In this document: in pieces, positions 1 to 37,494 of the stretch
How the letters are laid out: the number at the start of each line of letters is the position of its first letter
Numbering within the stretch: position 1 is the first letter of the stretch
From: Methylococcaceae bacterium
GTDB lineage: Bacteria > Pseudomonadota > Gammaproteobacteria > Methylococcales > Methylococcaceae
DNA length: 37,494 nucleotides
NCBI GenBank assembly: GCA_004299145.1
Contig: SCQD01000088.1
Coordinates: 1 to 37,494 of the forward strand
Direction: 5' to 3'
Program-made: the position numbers and the translations under genes
Notes under the pieces: model-generated
Databases searched by the model: none
What the model was told of the DNA's origin: nothing
Seen by the model: only the letters and a program-made list of their open reading frames with translations

Positions 1-704
1 GGGTTGAGGATGATCTGGGTGTCCTGATCGGGCCGGATGGCCTGGTCCTGGAACACGGCGTCGACCACGTGGGCGATCAGGCTGCCGCGCACGTCCAGCG
101 TGGCCCCGACGCCACCGCTTTCGTGGCCGGCGATCAGCGTCAGCGAGTGGATGCGCACCGGCGCCTGCCCCTGGAACGCCACGCCCACCTGCACCGTGCA
201 ATCGGGCGATACGCCGGGCAGCAGGCCTTCCCGGCGCGCCGCCGTCAAGCGCCGCACCAGGCGGTTGGCCAGCACGATGGGCAGGGGCAGGAACTCCGGG
301 GTCTGATTGCAGGCGAAGCCGAACACGGTCACCTGGTGGGTGTTGGGCAGGCGTTCCAGCTCCGCATCGCTCAAGCCGGTTTCGTCCACCGGCCAGCGCC
401 GGTCGGCGGGCAGTTGGTTGAAACTGGTCACCACCGTGCACTCGTCGGGGTCGAAGTCTTCTTCCCGATACCCTACTTCGGTTATCACCTGGCGCGCCAC
501 TTCGGGAATGTCGACGCTGGCCTCGGCGGCAAAGCGCGCCGCCAAAAACAACACGTTCTTGGATAAGGCGCACTCCGCCACCAGGCGGGCACAGGGGTCT
601 TGCTGCAGGTAGCGATCCAGCACGGCATCGCAAACGGTGTCGCACAGCCGGTCCGGGTGGCCGGCTGTAACCGATTCGGAAGTAAACACGAACTGCTCTT
701 TCAT
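1..704 (-). CDS. MetK-like S-adenosylmethionine synthetase, divergent, partial (3' end outside window)
   Basis: The family makes S-adenosylmethionine from ATP and methionine in the cytoplasm. About 234 N-terminal residues are visible. They start [18 protein letters not shown], which matches the family's N-terminal SESVxxGHPDK signature but with R in place of K. The visible part ends in QIILNP, the stretch that normally precedes the GxFVIGGP loop. The central GAGDQGxMFGYA loop of normal MetK is not intact: here the run is LPNTHQVTVFGFA, keeping the FG(F/Y)A end but not GDQG. The ATG overlaps the TGA of the upstream P-type ATPase gene in an ATGA, so the two are probably one transcript and translationally coupled. 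The fold assignment is firm. Whether it has normal SAM synthetase activity is uncertain, and it may be a paralogue beside a canonical metK elsewhere. Confidence 0.8.
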   Translation of the reverse strand, partial: MKEQFVFTSESVTAGHPDRLCDTVCDAVLDRYLQQDPCARLVAECALSKNVLFLAARFAAEASVDIPEVARQVITEVGYREEDFDPDECTVVTSFNQLPADRRWPVDETGLSDAELERLPNTHQVTVFGFACNQTPEFLPLPIVLANRLVRRLTAARREGLLPGVSPDCTVQVGVAFQGQAPVRIHSLTLIAGHESGGVGATLDVRGSLIAHVVDAVFQDQAIRPDQDTQIILN

Positions 705-3700
705 GGTTTTTTACCCAATTTGCTGACTTCGTTGACGAGTAGCGGCAGGCCGGCGCCTGCGGCGATGGACAGCCAATCGGCGGGGCCGATGGGCGTCAGG
801 CGCAATAAGCTGCGCAGCGGCGGAAAAAAGCCCGCGCCCACCTGGATGGCCAGCGAAGCAGCCAGGGCATTGCGCAGATAAGGGTTGGAAGCGCGGCCTT
901 CGGGATTGAACAGCCCGGTGCGCTCGGAGCGGCAACAAAGCGAGTGCAGCAATTGCCCCAGGGTCAGGGTCATGAAAGCATTGGTGCCGGCTGCGGGACC
1001 GAGGCCGGAGCGGGCCACGGTCAGACCGTAGGCGCCCAGCGCGCCGGCGGTCAGGCCCAGCGACTGGCCGATCAGCTTGCCGGCGTCTGCGCGCCGCACG
1101 ATGGGCTCGCCGGGATCGCGCGGCGGCTGGAGCAGCACGTTCTGCTCGGGCGGCTCCAGCGCCAGCGCCAGGCCGGGCAAAATGTCGGTCATCAGGTTGA
1201 TCCACAGCAGCTGCATGGGGTTCAACACCTCGCCCAGGCCGAGCACGGTGCCGAACAGCATGATTTCGATCTCGCTCAGGTTGGAAGACAGCATGTAGTG
1301 CAGGCTTTTGCGGATGTTGGCGTAAATACAGCGTCCCTGGCGGATGGCGATGATCATGGTGTGCAGATTATCGTCCTCCAGCACCACGTCGGCCACCGAG
1401 CGCGCCACTTCTGTGCCCTGGTCGCCCATGGCCACGCCCACGTCGGCGGCCTTGAGCGCCGGGCTGTCGTTGACGCCGTCGCCCGTCATCGCCACCACCC
1501 TGCCGGCGCCCTGCAAAGCCTGCACGATGCGCAGCTTGTGCGCCGGGCTGACGCGGGCGAACACCGCCGTGTGCTTGGCCAGGCTGCCCAGCACTTCCGG
1601 CTCCAGCTTGTCCAGGCCGCTGGAGTCGATGATTTCCAGCGGCTGGTCGCCGCTCAGACCCAGGCGCTTGCCGACGGAATAGGCGGTGGCGCTCTGGTCG
1701 CCGGTGATCATCACGGTGTCGATGCCGGCCTGGTGGAACTGGTCCATCAACTCGGCCATGCCGGGACGGATCTGGTCTTCCATGCCCGCCAGGCCCAGCC
1801 ACACCAGTTCCGGCAGCTTTTCCGCATCGTCCGTGCTGCCGCAGGCCACCGCCAGCACCCGCAGCGCCTGGCCCGCCATGCGGTCATTGCGCGTCAGCAG
1901 CGCGGCGCGGCCGGCTTCGTCCAGTTCCAGCAAGCGGCCGTCCACCTGGCGCCAGCGGCACAGCTCCAGCACGTCGGAAGGACTGCCTTTGACGGCGACG
2001 AACAGGCCCTCACCCCGCCCTTTGTCACCGGGCAATCCTGCCCGTTGCCCTTCGGGCGAGCAAGGCTCGACCAAATTCGCTCCCGGCGAATTTGTCCCAG
2101 AGGGAGAAGGGGACAACGTGTTCGCTTCGCGATTATTGGAATCGCCGCCATCACGCTGGTGCACCGTCACCATATAAGGCCGGTTTTCCGCCCGGTGCAC
2201 GGTGCGCACCAGCGGATTGGCGGCGCGCAATGCGACGACGTCGATGTCGGCCAGCAAGGCGGCTTCGACCAGCGCCGTTTCCGTGGGCGAGCCGTCCACG
2301 CGGATAGTCGCTCCCTGGCCGGACAGTTCCGTTTCGCTGCACAAGCTCACCACTTCCAGCAGATTCAGCAGTTCGGTTTGCTGGGTATCGGGCAGCGGCC
2401 GGCCCTCGCTGAGGAAACCATTCGAGTCCAGCGCCAGCGACAAGCCGCCGCATTCGATGGCCACCGCTTTCATGCGGTTCATGGTCAGGGTGCCGGTCTT
2501 GTCCAGGCAGATCACCTGCACCGAGCCCAGGCTTTCCACCGCCGGCAACTGGCGCACCAGCACGTGCTGGCGCTGCATGTCTTTGATCCCCAGCGCCAGC
2601 GTGGTGGTCGCCACCGCCGGCAGGCCTTCCGGCACCGCCGCCACCGCCAGGGAAATGGAAGAATTGAGCATTTGCAGCCAGCCGTAACCACGCAGCACGC
2701 CGATGCCGAACATGGCGGCGCAGATGCCGCCGCTGAGCCAGGCCAATTGCGTGCCCATGCGGTCCAATTGGCGCTGCATCGGCGTTTCCGGCGTGCGCAC
2801 TTCGCCCACCAGCGATTGGATGACGCCGATTTCCGTATTGCGCCCGGTCGCCGTCACCAGCGCCAAACCGCTGCCGCCGGTGACCACGGTGCCGCGATGC
2901 ACCATGTTGTGGCGTTCCGCCAGCGGCGCGTTTTCATCCGCCGGAAATTGATAGTGCTTGCTCACCGGCAGGCTTTCGCCGGTCAGGGCCGACTCGTCCA
3001 CCGTCAGGCGGTTGCTGGCCAGCAGGCGCGCGTCGGCGGCGATGTAAGTGCCCGGCGTCAGCACCAGCACGTCGCCCGGCACGATGTGCGCCAGCGGCAC
3101 GGCGCAGGGCTGGCCGTCGCGCAGCACTTGCGCCTGCTCCGGCGTCATCTTGCCCAGCGCGTCGATGGTGCGTTCGGCGCTGCTCTCGGTGGCGTAGCCG
3201 ATGACTGCGTTGATGAACACCACGCTCAAAATGACCACGGCGTCCGCCATGCCGCCGGTCGCCACCGACACGGCGGCGGAGATGCCCAGCATGAACACCG
3301 GCGGACTGGTGAACTGCTGGCCGAACATGGCCAGGGCCGAACGGCGCCTGGCCTCGGCCAGCACGTTGCCGCCGTAGCGCGCCAGCCGGCTGGCCGCTTC
3401 CGTCGCCGCCAGGCCTTCGCTGCCGGTTTGCAGGTTTTGCAGCAAGTCCTGCACCGGCAAGGCGTGCCAGGTCTGCTGAGCCTGTAGACCCGCCGGGGCC
3501 GCCGCCGGCAGCGGCGCGGCTTTCGAGTAGCCTTGGTGATCCCGCGAGGACGCGGCGGCTTTGACCGTGCGTTTTTTACGGCCGGGGGGCGGCTGAACGG
3601 CTGCGGTAAAACGGCGCGCCTGCGCTTCCAATTCGGCCACCAGTTCCGCCAGCGGTTGACCGTCCCGGTAGTGCACCACCACGCAGCCGGTGAGCACGTT

Positions 3701-3856
3701 GATTTTAATGGCTTCCACGTAGCCCAGGCGGGCCAGGCTGTCTTGCAGTTCGCGGCCAAAGCTCTCGCAGCGGTATAAACCGGCTACTTTAAAGCGCGCC
3801 CGGCCGGAAACCTGGGTATGAATGGGAACGACACGAGTCGGAGAGACGTTTGCCAC
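701..3856 (-). CDS. Cation-transporting P-type ATPase with N-terminal HMA-like domain (P2A-like)
   Basis: This is an inner-membrane ATP-driven cation pump. Order from the N-terminus: a small HMA-like domain (about the first 85 residues), a cation-ATPase N-terminal region, the actuator loop with TGESLPVSK, the membrane motif PEGLP, the phosphorylation motif DKTGTLTMN (Asp codon at 2503-2501), the hinge [12 protein letters not shown], and a C-terminal set of helices with [23 protein letters not shown] and the TM6 motif resemble the P2A/SERCA-like class rather than CPx heavy-metal pumps, so Ca2+ or another divalent or monovalent cation is more likely than Cu. The reading frame is open up to 4003, but its first ~33 codons are REP hairpin sequence. 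GTG at 3856 is proposed as the start, without a convincing Shine-Dalgarno. About 38 residues of repeat-derived sequence interrupt the nucleotide-binding domain. The gene overlaps the metK-like gene by 4 bases. Confidence 0.9.
2007..2119. repeat. Repeat element inserted in frame inside the ATPase gene
   Basis: The stretch reads ccctcaccccgccc at one end and gagggagaaggggac at the other, with internal inverted parts (for example gcccttcgggc and ttcgctcccggcgaa). This is the look of a dispersed intergenic repeat, not coding DNA. Translated in the ATPase frame it gives a Ser/Pro/Gly-rich run ([12 protein letters not shown]...GDKGRGEG) between conserved ATPase segments VTVHQRDGG and [12 protein letters not shown]. 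It keeps the frame and has no stop. Element ends are approximate. Confidence 0.7.
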
Positions 3857-3903
3857 GGTAATGACCAGTTCGGGTTGATTGTCGCCGGTGGTTCTGATGT
3901 TCT

Positions 3904-4019
3904 GGTTCCCAAGCTCCAGCTTGGGAACCCTGCCTTGCAAGCTCCGGCTTGCCGGGCCGCAGGGAAGGCACGGGAAGCCGGAGCTTCCCGACTGCGTTCC
4001 CAATCAGGAGATTGGGAAC
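3904..4019. repeat. REP-like cluster of four hairpins
   Basis: There are four palindromes in 116 bases: ggttcccaagc...gcttgggaacc (3904-3929), gcaagctccggcttgc (3937-3952), cgggaagccggagcttcccg (3971-3990) and gttcccaatc...gattgggaac (3996-4019). The same families recur near 17.2-17.5, 20.0, 27.3 and 29.9 kb. Here they sit exactly where the ATPase gene should begin and where a PIN toxin gene has lost its body. Confidence 0.85.
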
Positions 4020-4118
4020 GAGCGAAACGAGCGAACGCAATTCTAGGCAGGGCGTATTGCAGTCGCGTGACATCGGCGGCGCGACGAAACTTATGCTGCG
4101 CTCACTAGCGATGGGGCT

Positions 4119-4166
4119 TACATTTGACAATGCAATCAATGCGGAGCAATCAGCAACCAGAATCAT
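4119..4166 (-). pseudogene. Remnant of a DUF3368-like PIN-domain toxin
   Basis: Immediately after the UPF0175 antitoxin, with an ATGA overlap (antitoxin stop 4165-4163, ATG 4166-4164), a frame opens with MILVADCSALIALS. This matches the N-terminus of DUF3368 PIN toxins (pattern MIVVSDxSPLIALA), including the first acidic metal ligand. Similarity stops after about 16 codons. The frame then runs into unrelated DNA and the REP cluster, where a normal toxin would continue for about 150 residues. It is therefore a truncated gene, and no toxin activity is expected. Confidence 0.65.
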
Positions 4167-4414
4167 ATCTCATCCATGCCGGCTAATTCTTCCAGCAATT
4201 CCGCCCTGGTGATATCAATAACAGGCACTTCATTTTTTTTGCATTCGGATATAAAAGTATAAACATCCATTGCCGCCAATTCCGCGGCTTTTGACAGGGT
4301 AATTTTTGCGTTTTTAAATAGCCATAGAGAATAGCTGAGGCGCATATCGTGCTCGATGTCTTTAATTGACTGTAAAACGACAAAGTCATTCGGGAGTTCT
4401 ATTGCAATTTGCAT
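4163..4414 (-). CDS. UPF0175-family antitoxin
   Basis: This 83-residue protein contains the UPF0175 pattern: a short beta-strand start (MQIAIELPND), then KNAKITLSKAAELAAMDVYTFISECKK, a helix-turn-helix-like segment that binds DNA in this family. UPF0175 proteins are usually the antitoxin partner of DUF3368 PIN nucleases encoded directly downstream. Here only the first codons of such a toxin survive, so this is an orphan antitoxin that may still regulate its own promoter. The gene is AT-richer than its neighbours, consistent with acquisition as a toxin-antitoxin cassette. Upstream (4415-4480) is AT-rich and could hold its promoter. Confidence 0.8.
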   Translation of the reverse strand: MQIAIELPNDFVVLQSIKDIEHDMRLSYSLWLFKNAKITLSKAAELAAMDVYTFISECKKNEVPVIDITRAELLEELAGMDEI

Positions 4415-4633
4415 GACTTTTTAAGACAGTGGTGAATAAAAACAAGTCCATGGGTAAACTCGGCTTGTGCTTTAGCCGCTCATGGCGGCAGCGTGGGTTT
4501 GCGGGGAGCCATGATAGCGTTTCCCGGGCCGGGTTCCCATGGGTTCACCCCGGCGGCGCGACGGCAGGCCGTCATCGAATCGTCACACCGGCATGATGAA
4601 ATTTACGCTCCGCTCACTCCCGATTCCCCAGTC

Positions 4634-5800
4634 ATGCATTCATGTCCCTCTAAAGCGGAATACGCTTGCCCGCATGCCTCGGAGCCAGCCCAGGCCGTCG
4701 GCGCAAGCAATGCGGTGCTGCTGGCCGTCGCTGACGCAGAACAACGGGCCATGCTGACCCGCTGCCTGGAAGACAAAGACATGGAAGTTACAGCAGCGGC
4801 CGACGACGGCAGCGATCTGTTTCAATTGTGCGGTCGGCACGGACCCTGGCTGCTGATCGTCGATCTGGAGCGCCTGGAGCGGCTGCACCAGGGGTTTCAC
4901 GCCTGCCGCAAACACCTCTGCCACCCGAAGATGCTGTTATTGGCGCCGCCGGAGGAACCGCACCGCACCGCCCATTATCTCGCCCTGGCGGCCGACGATC
5001 TGCTGCCCTATCCCTGCCCGGAAGCCTTGTTTCGCTTGCGCCTGAATCTGTTGCTGCGCTTCCGGCATCATCACCCGGAGACGCTGCCTTTCAGGACGAC
5101 TCGTTCCACCCCCGCATGGAGCGGCGGAACAATAGCCAGCCAGCGGGCGCCCAACATCCGCCACCTGTTCCATTCAGCCACCCCGCACGGCAACGAAGTA
5201 TTTCTGGTCGGACTAGGGCCGAAACGCGGCAAGCAGATCGTGCTGGCCGGCGACCTGAACCATTGCGGTGCATCGGCCACACAGGCCGCGTTGTGCCTGG
5301 CGCAAAACTTTACCGATGCCCTGCGCCGCCACGACGACGTCGCCGACGTGGTGCGGCTGGTGCATTATGGTTTGCTGGAAAGCCTGCCGGGCATCAGCGT
5401 GCCGGCCATGGCGCTGGAACTGGACCCCGCCAGGCAGCGCTTGAAACTGTGGAACGGCGGCCTGCCGGACGCCCTGGTATGGCGGCATCACGCGGAAGTA
5501 CTGCACCCGCTGCCGCTGCGCAATCCCCCGCTGGGCGAGGCAAGGCGTGACGTCGGCAAAGAACTGCACGAACTGCCGCTACAGCGGGATGACCGCTTGT
5601 ACCTGCACAGCGAAAGCCTGCAAACCGCCCGCCATGAGCCGGAATGGCTGAAAACCCGCCTGGCCGCAACGCCGCCACCCCAGCGCTTTCAGCGCATCCA
5701 TGCGGAACTGGAAAGCTGTCTGGCGCAAAACCAGGCGGGGCAAGACGTCATCTTTGCCGAAATCGCTCCTTTCGACCGCCGGCGCGCGCCGCGCGATTGA
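4634..5800 (+). CDS. Response regulator with C-terminal SpoIIE/PP2C-like domain, both degenerate
   Basis: The start at ATG 4634 gives 388 residues; the frame is open from GTG 4493, but the extra part does not look conserved. Residues ~20-140 fit a receiver domain: AVLLAVADAEQ with an acidic position, then LLIVDLERLE with a candidate phospho-Asp. The conserved Lys after the last strand is not there (LLPYPCPEA). Residues ~185-380 resemble SpoIIE-type PP2C phosphatases: IVLAGDLNHCGASATQAA matches the GDVSGHG region, followed by LKLWNGGLPDALV. The late metal-binding TDG motif is replaced by HSES. It was probably a signalling phosphatase of an anti-sigma/antagonist type system and may now act by binding only. 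It converges on the USP gene, with 3 bases between stops. Confidence 0.7.
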   Translation: MHSCPSKAEYACPHASEPAQAVGASNAVLLAVADAEQRAMLTRCLEDKDMEVTAAADDGSDLFQLCGRHGPWLLIVDLERLERLHQGFHACRKHLCHPKMLLLAPPEEPHRTAHYLALAADDLLPYPCPEALFRLRLNLLLRFRHHHPETLPFRTTRSTPAWSGGTIASQRAPNIRHLFHSATPHGNEVFLVGLGPKRGKQIVLAGDLNHCGASATQAALCLAQNFTDALRRHDDVADVVRLVHYGLLESLPGISVPAMALELDPARQRLKLWNGGLPDALVWRHHAEVLHPLPLRNPPLGEARRDVGKELHELPLQRDDRLYLHSESLQTARHEPEWLKTRLAATPPPQRFQRIHAELESCLAQNQAGQDVIFAEIAPFDRRRAPRD

Positions 5801-5803
5801 CAG

Positions 5804-6211
5804 TCAGTTTTCCCGCAGCGGCATCACCAGCACCGGAATCGGGCTCAGGGAAACCAGCGCCTGGGTGGTGCTGCCGACGTGGATGCCGGCGATGGCCGAT
5901 TGACGATGGCCCAATAGGATCAAGTCCACCGGACGGGCGGCGGCATAGGCAAGAATCGCCTCTTCCGCCACGCCGGCGACCACGTCGACGCCGGCAATCT
6001 CGGCATCTTGCAGCGAACTCGCCACCAGTTTCAGCAACGACGCCTTGACCTTTTCCAGCCGTCTGGCGTCGGCGGGGCGCGTTTCGACGTACAGCGCGTA
6101 AACGCTGCGCCGGCCGCCGGCGGCAAATTCGGCGGCAAAACGCGCCAGACGCGCGGAGTCCCGCTCCAAATCCAGGCACAGCAGTATCGAATGGTCACGG
6201 CTGTCTTGCAT
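5804..6211 (-). CDS. Universal stress protein (UspA family)
   Basis: This is a 135-residue single-domain USP, a cytoplasmic stress or signalling protein that in many members binds ATP. It begins MQDSRDHSILLCLDLERD and ends with GHRQSAIAGIHVGSTTQALV followed by SPIPVLVMP, which is the G-x2-G-x9-G-(S/T) nucleotide-binding pattern of ATP-binding USPs. The ATG at 6211 lies 4 bases after the stop of the antiporter gene, so the two are one operon. USP domains are often fused to or paired with cation transporters and may sense their state here. The frame is open further upstream, but that part lies inside the antiporter gene. Confidence 0.88.
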   Translation of the reverse strand: MQDSRDHSILLCLDLERDSARLARFAAEFAAGGRRSVYALYVETRPADARRLEKVKASLLKLVASSLQDAEIAGVDVVAGVAEEAILAYAAARPVDLILLGHRQSAIAGIHVGSTTQALVSLSPIPVLVMPLREN

Positions 6212-6215
6212 CGCC

Positions 6216-7439
6216 TCAAGCCTCGCGTAAATGGAGGCCGTTGTCCTGCCAGCGGCGCAACAGCGTCGACAGCAGCAACGGCACACAGATGGTGGAAATC
6301 GACGACACGGCCACCAGGGCGGAAAACAGGCCGGCGTCGATCAAACGGGCGTCGAACATCAATTGGGCGACGATGATTTCCGTGGTCAAACCAGCGTTAA
6401 CGCTGATGCCGATCAGCCAGCCTTCGTGCAGCGTCACCCGCTTGAAAGGCACCATGACCATCACGCTGGATACCTTGGCCAACAAAGCGCCGCCCAGCAA
6501 CACCAAAGTCAATTCAGGCGCTTTGGCCAAACCCCACACGTCCACGTGCAAGCCCACCCAGAAAAAAAACACCGGCGCCAGAAAACCGTAGCTGATGGAT
6601 TTGATGTCGTGGCGCGCCATTTCGCCGGTATGGCCCAGGCCGTCGAAAGCGGGCCGGGTAACGAGGCCCGCGCAGATCGCTCCGGCGACGATGCCCAGCC
6701 CGACCGAGGCGGAAATGCCGGCAAAGCCGAACAGGATGACCATGGCCAGCAAGATGAGATTACTGGTGCGGCGCGGCGCCAGACGGCTCAACCATTTCGC
6801 CAGCCAGCGGAAGGTGACGGCCACCAGGACGATGAAAGCCAGCGCTTGCAGTACGCACACCGGCAAGCGTTCCGCGCTGAACGAGGTGGGCGCGTCGCCG
6901 ATGCCTATCCAGATGGACACCAGCGCCACCATGAAGATTTCCACGATATCGTCGAGCACGCTGGAACCGATGATGATTTCGCCCATGCGGGTGCGGATCA
7001 GCCGAAACTCGTCCAGGATGGGGATGATCACCGCCTCGGCGGTGGGGATGAGGATCATGCTGATCACCAGCGACAAAACCCAGCCGTAGCCCATCCACAG
7101 CATGATGGCGGAGACCGCCACGCCGACCAGGACGATTTTTATCACGGTCAGCGCGACAATGTCCCCGCCCAGGCCCAGCATTTCTTTCAAATCGATCTGC
7201 AAACCGACGTAAAACAGCAAAAACAAAATGCCGAGCTGGCCGAGAAATTCGAATACCGGGAGATATTCCGAGCGCAACAGGTAAACGCCCAGCGGCGTGT
7301 TCTGGGCCAGCATGGCCACCAGCAGGGCGCCCAGCACGCCGGGAATGCGCACGCGCGCCAATGCGCCGGCCAGCAGGTAGGAAAGGCCGAACAGCGCGGC
7401 CAAGCCCAGCATGAATTCGCGGGTCTGCAATTCGGACAT
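6216..7439 (-). CDS. CPA2-type monovalent cation:proton antiporter
   Basis: This 407-residue protein is hydrophobic throughout, with about 12 predicted membrane helices and the Na_H_Exchanger fold. It starts with helix AALFGLSYLLAGALA, continues with LGILFLLFYVGLQIDLKEM (typical of the KefB/CPA2 group), and has a glycine-rich mid-region and an acidic VLDDIVEIFM helix that likely carries the ion-binding Asp pair. It would exchange Na+ or K+ for H+ across the inner membrane. No cytoplasmic TrkA-N/RCK domain follows; the separately encoded USP directly downstream may fill a regulatory role. The start at 7439 is supported by the compact N-terminus. Confidence 0.9.
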   Translation of the reverse strand: MSELQTREFMLGLAALFGLSYLLAGALARVRIPGVLGALLVAMLAQNTPLGVYLLRSEYLPVFEFLGQLGILFLLFYVGLQIDLKEMLGLGGDIVALTVIKIVLVGVAVSAIMLWMGYGWVLSLVISMILIPTAEAVIIPILDEFRLIRTRMGEIIIGSSVLDDIVEIFMVALVSIWIGIGDAPTSFSAERLPVCVLQALAFIVLVAVTFRWLAKWLSRLAPRRTSNLILLAMVILFGFAGISASVGLGIVAGAICAGLVTRPAFDGLGHTGEMARHDIKSISYGFLAPVFFFWVGLHVDVWGLAKAPELTLVLLGGALLAKVSSVMVMVPFKRVTLHEGWLIGISVNAGLTTEIIVAQLMFDARLIDAGLFSALVAVSSISTICVPLLLSTLLRRWQDNGLHLREA

Positions 7440-7615
7440 GAGCCATCCCAGAGAAAGCGGCGGGAAAATGTGCCGGCCATCTTATGCGCCGATTGTGACG
7501 AGTGAGTGTCACAGCGGCACTGCCCCCCGATACACTTCTGTTACGCAACTCTTACGCTGGGTGATTAAGGTGAGGTTTTTCGAAAACAACATCCTGATCG
7601 CGCCTATTGATGCAG

Positions 7616-7666
7616 GGTACGCTGTGCGTACCTTACAATGGCATCGAACGGTACGCACAGCGTACC
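7616..7666. repeat. Perfect 17-bp inverted repeat in the 7.44-7.73 kb gap
   Basis: ggtacgctgtgcgtacc (7616-7632) is the exact reverse complement of ggtacgcacagcgtacc (7650-7666), with a 17-base spacer. Each arm is also nearly self-palindromic. It lies in the 288-base divergent region between the antiporter and the giant repeat protein, 61 bases before the latter's ATG. It may be a REP-family element or an operator. Apart from this and an AT-rich stretch (7560-7600), nothing else is recognisable in the gap. Confidence 0.75.
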
Positions 7667-7727
7667 TACAGGGAAGTTGTTTCCGACCAAGCCCTAACCG
7701 CCTTGCCACGCATACCGGGAGTTCCCC

Positions 7728-10700
7728 ATGGCCAAAAAACCCACGACCATCGCCAAAGTCGCCGCCGACAACGTCATCAACGCCGCCGAGAGCGCCGCCG
7801 GCGTCAGCGTTACCGGGACCACCGATGCGGGCAGCAAGGTTGTGCTCGACGGTCTCAAAGCCACGATGCTTTCGCCTACCAACTGGAAAGTGCTGCTGAC
7901 CGCCGACCAGATCAAGGCGTTCGGCCAGGGGCCTGAAGTGCTGAAAGCCGTAACCACCAACCAGGCCGGCAAAACCAGCAGCGTAACGCAGGCGATCAGC
8001 GTCGACACGCTGGCGCCGAAAGCGGCGGAGATCACGGGCGTCGCCGCCGATCCCAGCGGCAGTGCGGCGTATTATCAGGACAGTTACGTCAACGCCGCCG
8101 AAAGCCGGAAAAGCGTGTTGCTGAACGGCCGCAGCGAACCCGGCTCCATCGTGACGGTCAACGGCAAGGCCGTCGTTCAATACAGCCCCACCGCCTGGCA
8201 ATTGGAACTGACGCCGGCTCAAATCAAGGCCTACGGCCAGGGCGATGAAATACTGAAAATCGCCGCCGCCGACAAGGCGGGCAATCAAACCCTCGGCAAC
8301 TACACCCTGCACGTCGACACCGTGGCGCCAAAACCCGCGGTGTTCGACAAAACAGCGCAGAACAACGTTATTGACGGCGCTGAACGCCAAGCTGGCGTGA
8401 CGGTCAGCGGCAGCAACGAGGCCGGCGCCAGCGTGACGCTGAACGGCTGGAGAACCGTGGCGGTATCTCCCACACACTGGCAGATAGAGCTGACGGCGGC
8501 CAATTTCAAAGCGCTGGGCACGGGCGGGAAAACGCTGAAAGCGGTGGCCACCGATGCCGCCGGCAATCAATCCACGGCCACCCAAACCATCACCATCGAC
8601 GCCCAATCGACCAGCGTAACACCGGATGGCGGCGCGCCGGCGCCCGCCACCATCACGGAAGTGCAGTCCTCCCTATATGGCGATTCCGCCAAGATTCACG
8701 ACAACGTCATCGATGCGGACGAGAGCAAACTGCCGTTTTGGCTGATCGGCGACAAAGCGGCGGGCAGCAGCGTGAAGGTCAACGGCAAGGCGGTAATGGC
8801 TCTTAGCCCTACCCAATGGATGCTGAAACTGACCGCCAAGGAAATCCAGGCTTTCGGCGCAGGCGAGGAAGTGCTGCAAATCGTCGCCACCAACGCCGCC
8901 GGCAAGAAAACCACCAGTACTTACACGCTGACCGTCGATACCCAGGCCGTTTCGGCATCCGAACCGGACTCGCCGGGACCGGCGCCCGCCATTGTCACGT
9001 CGGTGCAGTCCATGTTGAATACCGGTTTGGCCACGGACCGCGACGACGTCATCAATATCGAGGAAATTCAAGAGTTTTTTTGGCTGCAGGGCAAAAAGGA
9101 AGCCGGCAGCAGCGTGACCGTTGACGGCAAACCGGCCACGCCCATCAGCCCCACCCAGTGGATACTGGCGCTGACCCCCGAACAAATCCAGGCCTTCGGC
9201 CCGGGCGAAGAGACGCTGCAAATCGTCGCCACCGACGCCGCCGGCGAAAAAACCGCCAGCACTTATACCCTGATCGTCGATTTGCAGGGCGCCAGCGCAC
9301 CCGCGCCCGCGCAGATCACCCGGGTCTGGTCCGCGGTCGATACCGGCTGGGCCATGGATTACGACGACGTCATCAATGCCGCCGAGAGCAAAAAACCGCT
9401 GTGGCTCACCGGCGAGAACGAAGCCGGCAGCAGCGTGACCGTCGACGGCAAGGCGGTGACGCCTTTCAGTCCCACCCAATGGACATTGAAGCTGAGCCCG
9501 GAGGAAATCCAGGCCTTCGGCGAAGGCGAACAAGTGCTGCAAATCGTCGCCACCAATATCGCCAACCAAAAGACCACCAGCACCTACACCCTGACCGTCG
9601 ACACGCAAAACAGCGAGGTGCCGAAATCCACCGCAATAACCGGCGTCTGGTCGGATTTGACTCCCGCCTCGGGCTGGAACGGCGACAACTTCATCAACGC
9701 CCGTGAGCTGCAAAAGCCGTTCTGGCTGTACGGCGAAAACGAGCCGGGCAGCAAAGTGACCGTCAATGGCAAGGCCGTCAAGCAAAATGATGCCACCACC
9801 TGGCAACTGAAACTGCTGCCGGCGGACCTTAAAGCGTTCGGCGAGGGCGAGGAAGCGCTGAAAATCGTCACCACCGACGGCCAGGGCAAGAAAACCGAAA
9901 GCAGCTATCGCTTGACCGTCGACAGCCAGGAACCTGCGTCGCCGGTCATCGACCCCGTGGCAACGGACAACATCGTCGACGGCGACGAATCCCTGCAAGG
10001 CATTACCATCGGCGGCAGCAATGCCCCGGGCGTCTCCATGGACTTCAACGGCTGGGTGGTCGAGGCCGTCTCCGACACGCGCTGGAAAATCGACATAGCG
10101 CCTTGGAGCATGTGGTGGCTGGGCAGCGGCCCGCAAACGATAACCGCCACCGCCACCGATGAGGCCGGCAACCAGACGACCACCCGCCAGACCCTCATCA
10201 TCGATCTGCCGCTCGAAACCGTGACCCAGGCTTCCCAAAACGCGGCGGCGGCGACGGACACGCAAATCCTGGAGCTGGTTCCCGCCACCATCGACGTCGT
10301 GGCCGGCGACGACGTTATCGACGCCGCCGAAAGCCAGGCCGGCGTCACGGTCACCGGCGGCAAGGGCAAAGGCGACAGGGTGGTCCTCAACGGCTGGGAA
10401 ACCCAGGCCCTTTCCGACACCCGCTGGGAATATGCCCTGACGCCGGCCCAAGTCGCCGAACTGGGCGAAGGCGCCAAATTCTGGCCGGTCTATGCCTACC
10501 ATCAGATCGGCGGATCCAGCATCAGCTACCAAGTGGTCACCATCGACACCCAGGCGCCGCCGGTACTGGAGGGGTATACGCTGCCGGTCACGGCGGACAA
10601 CATCGTCAACGCCCAGGAAGCCGCCGCCGGGGTGACGGTCGACGTCTACCGGATCATGGAAGGCACGCAGATTACCGTCGACGGACTGCCCACCCGGGCC

Positions 10701-12020
10701 GCCACGGACGGCGGCTTGATTTGGCAAGCCTGGCTGACGCCCGAGCAAATCCGCCGGTTCGGCGAGGGCGAGGCAACCCTGGCCATCGCCACCACCGACC
10801 AGGCGGGCAACAGCGTGAGCTTCAATCAGGTCTTTTGGGTGGACACCCTGGCGCCCGAGGCCGCCGGCATCGATGCGGTCGCCGGGGACGATGTCGTCAA
10901 TGCTCAGGAAACCGAGGTGGGAGTGCAACTGACCGGCAGCAAAGCAGCGGGCAGCACGGTCAAACTGCAAGGCATGGCCAAAGACATCGTGGCCTATGCC
11001 TTGTCCGACACCACCTGGGGCGCCTGGATCGCGCCGGAAACGCTCGCCGCCTGGGGCGAGGGCAGCTATACCCTGGAAGTCGAGACCGAAGACGCGGCAG
11101 GCAATAGCACGCGCAGTGAGCGGAATTTTTCCATCAGTCTGCGCGACGTGGCCGCGCCGACCATAGACCGGGTGGCGGGCGATCACACCATCAACGCGCA
11201 AGAAGCGGCCACCGGCGTGGTACTGAGCGGCGGCAACGAGGCCGGCAGCCGCGTGACTGTGTATGACTGGGCAGGGCAGTGGCCGGCCTCCCCGGTCACG
11301 GACAGCAGCTGGCAAATCACCTTGTCGCCGGCGCAAATCGCGCAACTCGACCAGGGCTGGCACACCTGGTCCATCGTCGCGACGAATGAGGCCGGCAACA
11401 CGGCGACCAGCTACTACATCATGCGCATCGACACCCTGGCCCCGGCCGCCGCCACCCTCGACAGCGTGGCGACGGACGACATCATCAACGCAGAGGAAGC
11501 CGCCGCCGGGGTGACGATCAGCGGCGACAAGGAAGCCGGCAGCACGGTGACCGTCGACGGCCTGGCGGCCACTAGCGTTTCGGCTACCCGCTGGTCCCTC
11601 AACTTGACGCAGGCACAGATCGAGCAGCTCGGCCAAGGGGATAAAACCTTGGCCATTATCGCCACCGACAACGCGGGCAATGCCGCCAGCAATTCGCATG
11701 CTTTGCGCATCGATACGCAAATTCCGCAAGGCCCGGCCACCGACGACGTCGCGGGCGACAACGTGATCGATGTCAGCGAAAGCGCCGCCGGCATCACCAT
11801 TACCGGCAGCAATGAAGCGGGGGCGACGGTGACCGTGGCCGGTTTGCCGGTGGTCGCCGTGACCCCGACCACTTGGCGGATTAGCCTGACGCCGGAGCAG
11901 ATCGGCAAAAAACTGGACGTCGGCGCAACAGTCTTGCCGGTGGAAACCACCGATGCGGCCGGCAACAGCAACAGCATCAGCAAAATCGTCAATGTGGCGG
12001 GTGGCGACGCGCCGTATACG
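7728..12020 (+). repeat. Fourteen tandem Ig-like coding repeats
   Basis: Units were counted by the D(D/N)xIxxxE opening box and the invariant Trp (TNW, TAW, THW, TQW three times, TTW, TRW twice, LIW, TTW, SSW, TRW, TTW). Units 4-7 form a subgroup: they carry an extra N-terminal insertion (QSSL/QSML/WSAV/WSDL types), share AGSSVxVxGK and the ending ST(Y)TLTVDTQ, and are more alike than other pairs, which indicates recent amplification. Confidence 0.8.
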
Positions 12021-14291
12021 GTACGGGCCAGCCAGGACGGCCAGGCCATCCACAAAATTCAGCTGACCATCACCGCCAACGCCTCGGCGGCCCAGGACTT
12101 GGTGTTCCAGGGCTTGGCATCGGGTTGTTCCGTCTACGATCAGGCTGGTCGTGACGTCAGCGCCGGAATCAGCGGTTTCACGGGCCAAGCGGTATACACC
12201 CTGGTGCTGCCGGCCGACACCGATCAACACTTCGACCTCAGCGTGCTACCGGCCGGCGGCGGCACGGCGAGCAGCGCCAACACCGTCGCCGTGGCGCTGG
12301 ACAGCGCCGCGCGCAGCGATGCGCTGTTGTTCGACGCTCAGGACCAAAACCTGTGGAACTCCGGCGGCAATGCCGGTTTTAAATTCCACGAATACATTCC
12401 CCTGCTGGGCACCGAATCCGCAGCTTGGAAAAACAGTGTCAAGCTGGTGGACGCCGGCATAGGCGACAGTCTGGATTTCGGCCTGGATACGCTGGTGCCG
12501 TTCCAGCAGGCGCTGGACAGCGCGAGAGACGCCTTGAATTCGGTCAACTCGGCCTTCGATTGGGCCAAGGGCTTGCTGGATGCGGCCCAGAGCGAGTACG
12601 ACAACGGCCCGTGGTATAAAAAAGCCATCCTGTGGGTTCCGTTGAAAGCCGCCCGGCTCGCATACGACATCGCCAGAGACATCTACGACGATGCCTATCC
12701 CGCCGCCCAGAATGGCCTCAACCAAGCGCAAGCGGCTTACGACGCGCAAAAAGAAATATTGAAGCTGGAATACAAAGCGGGACTGGAATTGAGCGCCGAC
12801 CTCAAAGGCAAGGTCGGCATAGCGGTGGATTTCAGCGGCGATGCCGGGTCGGTGGATTTTGCGCTCGATTACACCATGACGACCCGGACCAGCTACAACC
12901 AGACCACCGACAGCCTGTACATCCTGCCCTCCATGGTCAACAACACCGGCGGCGACCAGGTGGCGTTCACCACGCAGAGCCCGAACGTCAAGTTCGGCGC
13001 CACCATCAAGTACGACGTCGGCGCCAATGTCCACCTGGGCGGCAATGCCTACGCCAAGGCGCTGGGCAACACCCTGATCGACAGCAGCTTCAAGGCCGAC
13101 ATTCCGGTGGCCGCCCAGGGTGAATACAAAGTGGTCGACTTCAACTCCACCAGTTTCAATCCCGACGTACCCACCGATCCTTATCGGTTGCCGGTGCTGC
13201 ACAATCTCACCAAGGGCGTGCTGTCGGCGTATCTGGACGTACCGTCGCTGGCGGTGCAGGGCAAATCCACCGCCTACGACAGCAGCTATTTTCAGGAAGG
13301 CGGCCTGGTGTCGGTCAATTTCGAAGAAATCGCCGATGCGCTGTTCAATTTCCTCAACGCCAACATTCAGTTAAACCCGGAATGGGCCTCGGTCCTGGGC
13401 CAGCAGACCATCGACGGCGTATTGACCTCGTTATGGCAAGCCATCACCGCCGGCAACAACGTGGTGACGCAAAAGCCGGTGTTCATCATGGACGCCACCG
13501 ACTACGGCAAATCAGCACTGTTCCACGTCAACAGCTACGGTGACGACCTGTCGACGCTGAATGCCCATACCGGGTCGCTGGGGTTTTATATGGGGTACGG
13601 CAAGACCGACAACTTCGTCAAGGTCAACATCGATCTGGACCAGCTGGCCGCCCTGGTCGGCAATCTGATCGCCACCGGCGGCGTGATGCCGCCGGTCATC
13701 GTCAACCCGCTGGATCAGGTTTTGAACCTGGCGCAGATTTTGTCGTTCGCCGACGTCAGCGGCGCCACCGCCAGCTTGCTGCAAGAGTTTTTCGACGTGG
13801 AGTTCGAAATCGGCGCGGTGGATGCCGACGTATCGCAGAACGCCAATTTCGGCCAAGAATTCAGCCTGTCGGTCGACGACATGGACTATGTCGTCACGCT
13901 GGAAGACAACGCGCAGTTCAAATTCGCGCTGAACGACGGCAAGGGTCTCACCATCCCCAACGCCAGCCTGCACGACGCCGACCAGGACGGCCTCATCGAA
14001 TACAGCCTGAAAATCGCCCCGGACGCCATGTTTTCCAACGACACGGAGCTGGGGTTGAACATGGGCTATCAGCTCGATTTTTTCAAATCCATGCTGGCGG
14101 TGGACTTTGGCCAGAATGCCATCAAACCGGTGCAGCTGTTCAGCGGTTCCATCGGTCCGTTGCTGCGCGTGCAAGGCAGCATGGACCAGCTGGCCATCGA
14201 CGTGTACGAAAAAAGGTTTCCCGTCGACGTGGGCACGGAAATCGTCGCCATGACCGGCATCGGTTATCAGGACGGTACGATGTTTACCTAA
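7728..14291 (+). CDS. Giant Ig-like-repeat protein, probable secreted adhesin/surface protein
   Basis: The protein has 2187 residues. Residues ~1-1430 are 14 tandem Ig-like units of 90-115 residues resembling bacterial Ig-like domains of BapA-type adhesins. Each opens with a D(D/N)xIxxxE box, has a Gly/Ser turn such as GSxVTVxG, one invariant Trp mid-unit, an LTxxQIxxFGxGxxxL stretch, then (A/T)TDxAGN and VDTxAP. Residues ~1430-2187 are not repetitive: a beta-rich stretch, an alpha-helical segment around 1590-1690 (SARDALNSVNSAFDWAKGLL), further beta-rich sequence, and an acidic DADQDGLIEY motif that could bind Ca2+. No signal peptide is visible at MAKKPTTIAKVAADNV. With no secretion genes adjacent, type I export is a guess and an intracellular role cannot be excluded. 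GGGAG lies just upstream of the ATG. Confidence 0.85.
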   Translation: MAKKPTTIAKVAADNVINAAESAAGVSVTGTTDAGSKVVLDGLKATMLSPTNWKVLLTADQIKAFGQGPEVLKAVTTNQAGKTSSVTQAISVDTLAPKAAEITGVAADPSGSAAYYQDSYVNAAESRKSVLLNGRSEPGSIVTVNGKAVVQYSPTAWQLELTPAQIKAYGQGDEILKIAAADKAGNQTLGNYTLHVDTVAPKPAVFDKTAQNNVIDGAERQAGVTVSGSNEAGASVTLNGWRTVAVSPTHWQIELTAANFKALGTGGKTLKAVATDAAGNQSTATQTITIDAQSTSVTPDGGAPAPATITEVQSSLYGDSAKIHDNVIDADESKLPFWLIGDKAAGSSVKVNGKAVMALSPTQWMLKLTAKEIQAFGAGEEVLQIVATNAAGKKTTSTYTLTVDTQAVSASEPDSPGPAPAIVTSVQSMLNTGLATDRDDVINIEEIQEFFWLQGKKEAGSSVTVDGKPATPISPTQWILALTPEQIQAFGPGEETLQIVATDAAGEKTASTYTLIVDLQGASAPAPAQITRVWSAVDTGWAMDYDDVINAAESKKPLWLTGENEAGSSVTVDGKAVTPFSPTQWTLKLSPEEIQAFGEGEQVLQIVATNIANQKTTSTYTLTVDTQNSEVPKSTAITGVWSDLTPASGWNGDNFINARELQKPFWLYGENEPGSKVTVNGKAVKQNDATTWQLKLLPADLKAFGEGEEALKIVTTDGQGKKTESSYRLTVDSQEPASPVIDPVATDNIVDGDESLQGITIGGSNAPGVSMDFNGWVVEAVSDTRWKIDIAPWSMWWLGSGPQTITATATDEAGNQTTTRQTLIIDLPLETVTQASQNAAAATDTQILELVPATIDVVAGDDVIDAAESQAGVTVTGGKGKGDRVVLNGWETQALSDTRWEYALTPAQVAELGEGAKFWPVYAYHQIGGSSISYQVVTIDTQAPPVLEGYTLPVTADNIVNAQEAAAGVTVDVYRIMEGTQITVDGLPTRAATDGGLIWQAWLTPEQIRRFGEGEATLAIATTDQAGNSVSFNQVFWVDTLAPEAAGIDAVAGDDVVNAQETEVGVQLTGSKAAGSTVKLQGMAKDIVAYALSDTTWGAWIAPETLAAWGEGSYTLEVETEDAAGNSTRSERNFSISLRDVAAPTIDRVAGDHTINAQEAATGVVLSGGNEAGSRVTVYDWAGQWPASPVTDSSWQITLSPAQIAQLDQGWHTWSIVATNEAGNTATSYYIMRIDTLAPAAATLDSVATDDIINAEEAAAGVTISGDKEAGSTVTVDGLAATSVSATRWSLNLTQAQIEQLGQGDKTLAIIATDNAGNAASNSHALRIDTQIPQGPATDDVAGDNVIDVSESAAGITITGSNEAGATVTVAGLPVVAVTPTTWRISLTPEQIGKKLDVGATVLPVETTDAAGNSNSISKIVNVAGGDAPYTVRASQDGQAIHKIQLTITANASAAQDLVFQGLASGCSVYDQAGRDVSAGISGFTGQAVYTLVLPADTDQHFDLSVLPAGGGTASSANTVAVALDSAARSDALLFDAQDQNLWNSGGNAGFKFHEYIPLLGTESAAWKNSVKLVDAGIGDSLDFGLDTLVPFQQALDSARDALNSVNSAFDWAKGLLDAAQSEYDNGPWYKKAILWVPLKAARLAYDIARDIYDDAYPAAQNGLNQAQAAYDAQKEILKLEYKAGLELSADLKGKVGIAVDFSGDAGSVDFALDYTMTTRTSYNQTTDSLYILPSMVNNTGGDQVAFTTQSPNVKFGATIKYDVGANVHLGGNAYAKALGNTLIDSSFKADIPVAAQGEYKVVDFNSTSFNPDVPTDPYRLPVLHNLTKGVLSAYLDVPSLAVQGKSTAYDSSYFQEGGLVSVNFEEIADALFNFLNANIQLNPEWASVLGQQTIDGVLTSLWQAITAGNNVVTQKPVFIMDATDYGKSALFHVNSYGDDLSTLNAHTGSLGFYMGYGKTDNFVKVNIDLDQLAALVGNLIATGGVMPPVIVNPLDQVLNLAQILSFADVSGATASLLQEFFDVEFEIGAVDADVSQNANFGQEFSLSVDDMDYVVTLEDNAQFKFALNDGKGLTIPNASLHDADQDGLIEYSLKIAPDAMFSNDTELGLNMGYQLDFFKSMLAVDFGQNAIKPVQLFSGSIGPLLRVQGSMDQLAIDVYEKRFPVDVGTEIVAMTGIGYQDGTMFT

Positions 14292-14406
14292 TGTTATCCG
14301 GGACGCTTCAAGCTTTGGGATTGGTGTCGAATAAAAACTTGCCCCTGCCCGAAGTTCGTCCTGAGTTATACTGCGTACACAATTGCGTTCTCAGGATAAG
14401 ACCGTC

Positions 14407-14670
14407 ATGACCTTCCGCGTCGGCGTGCGAGAGCTACGCGAAAAGCTCTCAACATTTTTAGAGTCCAACCTGCCTATCGAAATCACCAGGCATGGCCGAA
14501 CCATTGGATTTTTTATTCCCATTCCCAAACGTCCCGGTCAGGCGGAACGTGAAGCATTGCTTGAAGCGGGAAAACGCCTGGATGAAGAACTGATCCGCCT
14601 GGGTTTGAAGGAAGACGAACTGCTGGAAGAATTCAAGGCATGGAGGCGTCAACAAACTCATGCAGCATAA
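14407..14670 (+). CDS. Phd/YefM-like antitoxin
   Basis: This is an 87-residue protein from ATG 14407 (MTFRVGVRELREKLSTFL); an upstream ATG in the same frame at 14383 is less likely. The N-terminal VGVRELREKLS...PIEITRHGRTIGFFIPI pattern matches Phd/YefM antitoxins, with a DNA-binding N-terminal fold. The helical, charged C-terminus (EELIRLGLKEDELLEEFK) would wrap the toxin. It overlaps the PIN toxin gene by 11 bases. A -10-like tatact lies at 14367-14372 without a good -35. Confidence 0.82.
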   Translation: MTFRVGVRELREKLSTFLESNLPIEITRHGRTIGFFIPIPKRPGQAEREALLEAGKRLDEELIRLGLKEDELLEEFKAWRRQQTHAA

Positions 14671-15085
14671 AAGGCTGGTCATTGATGCCAATATCCTGAT
14701 ACGCGCCGTCTTGGGCACCCGCGTTCGGAATTTGATCTGGCAATACAGTGGCTCAGTAGCTTTTTATATCGCCGAGACCAATGTCAACGAGGCCGAACAC
14801 TACCTTGCCAGCGTGTTGGCATCAAAACGTGGTTTAAGCGAAACTCTGTGGCGATCTACCTACGAGTGTGTACTGAACGCAGTACAGATCATCGCCGACA
14901 GTCTCCTTTGGGAAGCCGCACCCGCAGCCAAAGCGCGAATCGCCATGCGCGACGAAAATGATTGGCCGGCTGTGGCAGCGGCTATGCTGCTCGATTGCCC
15001 CGTGTGGACTGAAGATAAGGACTTCTTCGGCTCAGGAATAGCCACCTGGACCACCGCCACCGTAGAACTCTACCTGGCGGAATAA
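14660..15085 (+). CDS. PIN-domain ribonuclease toxin (VapC-like)
   Basis: This 141-residue protein has the PIN layout: LVIDANILIRAVLG with the first catalytic Asp, an acidic helix ETNVNEAEHYL, and a late acidic pair in MRDENDWPAVAAAMLLDCPVWTEDKDF. In this family these residues hold Mg2+ and the enzyme cleaves RNA. The start ATG lies inside the end of the antitoxin gene, giving coupled translation. The pair appears intact, unlike the UPF0175 locus at 4.1-4.4 kb. Confidence 0.85.
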   Translation: MQHKRLVIDANILIRAVLGTRVRNLIWQYSGSVAFYIAETNVNEAEHYLASVLASKRGLSETLWRSTYECVLNAVQIIADSLLWEAAPAAKARIAMRDENDWPAVAAAMLLDCPVWTEDKDFFGSGIATWTTATVELYLAE

Positions 15086-15224
15086 AAGCACAGGAAACAA
15101 GCGAAAATCGGATGGCACCCATCCCGGCGTTCGCGCTTCGCGCACCTTCAGTGTCCAAAGATGATCACAGATGAGATTGCTTGTAGGGATAGGCGGCAAA
15201 TCCGACAAAGTAGAATTAACGGCA

Positions 15225-17147
15225 TTACCCGGAGAGCGCGGGCGTCTCATCACCCGCAAGGTTCCACACGTGATCGCATATCCCGCACTGCGGCGCATAG
15301 CCATCCACGGCTTCCAATAAAATCCGCCTGACTTCAGGGCAGGCAAAGCGGTCACAGGCCGCGGCCAGTTTGTCCAGGATATCCTGCAACTCCGGCCAGG
15401 CCAGTTCGCTTTCCTGGGCGCGCATGATCAACGGGTGTTCGGTGGCGGAAACGTTGTCGCCGATCAACAGCTCTTCATATAACTTCTCGCCGGGCCGCAG
15501 ACCGGTATAGACAATTTCGATATCCCCATCCGGGTGCGCATCGTCGCGCACTTGAAAGCCGCTCAAGTGAATCATGCGCCGCGCCAGATCGGCGATTTTC
15601 ACCGGTTTGCCCATGTCCAGCACAAACACGTCGCCGCCCTGCCCCATCGCCCCGGCTTGCAACACCAGCTGGCTGGCTTCCGGTATCGTCATGAAATAAC
15701 GGATCACTTCCGGGTGCGTCACCGTCACCGGCCCGCCTTGCTGGATTTGTTTTCTGAACAACGGCGCCACTGAGCCGGACGAGCCCAGCACGTTGCCGAA
15801 GCGCACCATGCAAAAGCGCGTCTTCCCGCCTTGACGCGCCAAGCCTTGCAATACCAGTTCGGCCAGGCGTTTGCTGGCGCCCATGACGTTGGTGGGACGC
15901 ACCGCTTTGTCGGTGGAAATCAATACGAAGGTATCCACCCCGGCCTGCAAAGCGGCTTGCGCCGCATGCCAGGTACCGAAGGTATTGTTGCGCACGCCTT
16001 CGATGGGGTTATGCTCGACCAGCGGTACGTGTTTGTAGGCGGCGGCGTGATAAATGGTCTGCACCTTGAAGCCGCCCAGTACGCTTGCCAGCCGTTGCCT
16101 GTCCGTCACCGAGCCCAAAATCGCGACGATTTCCGCCTGGCCGGCCAGTTTGGCTTGTAATTGATGCAATTCCTGCTCGATCTGGTACAGCGCAAACTCC
16201 GACAAATCGAACAACACCAGCCGCTTAGGGTTCTGCTGCAAAATCTGCCGGCATAATTCCGCGCCTATCGAGCCCCCGGCCCCGCTGACCATGACCGACT
16301 TGCCCGCTATGCATCTGGCCAGTAAAGCCGGTTCCGGTATGACGATGTCCCGACCGAGCAGGTCTTCGATTTCCACCGGGCGGATTTCGTCGATCCTGGC
16401 CTTGCCGCTCACCAGATCGACGATGCCCGGTATCGTTTTTATCGGTACGCAATAGCCTTCGATGCTGCGGATGATCTCCTGCCGCCGCTTCAGCGGCACC
16501 GAAGGCAAGGCCAATAGAATGGCGGTAAACCGTTCCTTATCCAAAACTTTGGCGAAAGCATCGGGCGCATACACCCTGACGCCGCAGATTTCGCAGCCGT
16601 GCAGATCGGGTTTTTCGTCGAAAAACGCCACCGGCTGGAAGTCCCGTCCCGAACGCAGCGCCATCACCAACTGCACACCGGCGTCACCCGCGCCATAAAT
16701 CGCCACCCTGGCCCGCTGTTCGACGCCGTGCCTGTTTTCCGAGTGTTTAACGTAGGAGCGCACCGCCTGCCGGCTGCCGCCGATATAGAGCAGCGCGATC
16801 ACCCAGTAGATGAAAAATGAAGAACGCGGAATGCCTTTGAACCCTACCGGCATGACCACCAGCACCAGCAGCAGGGTGGCCAGCGTTACGCCGGTCAACA
16901 CCGCAAATGCGGCTTTATCGTCCATGTAGCGGATAACCGCCCGGTACAGCCCCAGTTTAATGAAGATGGGAATGGCGATCAGCGGGGCGGCGATCAGCAG
17001 CCACCAGGCATAGGTCAAATCCGGCGTCAGCGTGCCCCAGCGCAAGGCGAAAGCGGACCACAATGCAAAGGGCAACAGCAGCAAATCCGAAACCAGCATG
17101 ATGGCTCGTTTGGATTGGCGCGGGAGTTTCAAGAGGAAGTTGTGCAT
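15225..17147 (-). CDS. CapD/WbpM/FlaA1-type membrane nucleotide-sugar 4,6-dehydratase
   Basis: This 640-residue protein starts from ATG 17147 (MHNFLLKLPRQ). The open frame further upstream is REP sequence. Residues ~1-130 contain about four membrane helices (LLLLPFALWSAFALRW, WWLLIAAPLIAIPIF and two more). There are two Rossmann regions: an N-terminal one with YGAGDAGVQL and a C-terminal short-chain dehydratase with VSGAGGSIGAEL, YHAAAYKHVPLVE and STDKAVRPTNVMGASKR. In this group Met replaces the usual catalytic Tyr of SDR enzymes. The family makes 4-keto-6-deoxy sugars from UDP-GlcNAc for capsule, O-antigen or glycoprotein synthesis at the inner membrane. It stands alone here, without other glycan genes. 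The 139-base gap to the PIN toxin holds no clear feature. Confidence 0.92.
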   Translation of the reverse strand: MHNFLLKLPRQSKRAIMLVSDLLLLPFALWSAFALRWGTLTPDLTYAWWLLIAAPLIAIPIFIKLGLYRAVIRYMDDKAAFAVLTGVTLATLLLVLVVMPVGFKGIPRSSFFIYWVIALLYIGGSRQAVRSYVKHSENRHGVEQRARVAIYGAGDAGVQLVMALRSGRDFQPVAFFDEKPDLHGCEICGVRVYAPDAFAKVLDKERFTAILLALPSVPLKRRQEIIRSIEGYCVPIKTIPGIVDLVSGKARIDEIRPVEIEDLLGRDIVIPEPALLARCIAGKSVMVSGAGGSIGAELCRQILQQNPKRLVLFDLSEFALYQIEQELHQLQAKLAGQAEIVAILGSVTDRQRLASVLGGFKVQTIYHAAAYKHVPLVEHNPIEGVRNNTFGTWHAAQAALQAGVDTFVLISTDKAVRPTNVMGASKRLAELVLQGLARQGGKTRFCMVRFGNVLGSSGSVAPLFRKQIQQGGPVTVTHPEVIRYFMTIPEASQLVLQAGAMGQGGDVFVLDMGKPVKIADLARRMIHLSGFQVRDDAHPDGDIEIVYTGLRPGEKLYEELLIGDNVSATEHPLIMRAQESELAWPELQDILDKLAAACDRFACPEVRRILLEAVDGYAPQCGICDHVWNLAGDETPALSG

Positions 17148-17177
17148 GAGAAAAACCGTGACGGGAATGTATTCATC

Positions 17178-17525
17178 GTTCCCACGCTCCGCGTGGGAAT
17201 GCAGCCCGGGACGCTCTGCGTCCCGTATCCCGCCACGCCGCAGAATAACCAAGGCCCATAAAATTACCCAGGGCGATTTTCTCGTTCCTCGTTTTCTCGT
17301 TCCCAAGCTCTGCTTGGGAAAGCCGCCGACGCAGTCGGAATAACTAAGGCTTCTAGAGTGCAGTCCGGGAAGCTCCGGCTTCCCGCTTCTGCCCTGGGAG
17401 CCGGAGCCAGTTCGACAAGACTCGGGACAGGTTTCCAGGAGCAGATTTCCAGCCTGGAGGTTGGGAACCGGGGAACACGGGACGCGGAGCGTCCCAGGCT
17501 GCGTTCCCACGCCGAGCGTGGGAAC
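17178..17525. repeat. REP-like array of at least six hairpins upstream of the dehydratase gene
   Basis: The 385-base gap 17148-17532 contains gttcccacgctccgcgtggga (17178-), gggacgctctgcgtccc (17208-17224), gttcccaagctctgcttggga (17299-), cgggaagctccggcttcccg (17366-17385), gggacgcggagcgtccc (17479-17495) and gttcccacgccgagcgtggg (17503-; stem ends ~17525). Arms are well conserved but loops vary between tcc/ctc/gga types. The array fills the gap between the aspS stop and the dehydratase start, so any dehydratase promoter must lie inside it. Confidence 0.88.
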
Positions 17526-17532
17526 GATCCTG

Positions 17533-19308
17533 TTACGCCGCTGCTTTTTTGCGCAGTTGTATCCCTAACTCTTTGAGCTGCAAATCGGTCACCGGCGACG
17601 GCGTGTCGAACAACGGACACCACGCCGATTGGGTTTTCGGGAACGCCATCACGTCGCGAATGGAGCTGGCGCCGGTCATCAGCATCACCAGGCGGTCCAT
17701 GCCGAATGCGATGCCGCCGTGGGGCGGCGCGCCGTATTTGAGGGCGGTGAGCAGGAAGCCGAATTTCTGCTGGGCTTCTTCCTCACCGATGCCTAACAAG
17801 TCGAACACCGCGCTTTGCATGTCGGTGTTGTGGATACGCACCGAACCGCCGCCGATTTCCATGCCGTTGAGCACCATGTCGTAAGCGCGCGACAACGCCG
17901 CACCGGGGTTGGACTGCACTTCTTCCAGGCTGCACTTGGGCGCGGTGAACGGATGGTGCAACGCCATCCAGCGGTTTTCACGATCATCCCACTCGAACAT
18001 CGGAAACTCCACCACCCACAGCGGCGCCCATTCGCACTGCATAAGGCCCCGGTCGTGCCCCAGCTTGACGCGCAACGCGCCCAGCGCTTCGTTGACGATT
18101 TTGGCCTTGTCGGCGCCGAAGAAAATCAAATCGCCGGTTTGCGCGCCGGTGCGCTGCAGAATTTTTTGCACCGAGGCATCGGGGATGAACTTGAGGATAG
18201 GCGATTGCAAGCCTTCCAAACCGGCGTCCAGGTCGTTCACTTTGATATAGGCCAAGCCCTTGGCCCCGTAGATGCCGACGAACTGGGTGTAATCGTCGAT
18301 TTCTTTGCGCGTCAATTCACAGCCGCCCGGCAGACGCAGCGCCGCCACCCGGCCGTGGGGGTCGTTGGCCGGGCCGTGGAAGACTTTGAACTCCACCGCT
18401 TGCAGCAAATCGGCGATGTCCACCAATTCCAGCGGTATGCGCAAGTCCGGTTTGTCCGAACCGTAGCGGCGCATGGCTTCGGCGTAGGGGATGCGCGGAA
18501 ACGGGTCGGGCAGCGCCACTTGCAGCGATTCGCTGAACAGTTCGCGTATCATGTTTTCCGTCACCGTCATGATGGCGTCTTCATCCATGAATGAGGTTTC
18601 GATATCCAGCTGGGTAAATTCCGGCTGACGGTCGGCGCGCAAGTCCTCGTCGCGGAAACAGCGCACCACTTGATAATAGCGGTCCATGCCGGAAATCATC
18701 AGCAACTGTTTATAAAGCTGCGGCGATTGCGGCAGGGCGAAAAAAGAATTGGCATGGGTGCGGCTGGGCACCAGATAGTCGCGCGCGCCTTCCGGCGTGG
18801 CTTTGGTGAGAAACGGCGTTTCGATTTCGAAAAAGCCTTCGGCGTCCAAAAACTGGCGCAAAAAGCGCGTGATGTCGCGGCGCTTTTTCATGCGCTCCTG
18901 CATCAGCGGACGGCGCAGATCGATGTAGCGATAGCGCAGCCGGGTTTCCTCGTTCACCTCGATGTCGCTTTCCACCGGGAACGGCGGGGTTTCCGACTTG
19001 TTGAGGATGTTCAACTCGTGGCCCAGTACTTCGATCTGGCCCGTCGCCAGATTGGCGTTCCCCGTACCCGCCGGACGAGGCCGCACCTTGCCCTTGACTT
19101 GCAGCACGAATTCGCTGCGCACCGTTTCAGCGGCGGCAAAAGCCGCCACCGTATCCGGATCGAACACCACCTGCACCAAACCTTCCCGGTCGCGCAAGTC
19201 GATAAATATCACGCCACCATGGTCACGCCGCCGATGCGCCCAGCCGCACAACTGGACTTCCTGGCCGATATGGGTTTCGTTCACTTCTCCGCACCTGTGG
19301 CTGCGCAT
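17533..19308 (-). CDS. aspS: Aspartyl-tRNA synthetase
   Basis: The protein has 591 residues from ATG 19308 ([20 protein letters not shown]), the normal bacterial length. It has an N-terminal anticodon-binding OB fold ([23 protein letters not shown]), then class II motif 2 ([20 protein letters not shown]), the bacterial GAD insertion, and motif 3 ([13 protein letters not shown]) followed by FPKTQSA. It charges tRNA-Asp in the cytoplasm. The in-frame extension to 19593 is not family-like. It appears monocistronic, and its stop lies just next to the REP array. Confidence 0.97.
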
Positions 19309-19651
19309 AAACAATCTCTTTACTGTAGGAGGGGCTTTGCCCCGGAATGAATAGGCAAGAAAGCCGGAAATGTTACGTTGGCGTTGCCGACGGTGCAACC
19401 GTTCGGCCATTTTTGGCGCTTTAACGCCGGCATTGCCGGCAGATTGTGCTGTTATCGCTACCCCCCAGCCTTTATAATGGTACGTGTTTGTGCGTACAGT
19501 GCGGTAGGCGAATACCACAACCGCAAGTCCACTCCGGCTGGTTTGGTTTCTGGGGATTTTATAACCCATAGATGGCCGGTCGTCTTTTTTCATCGGGGAG
19601 CTGGAACAGCCCGCCGTTTAATGCTTAAGCAGCAAGCAATCATACACATCC
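19309..19651. other. 343-base gap between aspS and a small membrane-protein gene
   Basis: No convincing gene was seen. It holds a short hairpin ggggctttgcccc (19331-19343) inside a gtaggaggggctttgccccg element of a type often dispersed in proteobacterial genomes. It also has a TATAAT (19473-19478) on the plus strand with no good -35, followed by gtacg...cgtac half-sites (about 19480-19497). Confidence 0.5.
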
Positions 19652-19987
19652 ATGAATATCAACATTTTCCTCATCCGTTTCCTGCAATTTACCACCTTCG
19701 CCCTGTTTCTATTCGCATTTCTGGTTTATGCGTTTACCTTTGTCTTGCTGCCGCTGGCGGTTTTGTTCCAGGTAACGCGCTTGCTGCACGGCATCGGTTT
19801 GCCGGTGGTCATCGCCTTACTGGGGGCCGGCGGGGCTGTGGCTTATGTGGGTAAAACGCTGTGGGGAATGTCGACGCTATGCCATCTGGTCTGGGATATC
19901 GGCATGCAGATCGTGACTTTCGGCAAAGCCCAGCTCCAGCGCTATGAGCAAGTACTCGCTGAATACCAGAGCGTGGTGGGCGCTTAA
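19652..19987 (+). CDS. Small membrane protein of unknown function
   Basis: This is a 111-residue protein. Residues ~8-45 form one or two membrane helices (FTTFALFLFAFLVYAFTFVLLP) and residues ~50-72 another (LPVVIALLGAGGAVAYVGKTLW). The C-terminal ~35 residues are soluble and helical (KAQLQRYEQVLAEYQSVVGA). I do not recognise the family. It is likely real because of its ATG start, the hydrophobic pattern in two blocks, and its end just before a REP element. It does not form an operon with aspS, which is divergent. Confidence 0.6.
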   Translation: MNINIFLIRFLQFTTFALFLFAFLVYAFTFVLLPLAVLFQVTRLLHGIGLPVVIALLGAGGAVAYVGKTLWGMSTLCHLVWDIGMQIVTFGKAQLQRYEQVLAEYQSVVGA

Positions 19988-20001
19988 GTACCGCTGCTCC
20001 C

Positions 20002-20051
20002 CTGGTTCCCAAGCGTCGCGCGGGAACCAGGCCTTGGAAGCTCCGGCTTCC
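20002..20051. repeat. Two REP-like hairpins
   Basis: ctggttccc...gggaaccag (20002-20030) and ggaagctccggcttcc (20036-20051) belong to the same families as at 3.9 and 17.2-17.5 kb. They lie 20 bases before the 5'-nucleotidase ATG, so they will be in its 5' leader or promoter. Confidence 0.85.
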
Positions 20052-20071
20052 CGTTCGGCTCACTAGCCCCC

Positions 20072-20992
20072 ATGACTCAAGACCGCCGTTTAGTCGTCGC
20101 CATTTCATCCAGGGCGCTGTTCGACCTGGACGAATCCCATCGGATTTTCGAAACCGAAGGCAAAGACGCTTATTGCCGTTATCAGGTCGAGCGCGAAGAG
20201 CAGCCCCTGCCGCCCGGCGTGGCGTTTCCGCTGGTAAAGAAGCTGCTGGCCATCAACGAAGCCTTGGCGGAACGGCCGCTGGTGGAAGTGATTCTGCTGT
20301 CCCGCAACAGCGCCGATACCGGCTTGCGCATCTTCAACTCCATCCAGCACCACCAATTGAACATCAGCCGCGCGGCATTCACCAGCGGCGACTCCCCTTT
20401 TGCCTATATATCGGCTTTCGGCGCGCATTTGTTTTTGTCGGCCAATGCCGAAGACGTGGTGCAGGCTCTGGAATCGGGAATAGCCGCCGCCACCATCATG
20501 TCGTCGGACTCCGCGCCCAGCGCCTTCGATCAGCAATTGCGCATTGCTTTCGACGGCGACGCGGTATTGTTTTCCGATGAGTCGGAGCGGATTTACAAGG
20601 CCCAAGGCTTGGCGGCGTTTACCGAGAACGAAATCACCGAGGCCAAAAAACCTTTATCCGGCGGTCCGTTCAAGGATTTCCTGGCGGCCTTGCACTATAT
20701 CCAAAACCAGTTTGGACTGGAACGCTCGCCGATTCGCACGGCACTGGTGACGGCGCGGGCGGCGCCGGCCCATGAACGGGTGGTGCGCACGTTGCGGGCC
20801 TGGAATATCCGCATCGACGAGGCGCTGTTTTTGGGCGGCATGGATAAAAGCGATTTTTTGCGCGCGTTCGGCGCCGATATCTTTTTTGACGACCACCGCG
20901 GCCACTGCGAATCGGCCAGCCGGCACGTGGCCACCGGCCACGTGCCGCACGGCATCGCCAACCTCAGCCCTGCACCAGCTGATAGTGACTGA
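20072..20992 (+). CDS. Cytosolic 5'-nucleotidase family protein (PF06189-like)
   Basis: This 306-residue protein would dephosphorylate nucleoside monophosphates in the cytoplasm. It starts MTQDRRLVVAISSRALFDLDESHRIFE and has LVEVILLSRNSADTGLRIFNSI, ITRAAFTSG-like sequence (ISRAAFTSGDSPFAYI), IAFDGDAVLFSDESERIY (a second DxD-type loop), LVTARAAPAHERVVRTLRAW and FLGGMDKSDFLRAFGADIFFDD. These are the hallmarks of the 5'-nucleotidase family and give nearly its full length. Its 3' end overlaps the oppositely oriented PilZ-like gene by 29 bases. Substrate preference cannot be read from the sequence. Confidence 0.88.
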   Translation: MTQDRRLVVAISSRALFDLDESHRIFETEGKDAYCRYQVEREEQPLPPGVAFPLVKKLLAINEALAERPLVEVILLSRNSADTGLRIFNSIQHHQLNISRAAFTSGDSPFAYISAFGAHLFLSANAEDVVQALESGIAAATIMSSDSAPSAFDQQLRIAFDGDAVLFSDESERIYKAQGLAAFTENEITEAKKPLSGGPFKDFLAALHYIQNQFGLERSPIRTALVTARAAPAHERVVRTLRAWNIRIDEALFLGGMDKSDFLRAFGADIFFDDHRGHCESASRHVATGHVPHGIANLSPAPADSD

Positions 20993-22595
20993 AATACGCC
21001 GTGGCTTCCAACAGCCGCGCCAACCGTAAATTTTTCCATTCTCCCTGGTGTTCCACCGTCAGCCACAACCCGTTGGCAAAACTCATGGCCGGCAGGATGA
21101 TGGTTGCGGCAATGCCGCCGTCCTGCTCGCTGCCGATCAGCAGGCAGAACAGACTGCGTTTCTGCTCGCCTTCCAGGTAGGCTTTGCAAGCGTGCAGCGC
21201 TCCAGAAACCACCTCTACATCGGCAAACGCGCGCGTGGCATCCAGGGCAGGAGTAGCCGCACGAATCATGCCGGCGCAAACAGGCACGCCCTCCCCCCGC
21301 ATCAGGATGAAATCACCCACCCGCAAGCTCGAGCGGTCTGCGATCAACATGGCCCTGCGGTTGCCGGCATCAAAATGCATCAAGCCCTGTTGGCAGTGTT
21401 GCGCTGCGCTGACTTCCCTGGTGCCGGCCGCCCAGATTTCTTCACGGCTGATTTGCGGATGCCGAGCCGGCCGCGGCTCAAAGCACTGGGGTACCCGTTC
21501 CGATAATCTGCTGCGCGCATCCTGGGCTGGAGCCTGCAATTCCAGAACATTGCCTTTGCCGCCATCCAAACCGTTGACGCGCCGCACGAGCTTGGCAACG
21601 TCGGCCGCCAGCAACGCGGCAATACCATCCACCCCGCCGGCAAACAGCACGGGGCTGTTGTGCCGGCCGCCTTGCCGGTATTCCCGGCAGGGCGTCAAGC
21701 GGCAAGCAACCGTTTGCCCAAAAACCGGCCCAGCGTCGCGGGATTGCAAGCGCTCCAGCAATTGAGGATTCAGAAACAAAAAGCGGTGGTCGGTGCTGAC
21801 TGTGCCCAGGGCGCCGATGGGCTGCGGCATGGCGTTGTCGGCGAGGTCCAGGTAAAAGTCGGCTTCTTGCAGATTAAACGCCCGCTCATGCTGCAATCCC
21901 ACCCACTGAATATGCTCATCCAGCCAAGCATACAGAGCGGCGCTTTCCCGCTGCGACAAGCGGGTGGGCAGCGCCAGCTGGAAAACGGCAATTTTGCACA
22001 GCCACTGACGGGGCGTAAGGCAAGCAAGTTTCTCATCATCCGTGTCCGCACTTTGGTTGTCGATGATGTCCGAGATTTCGGCACGGCGATAGATTTGCTG
22101 GATTTTGCGCCATACGTCCAACATGGGGGATTCATAGCATTGTGCGCTGCGCAACAGGTACAGGCCGTAAGCGGCCAGCGCCCGCTCAATCGCCGTGGTT
22201 TGCTGGGACTTGCTGAAAGCATGGGCGAAGTTGGCGGCATCGGTCACCCGATGATAGCCCAGCGCCAGTTCCGCCTGGAACTGCACGACCAGGCGGACTA
22301 ATTTGGCGATTTTGTCGTCCAGCGGAAAGGTTTGCCCCAGAAAATAGGGATCGAAACGGCGGCAGTATTGCAGCACTTGCGGACGCAACAGTTCCATCAG
22401 CTGCAAACGCTGATGGGCGGGCAGTTCCGTGCGGTTCAAGCTGCGCAGGGCCTGGAATAATTGCCGGCAGCCGTCGCCGAACCCCAGGCTGGGCAAAAAC
22501 TTCAACCAAGCATCGAAAGCGGGGATGGTAACAGCGCAAGGCAGCGCGTTGTCGGCAACGCTGCTGATCTTGTGGGTGGCGGTTGCGGTGGTCAT
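20964..22595 (-). CDS. Uncharacterised protein, possible C-terminal PilZ-like domain
   Basis: The protein has 543 residues from ATG 22595 (MTTATATHKISSV), which has GGGAG about 10 bases upstream. The N-terminal ~230 residues are helical (AFDAWLKFLPSLGFGDGCRQLFQALRSLN begins the recognisable part). The C-terminal ~150 residues are beta-rich, with RAMLIADRSSLRVGDFILMR followed by a loop and ADVEVVSGALHACKAYL, in the position where gammaproteobacterial proteins of this type carry a PilZ-like fold. The c-di-GMP motif RxxxR...(D/N)xSxxG is not intact, so nucleotide binding is doubtful. Similar long proteins are sometimes labelled 'molecular chaperone', with no clear basis I can see. No membrane segments. 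Cysteines are scattered. Likely cytoplasmic; role unknown. Confidence 0.65.
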   Translation of the reverse strand: MTTATATHKISSVADNALPCAVTIPAFDAWLKFLPSLGFGDGCRQLFQALRSLNRTELPAHQRLQLMELLRPQVLQYCRRFDPYFLGQTFPLDDKIAKLVRLVVQFQAELALGYHRVTDAANFAHAFSKSQQTTAIERALAAYGLYLLRSAQCYESPMLDVWRKIQQIYRRAEISDIIDNQSADTDDEKLACLTPRQWLCKIAVFQLALPTRLSQRESAALYAWLDEHIQWVGLQHERAFNLQEADFYLDLADNAMPQPIGALGTVSTDHRFLFLNPQLLERLQSRDAGPVFGQTVACRLTPCREYRQGGRHNSPVLFAGGVDGIAALLAADVAKLVRRVNGLDGGKGNVLELQAPAQDARSRLSERVPQCFEPRPARHPQISREEIWAAGTREVSAAQHCQQGLMHFDAGNRRAMLIADRSSLRVGDFILMRGEGVPVCAGMIRAATPALDATRAFADVEVVSGALHACKAYLEGEQKRSLFCLLIGSEQDGGIAATIILPAMSFANGLWLTVEHQGEWKNLRLARLLEATAYFSHYQLVQG

Positions 22596-22734
22596 GGTCT
22601 TAGCTCCCAGAGTTAGCGGCAAGTCATCTACTTGCCGGCAATGTTAGGAAATTTGACCGGGCGTAAAGGGGGTTTGGTTCACAAAATCACGGTTGCTCAG
22701 GACGGGATGGGCAAATTGTGACGCAATACAGCCA

Positions 22735-23739
22735 TCACTTCACAATTTTGCGCAGGCTCTCCGCCGGTATTTTTGCCGCCCGCCCGGCCACCTCGCGCAC
22801 CAGGCGCGGCACCAGATAACCCGGCAAAGCCGCGCGCACGGCTTCGTATAAAACCAGCGCCTGGGGTAACGGCACGTCGAAGTGGGCCGTGCCGCGGGCT
22901 TTATCCAGCAAGTGCAGGTAATACGGCAAAACGCCGTGGCGAAACAAACTTTCGCTTAAATCGATCAACGCCACCGCACTGTCGTTGACGCCTTTGAGCA
23001 GCACGGCCTGATTGAGCAGGGTAATGCCGCGCTGGTTCAGCAGCGCCAGGGCTGCGGCCACTTCAGCATCCATTTCCTGCGCGTGGTTGGCGTGCAATAC
23101 CAGCACGGCTTGCAAGCGCGTACCACTCAGCAGCGCCGCCAAATCCGCCGTGACGCGCGCCGGCAATACCAGCGGCACCCGGCTGTGCATGCGCAGCCGG
23201 CTCAAGTGAGGAATGGCCGCCAGCCGATCCAGCAAGCTCGCCAGCCGTTCATCCGACAGCAATAAGGGATCGCCGCCGCTCAAAATCACTTCGTGAATGG
23301 AGGCGTCCTGCGCCAGATAGCTCAGAGCAGCCTGTTCCCGGCTTTTATGCAACTGCGCATCGGCATAAGGAAACGCCCGCCGAAAACAATAGCGGCAATG
23401 AATCGCACAAGCGCCGGTGGTAATCAGCAGCGCCCGGCCGCGATACTTGTGCAGCAGGCCGGGCGCAGCCACCGCTGCGCCATCGTCGACCGGATCGGCG
23501 ACAAAGCCGGGCATGACCAGCATTTCATCCGCCACCGGCAGCACTTGGCGCAACAATGGATCGGCGGTATCGCCCCGCCGCATGCGCGCGGCATAAGCCT
23601 GGGTCACCAAAAAAGGAAAATCGCCGGCGGCTTCGGCACTCAGCAGATCAGGCACATTTTGCAGTCCCAGGTAGCCCAGCAATTGCGATGGCGAAGTAAA
23701 AGCCTGGGCCAATTGGGCTTGCCAGGAAGAAGACTGCAT
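22735..23739 (-). CDS. epmB: EF-P beta-lysylation radical SAM enzyme EpmB
   Basis: This 334-residue radical SAM protein of the lysine 2,3-aminomutase family has the cluster motif CAIHCRYCFRR (Cys111, Cys115, Cys118). It continues with EVILSGGDPLLLSDERL and the characteristic LNQAVLLKGVNDS and YYLHLLDKARGTAHFDV near the C-terminus, which includes PLP-site features of the KamA fold. Its length is that of EpmB, shorter than true KamA. It converts alpha-lysine to beta-lysine for attachment to EF-P. It is divergent from efp with 91 bases between starts; epmA lies directly after efp, which fixes the assignment. Confidence 0.95.
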   Translation of the reverse strand: MQSSSWQAQLAQAFTSPSQLLGYLGLQNVPDLLSAEAAGDFPFLVTQAYAARMRRGDTADPLLRQVLPVADEMLVMPGFVADPVDDGAAVAAPGLLHKYRGRALLITTGACAIHCRYCFRRAFPYADAQLHKSREQAALSYLAQDASIHEVILSGGDPLLLSDERLASLLDRLAAIPHLSRLRMHSRVPLVLPARVTADLAALLSGTRLQAVLVLHANHAQEMDAEVAAALALLNQRGITLLNQAVLLKGVNDSAVALIDLSESLFRHGVLPYYLHLLDKARGTAHFDVPLPQALVLYEAVRAALPGYLVPRLVREVAGRAAKIPAESLRKIVK

Positions 23740-23781
23740 GGATAGAGGAACGGCGGGCTGATGGGAGGAGGATATTTATTT

Positions 23782-23787
23782 TATAAT
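23782..23787 (+). promoter_or_regulatory. Possible -10 of the efp promoter
   Basis: tataat lies 43 bases upstream of the efp ATG in an AT-rich patch (tttattttataatcg) of the 91-base epmB/efp divergent region. No clear -35 is seen at the right distance. The AT-rich patch may serve both directions. Confidence 0.35.
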
Positions 23788-23830
23788 CGTCGGGATTTTT
23801 TCACCTAATGTAAAAACCCCAGAGGACTGC

Positions 23831-24400
23831 ATGGCAACCTATAGTACCAACGAATTCAAAGGCGGCTTGAAAATCATGATGGACGGCGATCCCTGCGCCA
23901 TCATCGAAAACGAGTTCGTCAAACCCGGCAAAGGCCAGGCCTTTAACCGGGTAAAGATCCGCAACCTGAAAACCGGCCGCGTCATCGAGCGCACTTTCAA
24001 ATCCGGCGACACGGTGGAAGGCGCCGACGTGGTCGACCGCGACATGCAGTACCTGTACAACGACGGCGAAACCTGGCACTTCATGGTGCCGGAGTCTTTC
24101 GAACAATACGGCGCCGACGCCAACGCCGTGGGCGATGCCAAAAAGTGGATGAAAGAGCAGGACGTCTGCATCGTCACCCTCTACAACGACCAGCCGCTGT
24201 CCGTGGCCCCGCCCAATTTCGTCAACCTGATCGTCACCGAAACCGATCCCGGCCTGCGCGGCGACACCTCCGGCGGCGGCGGCAAACCCGCCACCCTGGA
24301 AACCGGCGCCGTAGTGCGTGTGCCGTTGTTCCTGCAAACCGGCGAACTCATCAAAGTGGACACGCGCAACGGCGAATACGTGTCCCGTGTCAAAGAATAA
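23831..24400 (+). CDS. efp: Translation elongation factor P
   Basis: This 189-residue protein of three beta domains relieves ribosome stalling at polyproline. Domain I carries the lysylation loop VKPGKGQAF with Lys34, the residue modified by EpmA with beta-lysine. Domains II and III contain [15 protein letters not shown] and the signature [31 protein letters not shown]-like agagga precedes the ATG. The last 14 bases overlap the GTG start of epmA, so factor and modifying enzyme are made from one message. Confidence 0.98.
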
Positions 24401-25370
24401 AACCATTGACTGGCAACCGGCGTGCTCTCTGAGCACGCTGCGCCGCCGCGCCAAAATGCTGGCCGCCATCCGGGCGTTTTTCGCTGCCCGCGACGTGCTG
24501 GAAGTCGAAACCCCCCTGTTGTGCCTAGGCATAGGCACCGACCCGCACCTGGATTTTTTCAGCATTCCCGTGGCGGGCAACAGCTCCCGCTACCTGCAAA
24601 CCTCGCCCGAGTTCGCCATGAAACGCCTGCTGGCGGCGGGCAGCGGCTCCATCTATCAAATCTGCAAAGCGTTTCGCCGCGATGAAGCGGGGCGCATGCA
24701 CAATCCCGAATTCACCCTGCTGGAATGGTACCGGGTGGATTGCGACTTGCACGGCCTGATGGACGACATGGAAGACTTGTTGCGGCGGCTGGCTGAAGAT
24801 GCGTTGGGCCAAAGCGATGCCATCCGCATCCGTTATCACGACGTATTTTTGCAATACACCGGCCTCCCCCCTCTGGCAGCCACACGCGACGAACTGGCGG
24901 CATGCGCTGTCCGCCACGGCTTGCCCGAAGCCCGGGATTTGTGCGGCGATGACCGCTCCCTCTGGCTGGATTTACTGTTCAGCCACATCATTCAACCGCA
25001 ACTGGGCCAACGCGGCCTGTGCCTGGTCTATGACTATCCCGCCTGCCAACCCTCGCTGGCGCGCCGCAACCCCGGCGACGCGCGCTGGGTGGAACGCGTG
25101 GAACTGTTTTGGCGCGGCGTGGAACTGGCCAACGGCTTTCACGAATTGTGCGATGCTGAGGAACAAGCGGCGCGTTTTGCCGCCGAGCGCCAAGCGCGGC
25201 GTATATGCGGTCAAGCCGTACCCGATTCCGATGAACGCTTTTTAGCCGCGCTGAGCCACGGCCTGCCCGACTGCTCCGGCGTCGCCATCGGCCTGGACCG
25301 GCTGTTGATGCTGCTGACCGCAGCCGATCATATTGAACAGGTATTGGCTTTTCCCTACGCCAAGGCTTGA
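24387..25370 (+). CDS. epmA: EF-P-(R)-beta-lysine ligase EpmA
   Basis: The protein has 327 residues when started at GTG 24387 ([21 protein letters not shown]), which aligns with the normal N-terminus and length of EpmA/PoxA (about 325). It is a class II lysyl-tRNA synthetase catalytic core without the anticodon domain: [50 protein letters not shown] (motif 2) and [13 protein letters not shown] (motif 3). It ligates beta-lysine to EF-P Lys34. The start lies in the efp coding end in another frame (14-base overlap). No EpmC hydroxylase gene is in the window. Confidence 0.95.
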
Positions 25371-25442
25371 TATACTCGACGCGCCCCCTTCCTCGCCTTT
25401 GCGAAAAAGCGAATTCGACCTACCCAACGAGAATCAAGCGGC

Positions 25443-27239
25443 ATGAGCGTTTCAATCAAATCCCAGGTGCGCTATACCCAGTCCATCGTCTTCAAAGCGC
25501 TGCTCTATTTGTGTCTTTCGATCATCGGGATCGCGCTGTTGACCAGTCTGGGTTTTTATCTTCACCAAGAGCGTACCTTCAAAAAAAACGTCGTGAACGA
25601 GGGGCTGGGTTATCTGTCCACGCTGAAGAGCGAATCGAACGACTCGATTTCCAAAGGGCAGCGTGATTCGTTTCAGCGCGTGCTCGACAGCATCGCCACC
25701 ATCGACCACGTCATCTATACGGCCCTATATGCCCGCAACGGCTTGATGACTTACCGCTCGGGCGAAGTGACGGTCGGCAAGCCCTTTACGCGGGATGCGC
25801 AAACTCATCGGTTGATCAACAACAACCTCGAACTGTACCGGGCAAGCGGTGGACGCTATCAGCGCGAGGACTGGAGTTTGCGCGACCTGGGAGAGAACGG
25901 GAAAGCCCGCGCCCATATCCAGGAAAAACAGGCTGCGGGCACGGCCTGTGGCGGCTGCCATTTCGACCTCGGCGCTTTCAAGCTCGAATTCGACAGCCAA
26001 CGCACGGCTTATCGCCTGGACCAGGGCGCCGCCAGTTTCTTCTACAAGATTCCGGTAGACGGCGCCTGCATCAGCTGCCACACCCATTGGCGCCAAGGCG
26101 AGCACGCGGGATTTCTGGAAATCAAAATCGACACCGCAGCCGCCGAAGCCCAGAAACGCGACACGCTGACCTGGATCGGCTTGATGCAGATAGCCGTGCT
26201 CATACCGGTGCTGGCCATCATTTTCATGGTGTTCCGTTTCATGATCCATCGCCCGCTCAACCGCCTGGCCGACTCATTGAACGACCTGACGCAGGGCGAA
26301 GGCGACTTGACCCACTTGCTCGAAGCAACAACCGAGGACGAAATGAGCTTATTGTCCCGGCTGTTCAACCGGTTTATCGAAAAAATCAAAGTCATCGTCA
26401 TCGCTGTCAAACAGCAGATGAGTTCCGTCGATCGCTGGGGCAATCAAGTCGCCGACCGCAGCGGGCAGATCTATCTGAGCAACAATAAACTGGCCGCCAC
26501 GCTCAATCACGTTGCCGACAACACCGGCCGCATGCAAGAAGCCTCGACGGCGGTGAGCAGTTCCATCGGCCTGATTTACCAGGACATACTGCGTCTGGTC
26601 GAATTGATCAACCGCACGCACTCGGCGGCCACCCAGAACCAGCAGTCCACCGGCTCTGCCGCCAATGAAATCGATGGCTTGTCGGGAAAAATCAGCGCGC
26701 TGAGCAGCCAGTCCAACGAAGTGGTCACCCGCGTGGCCCACATCAACGACATTGCCGCGCAAACCAATTTGTTGGCGCTCAATGCCGCCATCGAAGCGGC
26801 GCGGGCGGGCGAGCACGGCCGTGGCTTCGCCGTGGTGGCGGAAGAAGTGCGCAAACTCGCGGACCAGACCAGCAAGCTCACCGAATCGATCAACTCGACG
26901 CTGGGCAGCTTTACCCAGGAAATCCAGCACGCCAGCGAAATCATGCAGACCATCCGTTCGAGCATGGAAAAATTATCCATCTCCTCGCAAGGCACGGCGG
27001 ACGATTTGAAGAACACAGCAGGACGCATCGACGATCTGAATCGGGAGTTCCAAAACGTCAATAATCTGATGAGCGAACAGCAAAGGATCACCAGAGACAT
27101 TACCGACCAGATTATGGAAGCGCACAGCGAAGCCAACCAAACCCAGGAGGTAACGGCAGAGCTGAATCGGCTGTCTTCAAGCTTGCAGAAAGCGGTCAAA
27201 GACGTTGCGCTGGAAACGTCCAAGTTCAAGACGGAGTGA
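25443..27239 (+). CDS. Methyl-accepting chemotaxis protein with two c-type heme motifs
   Basis: The 598-residue receptor is laid out as follows: membrane helix 1 (~residues 17-41), a ~200-residue periplasmic domain, helix 2 (~244-266), HAMP (~267-320) and a signalling domain with [20 protein letters not shown] and [20 protein letters not shown]. The periplasmic domain has CGGCH (169-173) and CISCH (209-213), classic covalent heme-attachment motifs. The receptor therefore probably senses redox state, O2 or NO, or another heme ligand, and signals to CheA/CheW. No EAAAR-type methylation pentapeptide tail is seen at the C-terminus (ends KFKTE). It is monocistronic, with a REP repeat just past its stop. 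No che genes are in the window. Confidence 0.92.
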
Positions 27240-27257
27240 TGGCCGTGGGTATTATGG

Positions 27258-27318
27258 CTACGACACAGGACGCGGAGCGTCCAAGGCTGCATTCCCACGC
27301 GGAGCGTGGGAACGATAA
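27258..27318. repeat. REP pair, near-identical to the copy at 29925-29985
   Basis: ctacgacac then ggacgcggagcgtcc (27268-27282) and attcccacgcggagcgtggg (27291-; stem ends ~27313). It differs from the 29925-29985 copy by one base over 61. It sits between the convergent ends of the chemoreceptor and hydrogenase small-subunit genes. Confidence 0.9.
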
Positions 27319-27332
27319 TGAATCCTCATGAC

Positions 27333-28277
27333 TTATGTGGAGGAACCACCGCCACTCGACGCTTCCCGGTTGATATGGAACATGACTTGCCGGGGAAATT
27401 GCCGGCTGGCGCAGCCGATGCAAGGGTGGCCGGCGCGGATGCAGGTATTGGTATTGCCGTTGTGGCCGGTAATCAGACAATCATTCTTGGTAACCGGTCC
27501 CTGACAGCCCAGTTTCAATAAACAGCCGTCATCGCCCACGTGCTGGGCAAAGCGGTGTTCCTGGAAGGATGAATAGAAAATACAGCGCTCGTGCACCGTG
27601 TGCGCAAAAAACTTGAGCGGGCGCTTATCGTTGTCCAGAGCCGGGAATGTTCCCGTCTTGATCAGGTGCAGCAAGGTATAGACGAAATGCTCCGGCTTCA
27701 TGGGGCAATTCGGCAAATTGACCAGGTCCACCTTGATATTCCGCTTGTTCAAATACTCTTCCAGCGTCATCGACCCGGTCACCGTGCCTGGCATTTTCGG
27801 CACGCCGCCCATGGTGGCGCAGGTGCCGGCAGCGATGCAGGCCTGAGCGCGGCTGGCGAGCAAATCCACCCATTCGGTGATGGGTTTGTCCGCCATCAGA
27901 CAGGCGTGGGGCATGCCTTCGGGAATGCCGCCTTCAAACACGAAAAGATAAGGCCGCTTGCTCCGCACCAGTTCGTCGATCAACGCCGGCACCTGCTCGC
28001 CGGTGGCGAGCGACAGGTCGGGATGAAACACCACGCGGGTAAACTGGGTAAGAATGTCGATGACCGGCACATACTCGATGTTCATAAAAGAAATCGAACA
28101 CCCCGAACAAGAACTGCCGTGCAACCAGATCACGTGCGGCTTATCCCGTGCGGGCACGGCCTCGGCGGCCAGGATATCCTCGAACGAAATAAACTGGCTC
28201 GCCCCCACGGCGGCGATGGCTTTAAAAATACGCTTAAGCGCCTCGCGGCGGCCGATGTGTTCGCTTAAATAATACAT
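27333..28277 (-). CDS. [NiFe] hydrogenase small subunit
   Basis: The 314-residue protein carries the Fe-S electron-relay clusters of a group 1-like [NiFe] hydrogenase. A weak twin-arginine-type leader is visible (GRREALKRIFKAIAAVGAS). Proximal cluster ligands are Cys57 and Cys60 (SSCSGCS), Cys153 (GTCATMGG) and Cys191 (NCPMKPEH). The distal cluster uses His229 and Cys232 (HERC), Cys252 and Cys258. The medial cluster uses Cys267, Cys286 and Cys289 (HPCIGC) plus Cys279. There are no extra proximal cysteines of the O2-tolerant type. The C-terminus ends SSGGGSST with no membrane anchor, unlike HyaA/HupS. It starts 9 bases after the large-subunit stop, so it is the second gene of the operon, the reverse of the usual order. 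The subgroup cannot be fixed by eye. Confidence 0.93.
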   Translation of the reverse strand: MYYLSEHIGRREALKRIFKAIAAVGASQFISFEDILAAEAVPARDKPHVIWLHGSSCSGCSISFMNIEYVPVIDILTQFTRVVFHPDLSLATGEQVPALIDELVRSKRPYLFVFEGGIPEGMPHACLMADKPITEWVDLLASRAQACIAAGTCATMGGVPKMPGTVTGSMTLEEYLNKRNIKVDLVNLPNCPMKPEHFVYTLLHLIKTGTFPALDNDKRPLKFFAHTVHERCIFYSSFQEHRFAQHVGDDGCLLKLGCQGPVTKNDCLITGHNGNTNTCIRAGHPCIGCASRQFPRQVMFHINREASSGGGSST

Positions 28278-28286
28278 GATAAGCTC

Positions 28287-29837
28287 CTAGTGTACGGAAC
28301 ACGCCAGACAAGGATCGGTGGAACGGATGATCCGCGCCAGTTCCATGGGGTGTTCGGGATCTTTCAGCGGCGTACCGATCAGCATTTTTTCCAGCGCGCC
28401 GGGTTGCCCGGCGCGATCGCGCGGTGACATGTTCCAGGTGGTGGGCACGATCAGCGTATAGCGGCGAATCCGGCCTTTGGCGTCCGTTTCGATCCAATGC
28501 CCCAGCGAACCGCGCGTGGCTTCGGTCAAACCGACACCCACCGCGTTTTTCGGCACCTCCGCTTCCACAAAAGCCACTTTGTCGGGCTCCACTTGCTCCA
28601 GCTGCTCTTTCAACATGTCGATGATCAGGCTGGCCGACAGGTAGCGGCACAAATGGCGTCCCATGACGGAGGGGTAATCGCTCAGGGTAATGCCGAATTG
28701 CTGGTTGATGGCATCGGCCAACTGATTCAGCTTGGGATTGGCGCCACTCAAATACGTATTGACGATGCGGGCGGCAGGGCCGACTTCCATCACCTGGCCC
28801 TGATAGCGCGGCGCCCGGCACCAGCTGTACTTGCCGTCGGCTTTGTCGCGCTCTTTTTGGAACTCCTGCCAACCGATGGGCGTCACGTCCCCGCCCAAGG
28901 GTTTTAGCGCGCCGGATACGGCATCTTGATAGTAAGAATAAGCGTGTTCCTCGGTAATGCCCTGCATGTCCAGCGGCGCATATCGTCCGTTCAGCGTAAC
29001 GCCGCTGCTGAAAGCATGATGCTTGCCGTCGGGGTCGGGAAAGTAAGCGTAGGAAAGCAACTGGCCGTAGCCTTTGCCTTGCTGAAAATAGTCCTTGAAC
29101 TGATGCCCCACCGCCATGACGTCGTTGCGGTAACAGTCGTGGACAAACCTTTCCGCGCGTTGCAACAGCGTGCGGTAATAGCCGATTTTTTCCGCCGTCG
29201 GCACCGTGGTCACGCCGCCGGCCTCGATAGCCGTGGGATGCGGTGCTTTGGCGCCGAAAATGGCGACCATTTTATGCAGATCCGCCAGCACCGGAATGGC
29301 GTCCATATAGTGCTTGATCGCCGTAATGTTGAGTTCCTGATCCTCCGCATAATTGCCTTTATAACGCGGCAAGAAAGGCGCGGCCGGAAAGACTTTTTCG
29401 CTGTCGAGTTCCTGGGCGACCCAGGCCTTGAGGCGGAGCAAGTCCGCGTCGCCGCCGCCATAATGGAGCACGGCGGCGATATCGATAAAATCCAGCAGGC
29501 ACAGGGTATAGAAATGCAGTAGAAAATCGTGCAGCTGATAAGCGCCGACGATCAGATTGCGCAAAATCTGGCCGTTGCGGTTGGGCTTGATGCCCATGGC
29601 ATTTTCCAGCGCCAGGGAAGCCGCTTCGGCGTGACCGTAGGGGCAGATGCCGCACACCCGCTGCGTGACTTGCTGGGCTGCACGCGCATCATAGCCCTCC
29701 AGCGCTTTTTCGATGCCCCTGAACATGTCGGCCGAGCAATGGGCATCGACCACCACGCCATTTTCCACCCGCGTCTTCACCCGCATATGCCCTTCGATGC
29801 GCGTTACCGGATCGATGGTTACCGTTCTGCTCGTCAT
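28287..29837 (-). CDS. [NiFe] hydrogenase large subunit without C-terminal extension
   Basis: The 516-residue catalytic subunit holds the NiFe(CN)2CO site. The N-terminal ligand motif is RVCGICPYGH (Cys62, Cys65) and the C-terminal motif is DPCLACSVH (Cys510, Cys513). The stop codon TAG follows that His directly, so there is no peptide for an HyaD/HupD-type protease to remove. Conserved segments DPVTRIEGHMRV, RGIEKALEGYDARAA and MEVGPAARIVNTYL support the family. AAGGGG lies just before the ATG. No hyp genes, endopeptidase or cytochrome b subunit is adjacent. The redox partner and whether it is exported are unknown. Confidence 0.94.
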   Translation of the reverse strand: MTSRTVTIDPVTRIEGHMRVKTRVENGVVVDAHCSADMFRGIEKALEGYDARAAQQVTQRVCGICPYGHAEAASLALENAMGIKPNRNGQILRNLIVGAYQLHDFLLHFYTLCLLDFIDIAAVLHYGGGDADLLRLKAWVAQELDSEKVFPAAPFLPRYKGNYAEDQELNITAIKHYMDAIPVLADLHKMVAIFGAKAPHPTAIEAGGVTTVPTAEKIGYYRTLLQRAERFVHDCYRNDVMAVGHQFKDYFQQGKGYGQLLSYAYFPDPDGKHHAFSSGVTLNGRYAPLDMQGITEEHAYSYYQDAVSGALKPLGGDVTPIGWQEFQKERDKADGKYSWCRAPRYQGQVMEVGPAARIVNTYLSGANPKLNQLADAINQQFGITLSDYPSVMGRHLCRYLSASLIIDMLKEQLEQVEPDKVAFVEAEVPKNAVGVGLTEATRGSLGHWIETDAKGRIRRYTLIVPTTWNMSPRDRAGQPGALEKMLIGTPLKDPEHPMELARIIRSTDPCLACSVH

Positions 29838-29924
29838 GACTGAAGGCCCCTTAAGCGGATGTCCCGCTGTTGCAAAATGAGAGTTTAGAGCCTAGCGCGC
29901 CAATCCACCAAAATCTTCATTTAA

Positions 29925-30005
29925 CTACGACACGGGACGCGGAGCGTCCAAGGCTGCATTCCCACGCGGAGCGTGGGAACGATAAAAACGCGGAGCGTGG
30001 GAACA
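29925..30005. repeat. REP array upstream of the hydrogenase operon
   Basis: 29925-29985 repeats 27258-27318 in the same orientation with a single mismatch, containing gggacgcggagcgtcc (29934-29949) and attcccacgcggagcgtggg (29958-; stem ends ~29980). A further half-copy, cgcggagcgtgggaac, follows at 29990-30005. The hydrogenase genes are thus bracketed by direct repeats about 2.67 kb apart. The array lies in the 309-base divergent gap 29838-30146. Confidence 0.9.
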
Positions 30006-30006
30006 A

Positions 30007-30110
30007 ACCAGATCCACCTTGATATTCCGTTTGCCGGCCTTGCAATGCATCGACGCAACCGCTTTGGATCACCTTTGACAAACCACGCATGACAGGATAG
30101 AAAACCTGCC
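30007..30110 (-). pseudogene. Fossil fragment of a hydrogenase small-subunit gene
   Basis: 30007-30033 matches 27721-27747 inside the small-subunit gene at 25 of 27 bases, same orientation. Read on the minus strand it encodes KRNIKVDLV, identical to the live gene. Upstream on the minus strand (to ~30110) the DNA keeps a weaker, frameshifted resemblance to the segment MGGVPK...SM of the live gene. Similarity ends abruptly at the REP sequence. It is best read as a decayed partial second copy. The outer limit is uncertain. Confidence 0.55.
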
Positions 30111-30146
30111 AGCACCCATTATCAGGACAAGGACACAAGATTACAC

Positions 30147-31931
30147 ATGCGATGGTTGACATGGCGGCCCAAACCACCCAGCCCGGCCCAGGTCTATGCC
30201 CCAGCACCGACAGAGTCCTCGCCGCAGTTTCTGGACACCGAGGCGGAAAGCCGGCTCGGCTGGGAACGCAATACGGCGGCACTCCAGCCTTTGAAAATGG
30301 CCCTGCTGGCAGGCGCATTCACGTTTCTGGCGTTTATCCCGCTGGATGCCATGACCCGAGCATTGACGCTGCCGGCACTGCTGGGGCGCGTATTCACGGT
30401 GCTGGCGCTGCTGGGCCTGTTCTGGCGCCTGCAGCGCCAAACGCAGGAGTCGGCGATAACCGAGGTCGGAAAAGTGGCGAGCCTGGCGATTACCATCGCC
30501 GCGCTGGGACTGGCCGGCATGCTGCTGTCGGACGGTCAGCCGGTTTTTTACGCGGAAACCTGGCCGGGCTTGTTGCCCATCTATTTTTTCAGCTATGGTC
30601 AATTGATCGTGCCGCTTTACGTCAGCCTGGCGTTCGGCTGGCTCGCCATGGCCGCCCTGCTGGCAACCGGCCACGCCGTCGGCGTCGAAACCATGGCGCT
30701 GCTGCCGTCGTTTCTCATCCTGTTTATCGTCAACCTGTTCGGCCTGGCCACGCGCTGCCGGCTGGAAGCCTGGTCGCGCCATTCGTTCCGGCAGCGGTGC
30801 CTGGCCGAAAACTCCGCTGAAGACAAAGCGCTGTTCCTGCGGCAAACCAGCCACAACTTGCGCCAGCCCCTGCAAGCGCTCAGCTGTTATTCCGCCGTGC
30901 TGGACCATGCCCTGGCGCACAACCGCGTCGAAGAATCGCAACGGGCGGCGCTGAAAATCGGTCTTGCCATCGACGAACTGAACGAAGCCTTCAACCGCAT
31001 CCTCGATATTGCCAACCTGGAAAGCGGCAAACAAATTCCTGCCATCGGAGCCGTCGAAATCAATCCCCTGCTGGCCGCGCTGGAGGACCAATTTGCCCCC
31101 AAAGCCCAGCAGCGCGGCTTGCGCTTAAAAATATTGCCGCGCACCAAACCGCCGTTCACCGTTTGCACCGACCCCAGTTTGTTGCGGCAGATATTGAGCA
31201 ACCTGCTGGACAACGCCGTCAAATACACCAGCGACGGCTGGGTATTGGTCGCGGCCGTCAAAACCGCGCCCGACCGGCTCAAACTGCACGTACGCGACAG
31301 CGGCATCGGCATCGCACCCGCGGAGCAGCAAGACATTTTCCAGGAGTTTTACCGGGGACGCAGGCAACACGGCGACACACACCCGCACGGCCTGGGCATA
31401 GGCTTGGCCTATGTCGCAAAAGCGCTGCAACGCTTGCCTGAACACCGTTTGGCTTTACACTCGCAGACGAACCGGGGCAGCGACTTTGCGCTGGAGTTGC
31501 CCAGTCGCACGGAAACGTCAACTTGCGCCAGTACCGCCCCGCCCGCCTGGCCCACCGTCGACGGCAGCTACGTACTGCTGGTGGACGATGACACGACCGT
31601 GCTCGATGCCCTGGCGGAGCAACTGGAATGCTGGGGATGTCTGGTGGAAAAAGCCCGTTCCCTGGCCGAAGTCCGCCACGTGCTGGCGGAAAGCCAGCGA
31701 CCGCCGGACTTGCTGATCAGCGATTTTTACCTGACCGCCGGCGAAACCGCCCACGACGTGCTGGCGGCCGTGCAAGCCGACTGCGGGCCGCTGCCCACCA
31801 TCATACTGTCAGCCCGCACCATTAGATCAGGCAACCCGGCTGGTTGGCCGGCCGATACGCGGTTTCTGCACAAACCCGCCGGCGCGGCGGCATTGCGCGC
31901 AGCCATCACCGCAGTCATGAACAAACATTGA
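30147..31931 (+). CDS. 7TM hybrid sensor histidine kinase/response regulator
   Basis: The protein has 594 residues. Residues ~48-205 form about six or seven membrane helices of a MASE-like sensor region, with no PAS domain. HisKA has the phospho-acceptor at His236 in SHNLRQPLQALSCYSAVL. HATPase_c shows the N box LLDNAVKYTSDGW, then DSGIGIAP and HGLGIGLAYV. A C-terminal receiver (~residues 475-590) has VLLVDDDTTVLDAL and LLISDFYL with the phospho-Asp around 526, and Lys in LHKPAGAAAL. The LRQPL form of the H box is typical of hybrid kinases paired with LuxR-type regulators, such as the one encoded convergently next door. It is divergent from the hydrogenase operon. The input signal is unknown. 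Confidence 0.92.
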   Translation: MRWLTWRPKPPSPAQVYAPAPTESSPQFLDTEAESRLGWERNTAALQPLKMALLAGAFTFLAFIPLDAMTRALTLPALLGRVFTVLALLGLFWRLQRQTQESAITEVGKVASLAITIAALGLAGMLLSDGQPVFYAETWPGLLPIYFFSYGQLIVPLYVSLAFGWLAMAALLATGHAVGVETMALLPSFLILFIVNLFGLATRCRLEAWSRHSFRQRCLAENSAEDKALFLRQTSHNLRQPLQALSCYSAVLDHALAHNRVEESQRAALKIGLAIDELNEAFNRILDIANLESGKQIPAIGAVEINPLLAALEDQFAPKAQQRGLRLKILPRTKPPFTVCTDPSLLRQILSNLLDNAVKYTSDGWVLVAAVKTAPDRLKLHVRDSGIGIAPAEQQDIFQEFYRGRRQHGDTHPHGLGIGLAYVAKALQRLPEHRLALHSQTNRGSDFALELPSRTETSTCASTAPPAWPTVDGSYVLLVDDDTTVLDALAEQLECWGCLVEKARSLAEVRHVLAESQRPPDLLISDFYLTAGETAHDVLAAVQADCGPLPTIILSARTIRSGNPAGWPADTRFLHKPAGAAALRAAITAVMNKH

Positions 31932-31955
31932 TACCGCTCACCCGGTTGCTCAATC

Positions 31956-31971
31956 GCATGAGTACTCATGC
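31956..31971. other. 16-bp perfect palindrome between convergent genes
   Basis: gcatgagtactcatgc spans the stop codon of the LuxR-type regulator, 25 bases after the hybrid kinase stop. There is no T-run, so it is not a standard terminator. It could be a bidirectional stem or chance. Confidence 0.5.
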
Positions 31972-32655
31972 ATTCCCCACATCCGGTGCGCCCAGCACTA
32001 TACCCGCCTCGAACACCTTGACGATCAACTCCGCCCGCCGCGTCACGCCGAATTTTTGAAAAATCGGCCGCAGATGGTTTTTCACCGTCTGCTCCTCAAT
32101 ATTCAAGCGTCGGGCGATGTCCTTGTTGCACTTGCCCTGCACCAGCCAGCGCAGCACCTGGAATTCGCGCGCCGTCAGCCCGTGCCTGTTGGGATCGGAC
32201 ACGGCGTGCATAACCGCGTTGTCGTCGGCTGCGGCATGCCGCTCCGCCGTGCGCGCCAGACCGCTGCCTATGGCCGACACCGGCAAATAGGGCCGCCCCG
32301 ACAAGACATCGCGCAAGGCATCGACAAAACCCTGCCGGGAAACGGACTTGGGAATAAAGCCCATGGCGCCCAGCCGCAGCGCTTCGAACACCAGCTCGCT
32401 GTCTTCCAGCGCAGAAAACATCACCACGCATAGACTCGGAAACTCCCGCCGCAGCGCACACAAGCCATCCAGTCCGCCCCGGTCAGGCAACTGTACGTCC
32501 AGCAGTGCCAGATTCAGCGGCGTTGCCCGGGCAACAGCCAAGCCCTCGTCGACGCCTTGCGCCTCGCACACCTGCACGTCGGCCAGCAGCTGCTTCAACA
32601 GCAGCGCCAAACCTTCGCGGGCGCAGAAGTGATCGTCGATGAGGAGGATGTTCAA
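31966..32655 (-). CDS. LuxR/NarL-type response regulator
   Basis: The receiver domain starts LNILLIDDHFCAREGLALLLK, with the phospho-Asp in LALLDVQLPDRGGLDGL and Lys in GFIPKSVSRQGF. The C-terminal helix-turn-helix has GLTAREFQVLRWLVQGKCNKDIARRL and EQTVKNHLRPIFQKFG. The start is taken as TTG 32655 (229 residues), with GGAAAG just upstream. The frame is open to 32835, but those 60 codons lie in AT-rich DNA and are not family-like. Its genes converge with the hybrid kinase gene, and the pair is probably cognate. Targets are unknown; the divergent hydrogenase promoter is one candidate. Confidence 0.9.
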   Translation of the reverse strand: MNILLIDDHFCAREGLALLLKQLLADVQVCEAQGVDEGLAVARATPLNLALLDVQLPDRGGLDGLCALRREFPSLCVVMFSALEDSELVFEALRLGAMGFIPKSVSRQGFVDALRDVLSGRPYLPVSAIGSGLARTAERHAAADDNAVMHAVSDPNRHGLTAREFQVLRWLVQGKCNKDIARRLNIEEQTVKNHLRPIFQKFGVTRRAELIVKVFEAGIVLGAPDVGNA

Positions 32656-32883
32656 GAAGCTTTCCGTGTCCGAGGTGAAATGATGGATTTTACAAGTTGT
32701 TAAGCCAAATGGGGATTGGCACTTGGGTGCTGGTACGGAGGAGGGATGATAATTGGCGCACATTGATAAAAAATTACAACTGATGAATGTATCAATCAAG
32801 CGTTGTGGCAAACACACATAAACCTTTTTTCTCAACAGCCAAACGAACTACATCACTTCCTAGATAACTGTATTGGAAATTCT

Positions 32884-33858
32884 ATGCAAATAACAAGGTT
32901 ATTTTTAGCAATAGGTTGTGGTATTGCATTAGCAGCTTGCCAAACATCGAAACATTACAACGAGCTTCATGGCCCAGCATCATCGCTATCTGATTACGGC
33001 GATCAAAAACAAAGCAATGACAGCTTTTGCAGTAACACTTTGTGTAATGAGGAAAGTATTCTCCAATCTTATGCTCAACGCGCTGGTCTTAGCGGTGAAC
33101 TCCCACTGACCTTAAGTGAAAATTGGCAACTTGTTGTTCGGGCAGGTCTTAATGCCATTGACGAACAGTGTGAAGCCTATATGCAAGCCATGTTCTGGGC
33201 TGACCGAGAAATGCGCACCGCGCGTGACAATATAAATCTAATAGGAGCAACTACTGGGACACTTATGGGGGTTTTCGGTGGCCCGGCGACAGCCATAGCC
33301 ACATCTGCAGCTGCATTTGGTTTGGCTACTCAAACAATCACCAATGAATCGAAAGGATTGCTTTTCGATATCGAACCTTCTGGCGTTCGGCGCATCGTCT
33401 CACGCAATCAAGCTACCTACCGACAAGGGATAGAGGACCGAATACAGATCTATAATTCAAGGCCTGCTGCTGTAACCGCAATTCAAGGCTACTTGACCAT
33501 TTGCTTACCAGCTCACATAGCGAGCCAAATTAATGAGGCAATTGACTTATCAAAATTCCAAGTTATCGAATCAACGTCAACCATAAAAAACCCCAAAGTC
33601 GAAGTAACACAGATAGCCGCAAAAAGTAATGAAGAAATCCATACCTACACCTATCAAAAATCCGAAGATAGTGCCTTGCTATGGAGTTGGCTGTCACCCC
33701 AGGGGAAAAGAGACAAAGAGAACTGGGGCATACTAAATAAATGGCTAGAATCTAATAAAATCAATATGTCGATATCAAGCTTTGTAGATGCATCAGAAAT
33801 GGCAAACCAGAGAAAGGACGCCATTAATTACTTAAAGAATAAAGGGTTAATAAATTAA
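32884..33858 (+). CDS. Lipoprotein of unknown function
   Basis: The protein has 324 residues from ATG 32884 (MQITRLFLAIGCGIALAAC), a clear lipoprotein signal with lipobox LAAC and lipidated Cys19, so it is envelope-anchored. The body is mostly helical, with a Gly/Ala-rich hydrophobic stretch (LIGATTGTLMGVFGGPATAIATS) that could be a membrane-inserting hairpin, and several Cys (SFCSNTLCNEE). I do not recognise the family. It is AT-rich, unlike everything to its left, and lies 10 bases before the peptidoglycan hydrolase gene, so the two are one transcript. Immunity to, or delivery of, that hydrolase is a reasonable guess. Confidence 0.75.
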   Translation: MQITRLFLAIGCGIALAACQTSKHYNELHGPASSLSDYGDQKQSNDSFCSNTLCNEESILQSYAQRAGLSGELPLTLSENWQLVVRAGLNAIDEQCEAYMQAMFWADREMRTARDNINLIGATTGTLMGVFGGPATAIATSAAAFGLATQTITNESKGLLFDIEPSGVRRIVSRNQATYRQGIEDRIQIYNSRPAAVTAIQGYLTICLPAHIASQINEAIDLSKFQVIESTSTIKNPKVEVTQIAAKSNEEIHTYTYQKSEDSALLWSWLSPQGKRDKENWGILNKWLESNKINMSISSFVDASEMANQRKDAINYLKNKGLIN

Positions 33859-33868
33859 GGTAATCAAG

Positions 33869-35032
33869 ATGACTAGAATAGAAGAATTACGTAACGTCCC
33901 CAAAGACGATCTTAAAGAAAAGATAGAAAATTATGAATATGAAGGCGCGACTGTTTCAGTCATCCATCAATCTGATGGTCACTTTACAATACGCGCTATC
34001 TTTTCAGTAGAATCAAATAGCGACACGAATGCTCCCCTTTGGTATTCGATCGCAAAAAGGGAACTCTCATTAGATGTCAAAGAGATAATAGGACATAAAA
34101 ATAACCCACGCATCGTAGCATATCACGACACAGTTTCACTATCTGCAAACGATGACGAAACACCATGGTGTTCTTCGTTTGTTAACTATTGCGTGAAGGA
34201 GGCAGGACTAGAAGGCACTAACTCAGCGGCGGCGCTCTCCTGGATAAATTGGGGGAAAGAGCTGGATCAACCAACTACCGGTTGCATAGTGGTATTAAAA
34301 CGCCCCGAGTCAGGACCAACAGCTGGTCACGTAGGTTTTTATGTTGGCAAAACAAATAGCGAAATTTATTTGCTCGGCGGAAATCAAGGAAACAAGGTTT
34401 GCATCGCACCCGTTAATAAAAATCGGGTTATTAATTACCGATGGCCTAAAGATCTCTATTCAAAGAAAGCAGATATTAACATGACAACAGCTAATGCAAT
34501 ATCGCCTTCATTAACGGCCGATAAGTTAGTTGACAATCCAAAAATCAAGGCCATGTTAGATGTATTGGCATTTACCGAAGGCACTGGCAACGACTACGGC
34601 AAGGTGGTAAACGGCACTGTCATCAGCGCCCCTTATAATCCGGAACTCGTAGGCAGAAGAAATGTTTCCGTAACAAACTTTAATCAACATCCAAATATTT
34701 TGGTACAGGTTAACGCAACCATCAAGAGCACTGCTGCGGGTCGTTATCAGTTCCTCAAAGAAACATGGGACGAGCTAGACATGCCGAATTTTCAACCAAG
34801 AAACCAAGATATTGCAGCAGTTAAATTAATGAAAAAACGCGGAATGATTGAACTTTTGCTTGCAGATAACTTACAGGATGCCGTATTTAGGGGCGCCCCG
34901 GAATGGGCGAGCCTTCCAAAAGACCAAACTAACCGAGGTTACTATGGTGGGCAAGTGGCACGGACTATTGCAGCAATAGAGCAAAAATATACCGATGTAT
35001 TAACTGAAATATTGACAGCCCCCCTGAGTTAG
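33869..35032 (+). CDS. Two-domain peptidoglycan hydrolase: TIGR02594/CHAP-like peptidase + lambda-lysozyme-like (GH104) domain
   Basis: The protein has 387 residues and no signal peptide. Residues ~60-195 look like the TIGR02594 NlpC/P60-CHAP-type amidase/peptidase: ETPWCSSFVNYCVKEAGL with catalytic Cys101, and GHVGFYVG with His154. Residues ~225-380 match phage lambda endolysin-type transglycosylases (GH104): DVLAFTEGTGNDYGK with catalytic Glu237, TAAGRYQFLKETWDEL, and ASLPKDQTNRGYYGGQV. One enzyme would thus cut both the peptide and the glycan of murein. Residues 1-55 are unassigned and might dock to a secretion system. With no leader it needs a holin, a contact-dependent system or cell lysis to reach the wall. 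Composition is AT-rich and phage-like. Confidence 0.85.
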   Translation: MTRIEELRNVPKDDLKEKIENYEYEGATVSVIHQSDGHFTIRAIFSVESNSDTNAPLWYSIAKRELSLDVKEIIGHKNNPRIVAYHDTVSLSANDDETPWCSSFVNYCVKEAGLEGTNSAAALSWINWGKELDQPTTGCIVVLKRPESGPTAGHVGFYVGKTNSEIYLLGGNQGNKVCIAPVNKNRVINYRWPKDLYSKKADINMTTANAISPSLTADKLVDNPKIKAMLDVLAFTEGTGNDYGKVVNGTVISAPYNPELVGRRNVSVTNFNQHPNILVQVNATIKSTAAGRYQFLKETWDELDMPNFQPRNQDIAAVKLMKKRGMIELLLADNLQDAVFRGAPEWASLPKDQTNRGYYGGQVARTIAAIEQKYTDVLTEILTAPLS

Positions 35033-35264
35033 ACATCGCACATCACCACCCCATTGAAATAAATTTAGCTGCTTATTAAGTTATCCTGCAAAATTAACCT
35101 GACATTCGCCCCGATCCCAGCAACCATGCAGCGACGTGCGGAGCAGAGCTGCGTTATGGGGATGTAAAACACAGGAAACACAAAAACTTATATATACTTT
35201 CGCTTATTACAAAGAATACAGATCTACAAAATTCTTGACAAAGCCACCCCGCAATGAACAAAAA

Positions 35265-35957
35265 ATGAACAATCTATTTGTATTTTTAATTCTCACTGCC
35301 ATTGGAGCAATGCCAGTCTTTCTCTTGGTAGCAGCATTATCGCGCCTGCCAATTAGAGCGGCATACGCCAATACAATGGACTTTTTGGCGCTTTGGGGAG
35401 GAATTGCACCCAGGATACTACGAACATGGATAAGGAAGACAATAGGGTCAACAGCAAGCTTTGCCATATTGGTTGCGTTAACTGTATCGTTCAACGCACT
35501 TGGAGATGGGCCTGCCATTCCTTATCTTTCTGGCCTGTTCGATCACTTCGGCAATACATACACCCAGTGGTCAAACAAACATGAAAAGGACTGGAGTGAA
35601 TTTAGAGACTCTATCAGAAAAGGATGGAGTAAAGAGCATGCGAACGAGGATTTAATCGCAGATATTGATGCATGGAACAAATGGAAGACAGCAAGAGGGA
35701 AAGACAGCGTGCGCATACCACGAACATTAGTATTTTATTGTGCCATACTTGCAATGGCCGGATTAATAGATTTGACACACAAAGAATCTCGAAGTCGCGG
35801 CGCACTGTTATCGGCGCTTGGAATACTATCATTCATATCGTTCCTTTACATATGGGCAGACAGGAAAAACAGTTATATACACAATATTATACTTGCAAAT
35901 GAAACACTTGGTTTTTATAAAACGCCTATACCAGAATCGCTCAACAACAGCAGATGA
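35265..35957 (+). CDS. Multi-TM membrane protein of unknown function
   Basis: The protein has 230 residues from ATG 35265 (MNNLFVFLILTAIGAMPVFLLV). An upstream in-frame ATG at 35136 is less likely. Helices lie at ~3-25, ~67-85 (TASFAILVALTVSFNAL), ~165-180 (TLVFYCAILAMAGLI) and ~190-210. A charged, Trp-rich ~70-residue loop separates helices 2 and 3 (DWSEFRDSIRKGWSKEHANED). I do not recognise it. Its place between two murein hydrolase genes suggests an immunity or holin-like role, which is inference only. The gap 35033-35264 is AT-rich with no clear element. Confidence 0.65.
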   Translation: MNNLFVFLILTAIGAMPVFLLVAALSRLPIRAAYANTMDFLALWGGIAPRILRTWIRKTIGSTASFAILVALTVSFNALGDGPAIPYLSGLFDHFGNTYTQWSNKHEKDWSEFRDSIRKGWSKEHANEDLIADIDAWNKWKTARGKDSVRIPRTLVFYCAILAMAGLIDLTHKESRSRGALLSALGILSFISFLYIWADRKNSYIHNIILANETLGFYKTPIPESLNNSR

Positions 35958-35963
35958 TCGGGC

Positions 35964-35980
35964 TAACCTGCGTTAGGTTA
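35964..35980. other. Small hairpin after the membrane-protein gene
   Basis: taacctgcgttaggtta folds with a 6-bp stem 7 bases after the stop codon. The following bases (tgttatattatta) are AT-rich but not a T-run, so a terminator is only possible. The rest of the gap to 36151 is AT-rich DNA without a recognisable element. Confidence 0.35.
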
Positions 35981-36151
35981 TGTTATATTATTACTGATCG
36001 ATATGTTTGAAAAATATTGCGCTTATCCTGCTTATCAACAATTCAGACAAAATGGCGGCGTTGAGAGAATTATTTACAAATAAATTATTTACGATTTATC
36101 GATGCTATTTCGCGGCATTATTGTTAATATTATTTTTTTGAGGGGAAGACG

Positions 36152-36511
36152 ATGGGAGATATTTCCGCAAACTTCAATAGATCGGAATTCGCCTGCCATT
36201 GCGGCTGTGGTTTCGATGACGTATCAATGGACCTGGTTTATTTACTGGAAGAAACCAAAACGCATTTTAACTCACCAATTCATATTACTTCCGGTTGTCG
36301 ATGCGAAAAACAAAACAACAAAGTCGGTGGAAAACAGAATTCAAAGCACTTGGCTGGTGAGGCGGCTGATATTCAGATCGCCAATGCCACACCCGCAGCG
36401 GTTGCAACCTATTTTGAACTGCGATTTCCCAACTCGCACGGTATAGGGCGCTATACCACTTGGACGCATATCGATGTCAGGGACCAAAAGGCAAGATGGA
36501 ACGGGCCTTGA
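36152..36511 (+). CDS. M15-family peptidase (D-Ala-D-Ala carboxypeptidase / phage endolysin-like)
   Basis: This 119-residue zinc peptidase is of the M15_3 type. Motif SKHLAGEAADI gives zinc ligands His66 and Asp73, and WTHIDVR gives His106. The SGCRCEKQN segment is typical of phage and toxin-associated members. It starts NFNRSEFACHCGCGFDDV as expected, so it is full length. AGGGGAAG lies 6-8 bases before the ATG. There is no signal peptide, so it is not a standard periplasmic enzyme. It is the last gene of the AT-rich cell-wall island and is followed by an intrinsic terminator. Confidence 0.9.
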   Translation: MGDISANFNRSEFACHCGCGFDDVSMDLVYLLEETKTHFNSPIHITSGCRCEKQNNKVGGKQNSKHLAGEAADIQIANATPAAVATYFELRFPNSHGIGRYTTWTHIDVRDQKARWNGP

Positions 36512-36541
36512 TGGGCGAACAGCACAACATGATCCAGTGAT

Positions 36542-36569
36542 AAGCCGGCAAAAACAGCCGGCTTTTTTT
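36542..36569 (+). terminator. Rho-independent terminator after the M15 gene
   Basis: Stem aagccggc (36542-36549) pairs with gccggctt (36557-36564) around a 7-base A-rich loop, followed by a run of T to 36569. It closes the cell-wall island on the plus strand. Confidence 0.9.
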
Positions 36570-36583
36570 ATCCCAAAAACATG

Positions 36584-36682
36584 AAGTGGTATTTTTGAAG
36601 TTTCCGTCTTCCCAAGGACAGATGGCGCGTACAGGGGCAACGACACCAACCCTGAGTTTTTACCTGTATTTTGATACCACTT
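36584..36682. promoter_or_regulatory. Inverted 9-mers upstream of hicA, possible HicB operator
   Basis: aagtggtat (36584-36592) and ataccactt (36674-36682) are perfect reverse complements 81 bases apart. The second ends 17 bases before the hicA ATG and touches a tatgct -10-like sequence. HicB proteins with an RHH domain repress their own promoter at such repeats. Confidence 0.4.
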
Positions 36683-36699
36683 TATGCTACCGTTCTTCC

Positions 36700-36954
36700 A
36701 TGAAACGCAAACATCTGCGCACTTTGGAATTGATCTTCGCACGGCCTGTCTCGGCAAATATACGCTGGTCCGACATCGAGGCATTATTCCGGGAACTTGG
36801 TGCAGAACTTGAAGAACGCGAAGGCTCGCGCATTGAGGTTTTTCTGTTCGGCTTGGTGCGGGTGTTCCATCGCCCCCACCCATCGCCTGATACAGACAAA
36901 GGCGCTGTTGCGGCAATTCGCAAATGGTTGGAAGAGAACGGGGTAAAACCATGA
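36700..36954 (+). CDS. hicA: HicA-family mRNA interferase toxin
   Basis: The protein has 84 residues from ATG 36700 (MKRKHLRTLELIFARPVSANIRW). It has the small dsRBD-like HicA fold with DIEALFRELGAELEEREGSRIEVFLFG and FHRPHPSPDTDKGAVAAIRKWLEENG. It carries the GSR variant in place of the GSHH catalytic segment of classical HicA, as in a common subgroup that keeps FHRPHP. It cleaves mRNA in the cytoplasm when free. The ATG of hicB overlaps its TGA (ATGA). Confidence 0.9.
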   Translation: MKRKHLRTLELIFARPVSANIRWSDIEALFRELGAELEEREGSRIEVFLFGLVRVFHRPHPSPDTDKGAVAAIRKWLEENGVKP

Positions 36955-37286
36955 ACACCATGACTATCAACGGCTATCAGGCGATTATCGCCTTCGACCC
37001 TGACATTCAAATGTTTCGGGGGGAATTTATCGGCATCAACGGCGGCGCGGACTTTTACGCCGATAACGTGGCAGGGCTGAAACAGGAAGGTGAGGTTTCT
37101 TTGCGCGTGTTTTTGGAAGCCTGTCAGCGCCGCAACATCGAGCCGCGCAAGCACTTTTCAGGCAAGTTCTCCCTGCGGGTCGATCCTGCTACCCACGAAG
37201 CCGCCACCACTGCCGCCGCCGCTCATGGGCAAAGCCTGAACCAGTGGGTTACCGAAGCCATCAGGCAGGCTGCGTTGGCACACTGA
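36951..37286 (+). CDS. hicB: HicB-family antitoxin with RHH domain
   Basis: The protein has 111 residues from ATG 36951. Residues ~1-65 form the HicB partial RNase H-like fold (YQAIIAFDPDIQMFRGEFIGINGGADFYADN). Residues ~75-111 form a ribbon-helix-helix DNA-binding domain (GKFSLRVDPATHEAAT...SLNQWVTEAIRQAA). It neutralises HicA and represses the operon. The toxin-first order is normal for hicAB. Confidence 0.93.
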   Translation: MNTMTINGYQAIIAFDPDIQMFRGEFIGINGGADFYADNVAGLKQEGEVSLRVFLEACQRRNIEPRKHFSGKFSLRVDPATHEAATTAAAAHGQSLNQWVTEAIRQAALAH

Positions 37287-37351
37287 CAAAAATTGTGGCG
37301 GTATCGAGGATAGGCATGCCCCCCTCACAATGGTAGGTTTTTCCGCCACAA

Positions 37352-37493
37352 CGTCATTCCGCCAGGGATTGGCGGAATCCAGGCACATGGATGTGAACGC
37401 TGCGATGACATCCGCGCTCGAATCGGCGATGGATGCGGCTTGCAGGCTAGCCCTCCCTGGCACTGGGTTCCGCCCATCCCTGGCGGAACGACG
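37352..37493. repeat. MITE/BIME-like element bounded by 29-base inverted repeats
   Basis: The 29-base arm that begins cgtcattccgccagggat (37352-37380) and the arm at 37465-37493 are inverted copies with about 25 of 29 matches. Each is itself a hairpin (ttccgcca...tggcggaa). The ~84-base middle has no gene. The arms resemble the dispersed cattccgcc...ggaatcc repeat family. The right limit touches the window edge. Confidence 0.7.
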
Positions 37494-37494
37494 G

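Follow-up and report, generated by a model that had tools for sequence, protein, structure and literature searches.

A [NiFe] hydrogenase lineage without a C-terminal peptide, encoded beside a diheme chemoreceptor: a candidate two-part H2 receptor

Introduction

What is the function of a [NiFe] hydrogenase whose large subunit ends at the nickel-site histidine and whose small subunit carries a Tat-like leader, and how would such an enzyme mature? The question is raised by a locus of a Methylococcaceae bacterium on contig SCQD01000088.1, of which we analyzed a 37,494-nt stretch, referred to here as the window. According to a 2025 review, the groups that lack the C-terminal peptide are 2b, 2d, 4c, and 4e, the peptide probably prevents early joining of the immature large subunit with a Tat-bearing small subunit, and HoxG engineered without it stays active (PMC12134894). 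The [NiFe] sensors of HydDB are described as linked to histidine kinases (2b) and, putatively, to diguanylate cyclases (2c), and methyl-accepting chemotaxis proteins (MCPs) are mentioned in the HydDB table only for [FeFe] group C2, as putative (PMC5037454). Methanococcus maripaludis is reported to show taxis towards H2 (Brileya 2013, as cited in PMC4266047), and a cluster of 87 MCP genes near [NiFe] hydrogenases is tabulated, uncommented in the sections at hand, in PMC12727194. Our literature search, mostly of titles and abstracts and including few subscription papers, found no description of a [NiFe] hydrogenase tied to a heme MCP and, by title, no receptor for H2. The locus described here offers a candidate H2 receptor, with a putative cofactor path leading from H2 to CheA whose parts are each open to testing. 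If this is true it would, as far as these searches reach, give H2 taxis its first dedicated receptor of defined composition, and it would also be the first case of an exported [NiFe] hydrogenase in which the proteolytic checkpoint is naturally bypassed. The locus is of interest for hydrogenase maturation too, as the Tat-like leader is present and the peptide absent in one lineage.

Materials and methods

The window was searched as contig C113 of its genome. When 84,980 species genomes were scanned with back-translated peptides, nine loci (L001 to L009) were obtained, a lower bound given the low sensitivity of the scan; eight of them have an intact large subunit and L009 is internally deleted. 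Profile searches added G232, G116, and G428, together with G724 and G654, which form a sister pair. L004 and G336 are one contig, counted once. The heme domain was modeled by AlphaFold2 from eight sequences, and the flank scan comprised ten flank genes in eight loci. The resulting set has 12 members including the window, the other 11 of which are 59.3–64.1% identical to the window large subunit, and two sister genes that are 43.3 and 44.1% identical to it. The genes are carried by, among others, Chromatiaceae, Sedimenticola, and a campylobacter MAG.

Large subunit

The hydrogenase genes, the adjoining MCP gene, and the nearest kinase gene are listed in Table 1. Pfam and NCBIfam identify the pair as a nickel-dependent hydrogenase large subunit and a hydrogenase small subunit, with the NCBIfam matches lying below the curated cut-offs. 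The L1 motif of the large subunit (CGIC, residues 62–65, with C62 and C65), the L2 cysteines (C510 and C513), the Glu of TRIEGH, and the Arg of the TRG..(G/A)H motif are all kept, and the protein therefore looks catalytic. Residue 64, within L1, is Ile in the window, as it is in HoxC/HupV, while the other members and the sister genes displayed have CGVC.

Table 1. Features of the hydrogenase–MCP locus in the window
Feature	Position	Strand	Description
MCP chemoreceptor, 598 aa	25443..27239	+	Two predicted TM helices, periplasmic diheme domain, HAMP, MCP signaling domain
Periplasmic Cache-like domain	25548..26168	+	Two CxxCH heme-c motifs, MCP residues 169–173 and 209–213
Hydrogenase small subunit, 314 aa	27333..28277	-	Twin-arginine leader, without C-terminal membrane helix, ligands for three predicted [4Fe-4S] clusters
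Tat-like leader region of small subunit	28158..28277	-	RR at residues 10–11, motif only
[NiFe] hydrogenase large subunit, 516 aa	28287..29837	-	From translation, Pfam/NCBIfam, and alignment; without C-terminal peptide
L2 motif DPCLACSVH and TAG stop	28287..28316	-	Ends at Ni-site His
Hybrid histidine kinase with receiver domain	30147–31931	+	Divergent, about 310 bp upstream of large subunit

A preliminary description of this DNA had noted that the large subunit stops at DPCLACSVH with TAG directly after the His, and had suggested asking whether homologues end in the same way. Translation of the window bears out the first point, since the codon right after the final His is TAG (28289–28287), and the comparison answers the second: all 14 large subunits compared (the window, 11 relatives, and two sister genes) terminate at the same L2 His. 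The eight intact large subunits from the species-genome scan end in DPC(I/M)ACSVH, those of G232, G116, and G428 in DPC(I/M)ACS(V/I)H, and the two sister proteins in DPCLACAVH. The first position of L2 is Cys in 14/14, encoded by TGT in the window. In a 48-row alignment, whose group 1 rows were collected by scripts seeking a DPCxxCxx(H/R) motif and thus represent enzymes with that motif, 31 of 31 ordinary group 1 enzymes extend beyond the L2 His, and the genome's own HupL, encoded on C98, has a normal extension (...STHVMDQDGKELLRVQVR). Three HoxC/HupV proteins in the same alignment have no residues beyond this His, as had been stated of these exceptions at the outset.

An artefact, in which a base error at 28287–28289 creates the stop and the true gene is extended like its homologues, had also been envisaged. 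We found no point in its support, and a sequencing error is ruled out because the same end is present in 14/14 genes from separate genomes, none of them with an extension. Moreover, a GGAG resembling a ribosome site and the ATG of the small subunit come directly after the stop in the window. The probability that we attach to the artefact is negligible.

Small subunit

The coordinates confirm that the large gene precedes the small one with a gap of 9 bases, and the Tat-like leader that had been seen on the small subunit (GRREALKR in its N-terminus) has its counterpart throughout the group, as a motif comparison finds an RR leader in 12/12 small subunits. A hydrophobic helix was sought in the last 40 residues of the small subunits and is absent, so that no anchor helix is predicted, and a Pfam scan of the window found no cytochrome b gene beside the pair, the adjoining genes encoding the MCP and the kinase. 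All 12 small subunits share the same twelve predicted cluster ligands without exception: four proximal Cys, a distal His with three Cys, and four medial Cys, of which Cys279 aligns with a Pro of 1h2a_S, a solved periplasmic [NiFe] small subunit. The assignment of these ligands to clusters is based on the alignment to 1h2a_S and on what we take to be the arrangement in known structures. An O2-tolerant [4Fe-3S] proximal cluster was considered and rejected, as the two positions that presumably hold its extra Cys, by analogy with Hyd-1 and MBH, are Gly in 12/12.

Phylogenetic placement

Could the lack of the peptide simply reflect membership in HupV/HoxC (HydDB group 2b), as had been considered possible? 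A maximum-likelihood tree of 30 rows, with [NiFeSe], 1a/1b, 2d, 4c, and 4e sequences left out, places the 12 members in a clade of their own (100/100), apart from the three HoxC/HupV (100/100), with support of 99/98 for the sister and 100/99 for extended group 1; the joining of members, sister, and extended group 1 is unresolved on this tree. Thus, for 2b, the extension-less group covered by the tree, placement inside a well-described group was not found. Of the original reading, membership in HupV/HoxC fell with the tree, and a protease-independent enzyme with a Tat-like leader, most likely a sensor, stood. A HupV-like gas channel was likewise rejected: at the position two places after HFY or HFH, which we assume to be that of the gas channel, six members and two sister genes displayed have Leu versus Phe in the three HoxC/HupV.

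The nearest solved structures by sequence are of the [NiFeSe] type (328 bits) and the Desulfovibrio-type [NiFe] (315 bits), where the PDB scores stand in for [NiFeSe] and 1a/1b enzymes, absent from the tree, and the species names of the matched chains are in part presumed. The [NiFeSe] family NF033181 (cut-off 600 bits) was scanned against two members and one sister protein; the window (530.7) and L008 (540.6) both fall below the cut-off and the sister L075 (659.7) lies above it. The members are spread patchily, in two of 251 genomes of the host's order, in Chromatiales, in a campylobacter MAG, and in an unplaced MAG, and this suggests transfer.

The enzyme can be compared with several known systems. 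With HupUV/HoxBC (RH; HydDB 2b) it shares the lack of the C-terminal peptide, a proposed role as an H2 sensor acting with a signaling protein, and three [4Fe-4S] clusters, predicted here and measured in RH. However, the members form the separate clade described above, at 31–34% identity. HupUV/HoxBC is cytoplasmic, with a small subunit that has no Tat leader, whereas the members have the RR leader in 12/12 (motif only); and it pairs with a cytoplasmic HoxJ-type kinase, whereas the constant neighbor here is a periplasmic diheme MCP (12 of 14 loci), with kinases of varied make-up near the cluster in the window, L006, and L008. The [NiFeSe] and Desulfovibrio-type group 1 enzymes are the best sequence matches among solved structures and are soluble with a Tat-like leader, and the medial [4Fe-4S] cluster predicted in the members is a further likeness to [NiFeSe]. 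In contrast to [NiFeSe], the members have Cys, not Sec (TGA), at L2, lack the C-terminal peptide, and have a linked MCP; the matched [NiFeSe] chain, of 507 residues, extends 15 beyond the aligned His where the members stop. The prototypical group 1 uptake hydrogenase also has a Tat leader on the small subunit (in the members a motif only), but the peptide is present in 31/31 of its rows versus 0/14 here. The [FeFe] group C2, designated 'chemotactic (putative)', has the same proposed job, H2 sensing via MCPs, which is putative in both cases; the metal site and fold of [FeFe] hydrogenases are unrelated to those of [NiFe] enzymes. Being group-1-like, Tat-leader-bearing, peptide-free, and MCP-linked, the enzyme described here falls outside the kinds set out in the relevant parts of PMC5037454 and PMC12134894.

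Diheme chemoreceptor

The gene beside the hydrogenase pair, overlooked in the preliminary description, encodes an MCP with two heme-c motifs, and this neighbor is the main evidence for the function of the enzyme. The window MCP passes the Pfam cut-offs for PF00015 (113.3 bits) and PF00672 (HAMP, 34.5 bits), and the NCBIfam matches of the MCPs are to MCP families, all below cut-off, and to several coiled-coil families. Its predicted TM helices are at residues 15–33 and 250–268, with both CxxCH motifs between them. Exactly two CxxCH lie between both predicted TM regions in 13 of 13 MCPs (10 members including the window, L009, and two sister proteins). Just 13 aligned positions are invariant across 12 sensors, namely both CxxCH sets, a His upstream of the first, a Trp after the second, and five others; the invariant His is a candidate axial heme ligand.

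The AlphaFold2 model of the heme domain (mean pLDDT 85.9, pTM 0.82) has a long helix followed by a Cache-like sheet, with one CxxCH at model residues 134–138 in a long insertion and the other at 174–178 in the loop before the last strand (186–195). Foldseek ranks WalK Cache domains first (E 8e-4), and VIA-align superimposes 132 residues on a WalK Cache domain with Z 11.1 and 3.2 Å rmsd; hence the model has a Cache fold. The heme-c MCP sensor GSU0935 takes fourth place in Foldseek (E 2.6e-3) but with a TM of just 0.24, its crystal form being a swapped dimer, and it is absent among the best 50 VIA-align matches. At the level of profiles, there is no match to PF11845 at E up to 1, Tll0287 (5b82) gives E 0.89, and MtrC decaheme cytochromes score best in the PDB (E 3e-4), over profile positions 102–168 only. 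The sister diheme domain is homologous to that of the members (hhalign probability 97.4, E 1.2e-11).

MCPs with a periplasmic heme-c Cache-like domain are known as GSU0582/GSU0935, DcrA, and the heme-Cache family (DUF3365/Tll0287), and the member MCPs are of the same general build. Heme-Cache domains are described as having one CxxCH, before the last strand (2026 preprint), a place that the second CxxCH of the member domain matches. The first CxxCH is extra, located in the insertion before strand 3, and together with the lack of a PF11845 match it distinguishes the members from that family. A dedicated hydrogenase adjoining the MCP sets them apart from the heme-c chemoreceptors as a whole.

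Genetic linkage

A small subunit and a diheme MCP are adjacent to the large subunit in 12 of 14 intact large-subunit loci (12 members and two sister loci), so that the linkage extends over two clades. The order large–small–MCP is found in L002 to L006 and G232, with gaps of 7–18 nt (large–small) and 2–21 nt (small–MCP). The small–MCP gap is 54 nt in G428 and about 300 nt in G116 (by the first Met found), where the contig ends before the signaling domain of the MCP. The sister loci share this order; with the starts adopted here, the two gaps measure 174 and 74 nt in G724 and 78 and 281 nt in G654. In L008 the MCP lies upstream of the large gene, at a distance of 28 nt. In the window itself the MCP is convergent with the hydrogenase pair, 93 bp apart, and is therefore not co-transcribed with it, which counts against a two-part receptor. 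Two exceptions, both from Chromatiaceae, weigh on the same side: L001 (a 6.3 kb contig) and L007 (17.3 kb), on which no small subunit, MCP tip, or paired heme motif was detected; their lone large subunits are at L001:2255-3805 and L007:8001-9551. In L009 (8004-8390), from Thiorhodococcus mannitoliphagus, the start of a large subunit runs into the end of a small subunit beside an intact diheme MCP, the result of either a real deletion or an assembly collapse. An MCP two genes upstream of HupUV in Bradyrhizobium guangxiense (L080:1-1484) was considered and set aside, with no CxxCH in the 494 residues seen.

The hydrogenase and the heme domain also occur together at the genome level. Among 369 genomes of the class, the large-subunit profile A1 has four matches (979.8 to 1012.4 bits; next best 357), and the four matches of the heme-domain profile A4 (E up to 1e-6) fall in these genomes too, each on the contig that A1 matches. 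In the order (251 genomes), G000 and G428 are the A1 matches at E up to 1e-120; A4 retrieves both, plus a 23-bit match, G608, which was rejected as a multiheme protein. The naive chance of the four-by-four overlap, 1.3e-9, is not to be taken at face value because the profiles contain the window and G336 (A1, A4) and G232 (A4); the co-occurrence is in part circular for this reason. G116 and G428, which are outside both profiles, still agree with it. The sister-type profile A6 gives G724, G654, and G783 among 349 genomes of the phylum, together with a 23-bit match, G740, rejected as a single-CxxCH protein with what appears by eye to be a GGDEF-like part. G783 has a sister-type diheme MCP at a contig end (L090:6296-8431), such that a hydrogenase, if any, would be off the contig; the large-subunit profile search gave no large subunit in G783, if it is among the 398 genomes of that search. 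Distances between large subunits and between MCP sensors correlate with r = 0.93 in 10 members, a value reached in 0 of 10,000 permutations, and those of large and small subunits with r = 0.94, although such a correlation may come partly from shared species history.

The same data bear on whether this is an ordinary uptake enzyme. Soluble periplasmic hydrogenases of this kind are generally known to pass electrons to cytochromes. The intact catalytic motifs would suit an enzyme that feeds the respiratory cytochrome pool, with the MCP as a general redox sensor reading that pool, and the heme-c MCPs of Geobacter, with potentials of -156 and -251 mV, have indeed been described as redox sensors (PMC8396549). 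On the other hand, the genome already has a HupL with a normal extension, the tie to one type of MCP spans two clades, and loss of the peptide is otherwise reported for the sensory groups 2b/2d and for groups 4c/4e (PMC12134894), and we regard ordinary uptake as unlikely.

Neighboring signaling genes and genome equipment

The MCP is not the sole signaling gene around the cluster, as kinases are found near it in the window, L006, and L008. This raises the alternative that, as with HupUV, a nearby histidine kinase is the output; the candidate in the window would be the divergent hybrid kinase upstream of the large subunit. Kinase domains are present about 0.5 kb beyond the MCP in L006 (12956-14551) and, in L008, in the gene that precedes the MCP (4121-5560). 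These kinases differ, however, being of the PAS-HATPase type in L006, HisKA-HATPase in L008, and a hybrid with a receiver domain in the window, the last NahK/ErcS-like but below the cut-off (225 of 400 bits). The single flank genes scanned in L002, L003, L005, L009, L051, and L074 are not kinases, and the hydrogenase lies outside the HupV clade. The nearby kinases vary in side, orientation, and make-up, and the diheme MCP is the constant neighbor in 12 of 14 loci, so that we assign kinase output a very low probability. Apart from the L006 and L008 kinases, the flank scan gave a GGDEF-EAL protein in L009 and otherwise other proteins or genes without a match. A MASE3-PAS protein is encoded beyond the large subunit of L001.

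It had been observed that no protease or hyp gene is nearby, and for HycI-type proteases and HypC there is no match on C113. A genome-wide search, as had been recommended for hyp genes and endopeptidases, gave HycI-type protease matches on C200 and C327 and HypC matches on C137 and C200. The genome also has one FlhA, one CcmF, and eight matches to the CheA dimerization domain. From these matches, maturation, c-type heme attachment, and chemotaxis would all be available to the host.

Hypothetical mechanism

A hydrogenase that is free of trimming and is usually encoded beside a heme MCP probably lets cells sense H2 and steer. From the sequence features above we consider it probable that the locus encodes a two-part H2 chemoreceptor, in which H2 taxis is driven by the reduction of a diheme MCP, and the reductant is an H2-sensing [NiFe] hydrogenase that is periplasmic and protease-independent. 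In the mechanism that we propose, the general Hyp machinery would load the NiFe cofactor into the hydrogenase dimer, the C-terminal peptidase not being needed, and the dimer would be exported, folded, through Tat. H2 would then be oxidized by the hydrogenase in the periplasm, and the electrons would reach the diheme Cache domain of the neighboring MCP by way of the three predicted [4Fe-4S] clusters. Reduction of the hemes, probably accompanied by altered heme ligation, would shift the helices of the receptor such that CheA activity changes, and this change would cause the cell to swim relative to H2. We also favor, with somewhat less assurance, the broader view that this is a new branch of [NiFe] enzymes serving as the ligand-reading subunit of a chemoreceptor, exported by Tat and free of proteolysis, where electrons from H2 pass to a diheme Cache domain and result in H2-directed swimming.

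The potential of H2 is -413 mV at pH 7 and 1 atm. The Geobacter heme MCPs, whose potentials are given above and which are thought to signal by a redox-linked ligand change (PMC8396549), would thus be within reach of H2, and by analogy this makes electron transfer to the diheme MCP plausible. RH also contains three [4Fe-4S] clusters, and its authors liken it to [NiFeSe] enzymes (PMC5665086).

A different use of the same parts can be envisaged, in which contact alone matters: the H2-occupied hydrogenase would alter the MCP as a protein ligand, and the hemes would serve stability or an input from NO, O2, or redox state. RH and a histidine kinase form a complex, and the acceptor for electrons from RH itself is described as still unknown (PMC5665086). 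A signaling heme-Cache domain binds NO, and heme-Cache domains fused to signaling modules are described as behaving like NO sensors (2026 preprint), which by analogy counts against reading H2 through heme reduction. Nevertheless, both CxxCH and the upstream His are invariant in 12/12 sensors, which fits an electron path, and a pure contact sensor would have no need of heme motifs. We therefore judge signaling by contact to be quite improbable.

Other features of the window

An open frame of 2187 aa is present at 7728–14291 (+), and the longer ORFs at 20964–22622 (-), 32803–33858 (+), and 35136–35957 (+) have no Pfam match at 1e-4. The large–small pair is flanked by a 61-nt direct repeat, 98% identical and containing two short palindromes, at 27258–27318 and 29925–29985, and the palindrome of the repeat appears again at 17178–17199 and, with one mismatch, at 17504–17525. 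The repeat may be a trace of the pair's movement or of the event that left the MCP convergent with it.
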